Shown here: in pieces, positions 1 to 64,000 of the stretch | Layout: each line of letters opens with the position of its first letter | Numbering within the stretch: the stretch's first letter is position 1 | DNA from: Spelaeicoccus albus | Lineage (GTDB): Bacteria > Actinomycetota > Actinomycetes > Actinomycetales > Brevibacteriaceae | NCBI RefSeq assembly: GCF_013409065.1 | Contig: NZ_JACBZP010000001.1 | Coordinates: 620,001 to 684,000 of the forward strand | Direction: 5' to 3' | DNA length: 64,000 bases | Translations under genes and position numbers: made by a program | Notes under the pieces: model-generated | What the model saw: only the letters and a program-made list of their open reading frames with translations | Database searches by the model: none | What the model was told of the DNA's origin: nothing

Positions 1-626
1 CCGTGCACCGACTCGGTTCGGGCGACGGACTTGCCATCGAAGGCACCGGTGACGAGTTGAGCCTGGAGATCCTCGTCGAGAATCTCGGCCGGATCAATTA
101 CGGCCCGAAGCTCGGCGAACACAAGGGCATCATCGACGGCGTCCTGATCGATCGGCGATTGGTGATGGGCTGGTCGATGGTGCCGGTGCCGCTCGACGAA
201 CTCACGCCGGACGCCCTCGGCGCGAACGGACCGGCGTTGGACATGCCCGATCGGTCCGACGACGTGCCGGAAACATCGCTGCGGGCCGATGCCGGGGCAA
301 CCTGGCCGGCCGGGGCTACGGCGGCCGGTGCCGCCGGAGTTGCAGGCGTGGCCGGCGTGGCGACGGCCGAGCTGACCATTGACGAGCCGGCGGACACGTT
401 TTTGGCGTTCCCCGGGTTCGGCAAGGGCTTTGTCTGGATCGGCGACTTCCTGCTGGGCCGGTATTGGCACGTCGGCCCGCAGCGGACACTGTATGTGCCG
501 GCGCCGCTGCTGCACGCCGGCACGAACCGGATCACGGTGCTCGAGCTCGAACGGATCGGCGAGCGCATCGAGCTGGCGTCCGATGCCGAATTGGGCCCGC
601 ACGAAGAGTACATCGAGACGATTTAG
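1..626 (+). CDS. C-terminal part of a GH35-type beta-galactosidase (partial)
   Basis: Only the last 207 or so residues are present; the gene begins left of the window. Near the end, GFGKGFVWIGDFLLGRYW followed by GPQRTLYVPAPLL is the pattern found in the C-terminal jelly-roll domain of family 35 glycoside hydrolases, which remove terminal beta-galactose. The catalytic barrel is not in view, so activity cannot be judged. An Ala/Gly/Val-rich stretch around residues 93-122 (repeats of GVAGVAG) looks like a lineage-specific insert between two beta-strand regions. The gene ends with TAG 41 bases before corA on the same strand. The family call is fairly firm; the substrate is inferred from the family only. 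Confidence 0.75.
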   Translation, partial: VHRLGSGDGLAIEGTGDELSLEILVENLGRINYGPKLGEHKGIIDGVLIDRRLVMGWSMVPVPLDELTPDALGANGPALDMPDRSDDVPETSLRADAGATWPAGATAAGAAGVAGVAGVATAELTIDEPADTFLAFPGFGKGFVWIGDFLLGRYWHVGPQRTLYVPAPLLHAGTNRITVLELERIGERIELASDAELGPHEEYIETI

Positions 627-667
627 CCTCCCTCCCGGCCGGCCCGGTTTTGTGTTAAAAGAGAGCA

Positions 668-1819
668 ATGAGCGATCGCAGGTTTCATCTCGGCTTCCGG
701 GCTCGTCCGCGCCCGGCCGTTCCCGGCGCGCACGAGTCCGCGCCGGACCGGTCGGATGCCGTGACGGCTCCCGGCGACGGCGATTCCGAAGTCGTCGACG
801 AGAGCCTCATTGACAACGCGATCTATGTCGACGGCCGGCGCGTCAGTTCGCCGACGTCGCTCAACGCCACCTACGCCGAGCTCGGCCGGCGCCGCGGCGC
901 CCTTGCGTGGATCGGCCTGTACCGGCCGTCGGTGCGGGAGTTGAATTCGCTGGCCGCCGAGTTCGAATTGCACGAACTCGCGGTCGAGGACGCCATCAAG
1001 GCTCACCAGCGGCCCAAGGTCGAACGCTACGGCAGCACAATGTTCGTCGTGCTTCGCGCAGCCCAGTACTTCGATGAGAACGAAACCGTCGACTTCGGCG
1101 AATTGCACGTGTTCATCGGCCGCAACTTCGTGATCACTGTGCGCCACAGCGAGTCCCCGGACCTCTCCACGGTCCGGCATCGGATGGAGAACGACCCCGA
1201 TCTGCTGGCAGTCGGCACCGAGGCCGTGTTGTACGCGATCCTCGACAAGATCGTCGATGGCTACGCACCGGTGGTGGACGGGCTCGAGAACGACATCGAC
1301 GAGATCGAAACCCAGGTCTTTGGCGGCGACCCCGCCGTCTCCCGGCGCATCTACGCGCTCTCCCGCGAGGTGATCGAGTTCCAACGGGCGACGGATCCGC
1401 TTCGGGGAGCAATCACGTCGTTGGAAACCGGATTCGACAAGGAACGCGTCGACACCGAGCTGCAACGATACTTGCGCGACGTGTCCGATCACGTCGAACG
1501 CGTCTGCGAGCGCGTCGACGGTTTCCGCCAGCTGTTGCGTGAGATCATGTCGGTCAACGCAACGCTGATCGCCCAACGGCAGAACTCCGACATGCAACAT
1601 CTGACCGAGGCGAGTTTGCGCCAGAACGATGACATGAAGAAGATCTCCAGCTGGGCGGCCATCTTCTTCGCGCCGTCACTCGTCGGCACCGTGTACGGAA
1701 TGAACTTCACCCATATGCCGGCACTGGACTGGTATTGGGGCCTGCCCGCATCGCTGGTGATCATGGTCGGCGGTGCCTTCGTGTTGTACGGGCTGTTCAA
1801 ATGGCGCGGGTGGCTCTAA
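668..1819 (+). CDS. corA: CorA-family magnesium/cobalt transport protein
   Basis: A 383-residue protein with the CorA layout: a long charged cytoplasmic N-terminal domain, a helical stalk, then two membrane segments at the extreme C terminus. The family signature YGMNF is present (GMN at residues 344-346), directly after the first membrane helix, and the protein ends in basic residues after the second. CorA proteins form pentamers that let Mg2+ (and Co2+/Ni2+) into the cell. The N-terminal 50 residues are Pro/Arg rich and unlike the core, so an internal start is possible, but the ATG used follows an AAAAGAGAG stretch. It lies downstream of the glycosidase gene and faces the first polyamine transporter operon tail to tail. 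Confidence 0.93.
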   Translation: MSDRRFHLGFRARPRPAVPGAHESAPDRSDAVTAPGDGDSEVVDESLIDNAIYVDGRRVSSPTSLNATYAELGRRRGALAWIGLYRPSVRELNSLAAEFELHELAVEDAIKAHQRPKVERYGSTMFVVLRAAQYFDENETVDFGELHVFIGRNFVITVRHSESPDLSTVRHRMENDPDLLAVGTEAVLYAILDKIVDGYAPVVDGLENDIDEIETQVFGGDPAVSRRIYALSREVIEFQRATDPLRGAITSLETGFDKERVDTELQRYLRDVSDHVERVCERVDGFRQLLREIMSVNATLIAQRQNSDMQHLTEASLRQNDDMKKISSWAAIFFAPSLVGTVYGMNFTHMPALDWYWGLPASLVIMVGGAFVLYGLFKWRGWL

Positions 1820-1836
1820 CCGTTAGCGTCGCACTC

Positions 1837-1935
1837 CCGCAAAACGCCCCGTGGCGTATAGCCCGCCCCGTCATGACGGGGCGGGCTATACGCCCCGGGG
1901 CGTTCCCGACGACGCCGGGCGTTTTGGCGGGCGGG
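1837..1935. repeat. Family A intergenic hairpin, copy 1
   Basis: Between the convergent ends of corA and the potC-like gene lies a long inverted repeat. Positions 1854-1893 are a perfect 40-base palindrome centred on TCATGA, flanked by GCAAAACGCCCC on the left and GGGCGTTTTGGCGGG on the right. Almost the same sequence recurs at 6363-6461. Its place between two gene ends fits a two-way transcription terminator, but the duplication shows it is also a dispersed repeat. Confidence 0.85.
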
Positions 1936-1957
1936 CCGGCCGAAGACCGGTGGCCGG

Positions 1958-2827
1958 TTACTCGGCTGGTGTGCGGCTCGATTTGTCGCGGCGGCGCATG
2001 ATGGCGATGTTGCCGAGAACCAACAGCACGCCGAAAACGAAGATCAGGGTGCCCATCACGTTCACTTGCGGTGGGGTGCCCACCCGGCTGGCACCCCACA
2101 CCCACAGCGGGAAGGTCAGAGTTTGGCCGGCAGTGAATTGGGTGATGATGAAATCGTCGATCGACAAGGCGAAGGAGAGCATGGCGCCGGCCATCACACC
2201 GGGCATGATGACCCGCAGCGTGATGAGCCTGAACGTCGTCCACGGACCGGCGCCCAGATCGGCGGCGGCTTCCTCCAGCGACTGGTCGTATCCTGCGGTG
2301 CGAGCTCTCACGGTGATCGCGACATAGGCGATGTCGAACATCACGTGCGCCACGACGATAGTCCAATATCCACGCGGTATCCCCAATGAGACGAAGAGCG
2401 ACAGCAGCGCAGCGCCGATGGCGATCTCGGGGGCCGCGATATTCGCAAAGAGGAGCAGGTCGATTCCGCTGCGTCCGCGGAATTTGTACCGGCCGAGCGC
2501 CAAGCCGACAAAGGTTCCCAGCACCGTCGCTATCACCGTGACGATGACGGCGATAGTCAGCGAATTGATCAACGCGTTCGTGAGGTTGGGGATGGCGAAC
2601 AATTCGCGGTACCACCGGAACGTGAAGCCCTGCCACACGAAGTTGTACCGTCCGGTCGTGGCGTTGAACCCGAACGCGATCATGACGAGGATGGGCAAGC
2701 ACAGCCAAAAGATCACCAGCCAGGTGTACGCGTGCAGCAAACGTCCGCGTTTGCGTGGCCGCCGCTGCGGTTCGGTCGCTTCCGGGGCCGGGTCGACCTG
2801 CCCGGGCCGCGTGGTGGAGAGTGTCAT
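1958..2827 (-). CDS. potC: Spermidine/putrescine-type ABC transporter permease (PotC-like), system 1
   Basis: A 289-residue inner-membrane permease with about six hydrophobic segments. The cytoplasmic coupling motif of ABC importer permeases (EEAAADLGAGPW followed by a PGV) sits around residues 185-210. Within the type I importer family the length and the SFALSIDDFIITQF segment are typical of PotC, the second permease of polyamine importers. Its start overlaps the stop of the potB-like gene by four bases (ATGA), which suggests translational coupling. It is last in the potA-potD-potB-potC operon. The substrate (putrescine, spermidine or another cationic amine) is inferred from family and from the amine-degrading genes next door. 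Confidence 0.9.
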   Translation of the reverse strand: MTLSTTRPGQVDPAPEATEPQRRPRKRGRLLHAYTWLVIFWLCLPILVMIAFGFNATTGRYNFVWQGFTFRWYRELFAIPNLTNALINSLTIAVIVTVIATVLGTFVGLALGRYKFRGRSGIDLLLFANIAAPEIAIGAALLSLFVSLGIPRGYWTIVVAHVMFDIAYVAITVRARTAGYDQSLEEAAADLGAGPWTTFRLITLRVIMPGVMAGAMLSFALSIDDFIITQFTAGQTLTFPLWVWGASRVGTPPQVNVMGTLIFVFGVLLVLGNIAIMRRRDKSSRTPAE

Positions 2828-3690
2828 CCCGCAGCCGCCTCCATGACCTCGTCAGTACCTTGCACTTTCGCGTACACCAGCACCCCGACCAGCAACACCG
2901 CCAACAGAATGAACGACAACGCGGACGCCGACGGGTAATCGCTATTGGTGATGTACAGGGTCTGAATGACATTGCCGATCATCGTCTGCCCCGTACCGCC
3001 GAGAATGCCGGCGTTGATGTAGTCCGACGTGGCCGGCACCAATGTCAGCAGCACGCCGGCAAAGACACCGGGAAGCGACAGCGGGAACACTATCCGCCGG
3101 AAGGCTTCGAAGCGTCCGGCGTACAAATCGCTTGCGGCTTCGAGCAGCGCGGGATCCATCCGCTCCAACGAGACATAGATCGGAAGCACCATGAAGGGCA
3201 GGAAGTTGTACGTCAGTCCGGCTACGACCGCGAAGCCCGTCGCCAGCACGTGAAAGTCGGAAGAGATGAGCCCGAGCGACTTCAGTGGTCCGAGAATGAT
3301 GCCGTTGTCAGAGAGCAGGAATTGCCACGAGATCGTCCGCAACACGAACGTGACGAAGAACGGAAGGAGCACGAGAAACAGGTAGACGGATTTTCGTCGT
3401 CCGCCGTGGAACGCGATCCAGTACGCCATCGGGTAGGCGATGGCGATAGTCGCGATAGTCGTTATCACGCCGTAAATGATCGAGCGGATGAATTGCACGT
3501 GGTAGAGACTGAGCACCTCGGCGTAGTTCTGCACGTGGAAAGTCTGCGTGAACCCGTTGAAGATATCGCCTTGCTGCATGGACAGCGACAGCATGAAGAG
3601 CATCGGGACGACGAAAAAGAACACCATCCACAGGCCGCCCGGGAGCACCTGCAGATAAGGAATCCAGCGGCTCCGACGCTCTGAGCTCAT
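2824..3690 (-). CDS. potB: Spermidine/putrescine-type ABC transporter permease (PotB-like), system 1
   Basis: A 288-residue permease with a short basic N terminus (SSERRSRW), six predicted membrane spans and the coupling loop LLEAASDLYAGRFEAF about 190 residues in. I chose the internal ATG at 3690 because it overlaps the stop of the upstream binding-protein gene by ATGA, matching the other junctions in this operon. A longer reading frame to 3723 would intrude further into that gene. It is expected to pair with the PotC-like permease and the PotA-like ATPase in the membrane. Confidence 0.9.
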   Translation of the reverse strand: MSSERRSRWIPYLQVLPGGLWMVFFFVVPMLFMLSLSMQQGDIFNGFTQTFHVQNYAEVLSLYHVQFIRSIIYGVITTIATIAIAYPMAYWIAFHGGRRKSVYLFLVLLPFFVTFVLRTISWQFLLSDNGIILGPLKSLGLISSDFHVLATGFAVVAGLTYNFLPFMVLPIYVSLERMDPALLEAASDLYAGRFEAFRRIVFPLSLPGVFAGVLLTLVPATSDYINAGILGGTGQTMIGNVIQTLYITNSDYPSASALSFILLAVLLVGVLVYAKVQGTDEVMEAAAG

Positions 3691-4949
3691 CCTTGGAACA
3701 CCGGCTCGAAGATGTGGTTCCATTTCGACAGTTCCTTGGACGTCGGGATGTGCCCCAGCGCCGATTTGGCGTATTCCGCTTTCGTGGGAAATACGGCGTA
3801 GCTATCGACGAGTGCCTCCAAGTACTTCTTCTGGCTCTTCTTGGCTGCCGCGTGGGCGTCCTTGGTGATCAGCCCCCGAGCGGCCGGCACCGGGCAGATG
3901 TAGTTGACGTATTCGGTGAGGTCGGCCGCTTGGCGCGGCTTGTAGTAGAAGTCCATGAGTTCCATGGCGTCGACCGGGTTCTTCGCACCCTTGAACATGA
4001 TCATGTTGTCGATCCAGAAGATCGCCTTTTCCTTGGGGAGTGCGAATTTCAGCTTCGATCCCGACAGGTTTTGCTGGAAGACGTCACCGGAATACGCCAT
4101 GGTGATCCAGATATCGCCTTTTGCCAGCGCGGAAATATAGTCCTGATCGTAGAATTTCCGCAATTTCGGCTTGATCTTGCGGATCCAGTCGGCCGCCTTC
4201 TTCCAATCGTCGACAGTCGACTTTTGCGGGTCCACGCCGATCGCCAGCAGCGCGCAGTTGGGAAGGTCGACGGTGTTGCCCAACATTCCGACTTTGCCGG
4301 CGAATTTCGGGTCGGCCAAGTCTTGCCAGCTGGTGATCTCACGCCCCGTGTACTTCGGGTTGTAGCCAATCCCGGTGAACCCTGCCTGCCACGGCATGCT
4401 GTACTGATTGCCTTTGTCGTATCCGCGCTTCGTGAACTGAGCGCCGGCGTTGGCATAGAAATTCTTCATCCGGCTCTGGTCGAGTGGCACCAGGTAGCCG
4501 AGTTCGAGGTACTGAGAGAAGTACTGGTCATTCTGCACGATGCCCATGTCGTATCCGCAGTACTTATCGGCTTCCAGGCTCGGGCGCAGCTTGGCGAAGA
4601 AGTCGGAGTCGCTTTGGATCACTTCGAAATAGTTGACGGTACTGCCGGTTTCCTTCTTGAACGCGTCAAGCGTGGGGTGATCACTCTTGTTCTTCGGCGA
4701 CACATCCATGTACAGCGGCCAGTTGCCGAAGTTCACGGTTCCGGTCTTTTTTTGTTTGGACCAGAACGCCTTCACCTTGTCGTCGGAATCGCTGACCTTC
4801 TTCTTTTGGCCCTTGACGCCGCACGAGGCCAGTGCAGCGGACCCTCCGATGACTCCGGCACCGACGCCGCCCAGGCGCAGGACGTCGCGCCGGCTCGCCC
4901 GGCGCTCTGTGAGGCCGCGAAGCAGGACGGGATCAATGTGATTGTTCAT
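3687..4949 (-). CDS. potD: Polyamine-type substrate-binding lipoprotein (PotD-like), system 1
   Basis: A 420-residue secreted binding protein. The N terminus has a twin-arginine motif (SRRDVLRLGG, about residues 18-27) and then a hydrophobic stretch ending in the lipobox LASC, so it is probably exported folded by the Tat pathway and anchored by a lipid on the cysteine. After the linker the sequence shows the PotD/PotF pattern (NFGNWPLYMDV, later FFAKLRPSL and the WITMAYSGDVFQ region). It delivers the ligand to the PotBC permeases. It sits 12 bases downstream of the ATPase gene. The ligand is not certain; PotD-like proteins bind putrescine, spermidine or related amines. Confidence 0.9.
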   Translation of the reverse strand: MNNHIDPVLLRGLTERRASRRDVLRLGGVGAGVIGGSAALASCGVKGQKKKVSDSDDKVKAFWSKQKKTGTVNFGNWPLYMDVSPKNKSDHPTLDAFKKETGSTVNYFEVIQSDSDFFAKLRPSLEADKYCGYDMGIVQNDQYFSQYLELGYLVPLDQSRMKNFYANAGAQFTKRGYDKGNQYSMPWQAGFTGIGYNPKYTGREITSWQDLADPKFAGKVGMLGNTVDLPNCALLAIGVDPQKSTVDDWKKAADWIRKIKPKLRKFYDQDYISALAKGDIWITMAYSGDVFQQNLSGSKLKFALPKEKAIFWIDNMIMFKGAKNPVDAMELMDFYYKPRQAADLTEYVNYICPVPAARGLITKDAHAAAKKSQKKYLEALVDSYAVFPTKAEYAKSALGHIPTSKELSKWNHIFEPVFQG

Positions 4950-4961
4950 GGCGTTTGTCCT

Positions 4962-6146
4962 TTACTGATCCGTGGAGCCGTCGCCGGCATCGTTTCCGGC
5001 AAGTTGATAAGAGTGGTCGGCCGACCAGCTCAGCCACACGCCGTCGCCCGTCGCGAAACGATCGTGAGCCAGGGCGGTGTTCTGGCTGTACACGGTGACG
5101 TCGGCTCCGGGCGATGTGGTGACTATGTAGTGCGTGGAAGTGCCGAGGTACACGACTTCTTTGACGGTTCCTCGAACTGTGCAACCGGCGTCGGACGGCG
5201 TGGAGGCGACTGTCATCTTTTCCGGCCGGACGCTGAATTCGAGCATGTTGCCGATCGCCGCCTGCCCCCGTAACCGCACTTGGAGTCGCTCATCGGACGA
5301 CGCGCCGATCACCGCAATGTCACCGTCGATCCGTTCGATGGTGCCGGTCAGGATGTTCGACGTACCGATAAATCCCGCGACGAACCGGTTCGACGGCTCC
5401 TCGTAGATTTCCCGTGGATTGCCAAGCTGTTGAATGCGGCCGTCGGACATCACGACCATCCGGTCGGACATGGTCAACGCCTCGCCTTGATCGTGCGTCA
5501 CGTAGATGAACGTGATCCCGATTTCCCGTTGAATGCGTTTGAGTTCAAGCTGCATGGCTTGGCGCAGCTTCAAGTCCAAGGCGCTAAGTGGTTCGTCGAG
5601 GAGCAGCGCCCTGGGCCGATTCACGAGTGCTCGGGCAAGCGCCACGCGCTGCTGTTGCCCACCGGAAAGTTCTTTCGGTTTGCGGTTTTCCTTCCCTGCC
5701 ATGTCGACAAGCGTGATGAGGTCGCCGACCCGGGTGGTGATTTCGGCTTCCGGCAGCTTCTTCCGCCGCAGCCCGAACGCCACGTTTTCGAAGACATTCA
5801 TATGGGGGAACAAGGCATAGCTTTGAAACACCATGTTGACGTCACGCTTATTCGACGGCGTCCTGGTCACGTCGTTGCCGTACAGGAGAATCGTCCCCCG
5901 GCTCGGCTCTTCGAAGCCGGCGATCATGCGCAAGGTTGTCGTCTTGCCGCAGCCCGAAGGGCCGAGCAGAGAGAAGAACTCCCCCTGCCGAATGGAAAGG
6001 TCGATTTCCTCGACGGCTTGAACGGTTCCGTGCCGGGTGGTGAAGTCCTTGGTGACGCCCTTCAACTCGATGGCGGGCACTCCGGATGTACTTTCACCGC
6101 CCATTGATGCATGCAGTGCTGCGTCGTGCTGAGCCACTCTGCTCAT
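4962..6146 (-). CDS. potA: Polyamine-type ABC transporter ATPase (PotA-like), system 1
   Basis: An ATP-binding subunit that energises uptake. Motifs in order: Walker A GPSGCGKTT, Q-loop VFQSYALFPH, signature LSGGQQQRVALARAL, Walker B ALLLDEPLSALD and switch VTHDQGEAL. A C-terminal regulatory TOBE-type domain follows (about residues 270-394). An upstream in-frame ATG at 6212 exists, but those 22 residues look non-coding and would cover a palindromic promoter region; the ATG at 6146 (MSRVAQHD) is my choice, and 6104 (MGGESTSG) is also possible. It is the first gene of the operon, followed by potD, potB and potC. Confidence 0.88.
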   Translation of the reverse strand: MSRVAQHDAALHASMGGESTSGVPAIELKGVTKDFTTRHGTVQAVEEIDLSIRQGEFFSLLGPSGCGKTTTLRMIAGFEEPSRGTILLYGNDVTRTPSNKRDVNMVFQSYALFPHMNVFENVAFGLRRKKLPEAEITTRVGDLITLVDMAGKENRKPKELSGGQQQRVALARALVNRPRALLLDEPLSALDLKLRQAMQLELKRIQREIGITFIYVTHDQGEALTMSDRMVVMSDGRIQQLGNPREIYEEPSNRFVAGFIGTSNILTGTIERIDGDIAVIGASSDERLQVRLRGQAAIGNMLEFSVRPEKMTVASTPSDAGCTVRGTVKEVVYLGTSTHYIVTTSPGADVTVYSQNTALAHDRFATGDGVWLSWSADHSYQLAGNDAGDGSTDQ

Positions 6147-6199
6147 AGCGCCCCAACCTTGAGGTCCTCCCGGTCCTACATCGGCCCGAGTAGTTGAAA

Positions 6200-6268
6200 T
6201 ACATTGTGACATGAGTCACGTACTCACACAAGGGATTCCAATAGAATCGAGTAGTAATACGACTCGAT
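6200..6268 (-). promoter_or_regulatory. Putative promoter/operator region of polyamine operon 1
   Basis: Upstream of the PotA-like gene are two inverted repeats: GTGACATGAGTCAC at 6206-6219 (arms GTGAC/GTCAC) and ATCGAGT-9 bases-ACTCGAT at 6246-6268. The surrounding DNA is noticeably richer in A and T than the flanking genes. Either could be a repressor site. No regulator is assigned, and neither matches the TetR palindromes at 13728 and 15960. Confidence 0.4.
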
Positions 6269-6362
6269 CCATTGTTCAGCTAAGCGACTGAGATGAAATC
6301 AGTAGCTATCCGCGGACTTTATAAACCGCTTACTCGGAAGCCGCTCTTCCTCGCCGCTACCT

Positions 6363-6461
6363 CCCGCAATACGCCCCGTGGCGTATAGCCCGCCCCGTCA
6401 TGACGGGGCGGGCTATACGCCACGGGGCGTTCCCGACGGCGCCGGGCGTTTTGGCGGGCGG
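6363..6461. repeat. Family A intergenic hairpin, copy 2
   Basis: Second copy of the element at 1837-1935. Here the perfect palindrome is 60 bases (6371-6430), again centred on TCATGA, followed by the same CGTTCCCGACG and GGGCGTTTTGGCGGGCGG tail. It lies upstream of operon 1 and just after the stop of the FAD oxidase gene at 6489, both on the minus strand, so it could end transcription of operon 2 before operon 1. The 6269-6362 stretch between the promoter region and this repeat shows nothing else I can name. Confidence 0.85.
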
Positions 6462-6488
6462 TACCGCGGCACTTGCAGCCCGCCGCCT

Positions 6489-7874
6489 CTACGAGTCGAA
6501 ACCGACCCCTACGGCATCGAGTGCGCGCAGCCACAATCCACGGCGTCCCTCGTTGGCGTCCGAGCGGATCATGGCCTTGGTCGTCAAGCCGATTCCGGCC
6601 CACGCCAACGGCTCGGGCGGGAAGGGCAGCGGCATCTTCTTCACCATGTCGAGTTCGGTGCGTTCGGTCGGCCGTCCGGAGAGCAGATCGAGCATCACGT
6701 TGGCGCCGAACCGAGTCGCGCCGACGCCGAGACCCGTGTACCCGGCCGAATACGCCACGCGGCCCCGATGCGCCGTCCGGAAGAACGAGAAGAACCGGCT
6801 ACACGTGTCCACTGCCCCGCCCCACTGGTGGGTAAACCGGAGCCCGGCCAGCTGCGGGAACGTCTCAAAGAAGTGCCGGGCCAGCTTGTCGAAGGTCTCG
6901 GGGCGCTGATCGTAGTCGGCGCGCAGCTGCCGCCCGTAATGGTAGATGGCGTCGAACCCGCCGAACAGGATCCGGTCGTCGGCGGTGCGCCGATAGTAAT
7001 GGAACCGGTTCGACACGTCGCCGATCCCCTGACGGCCGCGCCAGCCGATCGAGTCGAGCTGCTCCGGGCTCAGCGGCTCGGTCATCAGCGCGTAGTCGTA
7101 CACCGGTACGGTGTGCAGCCTGGTGCGGCGCAGCAGCGATGGAAACACGTTCGTGGCGAGCGCGGCGTGCTGCGCCGTGATCCGGCCCCGATCGGTCGCC
7201 AAAGTCAGCCCGCCGGCGTCCGACGTCAGCTTGCGCACGACAGTGGACTCGTAAATCTGCACGCCGAGTTCCCGGCACGCCGCGGCCAGGCCCCACACGA
7301 GCTTGGCCGGGTGCACGAGCGCCGTGCCGCGGGTGTCCCATAGGCCGGCCAGATAGGTGGGCGAATTCACCTCGGCACGCACCGAATCCCGGTCCAAGAA
7401 CACGGCGTCGTCACCGGCTTCGCTGCGCAGCCATTCGATTTCGTGCGGCCGGGTGGCGACGGCGAGCTCGCCGGTGCGCTCGAATTCGCAGTCGATGCCG
7501 TACCGGGCCACTGCCGATTCGAGTTCGTCGAGGTTTTCCAGGCCCAGCCGATTCAACGTGTCCAGCTCACCCGGAAAATGGTTTTGCCCGTTGGCCTCTC
7601 CGTGGGTCAGGCTCGCCGAGCAGAATCCGCCGTTGCGGCCGGACGCCGCCCAGCCCAGCTCGCGTCCTTCAACAAGCACCACTCGCCGGCCGGGATCGCG
7701 TTCCTTGGCCATGAGCGCCGTCCAGAGGCCGCAGTATCCGCCGCCGACCACTACCAAGTCGGTGTCGACGGTTCCCTCCAGCGCGGCAACGGAGTCCGGG
7801 CGCGCCGGGTCGTCCAACCAGAACGGCACGGGTTTGGCGCCGGCGAGGGCGGTGTGGATAGCGTCTGTGTTCAC
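6489..7874 (-). CDS. FAD-dependent amine oxidoreductase, DAO/PuuB-like
   Basis: A 461-residue flavoenzyme of the D-amino-acid oxidase/glycine oxidase superfamily. The nucleotide-binding motif VVVGGGYCGLW is at residues 41-51 and the second signature AASGRNGGF at 77-84; ASGRNGG is shared with PuuB-type gamma-glutamylputrescine oxidases. A GYTGLGVG segment near the C terminus closes the FAD site. Such enzymes oxidise an amine C-N bond to an aldehyde or imine with release of H2O2. Start: a GTG at 7874 overlapping the stop of the permease gene (GTGA); the longer frame upstream is out-of-frame permease DNA. It is the last gene of the amidohydrolase-transporter operon, so it probably acts on the imported compound. 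Confidence 0.85.
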   Translation of the reverse strand: MNTDAIHTALAGAKPVPFWLDDPARPDSVAALEGTVDTDLVVVGGGYCGLWTALMAKERDPGRRVVLVEGRELGWAASGRNGGFCSASLTHGEANGQNHFPGELDTLNRLGLENLDELESAVARYGIDCEFERTGELAVATRPHEIEWLRSEAGDDAVFLDRDSVRAEVNSPTYLAGLWDTRGTALVHPAKLVWGLAAACRELGVQIYESTVVRKLTSDAGGLTLATDRGRITAQHAALATNVFPSLLRRTRLHTVPVYDYALMTEPLSPEQLDSIGWRGRQGIGDVSNRFHYYRRTADDRILFGGFDAIYHYGRQLRADYDQRPETFDKLARHFFETFPQLAGLRFTHQWGGAVDTCSRFFSFFRTAHRGRVAYSAGYTGLGVGATRFGANVMLDLLSGRPTERTELDMVKKMPLPFPPEPLAWAGIGLTTKAMIRSDANEGRRGLWLRALDAVGVGFDS

Positions 7875-8782
7875 GACTCCCCTGTCATTGTCTTCACGAT
7901 GTCCGATGTGTTTTCGCCAACGCGGCGCAGCACGTACCCGACAACCGCCAGCGCAATGAGGGTCAGTACCAGCATGACCGTCGAGAGCGCCGCGACTTCG
8001 GGTCGGAGCGCCACGCGCACCTGCGAAAAGATGTAGACGGGCCATGGCGTGTACCCGGGCTGTTGCACGAAGCTCGACACGATGGTGTTGTCGAGGCTGA
8101 GCGTGAAGCCCATCAGCGCACCGGCCATGATGCCCGGCCCGGCCATCGGCAGCGTGATGTCCCGGAAACGGCGCCACGGAGTCGCGTACAGGTCGCCGGC
8201 CGCTTCTTCAAGGGACTCGTCGAGCCCGGCCATCCGCGCCCTGATGATGAAGGTGACGACCGCCATGGATTCGACGGTATGAGCGATGATCAGCCGTACG
8301 AGCCCGTTGTTCAACGGCGTGATGCCGTGGTCGACGCCGAGCGAGACGAACCAGGGCAACATGGCGATGGCGTCCACGATCTCCGGCGTGACAAGCGAAA
8401 TGGCCAGCAGCGCCGTGAGGCCGAGCGCCCACTTGGCGCCGTGTTTTGCCCTGGCCAGGGCGATCCCGCCGAGGGTGCCGAAGATCGTGGCCAGGATCGC
8501 CGTGCCGACTGCCGCCTTGAGCGAGGTCAGCACGGACGACTTCATGACGTCGTTGGTGAACGCGTGCACGTACGCCTGGAAGCCGAAGCTGTCCCAGGAC
8601 GCGAGCAGTCGGCCGTTGTTGAACGAATACACCACCACGACCAAGATCGGCAGGAACAAGAAGGCGAACATGATGACGCCCCACACCGTCAAGGCGATGT
8701 TTGCGCCGTCGCGCTTGCCGGCCGCGCCGTCCGTGTTGCCGGCCCGCGACGCCGTCGCCGTCCCGCGTTCATTGCCGCTCAT
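7871..8782 (-). CDS. Polyamine-type ABC permease (PotC-like), system 2
   Basis: A 303-residue membrane protein with a hydrophilic Gly/Ala/Arg-rich first 30 residues, six membrane segments and the coupling motif LEEAAGDLYATPWRRF. The FTLSLDNTIVSSF segment corresponds to the conserved helix near the C terminus of PotC proteins. The ATG at 8782 overlaps the stop of the partner permease by ATGA. It forms a heterodimer with the product of 8779-9723 as judged by order and family. The substrate may differ from system 1, because this operon also codes for an amidohydrolase and an oxidase. Confidence 0.9.
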   Translation of the reverse strand: MSGNERGTATASRAGNTDGAAGKRDGANIALTVWGVIMFAFLFLPILVVVVYSFNNGRLLASWDSFGFQAYVHAFTNDVMKSSVLTSLKAAVGTAILATIFGTLGGIALARAKHGAKWALGLTALLAISLVTPEIVDAIAMLPWFVSLGVDHGITPLNNGLVRLIIAHTVESMAVVTFIIRARMAGLDESLEEAAGDLYATPWRRFRDITLPMAGPGIMAGALMGFTLSLDNTIVSSFVQQPGYTPWPVYIFSQVRVALRPEVAALSTVMLVLTLIALAVVGYVLRRVGENTSDIVKTMTGES

Positions 8783-9723
8783 GCCGTGACCTCCGCTTCG
8801 GGACGTTCCGTAGCCGGCCGGCGCCCCGTCGCGCCGGCGGGTATATCGACGCGCAGATGCCATTTGATGAGCCGCTTGACGATGAGCACGATGACGCCGA
8901 CCACCACGACCGTGGCAAGTACGAACAGCATCAGGACGACGGCCATGGCCGCGCCGAGCGCCCAGTTCGCGCCGTCGTTGAATTGGCTTGCCACAAGGGT
9001 GCCCACCATGGTGCCGTGCGCGCCGCCCAGCACGGACGCCGTGATGTAGTCGCCCATGAGGGGCACGAAGATCAACAGGCAGCCGCTGGCGATGCCGGGG
9101 GCGGCCATCGGCAGCGTGACCTGCATGAAGGTCCGCCATCGCCCTGCGCCCAGGTCGCGGCTGGCTTCGCGCAGGTTCTTGCCGGCCCTGTCGATCGCCA
9201 CGAAGAGCGGCAGGATCATCAGCGGGAGATAGTTGTAGACGACGCCGATCTGCACGGCCGCGCGCGTGTACAGCACGTCGAACGGGCCGCCCAGACCAAT
9301 TGCCCCCACGGCCTGCGAGATGAATCCGGACGGCGACAGGATCACCTGCCAGCCGAGTGTGCGCACAAGAAAGTTTGTCCAAAACGGCACAAGGACGAGC
9401 GCCAGGAGAATGCTGCGCCGGCGCGGCGGAACCTTCACGGCGAGCCAGTAGGCGAACGGGACGCTGATAATCAGGCAGATGAGGGTGCCGATCACCGAGA
9501 TCCGCAGCGTGGCCAGGAACGTCGAAAGAAATGTCGAGCTGAGCGCTTCGCGGTAGCGGTCCAGGGAGAGCGTGTCCGTCGAATAGGTGGTGAATTCGTC
9601 CGGTTTGTAGCCAAAGCTGTACCAAATGACGAGCGCGACCGGGATCACGAAGAAGAACACCATGTACGCCCAGGTGGGGAACGACAGCCCACCGGGCCCG
9701 AAGAGTCGCTGACGGAGTTTCAT
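8779..9723 (-). CDS. Polyamine-type ABC permease (PotB-like), system 2
   Basis: A 314-residue permease, first of the pair. Hydrophobic segments begin at about residue 15 (WAYMVFFFVIPVALVIWYSF), and the coupling loop LREASRDLGAGRWRTF is near residue 190. The start at 9723 overlaps the stop of the binding-protein gene by four bases (ATGA), the same junction style as in operon 1. The C-terminal 30 residues after the last span are hydrophilic and rich in Arg, Ala and Glu, longer than in the system 1 counterpart. Confidence 0.9.
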   Translation of the reverse strand: MKLRQRLFGPGGLSFPTWAYMVFFFVIPVALVIWYSFGYKPDEFTTYSTDTLSLDRYREALSSTFLSTFLATLRISVIGTLICLIISVPFAYWLAVKVPPRRRSILLALVLVPFWTNFLVRTLGWQVILSPSGFISQAVGAIGLGGPFDVLYTRAAVQIGVVYNYLPLMILPLFVAIDRAGKNLREASRDLGAGRWRTFMQVTLPMAAPGIASGCLLIFVPLMGDYITASVLGGAHGTMVGTLVASQFNDGANWALGAAMAVVLMLFVLATVVVVGVIVLIVKRLIKWHLRVDIPAGATGRRPATERPEAEVTA

Positions 9724-10886
9724 GCGCCGCTCCTTGCCTTCGTCTTGTTCAATATCTCGTTCAGCCGTTCGGTGGCCGAGTTGATCTTGGACGGCGTGAG
9801 CCGCTTCATCACGTCGTCGGCCGGGAAGATCAGCTCGGTGTACTTGACCTTTTCGCGGCGGGCGCGTGCTTCGACGCCGCCGACTCCGGTGGCGTAGCCG
9901 ATGTATTGCATCTCGTTGAACGACACGTCCGGTTCGAGCATGTAATTGATGAACTCGTACGCGGCATCGGGGTGCTGGGTGCCGCGGGCGATTGCCCACG
10001 TGTCCATCCACAGATTCGCGGTCGGCGTCGGATACACGAACTTCCACTTGTCCGGATGTTTCGAGGCCATGATGGCTTGCCGGGCATCGCCGTTGTACGC
10101 GTGCAGCAACGTGAATCCGCCTTGCGAAACGGCGGAAGTCGCAGTCGACAGATACGCCTTGATATGCGGTGCGATCTTATTGACGAGGAATTTCTCGCAC
10201 GCATCGAGAACCGCGGTGTCCGTTGTGTTGGGGCTTTTCCCGTGTGCCGCCAGGTAGCAGCAGCACACTTCCCACGGGTCGGTCTGCAGCGCCGTCTTTC
10301 CGCTGGCTTCGTGCTGGACGGCGTCCAGAAAGTCCGACCACGACGTCAGATCCCGCTTGATGGCAGTGGTGTCGTACATGAAGCCCGTGGTGCCGGAGGC
10401 CTTGCAGATCGCGTACTCGCTGTCGGGGTCCCAGGTCTGGTGAATATAGGCCGGATCCATCGCTGAGAAATTCGGGATACGCGATTTGTCGAGTTTTTGC
10501 AGCAGCTTGTGTTCGGCCATCTCCGGCACGAAGAGTCCCGTCGGCACGACTATGTCGTATCCCGATGTGCCACGAGTGGCCGACAGTTTGGCAATCATCT
10601 CCTGGTTCGATCCGAAAGAGGCGATCTGCACGCTGGGGCCGTGTTTCTTCGTGAAGCGCTTGATATCGGCCGGATCGGAGTAATCGCCCCAGCTGTACAC
10701 GTTGAGCAGGTTCTCCGGCTTGCCGTCCGGTACGGCGGACGACGCCACTGCCGTTCCGGCCGAACAGCCGGCCAGACCGGCACCGGCCAGCACGCCGAAC
10801 CCGGCAAGCACGGCGCGTCGGCTGATGGTCCCGGCCTTGTCGCGGGGAGCCAAGATCCGCACCGGCTCGTCGTCGGCCCGGCTCAC
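9720..10886 (-). CDS. Polyamine-type substrate-binding lipoprotein (PotD-like), system 2
   Basis: A 388-residue exported binding protein. A twin-arginine motif (TISRRAVLAGF) precedes a hydrophobic run that ends in the lipobox LAGC, so Tat export and lipid anchoring are likely. The mature part begins with the typical NLLNVYSWGDYSDPADI pattern of polyamine-binding proteins. I place the start at the GTG at 10886, which overlaps the ATPase stop as GTGA; the longer upstream frame would run 90 bases into the ATPase gene. It shares the fold of the system 1 protein but is clearly divergent in sequence, so it may bind a different amine. Confidence 0.88.
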   Translation of the reverse strand: MSRADDEPVRILAPRDKAGTISRRAVLAGFGVLAGAGLAGCSAGTAVASSAVPDGKPENLLNVYSWGDYSDPADIKRFTKKHGPSVQIASFGSNQEMIAKLSATRGTSGYDIVVPTGLFVPEMAEHKLLQKLDKSRIPNFSAMDPAYIHQTWDPDSEYAICKASGTTGFMYDTTAIKRDLTSWSDFLDAVQHEASGKTALQTDPWEVCCCYLAAHGKSPNTTDTAVLDACEKFLVNKIAPHIKAYLSTATSAVSQGGFTLLHAYNGDARQAIMASKHPDKWKFVYPTPTANLWMDTWAIARGTQHPDAAYEFINYMLEPDVSFNEMQYIGYATGVGGVEARARREKVKYTELIFPADDVMKRLTPSKINSATERLNEILNKTKARSGA

Positions 10887-11977
10887 GGCTCGAACACCTG
10901 CATCTGCTCGGGCTGCCAGGAGCAGAAGACGGAATCGCCGGCGGCTACCCGTACCGATTCGGCGCGCGGTTTTCGGCACAGGATCTCGGTTTCGTCGTCG
11001 GCCACGACGACGTATTGGACGACGTCGCCCAAGAACGAGGTGCCGGCGACCCTGCCGGCCACGACATTCACGCTCGCATCCGGCCGCCGCGCGCTCAATG
11101 CGATCGATTCGGGCCGGACGGCGACCCGGACCCGCCCGTGGTGCCCGGCGGCCTGCGGGCCGCCCATCGGCCCGTGCGCCGACTCGAGACGGCCATCGGC
11201 TGCCACGGCATCGAAGAAGTTCTGCCGGCCGATGAATCCTGCCACGAACGCGTTGGCGGGGCGCGCGTAGATTTCTTCGGCCTCGCCGACCTGCTGGACG
11301 GCGCCGCCGCGCATGACGACGATCCTGTCGCTCATCGACAACGCTTCTTCCTGGTCGTGCGTGACGAAGATGAACGTCGTCCCGAGCTTCTTTTGCAGCA
11401 GTTTGAGTTCCAGCTGCATCTCGTCGCGTAATTTCCGGTCGAGGGCCGACATCGGCTCGTCGAGCAGCAGGACGTCGGGCCTGTTCACCAACGCGCGGGC
11501 CAAGCCGATCCGCTGGGCCTGGCCCCCGGAGAGCATACGGGTGTCGCGTGCGGCGAATGAACTCATTTGCACCATTTCGAGTGCTTCCCCCACGCGGGAG
11601 TTGATGTCACGGCGCGCCGTGCGTCGCTGACGCAGGCCGTAGGCGACGTTTTGCGCGACGCTCATGTGCGGGAAAAGCGCGTACGACTGGAAAACGGTGT
11701 TGATGGAGCGTTTGTGCGCCGGGACTGCGACGATTGATGCGCCGTCCAAACGGATATCGCCCCGGTCGGGGGTTTCGAAACCGGCGAGCATGCGCAGCAG
11801 CGTGGTCTTGCCGCATCCGGAGGGGCCGAGCAGCGAGAGGAATTCGCCGGCGCGGACGTCCAGGTCGATGCCGCCCACTGCGGTGACGGAGCCGTAGCGC
11901 TTCACGACCCGGCTGAGGGTGACGGCGCCGCTCGCCGCGTCGCGGGCGGGCCGCTGCTGGGTCAACGTGTCGGTCAT
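10883..11977 (-). CDS. Polyamine-type ABC transporter ATPase (PotA-like), system 2
   Basis: A 364-residue ATPase. Motifs: Walker A GPSGCGKTT, Q-loop VFQSYALFPHM, signature LSGGQAQRIGLARAL, Walker B VLLLDEPMSALD and switch histidine VTHDQEEAL. A C-terminal regulatory region with AVRPESIALS belongs to the TOBE-type domain. Alanine replaces the usual third glutamine in the signature, which is tolerated in the family. Two starts are possible: 11989 (MDAPMTDT) and 11977 (MTDTLTQQ); I list the shorter because the conserved domain begins later, at about residue 20. It lies about 30 bases after the amidohydrolase stop in the same operon. Confidence 0.88.
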   Translation of the reverse strand: MTDTLTQQRPARDAASGAVTLSRVVKRYGSVTAVGGIDLDVRAGEFLSLLGPSGCGKTTLLRMLAGFETPDRGDIRLDGASIVAVPAHKRSINTVFQSYALFPHMSVAQNVAYGLRQRRTARRDINSRVGEALEMVQMSSFAARDTRMLSGGQAQRIGLARALVNRPDVLLLDEPMSALDRKLRDEMQLELKLLQKKLGTTFIFVTHDQEEALSMSDRIVVMRGGAVQQVGEAEEIYARPANAFVAGFIGRQNFFDAVAADGRLESAHGPMGGPQAAGHHGRVRVAVRPESIALSARRPDASVNVVAGRVAGTSFLGDVVQYVVVADDETEILCRKPRAESVRVAAGDSVFCSWQPEQMQVFEP

Positions 11978-12007
11978 TGGTGCGTCCAATCGAGTCGGAG
12001 GGAGCTG

Positions 12008-13648
12008 TTAGGCGGCAAAGACGATTTCGCCGCCGACCATTGTCATGTCGTTGCGCAGCGTGTGCAGGTCGGCCGGGTGCACGGTGAACGGGTCGGCCGA
12101 GGCGACTGCCAGGTCGGCCGGGGCTCCGGCTGCGACGGTTCCGGCATCGCTGCGGTTCAGCCGGGCGGAGCCGCGCGTGTATGCGGCGAGGGCCGTGGTA
12201 AGGTCGATCGATTGATCGGCGCCCAGCGGCTCGGCATCGGGATGGCCGGCTTCGCGCCGATTCACGGCGACGTGGACCGCCGCCCACGGGTCCGGCGTGG
12301 AGACGGGCCAATCGGATCCCATGGCCAGTCGTGCGCCGGAGCGCACCAGCGAGGCGAACGGGTATTGTCGGCCGGATCGTTCCGGGCCCAGGAACGGCAG
12401 CGTGAGATCGGTCATTTGCTTGTCCCCGGCCGCCCAGAGAGCTTGCGCGTTGGCTGTGACATCAAGCTGGGCAAAGCGCGGGACGTCGTGCGGGTCGATC
12501 ACTTGGATGTGCGCCAAATGGTGCCGCCGCCCGGTCGGGCCGTGTGCGCGACGGGCGTATTCGACGGCGTCCAGCCCGTAGTGGACCGCCCGGTCGCCGA
12601 TCGCGTGCATGTGCACGTCGAAGCCGCGGGCCTCCAGGGCCGCGACGGACAGGTTCAGTATTTCGGGCCGGAAGTAGCTGATCCCCTTGTTGGTACCGGC
12701 GCATCCGCAGGCGTCCAAGTACGGATCCTGCATGGCGGCCGTGAAGGTTTCGGCGACGCCGTCGAGCATGATTTTCACCGACGTCGTCCGGAAGCGTCCG
12801 CTGGAATTCTCGTTGCGGACCGCTGCGAACGCGTCTGCCTGATCCTCGATGTCACGTTCCGTGATGCCGCGGGGCCACCACAGCGCGCCGACGACGTCGG
12901 CCGTCAGTGTGCCGGCCCGTGCCGCGCTTTGGTAGACGGCTGTCGAATCCGATTGGCCGGCGTAGTCGCCGATGATGGCATCTTGCCAGCCGCGGATTCC
13001 AAGCGTTTGCAAATACTTCTGTGAGTTCATCAGCGCGGCGGCCTGGTCGGCTTCCGTGACTGCCGGGGCGTGAGCATCGACCAGTTGCATTGCCGCTTCG
13101 TGCAGGGTGCCGGCCGGGTTGCCGTGCACGTCCCGTTCGATCCGGCCTCCCTCCGGATCCGGAGTGGACGCATCGATGCCGGCAGTGCGCAGCGCTTCGG
13201 AGTTCACCCAGCTGCTGTGGTGATCGCAGTTGACCAAGACGGCCGGACGGGCGCCGATGGCGTCGATTCCGTCGAGAAGCTCCTTGGCGGGTGTTCCGTT
13301 CGGAAAATCGGCCATCGACCAGCCGCCGCCGACTATCCATCGGCCGTCGGATGCTGCGGCGAAGTCCGCCACGCGAGCCAATACGCCGTCCCGCCCCTTT
13401 GCGTCGGACACGTCGCATCCGAGGCGTTCGACGCCTGCCGAGACCGGGTGGATGTGGGCATCGGTGAACGCCGGGAGCAGCAGTTTGCCGCGCAGGTCGA
13501 CGAGCTGAGTAGCCGCGGTGCGCTCCGCTTCGGCGTCGGACCCCACGGCCGCGATGCGTCCGTCCGCGACAGCGACCGCCGGGGCGCCGTCGAGCAGTTG
13601 TTCGCCGTCGAAGACACGCCCCGAATGGAAGAGGTAGTCGGCGCCCAT
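12008..13648 (-). CDS. YtcJ-type metal-dependent amidohydrolase
   Basis: A 546-residue member of the amidohydrolase 3 family. The N-terminal beta-rich part (SGRVFDGEQLLDGAPAVAV) is followed by the metal-binding motif FTDAHIHPV near residue 65. HMHAIGDRAV is near residue 330 and an HLAHIQVIDP histidine cluster near 375, and the aspartate motif MGSDWPVSTPDPWAA near 450. Family members hydrolyse amide, N-formyl, urea or related C-N bonds; no substrate can be read from the sequence. The start ATG follows a clear AAAGGAGA ribosome site. It opens the operon whose next genes are the ABC importer and FAD oxidase, so it may free an amine from an imported acylated precursor. A TetR-type palindrome lies 80-98 bases upstream of the start. 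Confidence 0.87.
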   Translation of the reverse strand: MGADYLFHSGRVFDGEQLLDGAPAVAVADGRIAAVGSDAEAERTAATQLVDLRGKLLLPAFTDAHIHPVSAGVERLGCDVSDAKGRDGVLARVADFAAASDGRWIVGGGWSMADFPNGTPAKELLDGIDAIGARPAVLVNCDHHSSWVNSEALRTAGIDASTPDPEGGRIERDVHGNPAGTLHEAAMQLVDAHAPAVTEADQAAALMNSQKYLQTLGIRGWQDAIIGDYAGQSDSTAVYQSAARAGTLTADVVGALWWPRGITERDIEDQADAFAAVRNENSSGRFRTTSVKIMLDGVAETFTAAMQDPYLDACGCAGTNKGISYFRPEILNLSVAALEARGFDVHMHAIGDRAVHYGLDAVEYARRAHGPTGRRHHLAHIQVIDPHDVPRFAQLDVTANAQALWAAGDKQMTDLTLPFLGPERSGRQYPFASLVRSGARLAMGSDWPVSTPDPWAAVHVAVNRREAGHPDAEPLGADQSIDLTTALAAYTRGSARLNRSDAGTVAAGAPADLAVASADPFTVHPADLHTLRNDMTMVGGEIVFAA

Positions 13649-13727
13649 TGGTCTCCTTTGTCCGCGGGTGGCTCATCCACCGGAGTGGCTTACGTCACAA
13701 TGCTCAGAAAACCACGAACCGCACTCA

Positions 13728-13746
13728 TAGTCAACAGCGTTGACTA
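13728..13746 (-). promoter_or_regulatory. Putative TetR operator upstream of the amidohydrolase operon
   Basis: TAGTCAACAGCGTTGACTA: eight-base arms TAGTCAAC/GTTGACTA around a three-base centre. Its reverse complement matches the site at 15960-15978 in 18 of 19 positions. It lies in the 104-base gap between the TetR stop and the amidohydrolase start, where a repressor could block transcription of the amidohydrolase-transporter-oxidase operon. Confidence 0.72.
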
Positions 13747-13752
13747 CATTGT

Positions 13753-14427
13753 TTACTGCGAATTCGCCATTTGCTCCGCCGCGCGGGCCGAGATCGCGTC
13801 GATCGTCAGGTCGAGGGCGAGACCGAAGGTCGAGTCCTCGTCGATGGTTGCCAAATGGCGCGCCGATCGGGCGATGTTCGGAAAAGTCTTCGGATCTGCC
13901 GCCGCATACTCGGTGCTCCACGCCCCTTCGTCCTTGGCGCGCTGTTCGGCGTCGAGTATCCGGAACCCGGCGTCCAAACCGGCGAACGCCAGAGTCAGAT
14001 CATCCAGGACCCGATAGAGCCTTGCGGCTTCCTCGTCGTCGAATCCGGCGCTTGCCAAGGTACGCAAGATGATTTCGACGATGCGCATCTCGCCTTCGCG
14101 CCGCGTCACGCGGATCGTTCCGAGCACGGCGGCGTGCGGATGCGCCAGGTAAACGCGCCGCGTTCGCCATGCCAGATCCCGCAGCGTCTCCCGCCAGTCG
14201 TCGTACGGTTCGAAACCGTCGAGCCCTTGACCGATCAAATGGTCCATCAGCGCCAGGATCAGCTCGTCCTTGTTGCGAAAATGGCGGTAGATCGCCGTTG
14301 GATCGGCCCCCAGCTTGGCGCCGATCTTGCGGAACGTCAATCCGGCCGGACCCGCCTCGTCCAAGAGCGCCAAACACTCCGTGACGATACGGTCGGCGGT
14401 CAGGCTGCCGCGCGGATTCCGAGACAC
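13753..14427 (-). CDS. TetR-family transcriptional regulator
   Basis: A 224-residue regulator. The N-terminal helix-turn-helix is clear: ADRIVTECLALLDEAGPAGLTFRKIG, then LGADPTAIYRHFRNKDELI, the TetR recognition-helix pattern. The C-terminal ligand domain (residues 60-224) is all helical and rich in Ala, Leu and Arg. The GTG start is one base after the stop of the aldehyde dehydrogenase gene (TGAGGTG), so the two are cotranscribed and the regulator probably controls its own operon. Two matching palindromes, one before this operon and one just beyond its 3' end, are the likely binding sites. The ligand is likely an amine or aldehyde of the pathway; that is inference. Confidence 0.9.
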   Translation of the reverse strand: MSRNPRGSLTADRIVTECLALLDEAGPAGLTFRKIGAKLGADPTAIYRHFRNKDELILALMDHLIGQGLDGFEPYDDWRETLRDLAWRTRRVYLAHPHAAVLGTIRVTRREGEMRIVEIILRTLASAGFDDEEAARLYRVLDDLTLAFAGLDAGFRILDAEQRAKDEGAWSTEYAAADPKTFPNIARSARHLATIDEDSTFGLALDLTIDAISARAAEQMANSQ

Positions 14428-14428
14428 C

Positions 14429-15922
14429 TCAGTCTCTCCGTTCGGCCGACTCGGCCCGGAAGACCGTATGTTGCCACTCCTTGTCGGCTCGTCCGGTGGT
14501 TTCGATCATGACGTGTTTGACGTTCGTGTACTCCTCGAACGAATACGCCGACATGTCCTTGCCGAATCCGGACGCCTTGTAACCCCCGTGCGGCATTTCC
14601 GAGAGCATCGGAATGTGGTCGTTGATCCAGACGCAGCCGGCCTGGATTTCAGCGCTGGCACGCAGGCCGCGTCGCAAATCGTTCGTCCACGCCGACGCCG
14701 CCAGACCGTACGGCGTATCGTTCGCCAGCTCGAGCCCCTCATCGTCCGACTCGAACGGCAAAGCCACGAGCACGGGGCCGAACACCTCGTCCTGCACGAT
14801 TTCGGAGTCCTGAGCTGCGCCGGTGATCAGCGTTGGCGGATAGAATGCGCCGTCCACCCAGGCTCCCGCCGGAACCTCTCCCCCGGTCTCCACGCGTGCG
14901 CCGGCTTCCCGGGCCCGATCGACGAATCCGGCCACCCGGTCGCGATGGGCCGCGGAGATCAGCGAGCCGAGGTCGGTGGTCTCCGCAAGCGGATCTCCCA
15001 TCCGGACGCCGCGCATCAGCTCGGCCACGCGCTCCGCGAACGCATTGAACAGCGGGGCCTGCACATAGGCCCTGGTCGCGGCAGTACAGTCCTGGCCACC
15101 GTTGATGATCGATCCGGCGACGGCGCCGCGGGCAGCCGCCTCGACGTCGGCGTCGTCGAACACGACGAACGGGGCCTTGCCGCCGAGTTCCAGATGCACG
15201 CGCGCGCCGCGCCGACCGGCGATCTCCATGACGCGTCGACCCACTGCCGTCGATCCGGTGAACGAGCTCATGGCAACATCGGGATGGCCGACAAGCGCTT
15301 CACCGGCCTCCTTGCCGTCACCGGTGACGATGTTGACCACGCCGTCCGGAATTCCGGCCGCGGTAGCGGCCTCGGCAAAGATCAGCGACGTGCCCGGCGT
15401 CATTTCGGAGGGCTTGAGCACTATGGTGTTGCCGGCTGCGATGGCCGGAAGGATCTTCCAGGCGGCCATTTGCAGCGGATAGTTCCACGGTGCGATCGAA
15501 CCGATCACGCCGAGCGGTTCTCGGCGGACCATGGACGTGTGGTCGGCCGAGTATTCGGCCGCGGCGCGGCCTTCGAGGTTACGGGCCGCGCCGGCGAAGA
15601 ACTCGACATTGTCGATGCTGCCGGGCACGTCGAACTCACGGGACATCCGCAATGATTTACCGGTCTGCGCCGTCTCGACCTGCGCCATCTCCTCGGCGCG
15701 GCTCTCCAGTTCGGCAGCCAGTCGATGCAGCGCATCGGAGCGTTCGCCGGGTGTGAGCCGCGACCAGACCGGGAATGCGCGCTTGGCCGCCCGTACCGCG
15801 TCATCGACGTCGTCGGCAGTGGCAAGGACCAGCGTCTCGAGCTGCCGGCCCGTCGCGGGATTGACGAGAGGGAGAGTTGTTCCGTGGCCGGCCTGCCGGC
15901 GTCCGTCGATGTACTGGTGCAC
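14429..15922 (-). CDS. Aldehyde dehydrogenase, gamma-aminobutyraldehyde dehydrogenase-like
   Basis: A 497-residue NAD(P)+-dependent dehydrogenase. The cofactor pocket APWNYPL, the general-base motif HLELGGKAP (Glu about residue 245) and the nucleophile [10 protein letters not shown] (Cys about 279) are all intact, and the C terminus has the GYKASGFGKDMS and EEYTNVKHV pattern of aminobutyraldehyde/betaine aldehyde dehydrogenases. It would oxidise an aminoaldehyde to the amino acid. I use the GTG at 15922 because GGAGG sits at normal distance before it; the ATG four codons earlier (15934) has no such site. It is cotranscribed with tetR, and an operator-like palindrome lies 38-56 bases upstream of the start. 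Confidence 0.88.
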   Translation of the reverse strand: MHQYIDGRRQAGHGTTLPLVNPATGRQLETLVLATADDVDDAVRAAKRAFPVWSRLTPGERSDALHRLAAELESRAEEMAQVETAQTGKSLRMSREFDVPGSIDNVEFFAGAARNLEGRAAAEYSADHTSMVRREPLGVIGSIAPWNYPLQMAAWKILPAIAAGNTIVLKPSEMTPGTSLIFAEAATAAGIPDGVVNIVTGDGKEAGEALVGHPDVAMSSFTGSTAVGRRVMEIAGRRGARVHLELGGKAPFVVFDDADVEAAARGAVAGSIINGGQDCTAATRAYVQAPLFNAFAERVAELMRGVRMGDPLAETTDLGSLISAAHRDRVAGFVDRAREAGARVETGGEVPAGAWVDGAFYPPTLITGAAQDSEIVQDEVFGPVLVALPFESDDEGLELANDTPYGLAASAWTNDLRRGLRASAEIQAGCVWINDHIPMLSEMPHGGYKASGFGKDMSAYSFEEYTNVKHVMIETTGRADKEWQHTVFRAESAERRD

Positions 15923-15959
15923 AGTGTCCTCCATGGTGGCGTTGCTTGATCTTCCCAGA

Positions 15960-15978
15960 TAGTCAACGCTGTTGACAA
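15960..15978 (-). promoter_or_regulatory. Putative TetR operator upstream of the aldehyde dehydrogenase-tetR operon
   Basis: TAGTCAACGCTGTTGACAA, a near-perfect palindrome that differs from the reverse complement of the site at 13728-13746 at one position. It fills much of the 63-base gap between the FAD oxidase stop and the dehydrogenase start. Read on the minus strand it carries TTGACT and could overlap a promoter. Position and duplication support autoregulation by the TetR gene two cistrons downstream. Confidence 0.72.
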
Positions 15979-15985
15979 CAGGAAT

Positions 15986-17356
15986 TCAGGCTTTTCCGGA
16001 GACGCGATCGGCAACGCGGGCAAAGCGCGAGGTCCGGGTGCTGCCCATCTCTTCGGCCTTGTCGGCGCGGTAATACGCGGAATACAAGGCGTTGACGGCT
16101 ACCCACCGCAGCGGCTCGATTTCCCACCGGCGCACGCGTCGATCGACCCACGGCAGCCCGGCGATTTCGGTATCGCGGCCGAGAATGAGGTCCCGAAGCG
16201 TGCGTCCGGCCAAATTGGTCGCGGTGACGCCGGTGCCGACATAGCCGCCTGCCCATCCCAGACCGGTGCGTCTTTCGAGCCCCACGGTTGCGGCCCAGTC
16301 TCGGGGGACGCCCAGCACACCCGACCATGCGTGGGCGATCGGCACGTCGGCCGCGGCGGGGAAGAACCGGTGGAGCAAGCCGGCCAGCATGTCGATAGTC
16401 GCCTGCGGGGTGTGCCCGTCGACGTCCGTGCGCGAGCCGTACAGGTACGGCTTTCCGCGTCCGCCGAACGCGATTCGGTCGTCGGCGGTGCGCTGGGCGT
16501 ACATATAGGCGTGCGCCGCATCGCCCAGGGTCTCGCGGCCTTCCCAGCCGATCTCGTTCCAGAGGTCCGGCGGCAGCGGCTCGGTTGCGATCATTGACGA
16601 GTTCATGGGCAACCAGTCGCGGTGGCTGCCTTTCAGCCCGGCCGTGAACCCTTCGGTGGCGCGGACGATGTACTGGGCCTCGACCGTCCCCGCGTCGGTG
16701 ATGGCCTGCCGGGGGCGGATCCGACGCACCGGCGTGTTCTCGTAAATCGGCACGCCCAGGCGGTCGACCTCGGCGGCCAATGCGCGCACCAGCTTTCCCG
16801 GATTGATCCGTGCGCAGTGCGGATGCCACATTCCGCCGCGGACGCCGTGAACATTCACTCGGGCGCGCGTCTCATCGGCGTCGAGCCACCGGACGTCGGT
16901 CGATTGCCATCGCGCTTCATCGGCGTATTCGGCGCGGAGCCGCCCCAGCTGGGCTGCATTCGTGGCGACGCTCAGTTCGCCGCCCTTCACGGCGCCGATA
17001 CCGGTGCCGTCGGCGCCGCCGAAGGCGATCACCTGGTCGACCGAGTCGTTCATGGCTCGCTGAAACGCCTCGGCGGCTGCGGGCGAGTGCGACGCAGCGT
17101 AACGGGCCTTGCCGCCGGTGATGGCGTTACTCACCCAGCCGCCATTGCGGCCGGACGCCCCATAGCCGGCAAAACGGGCCTCGAGAACGACGACCTCGAG
17201 CGTCGGATCGCACTTTTTCAGGTAGTACGCAGTCCACAACCCGGTGAACCCGGCTCCGACGATCGCGACGTCCGCCTGCCGGGGATTCCGCAGTTGCGCT
17301 CGGGGCGCCGGCGCCCCGAGCCCGGTATGCCAAAAGGAAACGTCACCGTTGCGCAT
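15986..17356 (-). CDS. FAD-dependent oxidoreductase, DAO/PuuB-like (second copy)
   Basis: A 456-residue flavoprotein of the glycine/D-amino-acid oxidase group. FAD-binding motif AIVGAGFTGLW at residues 31-41, signature GASGRNGGW at 66-74, and the closing GGYVGTGVTATNLAGR about residues 375-390. It differs widely from the oxidase at 6489-7874, so a different amine substrate is likely. The ATG at 17356 overlaps the end of the universal stress gene by 14 bases. The gene stops just before the TetR-type operator, so it belongs to the upstream transcription unit rather than to the dehydrogenase-tetR unit. Alternative view: a sarcosine- or N-methyl amino acid-type oxidase of the same superfamily. 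Confidence 0.83.
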   Translation of the reverse strand: MRNGDVSFWHTGLGAPAPRAQLRNPRQADVAIVGAGFTGLWTAYYLKKCDPTLEVVVLEARFAGYGASGRNGGWVSNAITGGKARYAASHSPAAAEAFQRAMNDSVDQVIAFGGADGTGIGAVKGGELSVATNAAQLGRLRAEYADEARWQSTDVRWLDADETRARVNVHGVRGGMWHPHCARINPGKLVRALAAEVDRLGVPIYENTPVRRIRPRQAITDAGTVEAQYIVRATEGFTAGLKGSHRDWLPMNSSMIATEPLPPDLWNEIGWEGRETLGDAAHAYMYAQRTADDRIAFGGRGKPYLYGSRTDVDGHTPQATIDMLAGLLHRFFPAAADVPIAHAWSGVLGVPRDWAATVGLERRTGLGWAGGYVGTGVTATNLAGRTLRDLILGRDTEIAGLPWVDRRVRRWEIEPLRWVAVNALYSAYYRADKAEEMGSTRTSRFARVADRVSGKA

Positions 17357-18251
17357 CCGTCCCTCTTCCGCGAGTTGGTGCAGTGTAATCCCGCGGAACG
17401 ACGATCATTGGCACCGGCAGTGCGCGGAGCATCTTGTTGGCCGACGCGCCGATGAACAGTCGTCGCGGCCCGGCCAGCCGGCTCGAGCCGACAAGCACTA
17501 TCTCGCTCGGCTCGAATTCGAGGGCGCGCACACAGTCTTCTACCGATTCGCCGCGTCCGACGACGGCGGAGACCGGGCATTCGGGCGGCAAAGCCCGCGT
17601 GGCCCGTTCGGCAAGCACGTCGGCGTGCTGTTCGGCGGCTCCGATCCGGTGGACGGCGTCCTCGGAAATGCCCACGGTGCCGATCGCCACCAACGACATG
17701 ATGCGCAGCGGCACGTGGCGGCCGGCCGCCGAGTCGACAGCCACATCCAGCAACGCTTCGGCGCCCTGGCGCGTGCCCGTCGCGCACGTCAACCGGGTGA
17801 TGGCCGGATGTGCCGTGTACCCGGCCGGCGCCAACGCGACGGGCACCGGCGCCGAATGCAACAGCGCGGCGGCCACGCTGCCGACAGTGAAACGTCCGGC
17901 CAGACCGCGGTGTGAGGCGCCGATGACTATCAACGCCGCTTCACTGCCCAAATCCGGGTCGGTGGCCGCTTCGATCAACCCCTCGGTGACCGATTCGGCC
18001 CGCCGAACGCGCCCCGAAGCGCTCACGCCGTCCGGCACCATCGCCAGCGCCTCGTCGACCCATTCGCGTCCCTGCTCGTCGAGCCGGGCGTGATAGGCAC
18101 GATCGGGCGAGTACATGGCGAAGCTCTGGCCCTGCTCGGGCAGCACCGCGACGATGTCCAGACTCGCTCCGCGCGTTCCGGCAAGCGTCGCGGCCAGGGC
18201 GACGGCGTCGCGGCCGCGCCGGTTCGGCGCGTATCCAACTACGTATCGCAT
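17343..18251 (-). CDS. Universal stress protein, two tandem UspA domains
   Basis: A 302-residue protein made of two UspA-like halves. The first ends with GASHRGLAGRFTVGSVA and the second with GSSRLAGPRRLFIGASAN, both fitting the GxxGx9G(S/T) nucleotide-binding pattern, so ATP binding is plausible in both. USPs are cytoplasmic stress and metabolic-state proteins without a single defined reaction. I chose the ATG at 18251 (MRYVVGYAPNRRG), which is the natural USP first strand; the longer frame runs into the amine oxidase gene. It lies between an amine oxidase and an FAD oxidoreductase, an unusual setting that suggests co-expression during amine use. Confidence 0.87.
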   Translation of the reverse strand: MRYVVGYAPNRRGRDAVALAATLAGTRGASLDIVAVLPEQGQSFAMYSPDRAYHARLDEQGREWVDEALAMVPDGVSASGRVRRAESVTEGLIEAATDPDLGSEAALIVIGASHRGLAGRFTVGSVAAALLHSAPVPVALAPAGYTAHPAITRLTCATGTRQGAEALLDVAVDSAAGRHVPLRIMSLVAIGTVGISEDAVHRIGAAEQHADVLAERATRALPPECPVSAVVGRGESVEDCVRALEFEPSEIVLVGSSRLAGPRRLFIGASANKMLRALPVPMIVVPRDYTAPTRGRGTDAQR

Positions 18252-18264
18252 TGTCTGCTCTCTT

Positions 18265-19611
18265 TCAGTTGAGGAGGGCCGCCGCCGTGGCCCGACCCAT
18301 TCGGATCGCCCCGTCGACGTGTTGAAAGCCGCGTCCGGCGATATCGCTACACGAAAAGTACACGCGGCCGGCCGGGGCGCGCATATCGGCGCCGAACCGA
18401 GCGAGGCCACCCAGGTCGAAGCTTGCCGCGTACGCGCCGCGCGTCCATTCTTCGGCGGCCCAGTCGCTTTCGTAGTACACCGCCGGACGCCGTGCTGCGT
18501 CGCCGTACACGCGGGCAAGCGCGTCAAGGATCCGCTCGCGGCGTTCCGGCGGCGACAGCTTGAGCACGCCATCGGCGCGTTCGTCGGAGATGAATCCGAC
18601 AAGGGTGCCTCGGGTATCGCCGAAGTTCGTATTGTCGTAGGACTCGTGTACGAGGCCGTGCGGATCGAATGCCGTACCGGACAGGCCGGCGTCGCGCCAG
18701 AACGGGGTGTCGTAGACGGCGTGTACCTTGATCACGAGGCCCAGCGAGATGTGCTGGTGCAGTTGCATCTGACGCCGGGGCAACGGCGGCGAGAACGTGA
18801 TGCGCTGAATGAGGTTCGGCGGCACGGCCAGGACGACGTGCCCGGCGCGTACCTCGACGTTGCCGGCCGACACCGTGACTCTCGAGTCGTCGGTACGCAC
18901 GTCGAGCGCGGGCGAGTTCAGGAAGACATCGTCACCCAGTTTGTCGGCCAGCCGCAGCGGGACCTGCTGGAGTCCGCCCTTGACGCGTTTGTCCAAGATG
19001 AAGTCGGCATCGACCAGGTTCGAAAAGCCGCCGGCGCTGGCCGCCATCATCACGGCTTGCAGGAGCGAAAACGTGTGCGGCGGTTTGGTCAGCATGGCGG
19101 CACCGATGAACATGGCTATCACGTCGCGGGCATCGGCGTCGTCCGTTTGCGTCTCGAGCCATCCGGCGAACGAGACGGAGTCGTACTCGGCCGCCCTCGG
19201 GTTGGCCCACGGCTCTTCGGCGCCCACATCGGCGGCCAGCCTGTCCATGGCGGCAGTCAACGACTCGATCTCCGTGAGCGTGGTCTGCGGCAACGGCAGG
19301 TCCGCGCCGGTGAATTCGGTCCGGGTGCCGTCGCGACCGACGAAGATGTCGGCGCCGTCGCGGTATCGCGAATAGGTCTCCAGGCCGAGCTCGGCCAGCG
19401 TGCCGAGCAGCGCGTCCTGGTCCGGGGACACCCATTGGCCGCCGAGCTCGAGACTGGCGCCGTCGACGTCCCGCGTCCACAGGCGGCCGCCCACCCTGTC
19501 GCGCGCTTCGAGAACGGCAACCGACCGACCCGCCTTCGTCAGTTCGTGGGCGACGGTGAGCCCGGAGGCTCCGGCGCCGATGACGACGACGTCGCGTGAA
19601 ATGGTGTTCAT
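18265..19611 (-). CDS. puo: Flavin monoamine oxidase, putrescine oxidase-like
   Basis: A 448-residue flavin amine oxidase. It begins with the dinucleotide motif VVIGAGASGL (residues 9-18), followed by LEARDRVGGR (34-43) and ELGGQWVSP (55-63), and ends with the FAD-contacting GRGFQHVDGAIRMGRATA. These are hallmarks of the MAO/putrescine oxidase family, and the actinobacterial putrescine oxidases have this length. The expected reaction turns putrescine into 4-aminobutanal, ammonia and H2O2. Its start overlaps the stop of the PuuP-like permease gene by four bases. The permease partner supports putrescine, but tyramine or another amine cannot be excluded from sequence alone. Confidence 0.8.
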   Translation of the reverse strand: MNTISRDVVVIGAGASGLTVAHELTKAGRSVAVLEARDRVGGRLWTRDVDGASLELGGQWVSPDQDALLGTLAELGLETYSRYRDGADIFVGRDGTRTEFTGADLPLPQTTLTEIESLTAAMDRLAADVGAEEPWANPRAAEYDSVSFAGWLETQTDDADARDVIAMFIGAAMLTKPPHTFSLLQAVMMAASAGGFSNLVDADFILDKRVKGGLQQVPLRLADKLGDDVFLNSPALDVRTDDSRVTVSAGNVEVRAGHVVLAVPPNLIQRITFSPPLPRRQMQLHQHISLGLVIKVHAVYDTPFWRDAGLSGTAFDPHGLVHESYDNTNFGDTRGTLVGFISDERADGVLKLSPPERRERILDALARVYGDAARRPAVYYESDWAAEEWTRGAYAASFDLGGLARFGADMRAPAGRVYFSCSDIAGRGFQHVDGAIRMGRATAAALLN

Positions 19612-20954
19612 GATCTATCCGCTTCTTCGAAATCGAACGATTGGAGCTTCGTGCGGAACCCCTTCGTCAGCACGAGCATGTAGAGGAACCCGATGACGGT
19701 CCAGCTGATGCCGCCGATCAGCGCGTCGGCGTGCAAATTGACCCAGAGGATCCCCGTCATGCCGGCGCCGATGATCGGCAACACCAAATACGTGAAGAAG
19801 TCCCGCGGGGTCTTGTACCGCTTCTTGTGGACCACGAAGTACGCGATGACCGACAAATTGACGAACGTGAACGCGATCAGGGCACCGAAGTTGATGACCG
19901 ATGAAATCAATTCGAGCGTCATGCTGATGGCCAGCAACGACACGACGCCGACCAGGATCACGTTCAGCAGCGGGGTGCGGAATCGCGGATGCACGTAGCC
20001 GAAAAACTTACGCGGCAGCACTCCGTTGCGCCCCATCACGTACAGCAGCCTGGACACACTGGAGTGCGAGGCCAGCCCTGATGCAACGGTGGCGGCGAAG
20101 GCTCCGGCCACGAACACCAGTTGGAAGATCTTGCCGCCGACGTAGAGGCCGATCTCCGGCAGCGTGTCGTCGGTGTTGTGAAAGTGCGCGACGGTGGGAA
20201 ACAAGGCCTGTGCAAAATAGCCGGCCACGAAGAAGATGGCGCCGCCGATGAAGATGGTCAAAAGAATTGCCTTCGGCATCACACTGACGTGTTTGGCCTC
20301 TTCGGTGTACATCGTGACGGCATCGAAGCCGATGAACGAAAAGCACACGACGGTGGCGCCGGTCAATACGGCCCCGACCTGCACGCCCGCGTGGATCAGC
20401 GGATCCGTCGTCATGATCGTGCCGGCGCCCATACCGTTGGACAGTTGGATCGACCCGAACACGAGGAACGCCGCGATCAGCGTGATTTCAAACACCACCA
20501 GGATCGTGTTCAGCCGCGACGTGCCCTTCATGCTCCAGGCGTTGATGCCGGTGACGACCGCAACATACGACACGACCCATACCCAGGCCGGCACGCTCGG
20601 AAAGAGCGACACCATGTAGATGCGGATGATCAGCGCGTTCACCATGGGTAGGAGCAGATAGTCGAGCAGCGCAGCCCAGCCGACCATGAAACCGAGCCTC
20701 TTGCTCATGGTTTCGCGGGTGTAGGTATACGCGGATCCGGCGCTGGGGAAGACCTTCACCATCTTGCCGTAGCTCAGGCCCGTGAAGAGCATGACGACCA
20801 GCGCCACGAGGTAGGCCAGCGGCACGACGCCATCCGTCTGTTTCGACACGATGCCGAACGTGTCGAACACGACTGTCGGCGTCATATAGCCGAGTCCGAG
20901 CCCCACGATGGCCCAGAGGCCCAGGGATCGTTTCAGGCTGTTTTGGTCGGACAT
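19608..20954 (-). CDS. APC-superfamily amino acid/polyamine permease, PuuP-like
   Basis: A 448-residue integral membrane transporter with about twelve hydrophobic segments. The first span carries the APC-family motif LGLGYMTPTVVFDTFGIV, and the loop LSYGKMVKVFPSAGSAYTYTRE is the conserved stretch after the second span. The protein most resembles putrescine importers in the family, judged by this motif set and by the neighbouring oxidase. It would be a proton-driven importer of putrescine or another small amine. It is followed with ATGA overlap by the oxidase gene. A gap of 142 bases separates it from the dehydrogenase gene upstream and contains a hairpin at 21059-21088. Confidence 0.85.
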   Translation of the reverse strand: MSDQNSLKRSLGLWAIVGLGLGYMTPTVVFDTFGIVSKQTDGVVPLAYLVALVVMLFTGLSYGKMVKVFPSAGSAYTYTRETMSKRLGFMVGWAALLDYLLLPMVNALIIRIYMVSLFPSVPAWVWVVSYVAVVTGINAWSMKGTSRLNTILVVFEITLIAAFLVFGSIQLSNGMGAGTIMTTDPLIHAGVQVGAVLTGATVVCFSFIGFDAVTMYTEEAKHVSVMPKAILLTIFIGGAIFFVAGYFAQALFPTVAHFHNTDDTLPEIGLYVGGKIFQLVFVAGAFAATVASGLASHSSVSRLLYVMGRNGVLPRKFFGYVHPRFRTPLLNVILVGVVSLLAISMTLELISSVINFGALIAFTFVNLSVIAYFVVHKKRYKTPRDFFTYLVLPIIGAGMTGILWVNLHADALIGGISWTVIGFLYMLVLTKGFRTKLQSFDFEEADRS

Positions 20955-21058
20955 GGGTCAACTTCCGTTTTTGGCCGGGAGCTACCGCGGACGGCGCCGT
21001 GCGGCCATACGTACGGGACGTCGGGCCGGGCGCCGTGCGGGTGCGGGTCGGGCCCGGC

Positions 21059-21088
21059 CGGAACGGCCGGCGTCGGCCGGCCGTTCCG
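21059..21088 (-). terminator. Hairpin after the aldehyde dehydrogenase gene
   Basis: A perfect 12-base stem (CGGAACGGCCGG/CCGGCCGTTCCG) with a six-base loop, eight bases beyond the dehydrogenase stop on the minus strand. No T-run follows. It may reduce read-through into the permease-oxidase genes or stabilise the dehydrogenase message. The remaining 100 bases to 20955 are GC-rich and show nothing more I can name. Confidence 0.6.
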
Positions 21089-21096
21089 TCGGATCG

Positions 21097-22530
21097 TCAG
21101 GCTTCCAAATTGGTCATCACGTGTTTGATGCGCGTGTAGTCCTCGAATCCGTACATCGACAGATCCTTGCCGTAGCCGGAGTGCTTGAAGCCGCCGTGCG
21201 GCATTTCGGCGACGAGCGGGATATGGGTGTTGATCCATACGCAACCGAAGTCGAGCTTCTTGGCCAGGCGCATGGCCCGGCCGTGGTCTTTGGTCCATAT
21301 GCTGGAGGCCAGGCCGTACTCGACTCCGTTCGCCCAGCGCAACGCCTCGTCCTCGTCGGTGAATTTCTGCGCGGTGATGACGGGGCCGAAGATCTCGTTT
21401 TGAATTGCCTCGTCGTCCTGCAGAAGATCGGAGACGACCGTCGGCTCGTAGAAGTAACCGGGCCTGTCGACGGCGTGCCCACCGGCGCTCATGGTGGCGT
21501 GATCGGGCAGGGAATCCATCATGCCCTTGACCCGGTTGAACTGGTTGACGTTGTTGACCGGGCCGAACAGCACGTCGTCATCGGGCAGGCCCGGCTGGTT
21601 GGAAGCCGCCTGTTCGGACAGCGCATCCACCAGATCTTTGTAAATGCCCGGACCGGCAATGACGCGGGTGGCCGCGGTGCAGTCCTGACCGGCATTGAAG
21701 TAGCCGGCCTCGGCGATACCTGCGGCAGCGGCTTCGAGATCGGCGTCGTCGAAGACCATGACGGGAGCCTTCCCACCCAGTTCGAGGTGGACTCGTTTGA
21801 CGTCGCTGGCGGCGGTGCGCGCCACCTCCATGCCGGCACGAACCGATCCGGTGATCGACACCATGGCGGGAATCGGATGCTCGACAAGCGTTTGGCCGGT
21901 CTGCCGATCGCCGCACACGACATTGAAAACGCCCGGCGGGAAGAACTCGGCCGCGACCTCGGCCATCCACAGTGCGCTGACCGGCGTCGTGTCGGAGGGC
22001 TTGAGGACTACCGTGTTGCCGGCCGCGAGCGCGGGGATGAATTTCCATACCGCCATCATGAACGGATAGTTCCACGGTGCGACCTGACCAATGACGCCGA
22101 CCGGCTCGCGCCGGATCATCGATGTCATATTCGCCATGTATTCACCGGCTGCGCGGCCTTCCAGCACGCGTGCCGCGCCGGCGAAGAACCTGATCTGGTC
22201 GAGCGCCATCGGGATCTCTTCGCTGGCCACGAGGGTCTTCGGTTTGCCGCAGTTCTCGCTTTCGATGTCGATGAGTTCCTGCTGCCGGGCCTCCATGGCG
22301 TCGGCGAATTTCAGCAGCGCCATCTGCCTTTCGGCAGGCGTCGTGTCGCCCCACGTCTCAAACGCGGCGGCCGCGGCTTTGAAGGCCGCGTCGAGGTCGG
22401 CGGCGGATGAGACCGGTGCCGTGGCGTAGGCCTCGCCGGTGGACGGATTGACGATCTCGGCGGTTCGCCCGTCTGCCGAATCGGCATAGGTTCCATTGAC
22501 GAAATTGCGCAAGGCGCGCAGCTGACTCAT
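21097..22530 (-). CDS. Gamma-aminobutyraldehyde dehydrogenase-like aldehyde dehydrogenase
   Basis: A 477-residue NAD(P)+-dependent dehydrogenase. Cofactor pocket APWNYPF near residue 151, catalytic Glu in HLELGGKAP (about 250) and nucleophilic Cys in GQDCTAATR (about 284). The C-terminal [23 protein letters not shown] is typical of the aminobutyraldehyde/betaine aldehyde group. It would take 4-aminobutanal from the oxidase to GABA. The ATG at 22530 follows GGGAGA, which decides the start; an upstream in-frame extension of 59 residues reads into the shared promoter region. It is transcribed away from the lrp-aminotransferase pair. Confidence 0.9.
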
Positions 22531-22695
22531 GGGATCTCCCCAAACTGTGGTGGACGTCACGGTTGAGTGCAACCATACCCGGTCACCGATGATTTCGATA
22601 GTCTTCGACAAATATTCAACGAAATTCATTACACAATTGCCGTCGCTGGTGCTGAATTGGTTGCTATCGAGCGCAACGCGTCGTAGAGTCACTGT
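22531..22695. promoter_or_regulatory. Divergent control region between dehydrogenase and lrp genes
   Basis: A 165-base gap, markedly richer in A/T than the flanks, between two divergent genes. It holds GGTTGAGTGCAACC at 22561-22574 (arms GGTTG/CAACC) and several A/T-rich GAAATTC/GAATATT-like stretches, the kind of DNA that Lrp-family proteins bind. The Lrp-like protein encoded on the right probably acts here on both sides; that is inference from position. Confidence 0.5.
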
Positions 22696-23157
22696 ATGAA
22701 CGCGCATCCGGGCACCGTTGACGACCTTTCAAAGGCGATCATCGAACAGCTGCAGGAAGACGGTCGCCGCTCCTATGCGGCAGTCGGCAAGGCCGTCGGA
22801 TTGTCCGAGGCGGCCGTCCGTCAACGTGTCGCGCGTTTGGTCGAGAACGGCACCGTTCAGATAGTCGCCGTCACCGACCCCCTGCAGTTGGGCTTTGCCC
22901 GCCAGGCAATGATCGGCGTCACGGTGTCCGGCGACATCTCCGAGGTCTCCGATCAGCTCGCCGAATTGCCGGAGGTCGATTACGTGGTGATCACCGCGGG
23001 CTCCTTCGACATCCTGGCCGAGATCGTCTGCTCGGATGACGATGAACTCCTGCACGTCGTCAACGACCGCGTGCGAGCCATGCCCGGCGTCGTCAGCACC
23101 GAAACGTTCGTTTATTTATCGCTCCGTAAACAGCAATACAACTGGGGGACCAGATGA
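22696..23157 (+). CDS. Lrp/AsnC-family transcriptional regulator
   Basis: A 153-residue regulator. The N-terminal half has the Lrp helix-turn-helix ([38 protein letters not shown], residues 11-48 overall). The C-terminal half is the RAM ligand domain ([24 protein letters not shown]). Proteins of this type sense amino acids and control nearby catabolic genes. Its stop overlaps the start of the aminotransferase gene (ATGA), and it is divergent from the dehydrogenase gene, so it is a strong candidate for local control of the putrescine-to-GABA genes. The ligand may be GABA or another amino acid. Confidence 0.9.
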
Positions 23158-24542
23158 CAGTCAACACGACAGCAGCGGGAACCGATATGCAAAAGGCCGC
23201 CCGCGACCACCTATGGATGCACATGGCCCGACACTCGGATATCGCGGCCGGCGGCAATGTGCCCATCATCACGCACGGCGAGGGCCACAAGATCTGGGAC
23301 TCGAACGGCAAGGAGTACATCGACGGACTGGCCGGCCTGTTCGTCGTCCAGGTCGGGCACGGACGCGAAGAACTCGCCGAAGCCGCGGCCAAGCAGGCAA
23401 AGGATTTGTCGTACTTCCCGCTGTGGTCGTATGCGCATCCGAAGGCCATTGAACTTGCCGAACGACTGGCCAATTACGCACCCGGCGATTTGAACCGCGT
23501 GTTCTTCACCACCGGCGGCGGCGAGGCCGTCGAATCCGCGTGGAAGCTTGCCAAGCAGTATTGGAAGCTGCAGGGCAAGCCGTCGAAGACCAAAGTCATC
23601 TCCCGTCAGGTCGCCTACCACGGAACGCCACAGGGCGCCCTGGCCATCACCGGCATCCCCGGGATGAAGGAACCGTTCGAGCCGCTCGTGCCCGGGTCGT
23701 TCCGCGTACCGAACACCAACCAGTACCGTGCGCCGGAAGACCTGCGGGACGATCCGAAGGCGTTCGGCCGGTGGGCCGCCGACCGGATCGGCGAGGCGAT
23801 CGAGTTCGAGGGCCCTGATTCCGTGGCTGCCGTGTTCTTGGAGCCGGTGCAGAACTCCGGCGGCTGCTTCCCGCCGCCTCCCGGATATTTCGAGCGGGTC
23901 CGCGAGATCTGCGACGAATACGACGTGCTGCTGGTATCGGACGAAGTCATTTGCGCGTTCGGCCGCATCGGCGAGATGTTCGCCAGCACGGACTTCGATT
24001 ACACGCCGGACATCATCACGTGCGCCAAGGGCATGACCTCGGGTTACTCCCCCATCGGCGCCATGATCGCATCGGACAAATTGTTCGAGCCGTTCACGCA
24101 CGGCGACACCACCTTCTACCACGGGTACACGTTCGGCGGGCATCCGGTGTCGTCGGCGGTGGCGATGGCGAACCTCGATATTTTCGAGCGTGAGGGCCTG
24201 AACCAACACGTGCACGAAAATGCGCCGAGGTTCCGCAAGACGCTTGAACGACTGCTCGACCTGCCGATCGTCGGCGACGTCCGCGGCGACGGGTACTTCT
24301 ACGGCATCGAGCTGGTCAAGGACAAAGAGACCCGAGAAACGTTCAACGACGAGGAATCGGAGCGGCTGCTGCGCGGCTTCTTGTCGACGGCGCTCTTCGA
24401 TGCGGGACTCTACTGCCGGGCCGACGACCGCGGCGACCCCGTCATTCAGCTGGCGCCGCCGCTCACGATCGGACAGACGGAGTTCGACCAGATCGAGTCG
24501 ATTCTGCACGGCGTCCTGACCGAAGCCTGGTCGCGCCTCTGA
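23154..24542 (+). CDS. Class III pyridoxal-phosphate aminotransferase (putrescine/GABA type)
   Basis: A 462-residue aminotransferase. The cofactor-binding region includes TTGGGEAVESAWK (about 119-131), the aromatic YHG at 155-157, the Asp in VSDEVICAFGR (263) and the Schiff-base lysine in TCAKGMTSGYSP (Lys 292). Its closest pattern is the omega-amine:pyruvate/putrescine:pyruvate group, which moves a terminal amino group from putrescine, GABA or beta-alanine to pyruvate. It is cotranscribed with the Lrp regulator. It may convert GABA to succinic semialdehyde, completing the pathway, or act on putrescine directly as an alternative to the oxidase. Sequence alone does not separate these. Confidence 0.88.
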   Translation: MTVNTTAAGTDMQKAARDHLWMHMARHSDIAAGGNVPIITHGEGHKIWDSNGKEYIDGLAGLFVVQVGHGREELAEAAAKQAKDLSYFPLWSYAHPKAIELAERLANYAPGDLNRVFFTTGGGEAVESAWKLAKQYWKLQGKPSKTKVISRQVAYHGTPQGALAITGIPGMKEPFEPLVPGSFRVPNTNQYRAPEDLRDDPKAFGRWAADRIGEAIEFEGPDSVAAVFLEPVQNSGGCFPPPPGYFERVREICDEYDVLLVSDEVICAFGRIGEMFASTDFDYTPDIITCAKGMTSGYSPIGAMIASDKLFEPFTHGDTTFYHGYTFGGHPVSSAVAMANLDIFEREGLNQHVHENAPRFRKTLERLLDLPIVGDVRGDGYFYGIELVKDKETRETFNDEESERLLRGFLSTALFDAGLYCRADDRGDPVIQLAPPLTIGQTEFDQIESILHGVLTEAWSRL

Positions 24543-24550
24543 CTTCACAT

Positions 24551-24598
24551 CGCCGAGTGGTGGATGGGTGCCCGGTCACTCGCAAGTAACCGGGCACC
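24551..24598 (+). terminator. Hairpin after the aminotransferase, joined to a partial family B repeat
   Basis: GGTGCCCGGT (24567-24576) pairs with ACCGGGCACC (24589-24598) across a 12-base loop, just after the aminotransferase stop. The bases before it (CGCCGAGTGGTGG, 24551-24563) equal the outer part of the family B repeat, so the element may be a degenerate copy. Terminator use is likely from position. Confidence 0.6.
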
Positions 24599-24631
24599 AG
24601 TTCACCTCTCGGCGACGGGTACCGTAGTGCG

Positions 24632-25030
24632 ATGACCGTCTTGCCGATTACCGCCGCGTGCTTGCTCGACACCGAGGGGCGCATCGTCACGGTGCGCAAG
24701 CGCGGAACCGCCAAGTTCATGCTGCCGGGCGGCAAGATCGAGTCCGGGGAATCGGCGTCGGACGGCGTTCTTCGGGAGATTCGCGAAGAGATCGGTCTTG
24801 TCGTGCGCCAATGCGACCTGCGGCCGCTCGGCAGGTACTCCGTCGCTGCCGCCAACGAGGCCGATACGTGGATCGATGCGCGCATCTTTGTGGGCGCGTT
24901 GCACCGCGCCGTCCGGCCCGAAGCAGAGATCGACGAGGTGCGCATGCTTGATCCCGGTGCCCCGTTGCCCACCGACTTGGCGCCGCTCTTGACGCAGCAC
25001 GTGCTCCCGGCGCTACGCCGGGGATTATGA
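24632..25030 (+). CDS. NUDIX hydrolase
   Basis: A compact 132-residue protein, one domain. The Nudix box is complete: GGKIESGESASDGVLREIREEIGL, here residues 33-56, with the spacing G-x5-E-x7-REIREEIG that binds the metal. Family members cleave nucleoside diphosphates linked to another group; 8-oxo-dGTP, ADP-ribose and similar molecules are possible and cannot be told apart here. The start codon follows a GGTACCGTAGTGCG stretch without a strong ribosome site. It stands alone after the hairpin that ends the aminotransferase operon. Confidence 0.85.
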   Translation: MTVLPITAACLLDTEGRIVTVRKRGTAKFMLPGGKIESGESASDGVLREIREEIGLVVRQCDLRPLGRYSVAAANEADTWIDARIFVGALHRAVRPEAEIDEVRMLDPGAPLPTDLAPLLTQHVLPALRRGL

Positions 25031-25130
25031 GCGCTGCGGCTCCGCGCGCGTCCGCCCGGAAGCGGCAACCCTGACCGGTCGAGTCCGCCGGCTATGGCCG
25101 GTACGTCGCTCCCGATCCTCGCTCGGACCG

Positions 25131-25160
25131 GCAGCCATTCGCCACCACTCGGCGAGGCGG
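25131..25160. repeat. Family B repeat, single arm
   Basis: GCAGCCATTCGCCACCACTC followed by GGCGAGGCGG: one arm of the repeat found complete as a hairpin at 59041-59103. It lies in the 142-base gap between the NUDIX gene and a convergent gene. The rest of the gap (25031-25130) is GC-rich with no feature I can support. Confidence 0.7.
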
Positions 25161-25172
25161 CACGGCGGCTGG

Positions 25173-25823
25173 TCAGTGCGCGGCGGTGAACCGGGTCCGG
25201 CTGTGCGCCGGCGATTCAATCTCATCGACGAGCGCGCGAGCGTAGTCCTGTCCGGAGATCTTCGATCCGCCGTTTTCATCGGTGACAAGGACGTCCGCGC
25301 CCAGGCGATACGACCCCGCCGGCTCCACGCCCGCGGCAGCTCCGAACTGCGCAGCGGGACTCAAATAAAACCAATCGACGCCGCTCTTGTCCTCTTGGAG
25401 TCGCTCCAATACTGCGACGTGGTTCGTGGCCTCGGGCTTGAATTCCTCCGGGAAGTCCGGCGTATCGAGCAGTCGCGGCCCGTCGTCGCTGACCTTGAGC
25501 GACGCGGCCCCGCCGACGAATGCCAGACGAGTCCGGTGATGCGCGGCCACAGCGGTGACGCCCGGCACGGAATCAAGCAGTTTGCGGCCATCGATCTCGC
25601 GGGCCGGGACCGCGACGACCATCAGGTCGACGTCGGCAGCCACGTCATTGACGAGCTCGGCATCGTGGATCGATCCGGGACGAACATCCGCAGCCTCGTG
25701 GTCAACGACTATCCGGCTGACGTCGCGGGCAACGGCGGTTACCCGATGGCCGCGACGCAGAGCCTCCTCGGTGATGTGTCCGCCGGCGAATCCCGACGCA
25801 CCGAATACAGCGATTTTTGCCAT
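25173..25823 (-). CDS. NAD(P)-binding short-chain/NmrA-like oxidoreductase
   Basis: A 216-residue Rossmann-fold protein. The nucleotide motif GASGFAGGH is at residues 8-16, then ALRRGHRVTAVARDVSRI, in the atypical SDR/NmrA style used by YwnB- and YwnB-like reductases. The catalytic Tyr-x3-Lys of classical SDRs is not evident, so it could be a redox sensor or NAD(P)H-dependent reductase of unknown substrate. It is a single gene on the minus strand, convergent with the NUDIX gene. Confidence 0.78.
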   Translation of the reverse strand: MAKIAVFGASGFAGGHITEEALRRGHRVTAVARDVSRIVVDHEAADVRPGSIHDAELVNDVAADVDLMVVAVPAREIDGRKLLDSVPGVTAVAAHHRTRLAFVGGAASLKVSDDGPRLLDTPDFPEEFKPEATNHVAVLERLQEDKSGVDWFYLSPAAQFGAAAGVEPAGSYRLGADVLVTDENGGSKISGQDYARALVDEIESPAHSRTRFTAAH

Positions 25824-25926
25824 GGTTCTTCCTACTCAATCCTCAAACATTTAAGGGCATCCAACTGTCCTGGTCATCCGGGCATTCCCTCGTCCCCGGG
25901 GAACGCCGCATACAGCCGGACATGAA

Positions 25927-25968
25927 TCGGCGGACGGCGCTAAGGCCGAGCCGGACGCCGTCCGCCGA
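25927..25968 (-). terminator. Strong hairpin after the symporter gene
   Basis: TCGGCGGACGGCG (25927-25939) pairs with CGCCGTCCGCCGA (25956-25968), a perfect 13-base stem with a 16-base loop. It lies 30 bases beyond the symporter stop at 25999, so it probably ends that operon. The same 175-base gap also contains the promoter of the SDR-like gene. Confidence 0.65.
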
Positions 25969-25998
25969 TCGTTGAACAATATCGTACAACGTTGAATC

Positions 25999-27675
25999 CT
26001 ACAGCTTCGGCATACTCGCCTCGCCCAAGTCCTTGACGACGCGGGCGTCGTTCTCGTCCGCACCGTAATCGGCCGGCGTCGTGATGTCCTTGCCGTCGCG
26101 CACCTTTGCTCCGCGCAGGATCAGGTTCAAAACCACTGCCACCACGACGTTGAGCACAAAGGCCGTCAACGCAATGTACACCTTGACGTCGGTACCCGGA
26201 ATCGCGGCAAGCGAACTGGCGAAATGCTTGCCCGACACCGGGTTGACCTGCACGTACGCGGCGATCGTGCCGTACGCGATGCCGGCGATCCAGCCGCCGA
26301 GCAGCGCCCACTTGTGGAACCATCTGGTGTACAGCCCGATGACGATCGCCGGGAAGGTCTGCAGGATCCAGATGCCGCCGAGCAGCTGCATGTTGATGGC
26401 TGCCGAGGCGTCCATGGCCACGACGAACAGCAGCGCGCCAAGCTTCACCACCAGCGACACGATCTTCGAAACCTTGGCCTCGTGCGCCGGTGTTGCGTTC
26501 GGCTTGATGAAATCGCGGTAGATATTGCGCGTGAAGAGATTCGACGCCGCAATCGACATGATTGCCGCGGGCACCAGGGCTCCGACCGCGATCGCGGCCA
26601 GGGCGATTCCGGCGAACCAGGACGGGAAGTAGTCCAAGAACAGCTGCGGGACGACGAGCTGCGGGTTGAGCGTTTTACCGTCCAATTCCAGCGGCTTCAC
26701 GCCCGCCTTCACGGCCACGTAGCCGAGGAGGGCCAGGAAGCCGAGCATCAGCGAATACAGCGGCAACAAGGTGGCGTTCTTCCGGATCGTGTTGCGGCTC
26801 TTGCTGGCCAGCACACCGGTGATGGAATGCGGATACATGAAGAGCGCCATGGCCGAGCCCAGCGCGAGCGTCCAATACGCGTTGTACGTGGCGGGTACCG
26901 GCAGGATCGAGCCGGACGGCTTGCCGGTCGCCGGGTTGACCGCGCTCAGCTTGTCTTGCGCCGCGCTGAAGATCGACTCCCAGCCGCCCATCTTCGACGG
27001 CAGATACAAGATGGCCACCAAAATGGCCAGGTAAATCAGCAGGTCCTTGACGACTGCGATCATGGCCGGCGCGCGCAGACCCGCCGTGTACGTGTACGCC
27101 GCCAGAACGACGAAGGCGATGATGAGCGGCAGGTCTTGTACGAACCAGTTGCCGCCGCCGCCCAGGCCGAGCACCGTCAGCACGGACTTGATGCCGACCA
27201 GCTGCAAGGCGATGTACGGCATGGTCGCCACAATGCCGGTCAATGCGACGGCCAGCGAGAGCGACCGACTGCCGTACCTGCCTCCCACGAAGTCGGACGT
27301 CGTGACGAACCCGTGCCGGTGGGAGACCGACCACAACCGGCTCATGATGACAAAGATGATGGGGTAGAGCACTATCGTGTACGGCACCGCGAAGAAGCCG
27401 CTGACGGCGCCGGCACCGTACATGGCGGCCGGCACCGCAACGAACGTGTACGCCGTATAGAGGTCGCCGCCGAGCAGGAACCACGTGACCCAGGTGCCGA
27501 AGCCGCGACCGCCCAGGCCCCATTCGTCCAGCGATTTCAGGCCCGTCGCCCGATCCGCCCGCCACCGGGCCGCCATGAACCCCATGACGGCGACGACCAG
27601 GAAGATGAAGACGACGACGCCGAGCGCGACGCCGTCGATCGGGTGCGTGGAAGCGGCAGTGAGTTGCGTGGTCAT
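25999..27675 (-). CDS. Sodium:solute symporter, MctP-like monocarboxylate permease
   Basis: A 558-residue membrane protein with about thirteen hydrophobic segments, of the solute:sodium symporter family. Recognisable stretches are GGRGFGTWVTWFLLGGDLYTAYTF near residues 50-75, the loop SHRHGFVTTSDFVGGRYGSRSL and GALVPAAIMSIAASNLFTRNIYRDF. The layout matches MctP-type carriers that take up lactate, pyruvate, propionate or similar monocarboxylates. Its ATG overlaps the stop of the small DUF3311 gene (ATGA), the standard pairing for this type. The substrate is inferred. Confidence 0.85.
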   Translation of the reverse strand: MTTQLTAASTHPIDGVALGVVVFIFLVVAVMGFMAARWRADRATGLKSLDEWGLGGRGFGTWVTWFLLGGDLYTAYTFVAVPAAMYGAGAVSGFFAVPYTIVLYPIIFVIMSRLWSVSHRHGFVTTSDFVGGRYGSRSLSLAVALTGIVATMPYIALQLVGIKSVLTVLGLGGGGNWFVQDLPLIIAFVVLAAYTYTAGLRAPAMIAVVKDLLIYLAILVAILYLPSKMGGWESIFSAAQDKLSAVNPATGKPSGSILPVPATYNAYWTLALGSAMALFMYPHSITGVLASKSRNTIRKNATLLPLYSLMLGFLALLGYVAVKAGVKPLELDGKTLNPQLVVPQLFLDYFPSWFAGIALAAIAVGALVPAAIMSIAASNLFTRNIYRDFIKPNATPAHEAKVSKIVSLVVKLGALLFVVAMDASAAINMQLLGGIWILQTFPAIVIGLYTRWFHKWALLGGWIAGIAYGTIAAYVQVNPVSGKHFASSLAAIPGTDVKVYIALTAFVLNVVVAVVLNLILRGAKVRDGKDITTPADYGADENDARVVKDLGEASMPKL

Positions 27676-27962
27676 CGGCCGACGCCTCCGTTCGAATCAG
27701 CGGCGTTGCCGCGGACGGCGGCCCGGCGACGGTCGTCCTCTTTCTTGACGACGAAATACGCGATGGTGACGAGAATGGCATCACCGATCACCCACAGCAT
27801 CTGGTACCAGTAAAAGAACGGGATGCCGCCCAGGGTGGGATCCATGCGCGCATAGATCGGCACGCACAACGGCATGACGATGGCGACGGCGATGAGAACG
27901 CCTGCCGTGATGTACGGCGCAGGTCGCGCCGGGCCCCGCGTGGGGGCATCCGATGTTGCCAT
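27672..27962 (-). CDS. Small DUF3311 membrane protein, symporter partner
   Basis: A 96-residue protein with two hydrophobic segments: PYITAGVLIAVAIVMPLCVPIYA and IPFFYWYQMLWVIGDAILVTIAYFVV. The pattern, with the conserved GIPFFYWYQ between spans, is that of DUF3311 proteins, which are encoded next to sodium:solute symporters and are thought to be accessory subunits. The gene has a good ribosome site (GAGGAG) 8 bases before the ATG and is translationally coupled to the symporter. Confidence 0.85.
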   Translation of the reverse strand: MATSDAPTRGPARPAPYITAGVLIAVAIVMPLCVPIYARMDPTLGGIPFFYWYQMLWVIGDAILVTIAYFVVKKEDDRRRAAVRGNAADSNGGVGR

Positions 27963-28274
27963 GTTTGTAGCTCCTCATTGAGGCACGCCGGTCGCCGTGG
28001 GCCGTCGACGCATTAATGGCGCCGCAGCGCGGGGTTGTCGCGCGGCGCCGTGCAAATCGCACGATTGAGATTTTCAGAGTGCAGTACGACTGTCAAGGAC
28101 ATTTCACACTTTTCTCGGACGCCGTCCGCCCCGACGGCCTCGGGTCTTCCCCCGCTCATCACGGCGGCGCACCGGCTGGTTGCCGCCGGCTCGGTCGACA
28201 AGGCTGGAAGGAGTCGTATTTTCCGTGCCCGGCCGCCGTCCCGGCGTCCGCTCCCCATGATCGAGGAGGCTCCG
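27963..28274. promoter_or_regulatory. Divergent intergenic region, symporter/acyltransferase
   Basis: A 312-base gap without a convincing gene, between divergent transcription units. It contains an inverted repeat (GGCGCCGC ... GCGGCGCC) near 28018-28050 and a lower-GC stretch at 28060-28120 that could hold promoters. The right end has GAGGAGG at 28263-28269, the ribosome site for the acyltransferase. Reading frames that extend the acyltransferase to 28035 look non-coding. Confidence 0.45.
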
Positions 28275-29612
28275 ATGGAGCTCGTCAGCAACCCCATACC
28301 CCCTTCCCGCACACCCCGATCCCGCACCAGACCGACGTCCGCACCCGAATCCTCCGCCCTGCCGGCCCGCCCGTCGCCGGCCGGCAGCAAACCGCCGCGC
28401 GATATCAGCATCGACCTGGTTCGCGCCGGCAGCTTGATAGTCGTGGTTTTCGTGCACGCCCTCATGGTGGGCGTCACGGTGGGCCCGAACGGACTGGTCA
28501 CGGGCAACGCCTTGTCGGGCGTGCCCTGGTTCGCCGCCGTCACGTGGGTGCTGCAAGTGATGCCGCTCTTCTTCATCGCCGGCGGGTTCTCGGCCATCAC
28601 GAGCCGGCGTCGCCTCGCGGCGGCCGGCGGCACTGCCGGAGAATTCATCCGCGCCCGGCTGCTGCGGCTGCTCGTGCCGGCCTCGGTGATGATCGCCGTC
28701 GTCGGCGCGGCTCTTGCGGTCTTTGGCCAACTGGGCGTGCCGGCCCGAATTCTCGCGGATGCGGGATTCCACATCGGCCAGCCCCTGTGGTTCCTCGGCG
28801 TGTACATCGGCTATTCTGCGCTCGTCCCCGTCATGGTGTGGCTGCACGGCAGGGCCCGCCTGGCCACCCCCGCCGTCCTGCTAGCTTGCGCGCTGGCCGT
28901 CGATATCGTGCGCCTCGGCACCGGCGTCGAATTGATCGGCTACCTCAACTTGGCCTTCGTCTGGCTCTTTGTGCAGCAGCTCGGCTTCTTCGTGGCGGAC
29001 GACGCTCTTGCCCGGTACAGCGTCCGCTCGCGGCTTTTCGTCGCCGGCGCAGTGCTTGCGGCGCTCGTGACGCTCACGGCCACCGGGGCCTATTCGGCCA
29101 ACATGATAGTCAATTTGAACCCGCCGACGATCTGCCTGGCATTGCTCGGCATCGTGCAGCTTCTCGTATTTTCGGTGGTGCGGCACCGCATTCGCACGTG
29201 GGCCGGGGCTCCCCCGCGCCGTGCTGTTCTCTCCGCTCTCGGAGCGCGCGCCATGACGGTTTATTTGTGGCACATGTCGGCTATGCTCATCCTCGTCGGC
29301 GCGATGGCGCTGCTGCGGATGCCGTTGCCCGCACCGCGCAGCGCGGACTGGTGGCTCACCCGGCCGGCGTGGCTCGCGGCCGCCGCGCTGCTCACGTTCG
29401 CGGCCGTTCGCGTGTTCGGCCGTTTCGAGAAAATTCCGGACGCCGGGAAGTCACCCGGCACACTTCGGGCGGCTACCGGCGCTGCCTGCGGCGCAGCGGG
29501 CATCGTCGTCATCCTCGTTGCCGGGTTCACGCCGTCCACGGCGTTTGTCGCCCTGACCCTGGTCGGCTTTGCGCTGATGGCCGTCACACCCGGCGCCCGC
29601 CGATCCGCATGA
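28275..29612 (+). CDS. Membrane acyltransferase, acyltransferase 3 family
   Basis: A 445-residue integral membrane protein with about ten spans. The first span shows the family motif RAGSLIVVVFVHAL, with the Arg and His spaced as in acyltransferase 3 enzymes that transfer acetyl or other acyl groups to sugars or lipids. PLWFLGVYIGYSALVPVM and AMTVYLWHMSAMLI are further typical stretches. The ATG at 28275 is fixed by GAGGAGG six bases before it; an ATG at 28257 has no such site. The Pro/Ser/Arg-rich first 40 residues are cytoplasmic. Its end overlaps the end of the convergent permease gene by 29 bases. Confidence 0.8.
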   Translation: MELVSNPIPPSRTPRSRTRPTSAPESSALPARPSPAGSKPPRDISIDLVRAGSLIVVVFVHALMVGVTVGPNGLVTGNALSGVPWFAAVTWVLQVMPLFFIAGGFSAITSRRRLAAAGGTAGEFIRARLLRLLVPASVMIAVVGAALAVFGQLGVPARILADAGFHIGQPLWFLGVYIGYSALVPVMVWLHGRARLATPAVLLACALAVDIVRLGTGVELIGYLNLAFVWLFVQQLGFFVADDALARYSVRSRLFVAGAVLAALVTLTATGAYSANMIVNLNPPTICLALLGIVQLLVFSVVRHRIRTWAGAPPRRAVLSALGARAMTVYLWHMSAMLILVGAMALLRMPLPAPRSADWWLTRPAWLAAAALLTFAAVRVFGRFEKIPDAGKSPGTLRAATGAACGAAGIVVILVAGFTPSTAFVALTLVGFALMAVTPGARRSA

Positions 29613-30438
29613 CCAGGAGAGCAAGTCCGAGCCCGATGATTGTGACAACCGAAATGGCAGTGGTCGCGGCGTAGACGGCGGGGCTCGGCCCGTACTGCAG
29701 GCTGCCGTACAGGTAGACGGGAAGGGTGCCCACTTCGGGAGTCGTCAAGAACGTCGAGATCACGAGATTGTCGAACGAAAACGCGTACGACATGAGAGCA
29801 CCGGCCGCGATCGCCGGTGCCAGGTGGGGCAGTACGACGAACACGAGTGTCTGCAGTCGGCCGGCGCCCAGGTCGGCCGAGGCCTCTTCCAGGCCGCGGT
29901 CGAGCGTGAGCGCACGCGAGCGGATGATCAAGGCCACCACCGAGATGACTACGGGGGTTTGGCCGGCCACCAGCGTGGCCATGCTCAGCGGGATGGTCGT
30001 CTGTGCGTAAAACAGCAAGAGCGAGACGCCGATGACGGTTTCGGGAACTATCAAGAGGATGTAGGTCAGCCCCGACAACAGCCGCCGCACTCGGGCCGAC
30101 GGATGCCTCACCAGTGCCAACCCGAGCGTCCCGCCGACGACCAGGCCGAGCACCGCGACCCAGCACGCAACCTCCAAGCTGGTTGTGACGCTGCGACGGA
30201 GCGAGTCGTCCTGCCACGCGATCGGGTACCAGTCGAGGGTCCATCCGGTGAATGTCGCGGTCTGCTTGCCCAGCGTGCCGACGTTGAACGAATACACGAA
30301 AGCCGCAACGATCGGCGCCAGCAGGAACACGACCGCCACGGCGAACCACGCGCTCAACCCGATGGTCCAACCCCGGCCGCTGCGCGGCATCCGACGTCGC
30401 GGCGTCCGCTCTCCCGCGCTCATCCGGCCCGCGCTCAT
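29584..30438 (-). CDS. Polyamine-type ABC permease (PotC-like), system 3
   Basis: A 284-residue permease with a basic, Arg-rich N terminus and six membrane segments; coupling loop LEEASADLGAGRLQTL around residue 185, and the AFSFDNLVISTF helix. It is the last gene of the third Pot-type operon and overlaps the preceding permease by ATGA. An internal start at 30423 (MSAGERTP) is also possible. The 3' end overlaps the convergent acyltransferase gene by 29 bases, which leaves no room for a terminator between them. Confidence 0.88.
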   Translation of the reverse strand: MSAGRMSAGERTPRRRMPRSGRGWTIGLSAWFAVAVVFLLAPIVAAFVYSFNVGTLGKQTATFTGWTLDWYPIAWQDDSLRRSVTTSLEVACWVAVLGLVVGGTLGLALVRHPSARVRRLLSGLTYILLIVPETVIGVSLLLFYAQTTIPLSMATLVAGQTPVVISVVALIIRSRALTLDRGLEEASADLGAGRLQTLVFVVLPHLAPAIAAGALMSYAFSFDNLVISTFLTTPEVGTLPVYLYGSLQYGPSPAVYAATTAISVVTIIGLGLALLVMRIGGRRV

Positions 30439-31295
30439 CCGCCCACCTCGTCGAATCCCTTGGTCAGCCGGGCCAATATTGCCACGATCGCCGTGACGGC
30501 GGCCAGTACGAGCACCGCCATGGCCGACCCGAGGGCGTAGTTCTGCGATTTCAAATATTGCGATGAAATCGCCTGGCCCATGAACAAGCCCTTCCCGCCG
30601 CCAAGCAATTGCGGGATCACCAGTTCGCCGAGCATGGGCACGGCCGTGAGCAGCACCGCCGTGGCGATTCCGGGCCTCGACATGGGCAGTGTTACGTGCA
30701 CGAAGGTCTTCAGCCGGGACCCGCCCAGGTCGTGACTTGCCTCGAACAGCTCAGCCGGCACCCTGTCGAGCACGACGTAGATCGGCACGATGGCGATCGG
30801 CAGATAGGCGTAGACGGTGCCGATGTACACGGCGGTGCGGGTGTCGAGCACGTCGAGCGGACCGGCGTGCAGGCCGAGAGCGTTCAAGAGATGCTCGGCG
30901 GCACCGCCCCGGGCCAGCAGGATCTGCCAGGACATCACCCGTACGAGAAAGCTGGTGAGGTACGGGATCAGGACGATGGCCAGCGCCAACGTCTTGTGCC
31001 GTCCGGCGCGTCTGGCAATGAAGTAGGCGACGGGGAGCGCCGCCGCAATGCACAGCACGCAGGAAATCACCGCATACCGGGCCGTAGCGAGGAACGTCTT
31101 CAGGTAGATGCCGGACAAGGCGGTCCTGTAGTTGTCAAAGCTGAACCCGAGCCGGACGCCGCCGAACGTGGAGACCCCGAACGAGTACACGACGGTGAAG
31201 CCCAGCGGCGCCAGGAAGAAGACGACCAGCCACGCCACCGGGATCCCGGCAAGAACGTGGTCGCCGCGTCGGCGCGGCGCGGTCGGTCGGCTCAC
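30435..31295 (-). CDS. Polyamine-type ABC permease (PotB-like), system 3
   Basis: A 286-residue permease with six spans and coupling loop LFEASHDLGGSRLKTF. The long reading frame that continues upstream is the wrong frame of the binding-protein gene. I chose the GTG at 31295 (SRPTAPRRRGDH), which overlaps the binding-protein TAG by one base (TAGTG). It works with the PotC-like protein downstream. Confidence 0.87.
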   Translation of the reverse strand: MSRPTAPRRRGDHVLAGIPVAWLVVFFLAPLGFTVVYSFGVSTFGGVRLGFSFDNYRTALSGIYLKTFLATARYAVISCVLCIAAALPVAYFIARRAGRHKTLALAIVLIPYLTSFLVRVMSWQILLARGGAAEHLLNALGLHAGPLDVLDTRTAVYIGTVYAYLPIAIVPIYVVLDRVPAELFEASHDLGGSRLKTFVHVTLPMSRPGIATAVLLTAVPMLGELVIPQLLGGGKGLFMGQAISSQYLKSQNYALGSAMAVLVLAAVTAIVAILARLTKGFDEVGG

Positions 31296-32422
31296 TATTT
31301 GCCGGCCGCGGCCTGGATCTCGGTCTGCTGCTGTTGGTAGACGCCTATTGTCTTCTTGTTGACCACGAACGTCGTGAGCTTGTCGAAGTCGACGTGCTTG
31401 CCGCCGAAGATCAGGTCGGAGTTCTTCACCGACTTCGGCATTTTCCGCCGGAGCCCCTTCAACGCGGCCGGGTACCCGAGGAATTCGGTCTCGTGCAATT
31501 GCACGCTCGGAGTGAGCTCGTAGTTCAAGAACTTGTACGCGGCGTCCGGATTGTGCGACTTCTTCGGCAGCGCGTAGCTGTCCACCCAGAGTTCGCTGCG
31601 CGGGCCCGGGATGACCCATTTGAGCTTGGGGTTCTGCGCAATGGCGGTGCGCGCTGCGGCTTGGTTGCACTGGGCCAGCACGACCGAACCATTGGCAAGC
31701 GTCGCGGGGTCGAACCCTTCGAAGGTTTTGACGTGCGGCGCGAAGGCCTTGATCCGCTTGGCGGCGTCCTTGATGGCCGCGGCTCCCACCGTGTTCCAGT
31801 TTTTCCCGTCGATCCACAGCGAGATCCCGATCGTCTCCCAGGCGGAGCTCGACATCCGCACCTTGCCGCTGACGCCCTTTTGGCTGCCGGCGTCCAGGAA
31901 GTCCTGCCACGTGCGGATGGGGTGCCGGACGGCGTCCGGGTTGTAGACGATGCCGAGCATGCCCCAGTCCTTCGGAATCGAATACTTGTTGCCGGGGTCG
32001 TATTCGCGATCCAGCAGACTCGGATCGAGCGAGCTCAAGTCGACCTTGTCCCGATCGATTTCGGCAAGGAGCCCCTTGTCGGCCAGCGGCTGGATCCACC
32101 CGGAGCTCGGCACCACTATGTCGAACCCGGCGCCGGCCGGCGAATTGAGCTTGGTGAACACGGTGTCGGATGAATCGTACGTCGAGATGTTCGGCGAGAT
32201 CCCGGTCTTCTTGGTGAAGGTTTTCAAGCTCTTCGACGAGAAGTAGTCCGGCCACGTGTAGATGTTGACGGTGCCCTTGTCGCCGGCCTTGTTCGCCCCG
32301 GCCGTCTGAGTTTTCCCGGGGGCCGAGGCGTCCGAGCATGCCGCAAGCGTCGTCCCGGCCGTTGCCGCGCCGAGGAGGGCCAGGGCGGACCGCCTACTGG
32401 GCAAGTTAACTGACACGTTCAT
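31295..32422 (-). CDS. Polyamine-type substrate-binding lipoprotein (PotD-like), system 3
   Basis: A 375-residue exported binding protein. The N terminus has SRRSALALLG (twin arginine), a hydrophobic core and the lipobox LAAC, with the mature part starting CSDASAPGK. The motif VNIYTWPDYFSSKSLKTF is the first strand-helix of the PotD/PotF fold. All three binding proteins in this window share the twin-arginine plus lipobox design. It is preceded by the ATPase gene with ATGA overlap. The ligand is unknown; a cationic amine is likely. Confidence 0.87.
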   Translation of the reverse strand: MNVSVNLPSRRSALALLGAATAGTTLAACSDASAPGKTQTAGANKAGDKGTVNIYTWPDYFSSKSLKTFTKKTGISPNISTYDSSDTVFTKLNSPAGAGFDIVVPSSGWIQPLADKGLLAEIDRDKVDLSSLDPSLLDREYDPGNKYSIPKDWGMLGIVYNPDAVRHPIRTWQDFLDAGSQKGVSGKVRMSSSAWETIGISLWIDGKNWNTVGAAAIKDAAKRIKAFAPHVKTFEGFDPATLANGSVVLAQCNQAAARTAIAQNPKLKWVIPGPRSELWVDSYALPKKSHNPDAAYKFLNYELTPSVQLHETEFLGYPAALKGLRRKMPKSVKNSDLIFGGKHVDFDKLTTFVVNKKTIGVYQQQQTEIQAAAGK

Positions 32423-33636
32423 CCCTTCATTGGTGCCGGGGCGTCGCCCGGATCGTCGGCCGCGTAGAGCAGCACGGCGGACCGTTCGAACTCAAGTATC
32501 GCGTCATCGCCATCGCTCAGGCCAGTTCGGCCCGGCCTGGGCTGTAATATTTCAAAACTCTTGCCGCCCGGTGTCACGGCGGTCACCTTCAAGCGCGAGC
32601 CGACAGCCAGCTGGTCGCGGATGCGCACGGAAATTGCGTTGGCCCTCTCCGGGCGATGCCGGACGCCGTCCGCGGCGCGGGTTTGGTCGGCGCGGGTTTG
32701 GTCGGCGCGGGTTTGGTCGGCGACCGGACTGAGCGACAGATTTTCCGGCCGGATCAGCATGGTGGCGGCGTGGCCCGGTTCGATCGAGCCGATGGGCGCG
32801 CCGGCCAGGAATTCGCCCAAGTCCGTCTCGATCCGGGCCCCGTCGCCGTCCGGCCGATACGTGCCCGTGATCGCGTTGGCATCGCCCACGAAGTTCGCGG
32901 CCCACGCACTGCCGGGCCGGTCGTAAACGGCACCCGGCTCGCCAAGTTGCTCGATCCGTCCGGCACGCATGATCACGAGCCGATCGGCGAGACCGAACGC
33001 TTCGTCCTGATCGTGCGTGACGTACACGAAGGTGGTGCCGAGTTCGGTGTGAATGCGGCGCAGTTCGGCTTGCATATCGTCGCGCAGTTTTCGGTCGAGT
33101 GCGCCGAGCGGCTCATCGAGAAGCAACACCTCGGGCTCGCGTGCAAGCGCCCGTGCCAGTGCGACGCGTTGTTGCATCCCGCCGGAGAGCTCGTGCGGTT
33201 TCGCGGTGCCGAAGGCCGTGAGGCGGACGAGGTCGAGTAGTTCGCGGGCGCGGGCGCGGCGGCGCGGGCCTCGGATGCCGCGCATGCGCAGTCCGTAGGC
33301 CACGTTGTCGACAACGCTCAAGTGCGGGAACAGCGCGTAATTCTGAAACACCGTGTTGACCGGCCTCTTGTCGGCCGGGACGGCGTTGACGATCCTGCCC
33401 CCGAGACGAATGCTGCCGCTTTCGGGCGATTCGAAGCCGGCGACGAGGCGCATCAGCGTTGTCTTGCCGCTGCCGCTCGGGCCGAGGATCGCAACGAATT
33501 CACCGGCGGCGACGTCCAGGCTCACGTCGTCGACTGCGACGGTGTCGCCGAATCGCTTCGTCACGCCGTCGAGCGATAGGGCGACGCTAGTGCCGGCCTT
33601 CACGCCGCTGGTATCGGCCATTCTCTGCGCGTCCAT
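32419..33636 (-). CDS. Polyamine-type ABC transporter ATPase (PotA-like), system 3
   Basis: A 405-residue ATPase. Walker A GPSGSGKTT, Q-loop VFQNYALFPHL, signature LSGGMQQRVALARAL, Walker B VLLLDEPLGALD and switch VTHDQDEAF are complete. In the C-terminal regulatory domain, between LIRPENLSLSPV and the following strand, the sequence DQTRA is repeated three times from a 15-base tandem repeat (32675-32719). Start choice: the ATG at 33636 (MDAQRMADT); 33621 (MADTSG) is an alternative; the longer frame upstream overlaps the ABC-F region without coding character. It is the first gene of the operon ATPase-binding protein-permeases. Confidence 0.87.
   Translation of the reverse strand: MDAQRMADTSGVKAGTSVALSLDGVTKRFGDTVAVDDVSLDVAAGEFVAILGPSGSGKTTLMRLVAGFESPESGSIRLGGRIVNAVPADKRPVNTVFQNYALFPHLSVVDNVAYGLRMRGIRGPRRRARARELLDLVRLTAFGTAKPHELSGGMQQRVALARALAREPEVLLLDEPLGALDRKLRDDMQAELRRIHTELGTTFVYVTHDQDEAFGLADRLVIMRAGRIEQLGEPGAVYDRPGSAWAANFVGDANAITGTYRPDGDGARIETDLGEFLAGAPIGSIEPGHAATMLIRPENLSLSPVADQTRADQTRADQTRAADGVRHRPERANAISVRIRDQLAVGSRLKVTAVTPGGKSFEILQPRPGRTGLSDGDDAILEFERSAVLLYAADDPGDAPAPMKG
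32675..32719 (-). repeat. In-gene 15-base tandem repeat, three copies
   Basis: GCGCGGGTTTGGTCG occurs three times in perfect register inside the system 3 ATPase gene and adds DQTRA three times to the C-terminal domain. The 15-base unit keeps the frame. It looks like a recent slippage expansion in a surface loop. Confidence 0.9.
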
Positions 33637-33757
33637 CTCGGTGTCAGGATATCGTGCCGGTCGTCGCCCGCCGTCCCCTGCGCGCCGGCGGGCGATAGTC
33701 AGCCAAGCGGGTCGATCCGGCAACGGGCCGAGGGGCGCCCCTCCCGGTTCCGGCCCT

Positions 33758-35440
33758 CTACCGGGAGCGTCGCACCCGGTTGTCGTCCCACACCGGGTCG
33801 GACGACTCGTACACGTCGCCGTCCGCCCCGAACACCAAGTGCCTGTCGAACCCGCGAGCGAACCACCTGTCGTGGGTAACGGCGACAACCGTCCCGTCGA
33901 ATCCCTCAATGCCTTGTTCGAGAGCCTCGGCCGAGTCGAGATCGAGGTTGTCGGTCGGCTCATCGAGCAGCAGCAACGTGGCGCCGGACAGTTCGAGCAT
34001 CAGGATCTGCAGCCGAGCCTGCTGCCCGCCGGACAGCGAGTCGAACGTCTGCTCGGCTGCCCGGGCCAGCCCGTACCGGTCCAGCACGCGCGAGGCGTTC
34101 TCGCGCGGCAACCCGGCTCGGTGACTGTCGCCGCGGTGCAGAATGTCGAGAAGAGTCCGGCCGGCGAGATCCGGCCGCACGTGCGTTTGAGCAAACAAGC
34201 CCGGCCGCACTCGGGCACCGAGCCGAGCCACCCCGGAATGGGCGACCGGCGTGACGCGGAGTTCGTCGACCGGCTTGTTTTCCGCTTGCGGTTCGGTGCC
34301 TCCACCGGCCAGTAGCCGCAGGAAATGCGATTTGCCCGAACCGTTCGCTCCCAGGACGGACACCCTGTCGCCGTACCGGATCTCGACGTCGAACGGATCC
34401 ATCAGCCCGGTCAGCTCGAGCCGCGTGCAGACGACCGCGCGCTTACCCGTGCGCGATCCGGTCAGCCGCATCGTCACATGTTGCCGGTACGGCACCGCCT
34501 CGGGCGGGCCGGCCAGGGCGAATTTGTCGAATCGCGTTCGGGCAGCCTGATACCGGGCGGCCATATCGGAGTTGTACGCTGCCTTTTGCTTGTACATCAG
34601 CACGAGCGCTTTGAGCTTGGCATATTCTTCGTCCCACCGCTTGCGCAACTCATCGAGCCGCTCGATCCGGCGTGCGCGCGCCTCGTCGTAGCTGGCGAAT
34701 CCGCCGCCGTGGACCCACGCGATCGCCCCGCTGCCGCCCGGTTCGAGCGTGACGATCCGCGTTGCCGCATTGGCCAGAAGTTCACGATCGTGACTGATGA
34801 ACAGCACTGTCTTCGACGACGTCCACAGCTTGTCTTCCAACCATCGTTTTCCCGGCACGTCGAGATAGTTGTCCGGCTCGTCGAGCAACAGTGTGTCCGC
34901 CGGGCTTCGCAGCAATGCTTCGAGAACAAGCCGTTTTTGCTCGCCTCCGCTGAGTGTGCTCGCTTCTCGCCAACGGGCCCTCGCGTATTCCACCCCGATG
35001 GCCGCCATGGTGACCTCGTCCCACACCGCTTCGTATTCGTATCCGGCCACGTCGGCCCAGTCCGCCAACGCGGTTGCGTACGCCATCTGGGTCGGTTCGT
35101 CGTCCCTGTCCATCATCCGCAGCTCGGCTTCGTCCACGGCTTCGGCGGCCGTGCGGATGGCAGTCGGCGCCACGTCGATCAACAGGTCGCGCACCGTCTT
35201 GTCCGCGCCGACGTGCCCGATGAACTGCGGCATGACGGCACGCGTTCCGGTGCATTGGATGCCACCGGCATGTGCGGCCAGCTCTCCGGCGATGATCCGC
35301 AGTAGCGTGGTCTTGCCGGTGCCGTTCGGGCCGATCAACGCGGTCTTACTGCCCTCCGGCACCTTGAATTCGGCGCCGCCCAGCAGCTTCCTGCCGTCGG
35401 GCAGGAAATACTCCACATGCGCCACACCAATGAATCCCAC
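33758..35440 (-). CDS. ABC-F family ATPase (two tandem ABC domains)
   Basis: A 560-residue soluble protein with two ATPase domains and no membrane segments. Domain 1: GPNGTGKTT, LSGGEQKRLVLEAL, LLLDEPDNYLD. Domain 2: GANGSGKSH, LSGGQQARLQILML, LLLDEPTDNLD. Between them is a charged helical linker (about residues 250-310, RIERLDELRKRWDEEYAKLKALVLMYKQK), the P-site tRNA-interacting motif region of ABC-F proteins. ABC-F proteins act on the ribosome, in translation control or antibiotic protection; which applies here cannot be told. It stands between the third Pot operon and the lactonase gene, all on the minus strand. Confidence 0.88.
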   Translation of the reverse strand: MGFIGVAHVEYFLPDGRKLLGGAEFKVPEGSKTALIGPNGTGKTTLLRIIAGELAAHAGGIQCTGTRAVMPQFIGHVGADKTVRDLLIDVAPTAIRTAAEAVDEAELRMMDRDDEPTQMAYATALADWADVAGYEYEAVWDEVTMAAIGVEYARARWREASTLSGGEQKRLVLEALLRSPADTLLLDEPDNYLDVPGKRWLEDKLWTSSKTVLFISHDRELLANAATRIVTLEPGGSGAIAWVHGGGFASYDEARARRIERLDELRKRWDEEYAKLKALVLMYKQKAAYNSDMAARYQAARTRFDKFALAGPPEAVPYRQHVTMRLTGSRTGKRAVVCTRLELTGLMDPFDVEIRYGDRVSVLGANGSGKSHFLRLLAGGGTEPQAENKPVDELRVTPVAHSGVARLGARVRPGLFAQTHVRPDLAGRTLLDILHRGDSHRAGLPRENASRVLDRYGLARAAEQTFDSLSGGQQARLQILMLELSGATLLLLDEPTDNLDLDSAEALEQGIEGFDGTVVAVTHDRWFARGFDRHLVFGADGDVYESSDPVWDDNRVRRSR

Positions 35441-35581
35441 GGCCCCAGGCTACGGGCCGGGGCATCGCCGCTGCAGGGAATTTTCGGATACCGGCGGGCG
35501 CTTGACGGGCCGAAACGGCGCCGACGACGCATCCACTCGGCACCGCGGGCACCCGTCGGCCGGGTGGCCGGACGCGGGAGC

Positions 35582-36559
35582 TCAGAGAGGGAGGATGCAC
35601 TGCGCGGCCGGCACGTCGACGAGCCGGCGAGCCGAACCGAATGTGCCGGACGCGGCGTCGAATTCCACGGCGTCCACCGAGTCCGAATGCTGATGCGCCA
35701 CGACGATATCGGAGCCGATCGCCGCCAAATGCCGTGGCCAGGCACCACCGGACGGCGCACTGTCGACCTCGGTCAGTGCGTCGTCGCCAATACGCATCGA
35801 CACGAGCCGGTCGCTGCCGCGAATACCCATGACGGCGAACTCGCCGACCCGATCGATCTCGCTGGCCGCGTCGCCCGGCCGGCTTTCCACAGTCCGATGA
35901 TCGATAACCGTCAAGGCGCCGTCCGCCGCGATCCGCGCCAGGACGATGCCGGGCGTGAGCTCGCACGAAATCACCATCCGGTCGGGCCCGACGAATTCGA
36001 GGTGCCGCGGCCCCGACCCGGTCGGCAGCTCCATCGACTCCAGCCAGTCGAGGGCGCCGGTGGTCGCGTTGAACGCAAACGAGCTGACTCGGTCGCCGCC
36101 CAAGTCGGTGCCGATGACCAGCCCGGTGGTCGGATGCGTGCGTATTGTGTGCGCGTGCGAGATTTCGGACGCCGACGTGTCGGCCGGCTGCGGGCACGTC
36201 AACACCTGGCTGGGCGGTCCGGCGACTCCGTCCCGTTCGATCGGGTGCACCGTGAACTGTCCGCTGGAGTAGCTGGCGGCCAACAGCCACTCGCCGCTCG
36301 GATGGACCTCGACGAAGCACGGGTCGGCGGTCCCGGTGGCGACGAAGCCGATCTCGGTGAGAGTGCCGCCGACCTCACGGAACGAGGTGATGCCGCCGTG
36401 CGGACGTTCGGCGACTGCGTAGACGTAACCGCCGGACGCCGGGCGCGCAATGAACGACGGTCTCGGCGCCTCGGTCAGTTGTCGGGCCGGCCCAACGCCT
36501 CGATGGGACCATATCGAGCCGGTCGGCGTCTCGGGGGCGGAAGCTAGGAGAAAATCCAC
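35582..36559 (-). CDS. Lactonase-family seven-bladed beta-propeller protein
   Basis: A 325-residue soluble protein with repeating beta-propeller blades. CFVEVHPSGEWLLAASY, the HAHTIRTHPTTGLVIGTDLGGDRV stretch, GSGPRHLEFVGPDRM and WPRHLAAIGSDIVVAHQHSDSV are typical of the 6-phosphogluconolactonase (Pgl, YbhE) type. Pgl hydrolyses 6-phosphogluconolactone in the pentose phosphate pathway, but many relatives have other lactone substrates. No signal peptide is seen. It is a single gene following the lipoprotein genes. The 141-base gap before the ABC-F gene shows nothing I can name. Confidence 0.78.
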   Translation of the reverse strand: MDFLLASAPETPTGSIWSHRGVGPARQLTEAPRPSFIARPASGGYVYAVAERPHGGITSFREVGGTLTEIGFVATGTADPCFVEVHPSGEWLLAASYSSGQFTVHPIERDGVAGPPSQVLTCPQPADTSASEISHAHTIRTHPTTGLVIGTDLGGDRVSSFAFNATTGALDWLESMELPTGSGPRHLEFVGPDRMVISCELTPGIVLARIAADGALTVIDHRTVESRPGDAASEIDRVGEFAVMGIRGSDRLVSMRIGDDALTEVDSAPSGGAWPRHLAAIGSDIVVAHQHSDSVDAVEFDAASGTFGSARRLVDVPAAQCILPL

Positions 36560-36574
36560 TGCTGCATCCTTGAC

Positions 36575-37252
36575 TCAATTCTTCATCGCGGCTGCGATAG
36601 GTATGCCATCGACCTTAACGCTTCGAACGACTGCGTCAATGAGCTTGCGCGGTTGATCGGCCTGCGTCGAGCCGCGGACCGTGACCGTGTGCAGCGTGCC
36701 GTGATATTTCAACGCCACCATGATCTCGACCACGTACATCTTCCCGCTGGTCTCGGCCGACCAGATCTCGGAAAATCGCTGCATCGCCAAATGCCCGATC
36801 GTCGCGCGGCGAGCGCCGATGATCCGCTTGCTCTCGGCATGGCGCTCACTGCGACGGAAATCGGCGAGCTTGCCGGCCGGGTCCGACCAATAGTCGTCCG
36901 TTGCGGCCTCGATGGAGACGCTCTGCAGAGCGCCGCCGTCCCCGGGGTGGCCGAACAGCGATTCCTTGTCCAAAATATGTCCCCCGCGCGTCCACCCTTT
37001 TGGTTTGATCACCGTGACGGGCGGTCCGACCGGAAGTTTCGCGCGGATCCGGCGGCCGTCCGGGACGGGGTCCGCGGTCGGCGTGGCCATCGGTTCGTCG
37101 TCGTCGGCAAGCCGAACGTGCACGCCCCGCTGATCGGGGTCCGTCGAGACGGCGACGGAGCACCCGGTCAACGCCGCGGCCAGCGCCACGCAGCACAACA
37201 CGGCGCCGGCCGCCCGGGTTCGTGACCGGACGGCCGGCGCGTGCGTGTTCAT
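36575..37252 (-). CDS. Lipoprotein of unknown function, LpqN-like layout
   Basis: A 225-residue exported lipoprotein: basic start, hydrophobic core AAGAVLCCVALAAALTG and lipobox LTGC. The mature domain has VTVIKPKGWTRGG, an ATDDYWSDPAGKLADFR segment and MYVVEIMVALKYHGTLHTVTV, closing with a helix ending in RSVKVDG. The order (proline-glycine-tryptophan strand, long helix, two strands, final helix) resembles the LpqN/LpqT lipoproteins of actinobacteria, but I cannot be sure. I chose the ATG at 37252 because it avoids the neighbouring gene. It lies next to a paralogue at 37263-38174. Confidence 0.65.
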   Translation of the reverse strand: MNTHAPAVRSRTRAAGAVLCCVALAAALTGCSVAVSTDPDQRGVHVRLADDDEPMATPTADPVPDGRRIRAKLPVGPPVTVIKPKGWTRGGHILDKESLFGHPGDGGALQSVSIEAATDDYWSDPAGKLADFRRSERHAESKRIIGARRATIGHLAMQRFSEIWSAETSGKMYVVEIMVALKYHGTLHTVTVRGSTQADQPRKLIDAVVRSVKVDGIPIAAAMKN

Positions 37253-37262
37253 CACTGACACG

Positions 37263-38174
37263 TTACACAACCTGGATGGTCCGCTGTAGCGTCCTGATCG
37301 CACTCGTCACGCTTTCCTTCTGCTCCGCGGCGAACGTCGTTTGCAGGACGAAGATGTACGTCGCGTCCGACTTTTCGATCATCACGGTGCGCGTCACGAT
37401 GCCGATGCTGCCGACCTTGTCGTAGTTGTACAGTCCCGCGATCCCGTACGCCCGGTGCCCGTCGACCGATTTGTAGGACGTGCTCTTGCGGTCGAATCCC
37501 GGCAGCGATTCCAGCTGGCTGCGCGATGCCGCGGTGACCGAGGTGTAATCGGTGCTGCTGGGGACTTTGAACATGTAGCCGATCGCATTCGGTTTGAACG
37601 ACCCGACGGACGGCGAATCGTTCACTATCGTCAGGTACGAACCGGCCGGTCCGCGTGAATTGGCGTGATGCCATCCGGCGGGCGAGTTCACGGTGACGGC
37701 CGGTGAGCCCGGATCCGTCCGACTGACGGAACTGACCTGGCTGACGCCGTGCTCGCGGAGATACGACACGTACGACTTGTGCACCGGGTCACCCGATTCG
37801 CCGTGCGATGTCTGCCCGCTGCCGTCCGACTGCCCGGTATCCGAATCGTCGCTGTCATACGGGTCGGAGCCTTCCGTATCGGACGGGCTGCCGGACTGAT
37901 CGTCCGACTCATCGGTGCCCGTCGACTCGTCCGGATCCGACTCGGCCTGGTCCGATTCGTCCTGGTCCGACTGATCGTCCGACTCATCGGCGTCCGTCGA
38001 ATCGCCCTGATCGGGCTCGTTCTGGTCGGACTTTTCCTGCGACTGCGAGCTTGTCGGGTCCGGATCGTCGGGTCCGTCGAACATCAGCGAGCATCCGCTG
38101 GTGCCGACAATGACTGCGAGCGCGGCAGCCGGGAGGAGGAGCGCCCGCTTGATGCGAAGTGTGGAGACGTTCAT
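37263..38174 (-). CDS. Lipoprotein with an acidic repeat linker, paralogue of the gene at 36575
   Basis: A 303-residue lipoprotein. After a signal ending in the lipobox GTSGC there is an unusual linker of about 95 residues built almost only of Asp, Ser, Glu, Gln, Pro and Gly (DESDDQSDQDESDQAES and similar), then a globular domain with VTVNSPAGWHHAN and YIFVLQTTFAAEQKESVTSAIRTLQRTIQ. The globular part follows the same plan as the neighbouring lipoprotein. The strongly acidic linker could bind cations or hold the domain away from the membrane through the cell wall. The ATG at 38174 follows an AAAGG site; the frame extends a little further upstream. Confidence 0.68.
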   Translation of the reverse strand: MNVSTLRIKRALLLPAAALAVIVGTSGCSLMFDGPDDPDPTSSQSQEKSDQNEPDQGDSTDADESDDQSDQDESDQAESDPDESTGTDESDDQSGSPSDTEGSDPYDSDDSDTGQSDGSGQTSHGESGDPVHKSYVSYLREHGVSQVSSVSRTDPGSPAVTVNSPAGWHHANSRGPAGSYLTIVNDSPSVGSFKPNAIGYMFKVPSSTDYTSVTAASRSQLESLPGFDRKSTSYKSVDGHRAYGIAGLYNYDKVGSIGIVTRTVMIEKSDATYIFVLQTTFAAEQKESVTSAIRTLQRTIQVV

Positions 38175-38242
38175 GATCGTGCCTTTCGGGGTGAGCGTTG
38201 ATCTTTGACACTTCAACTCTCGAGCCGCGGCACGTCACGGCG

Positions 38243-38269
38243 GTGTCAGCCGTGTAGCGGATCTGACAC
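38243..38269. other. Small inverted repeat between the histidine kinase end and the lipoprotein promoter
   Basis: GTGTCAG (38243-38249) and CTGACAC (38263-38269) can pair around 13 bases. The site is downstream of the kinase stop and upstream of the lipoprotein gene, so it may be a terminator for the antiporter operon or a regulator site for the lipoproteins. Confidence 0.4.
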
Positions 38270-38274
38270 ATCCG

Positions 38275-39186
38275 TCACGGATCGGCCGGCGAAAGCGCCG
38301 GAAGCAGCATTCGCACCGACGTTCCCTCACCTTCTTGGCTGGTCAGTGACACGGTTCCGCCGTGCCTGGCGACTATGGCACGGACGAGGGCCAGCCCCAT
38401 TCCCGAGCCCGCGACGGCGCGCACTTGGCCGCTTCGACCGCGGGCCAGTTCGTCAAAGACGGCCGCGTGTTCGGTCGACGGAATGCCGATCCCGGTATCG
38501 GCCACCTCGATCGACACCCACCGCGACTGCGCGTCGTCCAGCTCGGTAGCGCGGATCTCGACGGTGTCGCCGGGGCGCGAGTATTTCAGCGCATTGCCGA
38601 TCAGGTTCAGCACGGCGCTGAACAACATGTCCTCTTCACCGGACACGTCCGATACCGGCCACGGAGCTTTCGCCACCGTGGCAACGAGGGTGCGCTCCTC
38701 GGCTCCCGGCCCGGTCCGCGCGTCGTCGACGGCTTGTTCGACAAGCGCACCGATCGGCACGCGCGTGAAGTCGATGTCGCGGGTTTCGATGTCCGCCAGT
38801 TTGCGCAGGTCCGCCAGTAAGCGTGCAATGCGGCGGGACGACGACCCGACGACTTTCAGCGCCGCGTCCATCTCGTCGCCGTCCGCCGGGCCGTCGACCG
38901 TCAAGACGTCCCGAAGCGTCGCGGCCCCGGAGCGCAGGGCAGTCAGCGGGTTCTTCAGCTCGTGATCGAGCCGGATCAGCATCCGGCTACGACGGATCGA
39001 CGCCTCTTCGCGTTCGGCCGCTGCGGCCTGCGCGGCGCGCCGCTCGGCTTCGCGGCGGGCGTTGCGGCGCTGCCGCACGAACGCCACGACGACGGCGGCG
39101 ATGACCAGGATTACGACAATGAGCATCACTGCCGCAAGCCACAGGTCGGTACGGACGATCAGCGCCGAAGTGAAGAAGTCGCTCAT
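38275..39186 (-). CDS. Sensor histidine kinase of the mrp operon
   Basis: A 303-residue membrane-bound kinase. One N-terminal membrane segment (about residues 13-37, WLAAVMLIVVILVIAAVVVAFV) is followed by a charged coiled-coil, then the phospho-acceptor histidine in RLDHELKNPL, the N-box LNLIGNALKYS, G1 VADTGIGIP and G2 GSGMGLALV. There is no extracellular sensor domain, so it would sense the membrane or a partner protein. The ATG at 39186 overlaps the response regulator stop by ATGA. It is last in the antiporter operon and probably senses the ion or pH stress that the antiporter relieves. Confidence 0.88.
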   Translation of the reverse strand: MSDFFTSALIVRTDLWLAAVMLIVVILVIAAVVVAFVRQRRNARREAERRAAQAAAAEREEASIRRSRMLIRLDHELKNPLTALRSGAATLRDVLTVDGPADGDEMDAALKVVGSSSRRIARLLADLRKLADIETRDIDFTRVPIGALVEQAVDDARTGPGAEERTLVATVAKAPWPVSDVSGEEDMLFSAVLNLIGNALKYSRPGDTVEIRATELDDAQSRWVSIEVADTGIGIPSTEHAAVFDELARGRSGQVRAVAGSGMGLALVRAIVARHGGTVSLTSQEGEGTSVRMLLPALSPADP

Positions 39187-39929
39187 CGGCCCGGCTGCTT
39201 GTCGTCGGCGCCGCGCACTTCGGCGACGAACCGGTAGCCGCGTCCTTGCACCGTCGCGATCCATTGCGGATCGCCCGGGTCGTCGCCGAGTACTCGGCGC
39301 AACTCGGCCACCCGCGTATCGACGGCCCGCGTGCCGACCATGTCGTCGAAACCCCACAGCACTTCCAGGAGCCGGGTGCGCTCGACGAGTTCGTCCGGAT
39401 GCGTCATCAGGTATTCGAGCAGCGTGAACGCCTTTGGCGTGAGGATGACTTCCTTCGGTCCGGCCCACGCCCGGCGGCCGACGCGGTCGAGCACGAGGCC
39501 GCCGCTGCTTTCCAGTTTGGACGCCGTGGCTATCGGCGGGCCGCCGCCGGTACGGCGCAGGACGGCGCGCACGCGGGCGACCAGCTCGTGCGGGTCGAAC
39601 GGTTTGTTGAGATAGTCGTCGGCGCCTTCTTCCAAGGCCATGGCCCGCTCCACCGCCTCACCGACCTGGGTCAGGAGCAGAACCGGCACCCAGTTCTCGC
39701 TGCGCCGCAACCGGCGAAGCACTTCCCGCCCGTCCGCGCCGGGCATCAGCACGTCGAGCACGACCACGTCCGGACGATGGCGTTCGATGCCGTCAAGGGC
39801 CAGCAGACCGTCGGCGGCCTCGATGACGGTGAATCCACTACGCCCCAGGAATGGGGCGACGGCGTTGCGGACGTCGGGTTCGTCGTCGGCCAGGAGAACG
39901 ACCGGCTGGCTCGGGTCAGCTGCTCTCAT
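39183..39929 (-). CDS. OmpR-type response regulator of the mrp operon
   Basis: A 248-residue regulator. The receiver domain has the acidic pocket LLADDEPDV, the phospho-acceptor Asp in VVVLDVLMPGADG and the Lys in DDYLNKPFDP. The C-terminal winged helix (about residues 130-240) includes ILTPKAFTLLEYL and DTRVAELRRVLG ... GRGYRFV. The ATG at 39929 overlaps the end of mrpG by 14 bases; the longer frame to 40028 lies inside mrpG. With the kinase it forms a two-component system cotranscribed with the antiporter. Confidence 0.9.
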   Translation of the reverse strand: MRAADPSQPVVLLADDEPDVRNAVAPFLGRSGFTVIEAADGLLALDGIERHRPDVVVLDVLMPGADGREVLRRLRRSENWVPVLLLTQVGEAVERAMALEEGADDYLNKPFDPHELVARVRAVLRRTGGGPPIATASKLESSGGLVLDRVGRRAWAGPKEVILTPKAFTLLEYLMTHPDELVERTRLLEVLWGFDDMVGTRAVDTRVAELRRVLGDDPGDPQWIATVQGRGYRFVAEVRGADDKQPGR

Positions 39930-40344
39930 GATCTTCTCGTTTCGGATCCGATGGGGTGCCGGGGCGAGGGGTCGGGGACGCTGAGTCGTCGTCCTGCCTG
40001 CGCTCGGCCTTGGCGATCGCGCCGGCAAGTTCGTCGACTAGGAGCGTATCGCGGCGCACGTACTTGGTGCGATAGGCGGCCCGCCCGACCATGTGTGCCG
40101 ATACGGGCGCCGTGAGCATTTGGAACAAGATCACGACCACCAGCGTGCTGATGGTTGCCCAGCCGGGGAATTGCAGCGCAATGGCCAGCAGCACGCACAT
40201 GAGCCCGAAGACTTGAGGCTTCGTCGCGGCATGCATGCGCGAAAGCACGTCCGGGAACCGTAAGAGCCCGATGGCCGCCGACAACGACATGATGCTACCG
40301 ACAACGAGGAGCAGGGCGCTGATGAGGTCTCGGATCTCGGTCAC
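39916..40344 (-). CDS. mrpG: Mrp-type Na+/H+ antiporter subunit G
   Basis: A 142-residue small subunit with three membrane segments and the MnhG/PhaG pattern: SIMSLSAAIGLLRFPDVLSRMHAATKPQVFGLM, then TISTLVVVILFQMLTAPVSAHMVGRAAYR. The last 40 residues are hydrophilic. It is part of the multi-subunit membrane complex that exports cations in exchange for protons. It overlaps mrpF upstream by four bases and the response regulator downstream by 14. Confidence 0.93.
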   Translation of the reverse strand: MTEIRDLISALLLVVGSIMSLSAAIGLLRFPDVLSRMHAATKPQVFGLMCVLLAIALQFPGWATISTLVVVILFQMLTAPVSAHMVGRAAYRTKYVRRDTLLVDELAGAIAKAERRQDDDSASPTPRPGTPSDPKREDHESS

Positions 40345-40616
40345 GACGCGTCCCTTTTCGTCACGTAGCGGGCCACGCTGATCGATCCGACCATCGCGAA
40401 CAGCGACAGCACTATCAACATCGGCAACGCGTACGTGTTGTGTCGGTACATCATGTCGACGCCCAGCGCAGCCATGATACTGGCAAGCAGGACGTCGGAA
40501 GCGATCATGCGGTCGAGGATGGACGGGCCACGAGCTATCCGCACGACCGCCAGTGCGGCTGCGATGATGATGACGACGGCCGCGACGCCCAACGCGAACG
40601 TGGTGATCGCAGTCAT
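40341..40616 (-). CDS. mrpF: Mrp-type Na+/H+ antiporter subunit F
   Basis: A 91-residue subunit with three membrane segments and the MnhF/PhaF motif RIARGPSILDRMIASDVLLASI. The ATG at 40616 overlaps mrpE by ATGA; the longer frame to 40697 lies in mrpE. Confidence 0.92.
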   Translation of the reverse strand: MTAITTFALGVAAVVIIIAAALAVVRIARGPSILDRMIASDVLLASIMAALGVDMMYRHNTYALPMLIVLSLFAMVGSISVARYVTKRDAS

Positions 40617-41278
40617 GATTCCTTCCTTTCTCGGTCGCGCCGTTCGTGCATGCGCGCGGAATGTTCCTCGATGCGCTGCTCGTACCTCAATTGCCACCGG
40701 GTCCGGTGGATGGGTGAGCGGCCGTCGCGCACGCGGGACCGGTTGATCCGGCGAATGTCTTCGGCCGACCCGAGGGCGCGGACTATGCGCTCTTCCACCT
40801 TGAGGACGTCGCCGCGGAATTTCTCCACGTCGTCCAGCGTCTTGGTGCCCAGCACGTGCAGGTACAGCACGGTGCGCGGCCTGTCGACCTCGACGACCAG
40901 CGAACCGGGCACCAGCGAGACGGCCTCACCGGTCAAGGTCAGCACGATATCGGATCGGGTATGCAGGTCGACGGCGATCAGGGAGCTGCGCGGCGTGTGG
41001 CGCAGGTCGACCGCCTGCCACGCCACGTGCACCGATGCCGTGATGACGTCGACGATGAACCGAACGGCGAACACCGCCGCCCAATAGATATTGAACCGCC
41101 CGGACAATTCGATGGCCGGCAGGTAAAACGCACGGATGACTCCGGCCGCCACCACGACCCCGCTGACGACGGTCACGACCGTCAGCTCATCCCACAACAA
41201 CACCCACAGCACCACGAGCCACACGACCAGGGGCAGCTGTTTCCACAGGGAGATGGTGATGGTCCGGCGCCCGGTCAC
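40613..41278 (-). CDS. mrpE: Mrp-type Na+/H+ antiporter subunit E
   Basis: A 221-residue subunit. Two N-terminal membrane segments (LPLVVWLVVLWVLLWDELTVVTVVSGVVVA) are followed by the MnhE core RFIVDVITASVHVAWQAV and TLTGEAVSLVPGSLVVEVD. The C-terminal 60 residues are very basic and charged (RRDRERKES at the end), longer than usual for MnhE. The start is a GTG overlapping mrpD. Confidence 0.92.
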   Translation of the reverse strand: MTGRRTITISLWKQLPLVVWLVVLWVLLWDELTVVTVVSGVVVAAGVIRAFYLPAIELSGRFNIYWAAVFAVRFIVDVITASVHVAWQAVDLRHTPRSSLIAVDLHTRSDIVLTLTGEAVSLVPGSLVVEVDRPRTVLYLHVLGTKTLDDVEKFRGDVLKVEERIVRALGSAEDIRRINRSRVRDGRSPIHRTRWQLRYEQRIEEHSARMHERRDRERKES

Positions 41279-42897
41279 TGGCCGTCACCGCCCAGCACAG
41301 TGTGCACGTACGACTGTGCGTGCACGCCCGTCGCCGCCGCTTCACTGATCGAGTACAACGGACCGGCACAGACCGTCAGCAGCACGCTGACGCCCACCAT
41401 TGCCGCGGTCACGCCGGTCATGACGTGCGGGACGGCGCGTGTTTCGGTGTCGACGGTCGTCTCGACACGCCGTCCGGCGTCCGTATCGACGGCCGCGTCG
41501 CCGTGCCGGCCGGCGCTGCTTGCCGCGCCGCTTGCCGCGCGATAGTCCTCGACAAGACGCGTGTCGGGTTCCTCGGCGTCGACCGGATCGCGCCAAAACG
41601 CGTAGTTCCACACGCGGCCGATCGCGTACAGCGTGAGCAGCGACGTCGCCACTCCGGCGCCGATCAGGGCATAGGCCAGCCACGAGCCGTCGGCCACGCC
41701 GGCACGGAACAGCCCAAGTTTGCCGAGGAATCCGCTGAACGGCGGGATCCCGGCCAAGTTCATGGCCGGGATGAAGAACAGCACGCCGAGGATCGGCGAA
41801 ACCTTTGCCAGCCCGCCCAGGCGCCGCAGCGACGTCGAACCGCCGCGCCGTTCGATCAGGCCGGCCACCAGGAACAGTGTCGTTTGCACGGTGATGTGGT
41901 GCACGACGTAGTAGATTGCGGCGGCCAGGCCGGCGCGTGTGCCGAGCGCGACGCCGAAGAGCATGTAGCCGATATGCGAAACGAGCGTGAACGACAAGAG
42001 GCGTTTGATGTCGGTTTGCGCGATTGCGCCCAAAATGCCGACGAGCATTGTCAGCCCGGCCAGCCACATGAGCGGAACGCTGAGGGTGGCGCCGGGGAAC
42101 ATCACCGTCTCGGTGCGGATGATCGCATAAATGCCGACCTTGGTCAGCAGGCCGGCGAACACTGCCGTGACCGGCGCCGGAGCGGTCGGATAGGAGTCCG
42201 GCAGCCAAAACGAGAGCGGGAACACCGCTGCCTTGATGGCGAAAGCCACCAGTAGGCCGACGTGCAGCAGCATTTGCACGTCCGTGGGCAAGGCGCCGAG
42301 CCGGAGCGCCAGCTGGGCGATGTTGACGGTGCCCGTCGCGCCGTAGACGAAGCCGATGGCGATCAAGAAGATCATCGACGACACAAGACTGACCACGACG
42401 TAGGTGACGCCGGCCCGGACGCGCGATTCGGTGCCGCCGAGCGTGAGCAGCACATAGCTGGCCGAAAGCAGGATCTCGAAGCCGACGTACATGTTGAACA
42501 GGTCGCCGGCGATGAAGGCGTCACTCACTCCGGCCGTCATGATCAAATACGTCGGGTGGAAGATCGACACGGGCGTGTCGTTGTCGCCCGAGTCGTTGCC
42601 TTGGCCGACGGCGTAAATCAGCACGCTCAGCGTGACGATCGTCGACACGACGAGCATGAGCGCCGAGAGCCTGTCGACCATGAGCACGATGCCGAACGGA
42701 GCCGTCCAGCCGCCGACCGCCGTGGCGTGCGGGCCGCTGAAATGGGTGCCGGCCAGCAGCGCCAGCGAGATGCCGAGGACTGCGGACAACGTCGTCATGC
42801 TCACGGCCGCCTGGGCGCGCGGGAAGCGGCCGAGCACGAGAGTCACGCCGGCGGCGACGAGCGGCAGGAGAACCGGCAGTGGGGTGAGGGCGTTCAT
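41275..42897 (-). CDS. mrpD: Mrp-type Na+/H+ antiporter subunit D
   Basis: A 540-residue proton-translocating subunit of the NuoM/N type with about fourteen membrane spans. The conserved regions are GDLFNMYVGFEILLSASYVLL (with the key Glu), AFAIKAAVFPLSFWLPDSYPTAP and GILGAIAQTDIKRLLSFTLVSHIGYM, each containing the charged residues of proton channels. A hydrophilic loop of about 45 residues (around 455-500) with a PVDAEEPDTRLVEDY stretch separates the last spans and looks species-specific. The start overlaps mrpC by ATGA. Confidence 0.94.
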   Translation of the reverse strand: MNALTPLPVLLPLVAAGVTLVLGRFPRAQAAVSMTTLSAVLGISLALLAGTHFSGPHATAVGGWTAPFGIVLMVDRLSALMLVVSTIVTLSVLIYAVGQGNDSGDNDTPVSIFHPTYLIMTAGVSDAFIAGDLFNMYVGFEILLSASYVLLTLGGTESRVRAGVTYVVVSLVSSMIFLIAIGFVYGATGTVNIAQLALRLGALPTDVQMLLHVGLLVAFAIKAAVFPLSFWLPDSYPTAPAPVTAVFAGLLTKVGIYAIIRTETVMFPGATLSVPLMWLAGLTMLVGILGAIAQTDIKRLLSFTLVSHIGYMLFGVALGTRAGLAAAIYYVVHHITVQTTLFLVAGLIERRGGSTSLRRLGGLAKVSPILGVLFFIPAMNLAGIPPFSGFLGKLGLFRAGVADGSWLAYALIGAGVATSLLTLYAIGRVWNYAFWRDPVDAEEPDTRLVEDYRAASGAASSAGRHGDAAVDTDAGRRVETTVDTETRAVPHVMTGVTAAMVGVSVLLTVCAGPLYSISEAAATGVHAQSYVHTVLGGDGQ

Positions 42898-43358
42898 GCG
42901 CCGTCACCCCTTCCGGCGGCCGTCGCGGCACCGAATTCGGTATCGGTATAGTCCTCGTCGCCGGTACTTGCCTCGCCCCCGGACGTGCCCTCGGCAAGTG
43001 CTTCTTCGGCGATCCGGACATCGCCTTCGTCGTCGGCGACGACGTCTTCGCGCGCCAGCCGCCACGACCTGTAGATCATTGCCAGAATGAACGCGCTGAT
43101 GCCGAAGGTGATGACGATCGCCGTCAGGATGAGCGCTTGCGGGAGCGGGTCGCTCATTCCATCGGTGCTGAGGTGCCCGCCCTGCACTATCGGCGCCGAT
43201 CCGGGATAGCCGCCCATCATCAGCACCAGGACGTTGACTCCGTTGCCGATCAGCAACGTGCCGAGCAGGACGCGGGTCAGCGACCGATCGAGCAGCAGAT
43301 AGGTGCCGCAGGCCACGAGGATCGCGACAAGGACGAGCAGGGCAAGCGACGCGTTCAT
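42894..43358 (-). CDS. mrpC: Mrp-type Na+/H+ antiporter subunit C
   Basis: A 154-residue NuoK-like subunit with three membrane segments; LDRSLTRVLLGTLLIGNGVNVLVLMMGG and DPLPQALILTAIVITFGISAFIL are typical. The C-terminal 50 residues are acidic and carry no span. The ATG at 43358 overlaps mrpA by ATGA, and the longer frame to 43607 is inside mrpA. Confidence 0.93.
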   Translation of the reverse strand: MNASLALLVLVAILVACGTYLLLDRSLTRVLLGTLLIGNGVNVLVLMMGGYPGSAPIVQGGHLSTDGMSDPLPQALILTAIVITFGISAFILAMIYRSWRLAREDVVADDEGDVRIAEEALAEGTSGGEASTGDEDYTDTEFGAATAAGRGDGA

Positions 43359-46324
43359 AGTGTGTGCCTCCCGAGCGGCGACGGGGTTTCGGCGTCGTCC
43401 GCTTCGCGCACCCGGTCGTACATGTCGTCTTCGCTGATGTGATCGGGCGTGTACCCGTCGTCGGTCTCTTCCTGCCTGTCGACTTCCGCGCCCAGGGACC
43501 GCAGAATGTCGAGCATCAGTCCGACGACCACCAAGTACACGCCGATGTCGAACATGGTGGAGGTGACGAACTCGCCGTGCCCGAGAACCGGCAAGTCCCA
43601 TTCCCACCAGGTCGACTGCAGCACGTCGCCTCCGGCCACCAGCCCGGCCGCGCCGGTCAGCCCGGCCAGAGCCAGCCCCGAGCCGAGCAGCAGGCCGGCC
43701 GGGACCGGGGCGGCCTCGGCAAGTTCATAGCGGCCGCCCGCCAGATACCGCACGATGAGGGCAAGCCCGGCGACGAGGCCTCCGGCGAACCCTCCGCCCG
43801 GCGCGTTGTGACCGGACAGCAGCAGGAAGATCGACACGACGATCGCCGTGTGAAAGATCAGCCGGACCACGACTTCCAAGATGATCGACCGGTTTCGCGG
43901 ATCCAGGGTGCGACCGGCCAACAACCACGCCCGTTGCTCGCTTCCTTCCCGGACCGGCCGGTGTCGCTCGGCGAACGTGCCGGTCTTGGCGACTTCGCCC
44001 ATCCGCTCGAGATTCGAGGTGCGTTGTTTCAAGAAGATGAGGCTCGCCACGCCGGTCGCCGCCACGACCAGCACGGAGATCTCACCGAACGTGTCCCACG
44101 CACGGATGTCGACGAGGGTGACGTTGACGATGTTGTCGCCGTGGCCGCCTAGTTTGGCGAGCTTGGCGAACTGTTTCGAGATTGTCGGGTCGCTGCGGGC
44201 GGTCAGGGCGATCGCGCCGACGCCCGCCACCATGATGCCGGTGACGGCGCCGATGACGGCCCGTACGCTCCGTCGTCCGAAGCCGTGCGCTTTGCCGATC
44301 CTGGCCGGAAGCCGGCGCAGCACCAGGATGAACACGACCAGAGTGATCGTCTCGATGAGAATTTGCGTCAACGCCAGATCGGGGGCCCCTTGGACGGCGA
44401 ACAAGGTGGCCATGCCGTACCCCGTCGCGCCGACGATGACCACCGAGGCGAACCGTTTGGTCGTCCGGGTGGCGACGATTGCGGCAAAGGACATGATGAT
44501 CGCAATCGCGGCCTGCGCCGGGTTGTCCCACAACCGCACGTGGACTGCCCGGATCCCCTCGGCGCCGCCGTCGACGGCGGCCGCGCCGAGCGACGCGACG
44601 AGCACCACGAAGATGACTGCGAGGTAGGCCGGCAGCGACCCGCGCTGCGTCTTGGCCGTCAGCCCGATTGCCATTTTGTCGATCCCCGCCATGATGCGCC
44701 GGTATCCGCGGTTGGCATCGACCAGCGACGGGAGGAGTGCCTGCAGGCCGGCGATGGGACGGCGTCCGGCGTGGAGGGCAAGCCCGGCCGCCAGCGTGAG
44801 TGCCGTCAGCCCGAGCGCCGGCCCCAGCCCGTGCCAGAGAGCCAAGTGGTAGCCGTGGCCCGAGCCGCCGAGGGTGTCGGCGTACGCCGCAATCGCGGCA
44901 TTGCCGGCCGGTGCCAGCGGACCCGCAACGATCGAGGCGGCGGCCAATAGCACCGGCACGACGACGAACCCGGCGTGTTCGAGGGCCGGTTCGTTGTGGG
45001 GCACGCCCGGCTTGACGGCGAATGCGCCCCACACGAAGCGGGCGCTGTAGGCGACGGTGAGTGCTGAACCGAGCCATACTCCGGCGAGCGCGATGTAGCC
45101 AGTCGGTCCGCCGGCCTGCAGCAGCGATGTGTACACGCCTTCCTTGGCAACGAATCCGGCAAGCGGGGGTATGCCGGCCATGGAGGCCGCCGCGACGATG
45201 CCGACTATTGCCAGGACCGGCGCCCGGCGGCCGAAGCCGGACAGTTTCCGTAGATCGCGATTGCCGGCCGAATGATCGATCACGCCGACCACCAGGAACA
45301 GCGTGGATTTGAAAAGGCCGTGCGCGATCAACAGCGCAATGCCCGCCATCGCGGCGTCCCGCGTTCCGAACCCGACCATCACCGTCATGAAGCCCAGCTG
45401 GCTGACGGTGCCGTACGCCAGCAAGAGTTTGAGGTCGGTTTGTCGCAGCGCCCGCCATCCCCCGACGAGCATGGTGGCGATCCCCAGGCCGAGCAGGAGG
45501 GGTTGCCATCCGGGCGTGTGCGCAAACCCGGGCGCCAGCCGGGCCACCAAGTAGATACCGGCCTTCACCATGGCCGCCGCGTGCAGATAGGCGCTGACCG
45601 GGGTCGGGGCGGCCATCGCGGCAGGCAGCCAGAAGTGGAACGGGATGAGAGCTGATTTGCTCAGGACGCCCACCAGGATGAGGATGACGGCCCCGGTGAC
45701 GACGGGGCCGGACGGCGGGTCGGCGAGGATGCCCGAGAGGCGTTCGGTGTGTGCTGCGGAGCCGAGCATGATCAGGCCGACGAGCATGGCCAGGCCGCCG
45801 GCCGTGGTGACGACGAGGGCCTGGAGGGCGGCGCGGCGGGCTGCTTTCACGGCAGCGGTGTGCCCGATCAGCAGGTACGAAAAGACAGTCGTCGCTTCCC
45901 AGAACACGAACAGGATGATGAGGTCGTCGGCCACGACCAGCCCGTACATCACGCCGGCGAATGCCAGCAGCACCGCGCCGAACCGGGCAAGCCCTTCTTC
46001 GTGGTCGTGGAAGTAGTGCGCGCAGTAGATCAGCACCAGTGCGCCGACACCGGTCACCAGCAGCGCCATGATCCAGGCCAGCGCGTCCATGCGGAAGGTC
46101 AGGGTCAGATCCAAGCCGGGGATCCACTGGTACGCCTGGGTTCGCGCGGCACCGGACGGTGTGGCGTGGCCGTAGAAGGCGGTATGGACGAATGCGGCCG
46201 CCGGAATGACGGCGAGGAGGTAGAAAGCCCGTCTGCCGATCCACCGGAACGCCGCCGGGGCAAGCATCGATGCCACCGCGAAGACGGCGATCACAGTGAG
46301 CAAAACGCTCCCTTCCGCCGTCAC
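43355..46324 (-). CDS. mrpA: Mrp-type Na+/H+ antiporter fused subunits A and B
   Basis: A 989-residue membrane protein. Residues 1 to about 500 form the NuoL-like antiporter module (EATTVFSYLLIGHTAA, LSKSALIPFHFWLPAAMAAPTPVSAYLHAA, then ALRQTDLKLLLAYGTVSQLGFM). A middle part carries the MnhA-specific DUF4040-type region (GAPDLALTQILIETITLVVFILVLRRLP). The C-terminal 140 residues are a complete MnhB domain (FLLLSGHNAPGGGFAGGLVAGLAL), which is a separate protein in many bacteria. The fusion is common in actinobacteria. It is the first gene of the operon A/B-C-D-E-F-G-regulator-kinase. Confidence 0.95.
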   Translation of the reverse strand: MTAEGSVLLTVIAVFAVASMLAPAAFRWIGRRAFYLLAVIPAAAFVHTAFYGHATPSGAARTQAYQWIPGLDLTLTFRMDALAWIMALLVTGVGALVLIYCAHYFHDHEEGLARFGAVLLAFAGVMYGLVVADDLIILFVFWEATTVFSYLLIGHTAAVKAARRAALQALVVTTAGGLAMLVGLIMLGSAAHTERLSGILADPPSGPVVTGAVILILVGVLSKSALIPFHFWLPAAMAAPTPVSAYLHAAAMVKAGIYLVARLAPGFAHTPGWQPLLLGLGIATMLVGGWRALRQTDLKLLLAYGTVSQLGFMTVMVGFGTRDAAMAGIALLIAHGLFKSTLFLVVGVIDHSAGNRDLRKLSGFGRRAPVLAIVGIVAAASMAGIPPLAGFVAKEGVYTSLLQAGGPTGYIALAGVWLGSALTVAYSARFVWGAFAVKPGVPHNEPALEHAGFVVVPVLLAAASIVAGPLAPAGNAAIAAYADTLGGSGHGYHLALWHGLGPALGLTALTLAAGLALHAGRRPIAGLQALLPSLVDANRGYRRIMAGIDKMAIGLTAKTQRGSLPAYLAVIFVVLVASLGAAAVDGGAEGIRAVHVRLWDNPAQAAIAIIMSFAAIVATRTTKRFASVVIVGATGYGMATLFAVQGAPDLALTQILIETITLVVFILVLRRLPARIGKAHGFGRRSVRAVIGAVTGIMVAGVGAIALTARSDPTISKQFAKLAKLGGHGDNIVNVTLVDIRAWDTFGEISVLVVAATGVASLIFLKQRTSNLERMGEVAKTGTFAERHRPVREGSEQRAWLLAGRTLDPRNRSIILEVVVRLIFHTAIVVSIFLLLSGHNAPGGGFAGGLVAGLALIVRYLAGGRYELAEAAPVPAGLLLGSGLALAGLTGAAGLVAGGDVLQSTWWEWDLPVLGHGEFVTSTMFDIGVYLVVVGLMLDILRSLGAEVDRQEETDDGYTPDHISEDDMYDRVREADDAETPSPLGRHTL

Positions 46325-46425
46325 TTCGATGGTGAAAGGTTCAGTTTACCGACTCGCGACGGCCGCTGAGCCGACGCCGAATGCCACGACCGGTTTGGGT
46401 GCTTTGCGCAAACGCATCCCGCGCC

Positions 46426-46503
46426 CTTCCGCAAAACGCGCCAGCGCGTCGGGAACGCGCCGTCAGGACGGCGCGTTCCCGACGGAGCGCCGCGTTTTGC
46501 GTG
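46426..46503. repeat. Family A intergenic hairpin, copy 3 (divergent)
   Basis: GCAAAACGCG (46431-46440) and CGCGTTTTGC (46491-46500) form outer arms; inside, CGTCGGGAACGCGCCGTC pairs with GACGGCGCGTTCCCGACG. The outer ends and the CGTTCCCGACG segment match copies 1 and 2, but the inner stem is different. It sits upstream of the mrp operon and after the flavin reductase gene. The rest of the 46325-46566 gap is GC-rich and shows nothing else I can name. Confidence 0.75.
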
Positions 46504-46566
46504 TGGGGCGGGGCCGGGGGCGGGCGGCTTGCGTGGGGCGGGGCGGCGTCGGCCGGGTGGGGCGGG

Positions 46567-47106
46567 CTAGTCCAGTCGGCGGTACCGGCCGTCGAAGCGC
46601 AGCAGCGGATGCCGGACGGCGTCCGGCGGCACGGTCCGCCCCATGGCCCGCACTTCGCCAACCACGAGCAGGTGCGTGGCGGCCGGATGGATCGCCGTCG
46701 TCTCGACCTCGAACCAGGCAAGTGCTTTGTCAATGATCACCGGTGCTCCGGGCCGCGGGCGCACGTGCGGCACTGGCCGCAATAGTCCGTGCAAGGGACT
46801 CCCCGGAGCCGCAAGCCAATCGGCGACGGATTTCTGCTCCGCGTTGAGCAAGCTCAACGTCCACCTGTCCGCGGATTCGACGGCTTCGGCGATGCGGCCG
46901 TCGGCGTACAAACTGATCAAGAGCGTCGGCGGATCGTACGAGACGGACAGGTAAGCGGTCACCGGCGAGGCATAGTCATGACCCTGGTGTATGGCAGTGA
47001 CCACCGCAGTGCCTTGCGCCATGCTCGAGCTCAAAGTGCGAAAACGGTCCTTGTCGGCCTCGCCGACGTGGCCGGGGTCGATAGTCGAGACGTCGGAAGT
47101 GTCCAT
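46567..47106 (-). CDS. Flavin reductase-like FMN-binding protein
   Basis: A protein of about 179 residues with the split-barrel flavin reductase pattern: FRTLSSSMAQGTAVVTAIHQGHDYASPVTAYLSVSYDPPTLLISL (the conserved SS and PPTL), then WTLSLLNAEQKSVADWLA and GAPVIIDKALAWFEVE. It binds FMN and may supply reduced flavin to a monooxygenase; no partner oxygenase is near. Start uncertain: 47106 (ATG) or 47133 (GTG, nine codons earlier, preceded by GGGGGAG). Confidence 0.75.
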   Translation of the reverse strand: MDTSDVSTIDPGHVGEADKDRFRTLSSSMAQGTAVVTAIHQGHDYASPVTAYLSVSYDPPTLLISLYADGRIAEAVESADRWTLSLLNAEQKSVADWLAAPGSPLHGLLRPVPHVRPRPGAPVIIDKALAWFEVETTAIHPAATHLLVVGEVRAMGRTVPPDAVRHPLLRFDGRYRRLD

Positions 47107-47158
47107 AGCCCCATCGTGCCATTGGCCGATCACTTCTCCCCCGCCCTCTCTCCCTCAG

Positions 47159-47225
47159 CGCGTCGAGTGGTGGCGAACGGCTGTCCCGCCTCGTCGAGTG
47201 GTGGCGAATGGCTGCGAAATCGGCG
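47159..47225. repeat. Family B repeat, left half of a hairpin split by the IS element
   Basis: Two direct copies of GAGTGGTGGCGAAnGGCTG (from 47164 and 47194). The second continues as CTGCGAAATCGGCG and then meets the IS element at 47226. Its partner arm is at 48647-48676 on the other side of the element. Positions 47211-47225 (GCTGCGAAATCGGCG) are the left copy of the target duplication. Confidence 0.85.
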
Positions 47226-47321
47226 TGTTATGTCGCAGGACACCGGTGACAGTTGTGTATCAGGACATCGGTGACAGTCCCTGCGGGTTTGGTGGTGACA
47301 CTTCTCGGGTCGGATTGACGG

Positions 47322-48533
47322 GTGACGAAAAATGAGCCTGTTGATCCTGCTGTCCGTCTTGCAATTTCTCAGTGGCCTCGCGATGCCCCACGCGGTGCGG
47401 TCACGACGTTCTGTACTGAACACCAGATCTCACGCAAAACGTTCTACCAACTACGCGCTCGGGCACGCCGGGAAGGCCCCGCGGCCGTGCTGGAACCGAA
47501 GTCCCGTCGGCCAAAGACAAGTCCTTCCCAACTCGACGAACAGACGAAACAGCAAGCCGTGGACGTGCGTGGCGCGCTCGAACGCTCGGGCCTGGACCAC
47601 GGACCGATCAGCGTGTTCGAGAAAATGAAAATGATGGGCCTGAAACCCCCGTCGGTAGCGTCCCTGGCCCGGCTCTTCCGGGAAAAGAACATCGCACGAT
47701 CCGAACCGAAGAAAAAGCCACGCGCGGCCTACCGCAGATTTGTCTACCCCGCACCGAACGCGTGCTGGCAACTCGACGCGACCGCGTACGTCCTTACCGG
47801 CGGACGCACCTGCGTGATCTTCCAACTGCAAGATGATCACTCCCGACTCGCAGTCGCCACACATGTCGCCGACGGGGAAACGTCCGCCGCGGCTATCGCC
47901 GTGGTGACAAAGGGCATCACCGCGCACGGGGTCCCGCAACGACTCCTAACCGATAACGGGCTCGCCTTGAACCCGGCCCGCCGGGGCATCACCGGGCAAC
48001 TCATCACGCACGTGAGCCGGCTAGGTATCGAGGCGATTACCGGCAAACCGTACAAGCCGACCACGCAAGGGAAGAATGAACGCTTCCACCAGACCCTTTT
48101 CCGATGGCTGGACAAGCAGCCACTGGCCGACTCGATCGAACAATTGCAAGAACTCGTCGATCAGTTCGACATCATCTACAACACCGAACGCTCCCATCAA
48201 GGCCTACCGGGCCGGATCACCCCGCAACAAGCCTGGGACGCGACCGACAAAGCCGTCGCACCACGGCCACGACCACGCGAAAACACCAGCAGCGGTGAAG
48301 CCACCCGCACTGTCTACGGCAAAGGCCAAGTCCACATCGATGGCGTCCGCTATCAGCTCGGCAAGCAATACATCGGACAACAAGCCCACGCGATCTGGGA
48401 CCTCAACACGATCACGTTCTTCGACCGGCACGGAACCGAAATCATCAGCCACCCCAGACCCGACCCAGGAACGAATTACGTCGGCAACGGCAAGCCCCGC
48501 GGCTTCCTCAACAAGAACAACGAAAAACCGTGA
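47322..48533 (+). CDS. IS481-family transposase (DDE integrase type)
   Basis: A 403-residue transposase in one frame. An N-terminal helix-turn-helix region (AVTTFCTEHQISRKTFYQLRARARREG) is followed by a retroviral integrase-type core. The acidic residues are in WQLDATAYV, LLTDNGLA and GKNERFHQTLF, and the spacing to the Glu is normal for the family. The C-terminal part after residue 310 is Pro/Arg rich. The GTG start at 47322 is the only sensible one in frame. No frameshift or stop interrupts it, so the element may be active. Confidence 0.92.
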   Translation: MTKNEPVDPAVRLAISQWPRDAPRGAVTTFCTEHQISRKTFYQLRARARREGPAAVLEPKSRRPKTSPSQLDEQTKQQAVDVRGALERSGLDHGPISVFEKMKMMGLKPPSVASLARLFREKNIARSEPKKKPRAAYRRFVYPAPNACWQLDATAYVLTGGRTCVIFQLQDDHSRLAVATHVADGETSAAAIAVVTKGITAHGVPQRLLTDNGLALNPARRGITGQLITHVSRLGIEAITGKPYKPTTQGKNERFHQTLFRWLDKQPLADSIEQLQELVDQFDIIYNTERSHQGLPGRITPQQAWDATDKAVAPRPRPRENTSSGEATRTVYGKGQVHIDGVRYQLGKQYIGQQAHAIWDLNTITFFDRHGTEIISHPRPDPGTNYVGNGKPRGFLNKNNEKP

Positions 48534-48553
48534 CCCTACCCCTGACACGCCGA

Positions 48554-48622
48554 CTGTCACCGATGTCCTGAGACATCAACTGTCACCGATGTCCTGATAC
48601 AAAACTGTCACCGATGTCCTGA
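48554..48622 (+). repeat. Iterated IS end motifs, right side
   Basis: CTGTCACCGATGTCCTGA at 48554-48571, 48580-48597 and 48605-48622. The reverse complement occurs on the left side at about 47235-47252 (one mismatch) and 47260-47277. The spacing of about 25 bases suggests two and a half helical turns between sites. Confidence 0.85.
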
Positions 48623-48631
48623 GACAAGACA

Positions 48632-48676
48632 GCTGCGAAATCGGCGATTTCGCAGCCATTCGCCACCACTCGGCGG
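48632..48676. repeat. Family B repeat, right half of the split hairpin
   Basis: Right target duplication GCTGCGAAATCGGCG (48632-48646), then ATTTCGCAGCCATTCGCCAC and CACTCGGCGG. Joining this to the left half restores a hairpin whose inner stem CTGCGAAATCG/CGATTTCGCAG continues the outer arm. 48677-48751 holds only GC-rich DNA without a gene I can support. Confidence 0.85.
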
Positions 48677-48751
48677 AAGAAGAACCGGAGGAATCAAGCA
48701 AGCGGGCCGATATCAAGCGAGCCGGCCGAAACGGAACTCGGCGAAGCTCGC

Positions 48752-48840
48752 GCGGGAGAGAGCTACAGGCGGGAGAGAGCTACAGGTGCGGGAGAGAGCT
48801 ACAGGCGGGAGAGAGCTACAGGTGCGGGAGGGAGCTACAG
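48752..48840 (-). repeat. Five-copy tandem repeat at the 3' end of the hypothetical gene
   Basis: The unit GCGGGAGAGAGCTACAG occurs at 48752, 48769, 48788, 48805 and 48824 (the last with one change), two of them with GT added in front. The gene's TAG stop (48835-48837) lies inside the last unit, so each unit carries a copy of the gene's final bases on the minus strand. It looks like slippage that began at the gene end. Confidence 0.88.
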
Positions 48841-49884
48841 GTGGTAACGGTCGACGAGAAAACCGAACTCGTCAACGATGACTCCGCTCGTGGCTTCGAC
48901 GACCCCGACTGCCACGCGTTCGACGTATCGGCGGCTGGCGCGGCGTTCGCTGTCGAATTCCGGCGACCTGTCCCCGACGAACCGCTGAGAGAGCGAATCC
49001 ATCCATCGCACTTCGTACGCCACGAGATCCATGCCTGCGCGGTCGACGCCCGAAAGCGCGGGCACCGGTTCTTCTTCGACCCGGACGAGGATCTCGATGT
49101 ACCCACCCGGCGGGTTCTCGGGGTCGACATCGCCGGCGCTGCCGGGCAACAGCGCAGTGATTCCGTACCCTTCGAGTTCCGGATCGCCGGCCATTGCCTC
49201 GGCGTCGAACTGGTCGGCGTCCGCATGAAGCCGTGTGCGTTCCTCAATGGTCAGTTCGTCCCGGACCACCGGGTCGGCCGGGTCGTCGACAACGCCGGAC
49301 GCCGGTCCCTCCCACTCGGCAAGGCCGGCCTGCAGTTCGGCGCCCGGCAGGGTGTGTTGCACCACCGGCAGCAACGTCTCCGGCGTCAGCCAATACGTCG
49401 AGTACACGGTCAGGTTCACGGCGTCTTCCGGGTCCGGAGTCAGCAGCTTCACGCCGCCGGACGCCCAACCGGGACGCGCCGGCGAAGACGCGTCGTCCGC
49501 GACCCGGATCGTTGCCCCGAGCCGCCGCGCCACATCGACCAGAAGCCCGAAATAGCGTCCCTCGTCACGGTTCGGAAGCCCGGCCGGGAACGCCTTTTCC
49601 AGCCCGTCGCGGCTCGACATCCAGTCCGGCGGCGGTTCGGTTTCTCGTTCGACCGGCGACCGAAGCGCAAACACCGTACCGGCGCCTCGGACGCCGAGCG
49701 CGCCGGCGTCCGCCGCGGAAATCGGCAACGGGCCGAGCAACGTCGAATGCCGACTCAGTCGTAGGCCGCCGTCTTCGGCCGCGGAGGCGTGCGGCAACAG
49801 TGTGTGCACGAGCGTGACGACATCCCCGGGACCGGTGTCCTCGTCGATCAAGAGGAGATGGAACTGGGCGAGCCCGGCGTCCAT
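48835..49884 (-). CDS. Unrecognised acidic protein overlapping dcd
   Basis: About 349 residues, no signal peptide and no membrane segment. It is acidic, with two similar halves not evident. Stretches such as AVNLTVYSTYWLTPETLLPVVQHTLPGAEL and IVDEFGFLVDRYHL look like a folded domain, and the YIEILVRVEEEPVPALSGVDRAGMDLVAYEVRW region is the best-defined strand pattern. I do not recognise the family. The start is ATG 49884 or the GTG just before it (49887), at the dcd stop, so it is translationally coupled to dCTP deaminase and may share its expression, though not necessarily its function. Confidence 0.7.
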   Translation of the reverse strand: MDAGLAQFHLLLIDEDTGPGDVVTLVHTLLPHASAAEDGGLRLSRHSTLLGPLPISAADAGALGVRGAGTVFALRSPVERETEPPPDWMSSRDGLEKAFPAGLPNRDEGRYFGLLVDVARRLGATIRVADDASSPARPGWASGGVKLLTPDPEDAVNLTVYSTYWLTPETLLPVVQHTLPGAELQAGLAEWEGPASGVVDDPADPVVRDELTIEERTRLHADADQFDAEAMAGDPELEGYGITALLPGSAGDVDPENPPGGYIEILVRVEEEPVPALSGVDRAGMDLVAYEVRWMDSLSQRFVGDRSPEFDSERRASRRYVERVAVGVVEATSGVIVDEFGFLVDRYHL

Positions 49885-50462
49885 CACACGTCGGCCCGGT
49901 AAAAGCTCTGAAAGCTCCGTGACGCCGTCGGACCGCGCTGTCCTTGATACCGGGAGCCTGCAGCGCCCGAGCCGTACGGCTTTTCAGCGGCGGACGACAG
50001 CCGGAAAAAGCACAACTGACCAATTTTCATCCCCGGCCACAATGTGATTGGCAAGGTCGCCACATTGGACAGTTCGAGCGTGACATGGCCGGTGAATCCC
50101 GGATCGATGAATCCTGCGGTGGAGTGGGTGAGCAGTCCCAGCCTGCCCAAGCTGGACTTGCCCTCGAGACGGGCCGCCACGTCGTCCGGAAGCGTCACTT
50201 GCTCGACGGTCGCGCCCAGCACGAATTCGCCGGGATGCAGAACGAACGGCTCATTGCCCTCCGTTTCGACGAGACGAGTCAGCTCGGGCTGCTCATCGGC
50301 AGGGTCGATGACTGCGTATTTGTGGTTGTCGAACAGACGAAAATACCGATCAAGGCATACGTCAATACTCGACGGCTGGATGAGTCCTTCGTCAAACGGT
50401 TCGAGGTTGACCCGTCCGGCTGAAATTTCGGCACGGATATCGCGGTCGGAAAGCAACGTCAC
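49884..50462 (-). CDS. dcd: dCTP deaminase
   Basis: A 192-residue enzyme of the dUTPase fold. The core motifs [35 protein letters not shown] contain the catalytic Glu region and the base-binding residues, and [17 protein letters not shown] at residues 27-43 is the start of the fold. The C-terminal [16 protein letters not shown] is typical. It converts dCTP to dUTP, or directly to dUMP if bifunctional; actinobacterial members are often bifunctional. The GTG at 50462 ([13 protein letters not shown]) matches the family N terminus; the longer frame is non-coding. It is divergent from the MFS gene. Confidence 0.92.
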
Positions 50463-50676
50463 GAAAGCCAACGCTACCAAAACCGGTGCCCGGCCGGCGC
50501 GATGCAACCGCGCGAATCGCACCGACGGCACGAAACGCACTGCCGACGACGGAAATGCTTGTGCGGACCGGTTGATCGGAGTAAAACAGATTTCGCCGAC
50601 CCCCGCGCGTGCGAAATCACGCGGAGCGCCGACCACGCGGAACTTGGAATTTCGGACCGACGTTCAAGGGGGCACC

Positions 50677-52170
50677 GTGAGCAGCGCATCAACCGAAGCA
50701 CCGCACGCACCAATAGTCAGCCTGGTCCCGGCACGGATGGACAGGTTGCCGTGGACGAGATTCCACTGGTCTGTCATCGTCGGGCTCGGGATCTCCTGGA
50801 TTCTCGACGGCCTGGAAATCCAGATCGTCTCGGCCGCCGGCTACCAGCAGACGTTGCACATGACGTCGACGGAAGTCGGACTGACCGGCACCGTCTATCT
50901 GGTGGGCGAGGTCGTCGGGGCCTTGGTATTTGGCAGAATGTCGGACAGCCTCGGACGGCGCAAGCTTTTCATCCTGACGCTCGCCATCTATTTGGCCGGC
51001 AGCGGCATCGCGGGCTTTTCGTTCTCGCTGTGGTTCCTGCTGATCTTCCGGTTCATCGCCGGCATGGGCATCGGCGGCGAATACAGCGCCATCAACTCCG
51101 CAATCGACGAGCTGATTCCGTCGAAGTATCGAGGCCGCGTCGATATCGCCGTCAACGGCACGTATTGGGGCGGCGCGGCGATCGGCGCCGCAGCAAACCT
51201 TGCCCTCCTCAACCATGACCTGATTCCGCAGGATTGGGGATGGCGGATCGGCTTCTTCATCGGCCCGGTCCTCGGATTGTTCATCATCTATCTGCGTCGG
51301 CACATCCCCGAGAGTCCGCGGTGGCTGATGACGCACGGGTATGAGCAACAAGCCGAGAAGACCGTCGATGAAATCGAGGCACGAATCCGCGCCGAGGGCC
51401 GCACGTTACCCGAGGTGCCAATGGAAAAGGCCATGTCGGTCGAGCCGACCAAGAGCATCCCGTTCAGGCAGCTCGCACACGTGTTCATCGTCAAATACCC
51501 GAAACGCACGGTTCTCGGCCTCGTCATGATGATCACGCAGTCGTTCCTCTACAACGCAATCTTCTTCACCTACGCGCTGGTGCTGGAGAACTTTTACGGC
51601 GTCAGCGTCAGCCACACCGGCTACTATTTCTTCCCGTTCGCCATCGGAAATCTGGTCGGACCTCTGGTACTAGGCCCTCTTTTCGACACCATCGGCAGAC
51701 GCAAGATGATTTTCGCGACGTACGGTATCGCCGGCGTCGTCCTGGCTGTGTCGGCGTACCTTTTCAGCATCGATGCCATGACGGCGACGGTGCAGACGAT
51801 TTTCTGGTGTGTCTCGTTCTTCTTCGCCTCGGCGGGCGCGTCATCGGCCTACCTGACCGTCAGTGAAATTTTCCCGCTGGAACTGCGTGGGCAGGCTATC
51901 TCGTACTTCTTTGCCATCGCGCAGATCGCCGGGGCCGTAGCGCCGGTTTTGTACGGTCACATGGTCGGCGACGGCAGCAGCCGCGGCCCGTTGACGTTCG
52001 GGTATTACCTCGGCGCCGGGATCATGATCATCGGCGGAATCGTCGCACTCCTGATCGGTGTCAACGCCGAGGGCCAATCGCTCGAGGACGTCGCCGATCC
52101 GCTGACGAAGGCGAAAACTCCACCGGACGGCGGCGGTGCGGGTCCGACGACCCCGCCACCGAGTCGATAG
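50677..52170 (+). CDS. MFS transporter, sugar/metabolite:H+ symporter type
   Basis: A 497-residue carrier with twelve spans. GRMSDSLGRRKLFILTLAIYL is the family motif between spans 2 and 3, and GPLFDTIGRRKMIFATYGIAG its repeat in the second half; FIAGMGIGGEYSAINSAIDELIPSKYRGR fits the sugar porter/SP-like group. The large cytoplasmic middle loop is about residues 190-250. It most likely takes up or exports a small organic molecule; the substrate is unknown. The GTG at 50677 follows AAGGGGG at good distance; longer frames cross the dcd promoter. The next gene, a USP, starts 10 bases after its stop. Confidence 0.85.
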   Translation: MSSASTEAPHAPIVSLVPARMDRLPWTRFHWSVIVGLGISWILDGLEIQIVSAAGYQQTLHMTSTEVGLTGTVYLVGEVVGALVFGRMSDSLGRRKLFILTLAIYLAGSGIAGFSFSLWFLLIFRFIAGMGIGGEYSAINSAIDELIPSKYRGRVDIAVNGTYWGGAAIGAAANLALLNHDLIPQDWGWRIGFFIGPVLGLFIIYLRRHIPESPRWLMTHGYEQQAEKTVDEIEARIRAEGRTLPEVPMEKAMSVEPTKSIPFRQLAHVFIVKYPKRTVLGLVMMITQSFLYNAIFFTYALVLENFYGVSVSHTGYYFFPFAIGNLVGPLVLGPLFDTIGRRKMIFATYGIAGVVLAVSAYLFSIDAMTATVQTIFWCVSFFFASAGASSAYLTVSEIFPLELRGQAISYFFAIAQIAGAVAPVLYGHMVGDGSSRGPLTFGYYLGAGIMIIGGIVALLIGVNAEGQSLEDVADPLTKAKTPPDGGGAGPTTPPPSR

Positions 52171-52180
52171 GAGGCAGGAG

Positions 52181-52771
52181 ATGTCCGAGACAAATGAGCC
52201 GGTGGGCGACGCGACGATGTTCGGCGCCGACAACGTCATAGTCGTCGGAGTGAGTACCACCAGCCATTCGGCCGAAGCGCTGCGGTGGGCGGCGGAAGCG
52301 GCGGAACGGCTGGGCTCGAAGCTCGTCGCGGTTCGAGCGTGGCGAAAGCCGCACAGTCCGACGTCCCCACCGTCCGGCCGTCCGCCGGCCACCCAGTATG
52401 AACCGGAGAAGGCATACCGGGAAGCGCACGACCGCCTGCTTGCCGACGTGGCCGAAGTACTTGGGAGCGACCACGCGGCCGAGTGTTTGGTGGTTCGGGG
52501 AAATCCGCTCACCGTGCTGCTGGCACAGTCGGAAAACGCCCGGCTTCTCGTGCTGGACGCACCGCAGCGCACCGATCTGACACAAACTCCGCTATTGGCT
52601 CATCGCCTGGTATATCGGGCTACGTGCCCCGTTGTGGTCATGCCGCCCCGGCTCGTACGGCGACGCGAGACGCCGTTGGTTCGCGGCGGCAAAAAATTGG
52701 CGCAGCGCATGGCCGAATCTGCCGCGACTGCCGGACGGCCCGGCATTCGACCTCCCAGTTCGCGGGGCTGA
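52181..52771 (+). CDS. Universal stress protein-like, single domain
   Basis: A 196-residue UspA-fold protein: VIVVGVSTTSHSAEALRWAAEAAERLGSKLVAVRAW at the start and CPVVVMPPRLV at the end of the domain. The nucleotide-binding GxxGx9G(S/T) pattern is not visible, unlike in the USP at 17343, so it may not bind ATP. The C-terminal 35 residues are basic and probably disordered. The ATG follows AGGAGGCAGGAG, a very strong site. It is cotranscribed with the MFS gene. Confidence 0.8.
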   Translation: MSETNEPVGDATMFGADNVIVVGVSTTSHSAEALRWAAEAAERLGSKLVAVRAWRKPHSPTSPPSGRPPATQYEPEKAYREAHDRLLADVAEVLGSDHAAECLVVRGNPLTVLLAQSENARLLVLDAPQRTDLTQTPLLAHRLVYRATCPVVVMPPRLVRRRETPLVRGGKKLAQRMAESAATAGRPGIRPPSSRG

Positions 52772-52814
52772 CCCGCCCGGCCCTGACCCGCCCGGCTCTG
52801 CCCCGTGAGCGGGC

Positions 52815-52842
52815 GTTTTGGTGGCCGAGACGGCACCAAAAC
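52815..52842 (+). terminator. Hairpin after the MFS-USP operon
   Basis: GTTTTGGTG (52815-52823) pairs with CACCAAAAC (52834-52842) around ten bases. It is 44 bases after the USP stop and before tRNA-Gly. No T-run follows. Confidence 0.55.
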
Positions 52843-52919
52843 CGCTGGGTTTCGGCCGGTCACGTACCCATCGACCGGTGTCGGTTACCATAGTGAGGGA
52901 AAACGCGCATGCGTTTCTC

Positions 52920-52993
52920 GCGGGTGTAGTTCAGTGGTAGAACTTCAGCTTCCCAAGCTGATAGCGCGAGTTCGATTCTCGTCACCCGCTCCA
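52920..52993 (+). tRNA. tRNA-Gly, anticodon CCC
   Basis: Acceptor stem GCGGGTG/CACCCGC, D-arm region GTTCAGTGGTAGAAC, anticodon stem TCAGC/GCTGA with loop TTCCCAA (anticodon CCC), and T-arm with TTCGATT. The CCA end is encoded (52991-52993). Decodes GGG glycine codons. Confidence 0.95.
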
Positions 52994-53153
52994 CTTTGGG
53001 ACGGCACGTCTTCCGCTTCCCCCCTTTCCGCAATGCCCTGATCGGCGAATTTGCGATGATGTATTGTGACCCGTTCGTGATTCCGCTAGGCTATTTGCGA
53101 TAAGGTTCCTCAACCTTTTCACTCCTCCCGACAACCTCAATAAGGACACCCCC

Positions 53154-54923
53154 ATGAAACTCCCCCGTACCTGGAAGCTGCTCGGTTTGCCGGCAGCCGC
53201 AGGCATGGCGCTGAGCCTCATCGTCGCCGGTCCGGCCGGTGCTGCCACGCCGGAAGCTACCCAACCGTCGTCCGACAAGTCGTCGCAGCAGCAGGGCTCC
53301 GACTTCTTGAATTCCCCCAGCGTCAATCTCAAGTCCGCCCCGCAAATCACGCAAAGCGATCTGCAGAACGAGGGCTACCACGTTGCGCTGACGTCAGATC
53401 CGAGCAACGCCGGCGTCACCATTTCGGGGAAATTCATTGACAGCGCCGGAACGGCGTTCAAGTCACCGACGACACTGACGACGGATGCCAAGGGAAACGT
53501 CGACGGCTATATGAAAGCGTCAGGCAAATTGGCCCCGGGCACTGCCACATTGAAGATGACTGCATCCAACGGCGCTACGGTCCCTGACGAAACTTTCACT
53601 GTTACCGAGGACGAGACCACTCCGCCTCCCGAGCAGAACTACGACGATGCCGCGATCACCGCGGCCCCCACGACCTTCACCGAAGGCAGCTGGGGCGACG
53701 GCATCACGGTCAACGGCACCGATTTCAAGCCCAACAGCGAGGTCAGGGTCGAGGTCAACTACGCTGCAACGGGCCACGGCGACGAACTGGCGTCGGTGAC
53801 CGCCAAGACCGATGCCGACGGCAATTTCACTCAGACAGTCAGCCCGAAGGGCACGCCTGAGGTTCCAAAGGACGACTGGTCGTATTCGGTCAGCGCGCTG
53901 CAAACTGCAGAGTCCGGTGACGTGATCGCGTCCGACGTGATCACATTGACCATCAACGAAAAGCAGGAACCTGCTGCAGATCCGTCGATTTCGATTGCCG
54001 ACACGACCTTCACCGAGGGCAGCTGGGGCGAAGGCATCAAGGTGTCCGGCAAAAACTTCGAGCCCAACCAGTCGGCGACCGTCCAGGTCGTCCACGACGC
54101 CGACAGCAGCGGCACGGTGATCGAGGAAGTCGATGTCAAGGCCGATGCCGACGGCACGTTCACGGAGACCGTCAAGCCGAGCGCGGCGCCGAAGGTCGTC
54201 AAGGGCAAGAAGTACTTCGTCGGCGCATCCTGGGCCACGAAGTCCGGAGCGCAGGCCGGCGGATCGGTCAGCACCGCTGCCGTCCCGATGGCCGAAGCGG
54301 CTCCTGCGGCTCAGTCGACCGATTGGATCGAACTCACGATCAGCCCGAAGGCCACCGTGAATCCGACCATTTCGGTCAGCCCGAAAAAGATCTCAACGAC
54401 GGACTTCGAAAACGAGGACAAGGGCGTCACGATCACCGGAAAGCACTACGCCCCGGGCGAAGCGGTCACGCTGGAGGCCTCGTCGCAAAGCGGCAAGGTC
54501 GACGGCATTACGCTGCACAGCACGTCTGATAAAAACGGCACCGTGCAGTTCACGCTCTACGCGATCGGCTCCGCTGTCGCCGACACCTACAACGTCACGC
54601 TGACCGGCGACGACCACGCGAAAACGCTCAAAGCGTCGTTCCAGGTCTACACCGGAGCAGCAAACGGCGGCGGTGATGACGACAATGCCGGAGGCAGCAA
54701 CGCCGGGAACAGCAACGGTGGGAACAATGACGGCGCCGATCCGGGCAGTGATTCCGGCAACGCCGCCAACGACGACCCGGTCACCGTGAGCACGTCGGCA
54801 GACGATCTACCCCGCACGGGCGGACTCGACTTCGGCGCGTTGTACGCCGGTGCCGGGCTCGTCGTGCTCGGCGCTGCCGGAGTCCTCGTGACGCGACGCA
54901 AAAAGAACAGCGTGATCGAATAA
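53154..54923 (+). CDS. LPXTG-anchored surface protein with repeated Ig-like domains
   Basis: A 589-residue secreted protein. A Sec-type signal (KLPRTWKLLGLPAAAGMALSLIVA, residues 2-25) is followed by about five beta-rich domains. Two carry a matching opening, TTFTEGSWGDGITVNGTDFKPNS and TTFTEGSWGEGIKVSGKNFEPNQ, about 116 residues apart. Near the end is an Asn/Gly/Asp-rich linker (GGGDDDNAGGSNAGNSNGG), then LPRTG at residues 552-556, a membrane segment and a basic tail (RRKKNSVIE). A sortase should attach it to peptidoglycan; none is in this window. The function may be adhesion or surface structure. Confidence 0.85.
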   Translation: MKLPRTWKLLGLPAAAGMALSLIVAGPAGAATPEATQPSSDKSSQQQGSDFLNSPSVNLKSAPQITQSDLQNEGYHVALTSDPSNAGVTISGKFIDSAGTAFKSPTTLTTDAKGNVDGYMKASGKLAPGTATLKMTASNGATVPDETFTVTEDETTPPPEQNYDDAAITAAPTTFTEGSWGDGITVNGTDFKPNSEVRVEVNYAATGHGDELASVTAKTDADGNFTQTVSPKGTPEVPKDDWSYSVSALQTAESGDVIASDVITLTINEKQEPAADPSISIADTTFTEGSWGEGIKVSGKNFEPNQSATVQVVHDADSSGTVIEEVDVKADADGTFTETVKPSAAPKVVKGKKYFVGASWATKSGAQAGGSVSTAAVPMAEAAPAAQSTDWIELTISPKATVNPTISVSPKKISTTDFENEDKGVTITGKHYAPGEAVTLEASSQSGKVDGITLHSTSDKNGTVQFTLYAIGSAVADTYNVTLTGDDHAKTLKASFQVYTGAANGGGDDDNAGGSNAGNSNGGNNDGADPGSDSGNAANDDPVTVSTSADDLPRTGGLDFGALYAGAGLVVLGAAGVLVTRRKKNSVIE

Positions 54924-54963
54924 TCGCTTGGCCGCCGCTGCACCGATCGCAGCAGCTCACGCA

Positions 54964-55013
54964 GAGAGCCCCGGCCGAATCGGCCGGGGCTCTCGCTTTT
55001 GCGAGAGCCCCGG
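54964..55013 (+). terminator. Terminator with a second, overlapping hairpin
   Basis: GAGAGCCCCGGCCG (54964-54977) pairs with CGGCCGGGGCTCTC (54981-54994), followed by GCTTTT. The right arm can also pair downstream: CCGGGGCTCTCGC with GCGAGAGCCCCGG around TTTT (about 54984-55013). The first is a good terminator for the surface protein; the two are mutually exclusive. Confidence 0.75.
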
Positions 55014-55129
55014 CGGACGGCACCCCTGCAGCCGGCACCCCTGCGGGCGGGACCGCAGCGAACTCGGGCGACATCGGTCAGTACGCTGGTCATGCCGACA
55101 CCGCTACGGCTCGATTTGAAAGGGGTACC

Positions 55130-55825
55130 GTGCACATCCCCCTCGTCTTCGTACACGGCATTCGACTGTCCGGCGTCTGCTGGACCGAGCAGCGATCCTT
55201 CTTCTCCGCACGCGCCGTCGCGACGCCGGATCTGCCCGGACACGGGACCCGTCGCGGCGAACGATTCACCCTTGACGCGGCAGTCGACGTCGTTGAACGC
55301 ACCATCGACGACGTCGGCGGCCGGGCCGTCGTGGTCGGTCATTCAATGGGAGGCTACGTCGGAATTGCTACTGCCGCTCGCCACCCGGACAAGGTCGCCG
55401 GTCTCGTGGCCGCCGGATGTTCGATCTCGCCGACGCGGCTCCTCTGCCTGCCGTATCGCGGCATGCGCCGGGCGCTGTCGGTCTTGCCGGACGACGGCGA
55501 CGCCGTCAGCGCCCGCCTGTTCCGACGATTGCTTCCACCCGGCGTCGCCGAACCGATCATTGCGGCCGGAATCGCGACCGACTCGATCCCCGACGTCATG
55601 ACCGCACTGCAAGTAGACAGGCCGGTCGACTCACTGCAGCACTATCCCGGCACGGTCCTCTTGATCAACGGACGCCACGACCACTTCCGCCTCGGTGAGC
55701 GTCAGTTCGTGAACGCGTGCCCGCGCGGATCGCTCACCGTCGTACCGCACGCCGGCCATTATCTGCCGATGACGCGCGGGGCCGTCTTCGCCCGCCTCAT
55801 CGCCGAATTCAGCGACGGAATGTGA
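55130..55825 (+). CDS. Alpha/beta-hydrolase
   Basis: A 231-residue soluble hydrolase. Oxyanion region FVHGIRLSG at residues 7-15, nucleophile Ser72 in VVVGHSMGGY, acid Asp in INGRHDHFRLGERQ, and catalytic His in HAGHYLPM: a complete triad. Substrate unknown; esterase, lactonase or peptidase-like roles all fit. The GTG start at 55130 follows AAAGGGG. It lies downstream of the terminator of the surface protein gene. Confidence 0.83.
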   Translation: MHIPLVFVHGIRLSGVCWTEQRSFFSARAVATPDLPGHGTRRGERFTLDAAVDVVERTIDDVGGRAVVVGHSMGGYVGIATAARHPDKVAGLVAAGCSISPTRLLCLPYRGMRRALSVLPDDGDAVSARLFRRLLPPGVAEPIIAAGIATDSIPDVMTALQVDRPVDSLQHYPGTVLLINGRHDHFRLGERQFVNACPRGSLTVVPHAGHYLPMTRGAVFARLIAEFSDGM

Positions 55826-55919
55826 GACGGCCCTTCTCGGAAGTCCGCTCACGCAATCGGAACCGTCTCCGCGACCTGCGGATCCGTCTCCGCAAAGCCC
55901 CGAGCCCGGCGTCCGGCGT

Positions 55920-58019
55920 TTATAACGACGGCAATTTGCCGGCCAGCCACCCGCTCAACGACTTCACGAACGTGGCGGTCAAGTGGTCGCCGTTCCGATA
56001 CACGAGCGCGTTGCCGATCACTGCCGGGCACTTGCCCTTTTGGCACAGCTTCGGCGTCGGGTCGATCAGGTCGACGCCGCCGACTTGCTGCGCGGCGTCC
56101 TTGACGACCGGCGAGTAGCCAAGCGCCTTGCCTTTCGGCAACACGCATTTGTCCAGCGCCTTCGGGTGCTTGGACACGCAGTCCGGCACGTCGAACGAGG
56201 GATGCGGATCATCCTTGATCGCGACGACCCGGTCGGAAAGTTTCTTCATCTTGCGAAGGTTCGACGCGGCGTCCTTGGTCATGATCTTGGCGCTGGCGGG
56301 CCCGTTGACGCGCTCATTACCGTGCATCACCGCATAATCGGCCCGCTGCGTCGTAATGATCATGTCCGGTTTCAGATCCTTGATCCGCTTTTCCGCATTG
56401 GCCTGCCACTCATTGCATTCGGTGTAGCGGCGCTTCAATTCGGTGTTGTACACGGTCGCCTTGACCGGCGGGCAACCGGATTTCGTCAGCCCGACGAGCT
56501 TCCAATGCTTTTTCTTGGCGACCTTGTTGATGGCCGGGAACCATTGCATGGCATGCGAGTCGCCGTAGAGGACGACCGTCTTGTCGCTGTGCGGGTCGCC
56601 GTAAACGCATGACGGCGACTTCGTGCCCTTGGCCTGCACCAGGCAACCGTCCTTCTTCATCACTCCGCGGTCCTGCGTCGCATCGCGCGGGGCCGGGCGA
56701 ATCTCGTTCACCTTCTTTTGCGGCGCCTTGCTGGCTTCAAGTTGTTTGGCACCCGAGACCTTGGTCGTGGGCGCAGTCTTGATGTCCGGCACCGTCGCAT
56801 GCACCACGACGCCGAGAGCCACCGCCGCAACCGTGAGCACTGCCCCCATGGCTAGCGCCTTGCCGGGAAACTTCGTCAATGTCGGCGACCGGCGCAACGG
56901 CTCTTCGATATACACGTGAGTCGCGACGGTCAACAGATACGACAGCAGGACGACGGCGATAATGGTGGGTGCGGCCAGGTTTCCCCAGAGCGCGCCCGCG
57001 AAGACGAGCAACGGCCAATGCCACAAATACCAGGTGTACGAGATCTTGCCGAGATGGCGCATGACGCGGTTGTCGAGCAGGCGGAGCGGGCCGTACCGAC
57101 TGCCCGCCGTCCCGGCAATGATGACGGCGGCAGCGCCCAGCGTCGGGGCAAGTGCCGCGTAGCCGGGGAACATGGTCCGATCGCTGTAGCGGAAGATCGC
57201 GAACAAGATCGCCAGCATGCCCAGAATTGCCAGGACGGTGCCCATCCGCCGGGACACACGTCGTCCGGACGCCAATGCCACGGCGATCAGGCCTCCGATG
57301 GCAAGCTCCCACACACGCGTGAACGTCGAGAAGTACGCCCGGCCGGCTTCCGCTTGCGTGAGATAAATGCAGTACGCCAAGGACGCCACGGTCACGACCG
57401 TCAGCGTGCCGGCCAGAATCGGGCGAACGTTCTTGCCCTTCCGGCTGAGCCACCAGGTCACGATCAGGAGCAGCGCGGGCCAGACCAGATAGAACTGCTC
57501 TTCGACCCCGAGCGTCCACAAGTGTTCGACGGGACTGGCCTCGAGCCCGGCCTCGAAATAGTTGACGGCTTGGGAGGCGAGCCGCCAGTTGTTGACGTAC
57601 AGGCCGGACGCGATGATGTCGCCGGCCGTCGCGGCGCGCCGCACCGGCGCCAGAATCAGCCAGGCGCCAATTGACACGAATGCCAAAACGATGGCCAGCG
57701 CCGGCAGTAGCCGTTTGGCGCGACCGCCGTAGAAGCGGGCAAAAGACAGCCGGCCGGACTTTTCGATCTCGCGCAGCAGCATGCCGGTGATGAGGAACCC
57801 GGAGATGACGAAGAAGACGTCGACGCCGACGTATCCGCCTCCGAATAAGCTGATTCCGCAGTGATAGAGAATGACAGCCACGACTGCCACTCCGCGGAGC
57901 CCCTCGATATCGGGGCGGAACGAAGATTTGGCTGTTTTTCGGCCGCTCGCTTCGCCTGCCGCGGTCGATTGGTTGCGTTCGGCGACCTTGCGGCTCGAAT
58001 CCTGTCGTTGCTCAGCCAT
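55920..58019 (-). CDS. OafA/YrhL-type membrane acyltransferase with SGNH domain
   Basis: A 699-residue two-part protein. The first 380 residues are an acyltransferase 3 membrane domain (FRPDIEGLRGVAVVAVILYH, SYTWYLWHWPLLVFAG) with about ten spans. After a Lys-rich linker, the C-terminal 250 residues are an SGNH-type domain (VVLYGDSHAMQWFPAIN and near the end NGDHLTATF). Such proteins O-acetylate cell-surface polymers or lipids. I use the ATG at 58019 (MAEQRQDSSRK); the frame extends to 58058. It is convergent with the alpha/beta-hydrolase gene. Confidence 0.85.
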   Translation of the reverse strand: MAEQRQDSSRKVAERNQSTAAGEASGRKTAKSSFRPDIEGLRGVAVVAVILYHCGISLFGGGYVGVDVFFVISGFLITGMLLREIEKSGRLSFARFYGGRAKRLLPALAIVLAFVSIGAWLILAPVRRAATAGDIIASGLYVNNWRLASQAVNYFEAGLEASPVEHLWTLGVEEQFYLVWPALLLIVTWWLSRKGKNVRPILAGTLTVVTVASLAYCIYLTQAEAGRAYFSTFTRVWELAIGGLIAVALASGRRVSRRMGTVLAILGMLAILFAIFRYSDRTMFPGYAALAPTLGAAAVIIAGTAGSRYGPLRLLDNRVMRHLGKISYTWYLWHWPLLVFAGALWGNLAAPTIIAVVLLSYLLTVATHVYIEEPLRRSPTLTKFPGKALAMGAVLTVAAVALGVVVHATVPDIKTAPTTKVSGAKQLEASKAPQKKVNEIRPAPRDATQDRGVMKKDGCLVQAKGTKSPSCVYGDPHSDKTVVLYGDSHAMQWFPAINKVAKKKHWKLVGLTKSGCPPVKATVYNTELKRRYTECNEWQANAEKRIKDLKPDMIITTQRADYAVMHGNERVNGPASAKIMTKDAASNLRKMKKLSDRVVAIKDDPHPSFDVPDCVSKHPKALDKCVLPKGKALGYSPVVKDAAQQVGGVDLIDPTPKLCQKGKCPAVIGNALVYRNGDHLTATFVKSLSGWLAGKLPSL

Positions 58020-58231
58020 TATTTTCAACGGTAACAAACTGATAACGGCACTCGCCAATCAGATCCGCGCTTTCTGAATGTTTTCCGTGAGTCCGCTCAC
58101 CTCTCGTGATCAACCGGTTCGTTCCGGCGCATTGCCGGTCGGCGGCAGGCATACTGGGGAGAAGTTCGTTTCCGGCCGGTGGGCCGGCGCCCGCTTCCGT
58201 CCACAACCGTCAGCGACAGATCTGGACCATT

Positions 58232-58963
58232 GTGAATTCGCCTTTTGATCCCGACGCCCCGTCCCTCGGACTGGGGCAGCTGTGGGACCGCGCCGTCACG
58301 GCCCAGGCTGCTCCCGAATTCTGGGTGGCGGCGGCAATGGGCGTTGTGGCACTCGCCATCGTCATGTGGCGGCCTGTCTGGCGAGTCAGCCGGCATCCGG
58401 TGACCATTGCGCACGAGGCGTCGCACGGCGTCGTCGCACTGGTTTCCGGACGTCGTCTGAGCGGCATCCGCCTACATTCCGATACGTCCGGGGTTACCGT
58501 GTCGCGGGGACATCCGCGCGGCGCCGGGATGGTGTTCACTTGTTTGGCCGGATATCTCGGACCGTCGGCTATCGGCTTGGCGGCCGCCGCCACGGTGCAT
58601 GCCGGGTACATCACGGCGCTGCTGTACGGGATGCTGGTGCTGCTGGCGCTCATGCTGATCCAGATCCGCAACTGGTTCGGCCTCTGGTCGGTATTCACGA
58701 CCGGTGCCGTGATCTTCTTCGTCACCTGGTTGGCGCCCGTAGCCGTACACTCGGCGTTCGCCGCACTGATCGCCTGGTTCCTACTACTGGCGGCGCCGCG
58801 TGCCGTCTACGATTTGGTGCGTGCCCGTCGCGGCGGCCGCGAGCGTGATTCGGACGCCGATCAACTGGCCCGCCTGACGCATTTGCCGGCGTTCTTCTGG
58901 CTCGGCACCTTCTGGCTGATCACCGCTGCGGTTTTGGTCTGCGGCGGCAGTCTGCTCCTCTGA
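58232..58963 (+). CDS. M50-like membrane metalloprotease
   Basis: A 243-residue integral membrane protein. HEASH at residues 61-65 is the HExxH zinc motif, set at the start of a membrane segment as in M50 site-2-type proteases; GYLGPSAIGLAAAATVHAGYI and FTTGAVIFFVTWLAPVAVHSAF are further spans. Such proteases can cleave membrane-bound regulators or have other roles. The GTG at 58232 (VNSPFDPDAPS) is my choice; a longer frame from 58106 lacks coding character. It is convergent with the MFS exporter gene. Confidence 0.72.
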   Translation: MNSPFDPDAPSLGLGQLWDRAVTAQAAPEFWVAAAMGVVALAIVMWRPVWRVSRHPVTIAHEASHGVVALVSGRRLSGIRLHSDTSGVTVSRGHPRGAGMVFTCLAGYLGPSAIGLAAAATVHAGYITALLYGMLVLLALMLIQIRNWFGLWSVFTTGAVIFFVTWLAPVAVHSAFAALIAWFLLLAAPRAVYDLVRARRGGRERDSDADQLARLTHLPAFFWLGTFWLITAAVLVCGGSLLL

Positions 58964-58973
58964 CGGCCTCATG

Positions 58974-59155
58974 CCCCGTGCCGAGTGGTGGCGAAAGGTT
59001 CACGCCCCGCGCCGAGTGGTGGCGAAAGGTTCATGCCCCGCGCCGAGTGGTGGCGAATGGCTGCATTTTTCGTAAAAATGCAGCCATTCGCCACCACTCG
59101 GCGGGGCGGGACTTGGCGGGACAACCATTCACCACCACTCGGCGAGGCGGGGCAT
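58974..59155. repeat. Family B repeat block with a perfect 30-bp hairpin
   Basis: Three direct copies of GCCGAGTGGTGGCGAA are spaced about 31 bases apart. The third runs into a perfect hairpin: 59041-59070 (ending CTGCATTTTT) pairs with 59074-59103 across the loop CGT. A fifth, inverted arm (CCATTCACCACCACTCGGCG) follows at 59125-59144. The block fills the gap between the convergent protease and MFS genes and could end both transcripts. Confidence 0.9.
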
Positions 59156-60510
59156 CAGCCGTGGGTTTGCCCATCGCGGCCGACAATACGGACGAAACTG
59201 CGCAGGCCGTGGCGGTGTAAGTCAACGGTCAGGCGGAGCCGGCCCACCCGCGCCAACACGATGCCGATGACCACCGCGGCGATCAGCGGGACCGATCCGC
59301 AAATGGCAAGGGCGCCGCGCGGCCCGAGGTGCTCGGCCACTTGGCCCATCACCAGGCCGCCAATTGCCTGCGCCCCGATGAGGACGAGCAGGTACAACGC
59401 CATCACCCTGCCGCGGACGCCGGGTGCGGTTGTCAGTTGAATGAGCGAATTCGCGCCGGTCAAGAACATCAGCGTGGCTGCTCCGATCGGGATGAGCAAA
59501 ATAGAGAACGTGATCCGGTCCGGGGCCACGGCCGCGACCAGTTGAAAGACCGCCACCGCACCAACGGCCAGCACGAGCCCGCGCAGTCGCACACTGCTGC
59601 GCCGAGTGGACGCCAGCGCCCCGGTCAAGGAGCCGATCGCCACGAGCGAGTTGAACATGCCGTATCCGCTTGATCCGGTGTCGTAAACGCGTGCGGCAAA
59701 GGCCGCGAGCAGCACCGTCATGTTCAAGCTGAACAAGCCGACGAAGGCGACGAGGACGACCGTCCAGATGATTTCCGGCTTGCCGGCTATGTACTTCAGA
59801 CCTTCGCGTAGCTGCCCCTTGGCCCGCGGCTGTCGCGGCGCCGGTTCGAGTTCGCCGGTGCGCATCTTGCGCAGCACGATGACCACGTAGATGTAGCCGA
59901 CCGCGTTTATCGCAAACGCCCATCCCTCTCCGACCGCGTGGATCATGACGCCGGCGATGGCCGGGCCGACAAGTCCGCCGAGTTGGAAGATCGACGAGTT
60001 CAGGCTGATGGCGTTGCGCAGATTCTTTCGACCGACGAGTTCGTTGACGAACGCCTGCCGCGACGGATTGTCGATCACCGTGACCATGCCGAGGAAGAAC
60101 GCGATGGCGAAGACCTGCCAGGCTTGAACCGCACCGGTCAACGTGAGAGTTGCCAGCGTGGCCGCCGACAGACCGGCAAAAGTCTGCGTGATTGTCAAAA
60201 GCGTGCGCTTCGGATACCTGTCGACCACGACGCCACCGACCAGGCCGAAAAACAACATCGGCGCAAATTGCAGCGCGACGGTGATCCCGACGGCGCCCAC
60301 ATTGTGCGTCAGCTGCAGGACGAGCCAATCTTGCGCCACGCGTTGCATCCAGGTGCCGGTGTTGCCAACGATCTGCCCGGTGACGTACAGGCGATAGTTG
60401 TAGACCCGCAGCGAGCTGAAGCTGTCTTTCCAGCCGGGACGAGCGGGTGCGGCCAGCGGAATCTGGCCTGTCGGAGTGTGTGCGATGGACGGTGCTGCGG
60501 CCGATGCCAA
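59155..60510 (-). CDS. MFS exporter, EntS/MFS_3-like
   Basis: A 451-residue carrier with twelve spans. The opening FSSLRVYNYRLYVTGQIVGNTGTWMQRVAQDWLVLQLT and FGLVGGVVVDRYPKRTLLTIT, then DNPSRQAFVNELVGRKNLRNAISLNSSIFQLGGLVGPAIAG, are typical of the EntS-like MFS exporters. It may export a siderophore, drug or metabolite. It is divergent from the LysR gene, so LysR may regulate it. The extreme C-terminal 25 residues are basic. Confidence 0.87.
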   Translation of the reverse strand: MASAAAPSIAHTPTGQIPLAAPARPGWKDSFSSLRVYNYRLYVTGQIVGNTGTWMQRVAQDWLVLQLTHNVGAVGITVALQFAPMLFFGLVGGVVVDRYPKRTLLTITQTFAGLSAATLATLTLTGAVQAWQVFAIAFFLGMVTVIDNPSRQAFVNELVGRKNLRNAISLNSSIFQLGGLVGPAIAGVMIHAVGEGWAFAINAVGYIYVVIVLRKMRTGELEPAPRQPRAKGQLREGLKYIAGKPEIIWTVVLVAFVGLFSLNMTVLLAAFAARVYDTGSSGYGMFNSLVAIGSLTGALASTRRSSVRLRGLVLAVGAVAVFQLVAAVAPDRITFSILLIPIGAATLMFLTGANSLIQLTTAPGVRGRVMALYLLVLIGAQAIGGLVMGQVAEHLGPRGALAICGSVPLIAAVVIGIVLARVGRLRLTVDLHRHGLRSFVRIVGRDGQTHG

Positions 60511-60632
60511 CGAAGCTTCCTTGTCGATAAAGGTGGGAAGAAGACTCTCCCTACGGTAGCCAAATCGTTATCATTTAAGAAGCTAATTGAAACTATTAAT
60601 ACTATTACCAATCGCAATATGATAGGAGCCAC
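60511..60632. promoter_or_regulatory. Divergent promoter region, MFS exporter/LysR
   Basis: 122 bases, strongly A/T rich at 60560-60620 compared with the genes. ATTG at 60586-60589 and CCAAT at 60608-60612 bracket an imperfect inverted repeat around CTATTAATACTATT, a plausible LysR site. The LysR gene has a GGAG ribosome site (ATAGGAGCCAC) before its ATG. Confidence 0.55.
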
Positions 60633-61505
60633 ATGGCAGTGCCCCACGCCCCGGTATTCGACCCGGTTCTGCTGCGCACGTTTCTCGTCGTGGCACAGAC
60701 CTTGAACTTCACCGAAGCCGGACGGCGCCTCGAGCTCAGTCAGCCGACGGTGAGCCAGCATGTCCGCCGACTTGAAGCGGCCGCCGGACGCCAGCTCATC
60801 GCCAGGGACACCCGCGAAGTCACACTGACCGACAACGGCGAAGCCATGGCCGGGCTCGGTCGCACCATCATGGCCGCCCACGATCAGGCGGCCGCCTACT
60901 TCACGGGCACAGCCATGCGCGGCCGATTGCGCTTCGGGGTCGCCGACGACCTCGCCCTGACCGAACTGCCCAATATTTTGCGGCGGTTCCGCCAACAACA
61001 CCCCAGCGTCAATCTCGAGCTCACCGTCACGCAGACCGGCACGCTGCTGCGACGGCTGGACGCCGGCCATCTCGACTTGATCTTCACCAAGCAGCAACCC
61101 GGTACCGAGCGCGGTCGCCTTGTCCGCCGCGACAAACTCGTCTGGGTCGGCCCGAAGGGAATCGACGTGCCCGCCGGCGAGCCCGTTCCCCTGGTCACCT
61201 ATCGGGCACCGAGTATCAGCCGCCGGACGGCGATCGAAGGCTTGGAAGCGGCATCCCGAACGTGGAAAATCACGTGCACCACCCGAGAAATCAACGGGGT
61301 CCTCGCCGCAGTTCGGGCCGGCCTCGGGATCGCTGTGTTTCCACAATCGCTCATTCCGAGCGATCTGGTGCACCTCTCTCCGGAGCTCTCCCTGCCGGAA
61401 CTCGGCGACATCGACATCGTGCTCGTTCGAAGTCCACTCTCGACCCAGGAATCGGTACTGGCGTTGAGCACCGCCATTCTGACAAGCCCGCTCAATCGGC
61501 ATTGA
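60633..61505 (+). CDS. LysR-family transcriptional regulator
   Basis: A 290-residue regulator. The N-terminal winged helix (LLRTFLVVAQTLNFTEAGRRLELSQPTVSQHVRRLEAAAG, residues about 9-48) is followed by the substrate-binding domain with periplasmic-binding-protein folds (RGRLRFGVADDLAL onwards). It is divergent from the MFS exporter and upstream of the molybdate-type uptake genes; either or both may be targets. The coinducer is unknown. Confidence 0.88.
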   Translation: MAVPHAPVFDPVLLRTFLVVAQTLNFTEAGRRLELSQPTVSQHVRRLEAAAGRQLIARDTREVTLTDNGEAMAGLGRTIMAAHDQAAAYFTGTAMRGRLRFGVADDLALTELPNILRRFRQQHPSVNLELTVTQTGTLLRRLDAGHLDLIFTKQQPGTERGRLVRRDKLVWVGPKGIDVPAGEPVPLVTYRAPSISRRTAIEGLEAASRTWKITCTTREINGVLAAVRAGLGIAVFPQSLIPSDLVHLSPELSLPELGDIDIVLVRSPLSTQESVLALSTAILTSPLNRH

Positions 61506-61617
61506 CCGCAAGCACCGATTGGTTTTGCCTACGACTCGTGAAAATACTCGTAATCGCAGCGGGTATGCTACATATAAGTCCGCAAATACGGAATTTTTAC
61601 GCACGAGGAGTTGTCCG
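61506..61617 (+). promoter_or_regulatory. Promoter region of the molybdate/tungstate locus
   Basis: A 112-base gap with an A/T-rich middle containing ACTCGTGAAAATACTCGTAA (an ACTCGT direct repeat), then TATGCTACATATAAG, which could be a -10 region, and GAGGAG before the ATG at 61618. No Mo-cofactor riboswitch is visible. Confidence 0.45.
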
Positions 61618-62526
61618 ATGCTACGTCGATCGGGGCGTTTTTCCCTGCTGGCCACAACACTGGCGTGTGCGCTCGTCTTCACTGCCGGATGTTCGTCGGA
61701 CTCGCCGAGCGCCTCCGGCAGCACCCCGACGTCCGCATCCAAAGGGTCCGGTCCGGTCACCGTGCTCTATGCCGGCTCGCTGGTCAACATGATGGAAAAG
61801 CAGCTCAGTCCGGGATTCGACAAGTCCAGCGGCTACACGTTCAAGGGGTACGGCGCCGGTTCGTCTGCGCTCGCCGAGCAAATCAAGGGGAAGGTGCACA
61901 AGGCCGACGTCTTCATCAGTGCGAACCCGGACGTGAACGACACGCTGGAGGGAAAAAAGAACGGCAATTGGGTCTCCTGGTATGCCAAGTTCGCCAGCTC
62001 CCCACTCGTCATCGGCTACAACCCGAAAAGCAAGTTCGCCGCGGACATCAAATCCAAGCCCTGGTACACGGTCATCACCGAATCGGGCTTTCACGTCGGC
62101 CGCACCGATCCGGCCACCGACCCCAAGGGAGAACTGGCCGCGCAGGCGCTGAAGAGTGCGGCGACGAAACACCATGACGATGCGCTGGCCGCGATCGGCA
62201 AGGACAAGTCGACGGTGCTCCCGGAAGAAACCATGGTCGGCAGATTGCAGTCGGGCCAACTCGACGCCGGATTCTTTTATTCGAGCGAGGCCAAGGCCGC
62301 GGGAATCCCGACAGTGCCGTTGACCGGCCAGAACCTCAAAGCCGTCTACACCGTGACGCAAGTCAACAATGCTCCGCACCCCAAGGCCGCCGCGGCCTTC
62401 ATCAAGTACCTGCTCGGCTCGAACGGCAAAAAGATACTCAAAAAAGACGCGTTCGACATCACGTCGCCGCCCGCGGTGAAGGGCAGCGACGTGCCGAGCG
62501 CGTTGACCAAGGCGCTGGGCCAATAG
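61618..62526 (+). CDS. modA: Molybdate/tungstate-type binding lipoprotein (ModA/WtpA-like)
   Basis: A 302-residue exported binding protein. Hydrophobic signal SLLATTLACALVFTAGC, with the lipobox at TAGC. The mature part has VTVLYAGSLVNMMEKQLSPGFDKSSGY, KADVFISANPDVNDTLEG and the diagnostic GFHVGRTDPATDPKGELAAQAL, the pattern of WtpA-type tungstate/molybdate-binding proteins rather than enterobacterial ModA. The ATG at 61618 has GAGGAG before it; an in-frame start at 61519 is unlikely. The gene's stop lies in a four-copy tandem repeat. Confidence 0.88.
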   Translation: MLRRSGRFSLLATTLACALVFTAGCSSDSPSASGSTPTSASKGSGPVTVLYAGSLVNMMEKQLSPGFDKSSGYTFKGYGAGSSALAEQIKGKVHKADVFISANPDVNDTLEGKKNGNWVSWYAKFASSPLVIGYNPKSKFAADIKSKPWYTVITESGFHVGRTDPATDPKGELAAQALKSAATKHHDDALAAIGKDKSTVLPEETMVGRLQSGQLDAGFFYSSEAKAAGIPTVPLTGQNLKAVYTVTQVNNAPHPKAAAAFIKYLLGSNGKKILKKDAFDITSPPAVKGSDVPSALTKALGQ

Positions 62527-62577
62527 AACCGGGCCAATAGAACTGGGCCGATAGAACCGGGCCGATAGAACCGGGCC
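62517..62577 (+). repeat. Four-copy 14-base tandem repeat from the modA stop onwards
   Basis: GGGCCAATAGAACC at 62517-62530, then GGGCCAATAGAACT, GGGCCGATAGAACC and GGGCCGATAGAACC in direct series, ending in GGGCC. The modA TAG stop (62524-62526) is inside the first unit, so each further unit repeats the gene's last bases and stop. Confidence 0.9.
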
Positions 62578-62645
62578 AGCGATGTCGTCCCGTAAGGTCA
62601 ACTGGTGAACGGACGGCATTGACCGACGACAAAGGGTGCGCATCG

Positions 62646-64000
62646 ATGAGCCGAATGATTCGCAGCCCGCTGACGTGGCTGGGCGGGCTGCTTGCGCTCT
62701 ACCTGGTGGTGCCGCTCGTCGCGTTCGTCATCCGGTTCGCGTTTTCCCGCGACCGCGGACTGCACGTCGACGGCTTGTGGAGCGCGTTGGGCGTGTCACT
62801 GGCCAGCGCAACGATCTCCACCCTCATCGTTGCAGTTCTCGGCATCCCGCTGGCGTATCGGCTGGCGCACGGCAACGGGCCGATCCGGGCCGCCGTCAAC
62901 GTGCTGGTCCAACTGCCGCTGGCCATGCCGCCGGTCATGAGCGGCATGGTGCTCATTTACATCGTCGGCCCGTACACACCGCTCGGTGAGTTGTTCGGTG
63001 GACACCTGACCGACTCGCTGACGGGCATCGTGTTGGCGCAGACGTTCGTCGCTTCGCCGTTCCTCATCGTGGCTGCGCGTGCCGCTTTCGCCTCCGTCGA
63101 CCCCAAGCTGTATGACCTGGCCTCTACCCTCGGCCACCGTCAATTCGCGCGATTCGCCCGAGTCGCCTTGCCGATCGCGGCTCCCGGCATTCTGTCCGGC
63201 CTGCTCATGACGTGGCTGCGCGCGCTCGGCGAATACGGCGCAACAGTGCTGCTGTCGTACCACCCGTACTCGCTACCGGTCTATACCTACGTGCAGTTCT
63301 CGAGTCTGGGCGTCCCGGCAACCGAGGCCCCGACGGCGTTCGCTCTGGGGCTTGCGTGCCTAGTGATCGCCTTGACGCGCGTCCGTTGGCCCAAGCTGCG
63401 CCGGCCCCGCCCGCTGCCCCCTGCCGGCCGAGCGCCGGACGTCGTCCCGCGCACCACTGTCGATTTTGCGCTGGACGTGCCGTTGTCCGGTTTCCACCTC
63501 GACCTGGCCTACCGTGCGACCGAGAGCCGGATCGCCATTCTGGGTCCGTCCGGCGCGGGGAAGTCGATGGCGTTGCGCTCCCTCGCCGGTTTACAGCGGT
63601 CGCCCGGAAACTCCGTGGCCTACAACGGTTCCGTGATGACGGGCGTGCCGACCGAGTCCCGCCACCTCGGATTCGTTGCGCAAGGCGGGGCGATTTTTCC
63701 GCATTTGAGGGTGCGCGAGCAGCTGCTTTTCGCTCACGACGCCGATCCGCGGCTTGCCTCGTGGTGGCTGTCGACCATGCATTTGGACGGACTTGCCGAC
63801 CGCCGGCCCGACCAGCTGTCGGGGGGCCAACGCCAACGCGTCGCCATTGCACAGGCCCTCAGCAGGTCGCCGCGGCTGATTTTGCTTGACGAGCCGTTCT
63901 CGTCGCTGGATGCCGTCGTCCGCGATGAACTGCGTCGCGAGGTACGCCGGCTGCAGCTGGAAGCCGGGCTTTCGACGGTCCTTGTCACGCACGACCCGGA
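62646..64000 (+). CDS. Fused molybdate-type permease and ATPase (ModB-ModC), partial
   Basis: One open frame from the ATG at 62646 runs to the right edge without a stop, at least 451 residues. Residues 1 to about 265 are a ModB-type permease (YLVVPLVAFVIRF, SLASATISTLIVAVLGIPLAYRLA, and the coupling loop DLASTLGHRQFARFARVALPIAAPGI). After a Pro/Arg-rich linker comes an ABC ATPase: Walker A LGPSGAGKS, Q-loop VAQGGAIFPHL, signature LSGGQRQRVAIAQAL, Walker B LILLDEPFSSLD and VTHDP at the edge. It partners with the WtpA/ModA-like protein. I see no frameshift at the junction, so this is a real fusion. Confidence 0.9.
   Translation, partial: MSRMIRSPLTWLGGLLALYLVVPLVAFVIRFAFSRDRGLHVDGLWSALGVSLASATISTLIVAVLGIPLAYRLAHGNGPIRAAVNVLVQLPLAMPPVMSGMVLIYIVGPYTPLGELFGGHLTDSLTGIVLAQTFVASPFLIVAARAAFASVDPKLYDLASTLGHRQFARFARVALPIAAPGILSGLLMTWLRALGEYGATVLLSYHPYSLPVYTYVQFSSLGVPATEAPTAFALGLACLVIALTRVRWPKLRRPRPLPPAGRAPDVVPRTTVDFALDVPLSGFHLDLAYRATESRIAILGPSGAGKSMALRSLAGLQRSPGNSVAYNGSVMTGVPTESRHLGFVAQGGAIFPHLRVREQLLFAHDADPRLASWWLSTMHLDGLADRRPDQLSGGQRQRVAIAQALSRSPRLILLDEPFSSLDAVVRDELRREVRRLQLEAGLSTVLVTHDP

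Follow-up and report, generated by a model that had tools for sequence, protein, structure and literature searches.

A conserved palindrome as the probable operator of a TetR_C_1-type repressor beside amidohydrolase and Pot-type transport genes in Spelaeicoccus albus

Gene arrangement and the two palindromes

We analysed a window of 64,000 nt from the forward strand of the Spelaeicoccus albus contig NZ_JACBZP010000001.1 (GCF_013409065.1, positions 620,001-684,000); the coordinates below are those of the window. All genes concerned lie on the minus strand and follow each other, in the direction of transcription, in the order DAO1, site 2, aldehyde dehydrogenase gene, tetR, site 1, amidohydrolase gene, potA1, potD1, potB1, potC1 and DAO2. 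Upstream of site 2, DAO1 (15986-17356) encodes an FAD oxidase. The aldehyde dehydrogenase (14429..15922) belongs to the aminobutyraldehyde-dehydrogenase subfamily (NF010000, 706.8 bits, cut-off 615), with 503.9 bits against a cut-off of 909.3 for the equivalog TIGR03374. Its more likely start codon is the GTG at 15922, which has GGAGG in front, the ATG at 15934 being also possible. A single base separates the dehydrogenase stop codon from the GTG start of tetR (13753..14427), whose product is a TetR-family repressor of the TetR_C_1 type with both domains above the curated cut-offs (TetR_N, PF00440, 41.0 bits, cut-off 24; TetR_C_1, PF02909, 55.2 bits, cut-off 21).

Next to tetR and site 1 follows the amidohydrolase gene (12008..13648; Amidohydro_3, PF07969, 302 bits, cut-off 29.7). 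Then come potA1 for a polyamine-type ABC ATPase (10883..11977, start at ATG 11977 or TTG 11989; TIGR01187, 386.1 bits, cut-off 355.6), potD1 for a substrate-binding protein (9720..10862, start uncertain), and the permease gene potB1 (8779..9723). The potC1-like permease gene (7871..8782) was assigned by its place in the gene order, which is the same in the loci L035-L037 and L121 at 71-73% identity. The last gene, DAO2 (6489..7874), encodes an FAD-dependent oxidoreductase (PF01266, 189.2 bits, scanned as a longer ORF) and stands beside the site also in L120 and L121. The scores with the Pot equivalogs were 392.9 for PotA (cut-off 482), 141 for PotD (cut-off 582) and 206.2 for PotB (cut-off 348).

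Site 1 (13728..13746, TAGTCAACAGCGTTGACTA) is a perfect 8-3-8 palindrome of the form TAGTCAAC-NNN-GTTGACTA, which is kept beside TetR homologues, and site 2 (15960..15978, TAGTCAACGCTGTTGACAA) has one mismatch to this palindrome. Direct reading of the sequence confirmed both positions given in the preliminary description as well as the identity of site 2 to the reverse complement of site 1 at 18 of 19 positions. Between the tetR stop codon and site 1 there are 6 bp, and 79 bp separate this site from the amidohydrolase ATG (13648) that comes after it. Site 2 follows the stop codon of the FAD oxidase gene at a distance of 7 bp, and from there it is 25 bp to the dehydrogenase ATG 15934.

The pair had been described as occurring nowhere else in the window, and this held for the 19-mer at up to three mismatches, with 0.00 matches expected from 100 shuffles. 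Nor is the palindrome scattered at random in the genome (1 contig, 4,029,871 bp), where sites 1 and 2 were the only matches at up to two mismatches. Allowing three mismatches gave nine places in total, seven of them with three mismatches, compared with eight for the reversed pattern as a control. The 15-bp core at up to one mismatch was found at 15 places versus 11 in the control, and its exact form only at the two sites. One of the three-mismatch places, G000:C1:560347, was inspected with its ORFs and regarded as background, the control count being about equal.

Behind DAO2 lies a perfect palindrome of 60 bp (6371..6430), a putative terminator-like boundary. A second copy at 1845-1902, with one mismatch in the 58-bp core, is the one further copy of this core in the genome at up to three mismatches; it stands behind the ORF 1958-2827, by position the last of a second pot set that we read from translations only. 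Both copies would mark the boundaries of transcription units by ending transcription. Since the twin palindromes fence off the second pot set, the circuit would comprise eight genes and not the 12 that had been suggested as an upper limit for the two operons. Site 1 probably controls the six genes from the amidohydrolase gene over potADBC to the oxidase gene, while site 2 precedes the two genes for the aldehyde dehydrogenase and TetR, likely a separate operon. The placement of the sites before these two groups of genes stands; that the dehydrogenase gene and tetR form an operon of their own is likely rather than certain, given the short gap behind the oxidase gene and the lack of a -35/-10 layout at site 2.

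Recurrence of the palindrome beside TetR relatives

We collected relatives of the TetR protein by scanning contigs from one genome for each of 84,980 species and kept the best 80 of 86. One of the search peptides, YRHFRNKD, was taken from the recognition helix, and the 80-locus set is thus in part preselected for this helix. A locus was counted as carrying the motif if the 19-mer at up to three mismatches or the 15-mer core at up to one mismatch occurred within 2.5 kb. The palindrome was found beside homologous TetR genes across actinobacteria: 35 of the 80 loci encode the helix [DH]PT[AS]xYRHF, and 33 of these 35 carry the motif (300 shuffled half-sites: mean 0.26, maximum 9). Counting one representative per group at less than 70% identity, the motif was present in 8 of 9 (control mean 0.06, maximum 2). 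Among the 45 loci with other helices it occurred in eight, all of which have similar helices (D[PA][ST]AxYRHF); for representatives of these loci the count was 4 of 30, which was reached by 3 of 300 controls. The two misses among the 35 were L061 and L067, the former with a looser site, GACAATGGCATTGAC. The consensus TAGTCAAC-NNN-GTTGACTA, put forward earlier as a testable operator consensus, recurs with this TetR subfamily.

The genera with the motif beside a TetR relative are Arthrobacter, Streptomyces, Micromonospora, Microbacterium, Agromyces, part of Leucobacter, Galactobacter and one Pseudonocardia; many Leucobacter loci had no site in the regions searched. The 19-mer at up to one mismatch was found in 5 of 149 genomes including our own (G000, G003, G027, G042 and G065). 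The copy adjoins a TetR relative in G003, G027 and G042, while G065 has its one-mismatch site in a region with only a weak dehydrogenase match to the window proteins (27% identity) and no homologue linked. A second site in G003 with one mismatch (G003:C1:3605951), located between a MarR gene and a gene of the carboxymuconolactone-decarboxylase family, was considered as an extra target and not counted. Several loci escaped this stringent search. G002, whose TetR is 65% identical, has the site ATGTCAACGCCGTTGACAT with an exact core and different outer bases; G011, G034, G059, G105 and G146 were also missed, the first three having sites with 2-3 mismatches.

In a sample independent of the helix, 43 of 394 genomes of the class had a TetR match at E <= 1e-30, and we read the 29 best-scoring new loci. 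By the original criterion, the motif is present at 14 of these 29 loci (in the control 0.11 on average and at most 7). The remaining 15 have an exact looser core in ten cases, one with a single mismatch in two and none in three. This looser core, GNCAAY-NNN-RTTGNC within 330 bp upstream of tetR, was chosen after the result for the 14 loci had been seen. It was found in 20 of the 29 loci (shuffled DNA, mean 0.01) and in 35 of a further 47 (shuffled mean 0.04). Permuted half-sites of the looser core reach 15 and 25 in the 29- and 47-locus sets, counts that are due to near-versions of the same word at the same places; the best unrelated half-site (AANGYC) reaches 5 and 10.

The loci without the looser core encode largely other helices, such as HTAVLR or DPSALYRHV; ordinary ones are found in L147, L159, L162, L164 and L201. 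Two more, L219 and L226, have the HPTAIYRHF helix as in L042 and its kin, where the site lies about 1.9 kb upstream, before a gamma-glutamyltranspeptidase gene and outside the 330 bp searched. In L035-L037, L120 and L121 there is a single site, downstream of tetR, and no core-type site in the 330 bp upstream of tetR.

An unbiased count of palindromic words in 60 of the 80 loci (L035-L094, the 20 weakest omitted) was dominated by GC-rich words from coding sequence and by the kinship of the loci. GTCAAC with a gap of 3 ranked eighth among the perfect 6-g-6 words (10 loci), and TAGTCAA with a gap of 5 third among the 7-g-7 words (21 loci). The word count alone does not single out the motif, and composition-matched palindrome controls were therefore used.

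Promoter register, helix covariation and proposed regulation

For the position of the palindrome relative to promoter elements we aligned 34 hand-chosen sites, some from close kin such as L035 and L037, with site 1 included and site 2 left out. Sites were oriented towards the catabolic gene, except for L175, L180, L183, L185 and L187, in which this gene was not identified and the direction away from tetR was taken. The arm GTTGAC supplies TTGACN. In 11 sites a T[AT]NNNT hexamer comes after it with a spacing of 17, in 20 sites with a spacing of 18, which makes 31 of the 34; L038, L040 and L073 are the exceptions. At every other spacing from 3 to 45 this hexamer was found in at most one site, and in the opposite direction in two sites at 17 and three at 18, with the largest count of five at a spacing of 6. 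The form T[AT]NNNT was adopted after the first promoter alignment had been seen; the stricter TANNNT occurred at 17-18 in 15 of the 34 and was absent from all other spacings (in shuffled controls 0.76 on average and at most 4).

At site 1, in this common register, the predicted -35 element TTGACT (13729..13734, minus strand) lies inside the palindrome, and the predicted -10-like hexamer TTTTCT (13706..13711, minus strand), weak by itself and absent from the list of a plain sigma-70 scan, is 17 bp away. Around site 2, neither direction shows a hexamer of this kind at 16-18. Because the -10-like hexamer is located 17-18 bp from the TTGAC of the operator, the repressor would cover the -35 element, and steric repression is likely.

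The recognition helix offers a further point of comparison. The residue two before the conserved Tyr aligns with a position of TetR class A (5mru) that we take to be residue 40, and base pair 6 is the second base of each G-N-C-A-A-Y half. Where a locus combined the helix pattern with an exact match to the looser core, Ala at position 40 was accompanied by T/T in 35 cases, T/A in 10 and T/C and C/A in one each (92 proteins, of which 45 had no exact site in the short regions searched), and Ser by T/A in nine, T/T in two and T/C in one (17 proteins, five without an exact site). With Thr, all 22 sites were T/C, thus with C in one half-site (26 proteins, four without an exact site). Clustering at 65% identity gave 18 groups; one of them took in 21 of the 22 Thr sequences, and the last Thr sequence fell into another. 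The variation of operator base pair 6 with the residue at position 40 is therefore suggestive, being confounded by kinship and confined to one half-site.

The genome specificity, the recurrence beside TetR homologues, the supply of a -35 element and the helix covariation all point to the palindromes as very probably the TetR operator. We assign a probability of about 0.8 to the reading in which they are operators of the adjacent TetR_C_1-type repressor, with repression at site 1 and autoregulation at site 2. From sequence we infer the following scheme, which extends from binding and repression over autoregulation and the limits of the operons to the ligand and the pathway. A TetR dimer would bind TAGTCAAC-NNN-GTTGACTA. 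The right arm of site 1 would serve as the -35 element (TTGACT) of the amidohydrolase-potA-potD-potB-potC-DAO2 promoter, and TetR bound there would shut out RNA polymerase. Bound at site 2, just before the aldehyde dehydrogenase gene and tetR, it would probably regulate its own expression. A small molecule linked to the imported substrate would bind the C-terminal domain of TetR and free the DNA. In the pathway that is our best guess, the Pot system would take up a cationic amide or amine, the amidohydrolase would free it, and DAO2 would oxidise it together with the dehydrogenase.

Other readings of the same palindromes have to be weighed against this scheme. If they were bound by a different regulator, such as the Lrp-type protein encoded at 22696-23157 or one encoded elsewhere, tetR would be a bystander; other regulators do lie nearby, and the one-mismatch site in G003 stands beside a MarR gene. 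The motif, however, travels with the TetR subfamily across families despite differing neighbour genes, it is missing where TetR relatives have certain other helices (for instance HTAVLR, DPSALYRHV), and at its base 6 it changes along with the amino acid at TetR position 40, all of which makes a different regulator highly improbable. We regard it as scarcely credible that the palindromes act as RNA hairpins, in a terminator or attenuator, rather than as DNA operators. As RNA, either one might pair over 7-8 positions around a loop of 3 nt, and a plain scan lists site 1 as terminator-like. This match is on the plus strand, though, no T run follows the palindrome on the minus (coding) strand and the terminator scan does not list site 2, on which grounds the hairpin reading was rejected. 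In the relatives, moreover, the palindrome lies at -35, upstream of the predicted start, and its sequence is conserved beyond what mere pairing would demand.

It is unlikely, but a serious alternative, that only site 1 works. Site 2 would then be a remnant or a secondary site dating from a rearrangement that brought the dehydrogenase gene in front of tetR, and one long transcript would cover the oxidase gene, the dehydrogenase gene and tetR. The lack of a -10-like hexamer in the conserved register at site 2, its location in a gap of about 50-60 bp and the single site near tetR in L035-L037, L120 and L121 are in line with this. Yet an identity of 18 of 19 positions to site 1, with none expected by chance, would be hard to keep in an unused sequence. 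Repression at both sites remains our preferred reading, with the qualification that autoregulation through site 2 may be special to the S. albus genome, since the single site of those five loci lies downstream of tetR.

Controlled modules and comparison with known systems

We counted the gene context of 92 TetR loci other than the window, a redundant set with many Streptomyces and some short loci, in which the operator is not present at every locus. An amidohydrolase gene (at least 45% identity) within 6.5 kb was found in 38 of the 92 and is the most frequent enzyme gene. These 38 loci include five with pot genes, 10 with an APC permease, nine with an SBP_bac_5 transporter, two with an NCS1 permease and 12 with none of these. 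The other modules consist of gamma-glutamyltranspeptidase and SBP_bac_3 (18 loci), S9 and M20 peptidases (6) and class III aminotransferase (5), and 30 of the 92 loci have neither the amidohydrolase nor the transpeptidase nor S9/M20 peptidases. Three Arthrobacter-labelled genomes show the order tetR-site-amidohydrolase-potADBC as in the window. G002 has site-potADBC-DAO2 without the amidohydrolase, and G003 only site-DAO2. The recurring theme is an importer together with an enzyme predicted to break amide bonds.

The binding protein of the window retains E and WMD at the aligned PotD positions, which we take to be those that bind polyamines in PotD. From the polyamine-type importer, these PotD-like Glu and Trp-Met-Asp residues and the aminobutyraldehyde-subfamily dehydrogenase, an N-acylated amine is our best guess for the substrate, and a TetR ligand can only be proposed. 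The same operator stands beside pot, APC, SBP_bac_5, NCS1 and gamma-glutamyltranspeptidase/SBP_bac_3 modules, and the operator alone therefore does not identify the ligand. The earlier designation as an amine regulon is plausible in view of the Pot-type importer and the dehydrogenase subfamily, but it was too confident, as relatives keep the operator while the transporter changes; putrescine or acetylputrescine as the effector is just one possibility beside such varied transport modules.

Tentatively, and at slightly less than even odds, the system could be seen as a reusable actinobacterial control cassette, in which one operator code (GTCAAC-NNN-GTTGAC, with an arm as the -35 element) is largely fixed, the import-and-cleavage module has been swapped several times and base pair 6 tracks TetR position 40. 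The modules concerned would be Pot, APC, SBP_bac_5 or NCS1 with the amidohydrolase, gamma-glutamyltranspeptidase with SBP_bac_3, and peptidases with SBP_bac_5.

For this TetR subfamily the analysis gives a binding-site consensus, a predicted mechanism with an occluded -35 element and a predicted regulon of eight genes. With the motif, regulons can be annotated in many actinobacteria, and the naturally occurring variants of helix and operator provide a ready test of a TetR recognition code. It also ties an Amidohydro_3 enzyme to genes for uptake and amine oxidation, which narrows the search for its substrate. The best-scoring solved structures for this enzyme are uncharacterised hydrolases (3igh, 3icj). 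N-substituted formamide deformylase, which releases an amine, is named among the characterised PF07969 members (PMC13081902), and the window amidohydrolase is a PF07969 protein like this deformylase. The best-ranked titles on the regulator, the operator sequence and the enzyme contained no description of the TetR subfamily or its operator; the circuit is ordinary in kind and, as far as this literature search goes, undescribed.

The arrangement is that of a TetR-type local repressor, with a conserved palindrome by the regulator gene in a predicted promoter position. The window TetR scored below the cut-offs of the models for the tetracycline repressor (NF010319, 66.5 bits, cut-off 265) and the mycofactocin regulator MftR2 (NF038211, 29.7 bits, cut-off 285). 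Its best solved relative is the uncharacterised regulator 2hxi (E 4.4e-23), with the similar helix DSSSLYRHFRNK, followed by ActR (2opt, E 1.7e-17), which belongs to an antibiotic pathway, unlike the window TetR. By description it can be likened to PuuR and CgmR, repressors linked to putrescine genes; the target of CgmR is a putrescine exporter, and E. coli PuuR lies outside the TetR family. The Tet repressor shares the family domains, and the tet operator, like site 1, is palindromic and overlaps a promoter. Differences lie in the operator sequence and in the neighbouring gene, an efflux pump there versus catabolic genes here. In the Tet repressor, an exchange of Thr40 for Ala is reported (1988) to have replaced a preference for GC at the sixth base pair by one for AT. 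The direction fits the variation of base pair 6 with the position-40 residue in the window subfamily, and within the tentative cassette this link would be a natural version of the classic specificity change of the Tet repressor.

Overlapping and additional copies of the probable operator in relatives

Looking at the loci of TetR relatives in other genomes, we found two overlapping predicted operators, offset by 12 bp, in L038, L039, L040 (5789-5863) and L209. Allowing one mismatch, the same arrangement additionally appears in L142, L143 and L201. Judged from the sequence, this 12-bp offset suggests that in those relatives two dimers are bound approximately one helical turn apart.

Five genomes of genus g2, which belongs to the family of S. 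albus, carry a second operator-like site with three mismatches about 5 kb from the first (at 13988 in L124, 13908 in L125, 14617 in L126, 13945 in L127 and 4987 in L128). Genes for M20 and S9 peptidases stand downstream of this second site in all five, joined in L124 by an alpha/beta hydrolase gene. In the relative's genome G003, a one-mismatch copy (L136 9952-9970, corresponding to G003:C1:3605951-3605969) has a MarR gene on one side and, on the other, a gene of the carboxymuconolactone-decarboxylase family; it probably belongs to another regulator.

Genes and palindromes around the predicted TetR circuit

Among the genes at 18265-24542 of the window, the family scan assigned one as a flavin amine oxidase, another as an APC permease and a third as an Lrp-type regulator; from the translations only, we also read an aminotransferase gene and one for a second aldehyde dehydrogenase. 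Given these genes, the region may serve further amine catabolism, outside the TetR circuit.

A 60-bp perfect palindrome lies 3′ of the FAD-dependent oxidoreductase gene DAO2 (6371-6430), with no obvious T run after it, and a near-identical copy lies behind the second set of pot transporter genes (1845-1902). Searching the whole genome for the 58-bp core with at most three mismatches returned only these two copies. They flank the second transporter set in the manner of twin terminators.
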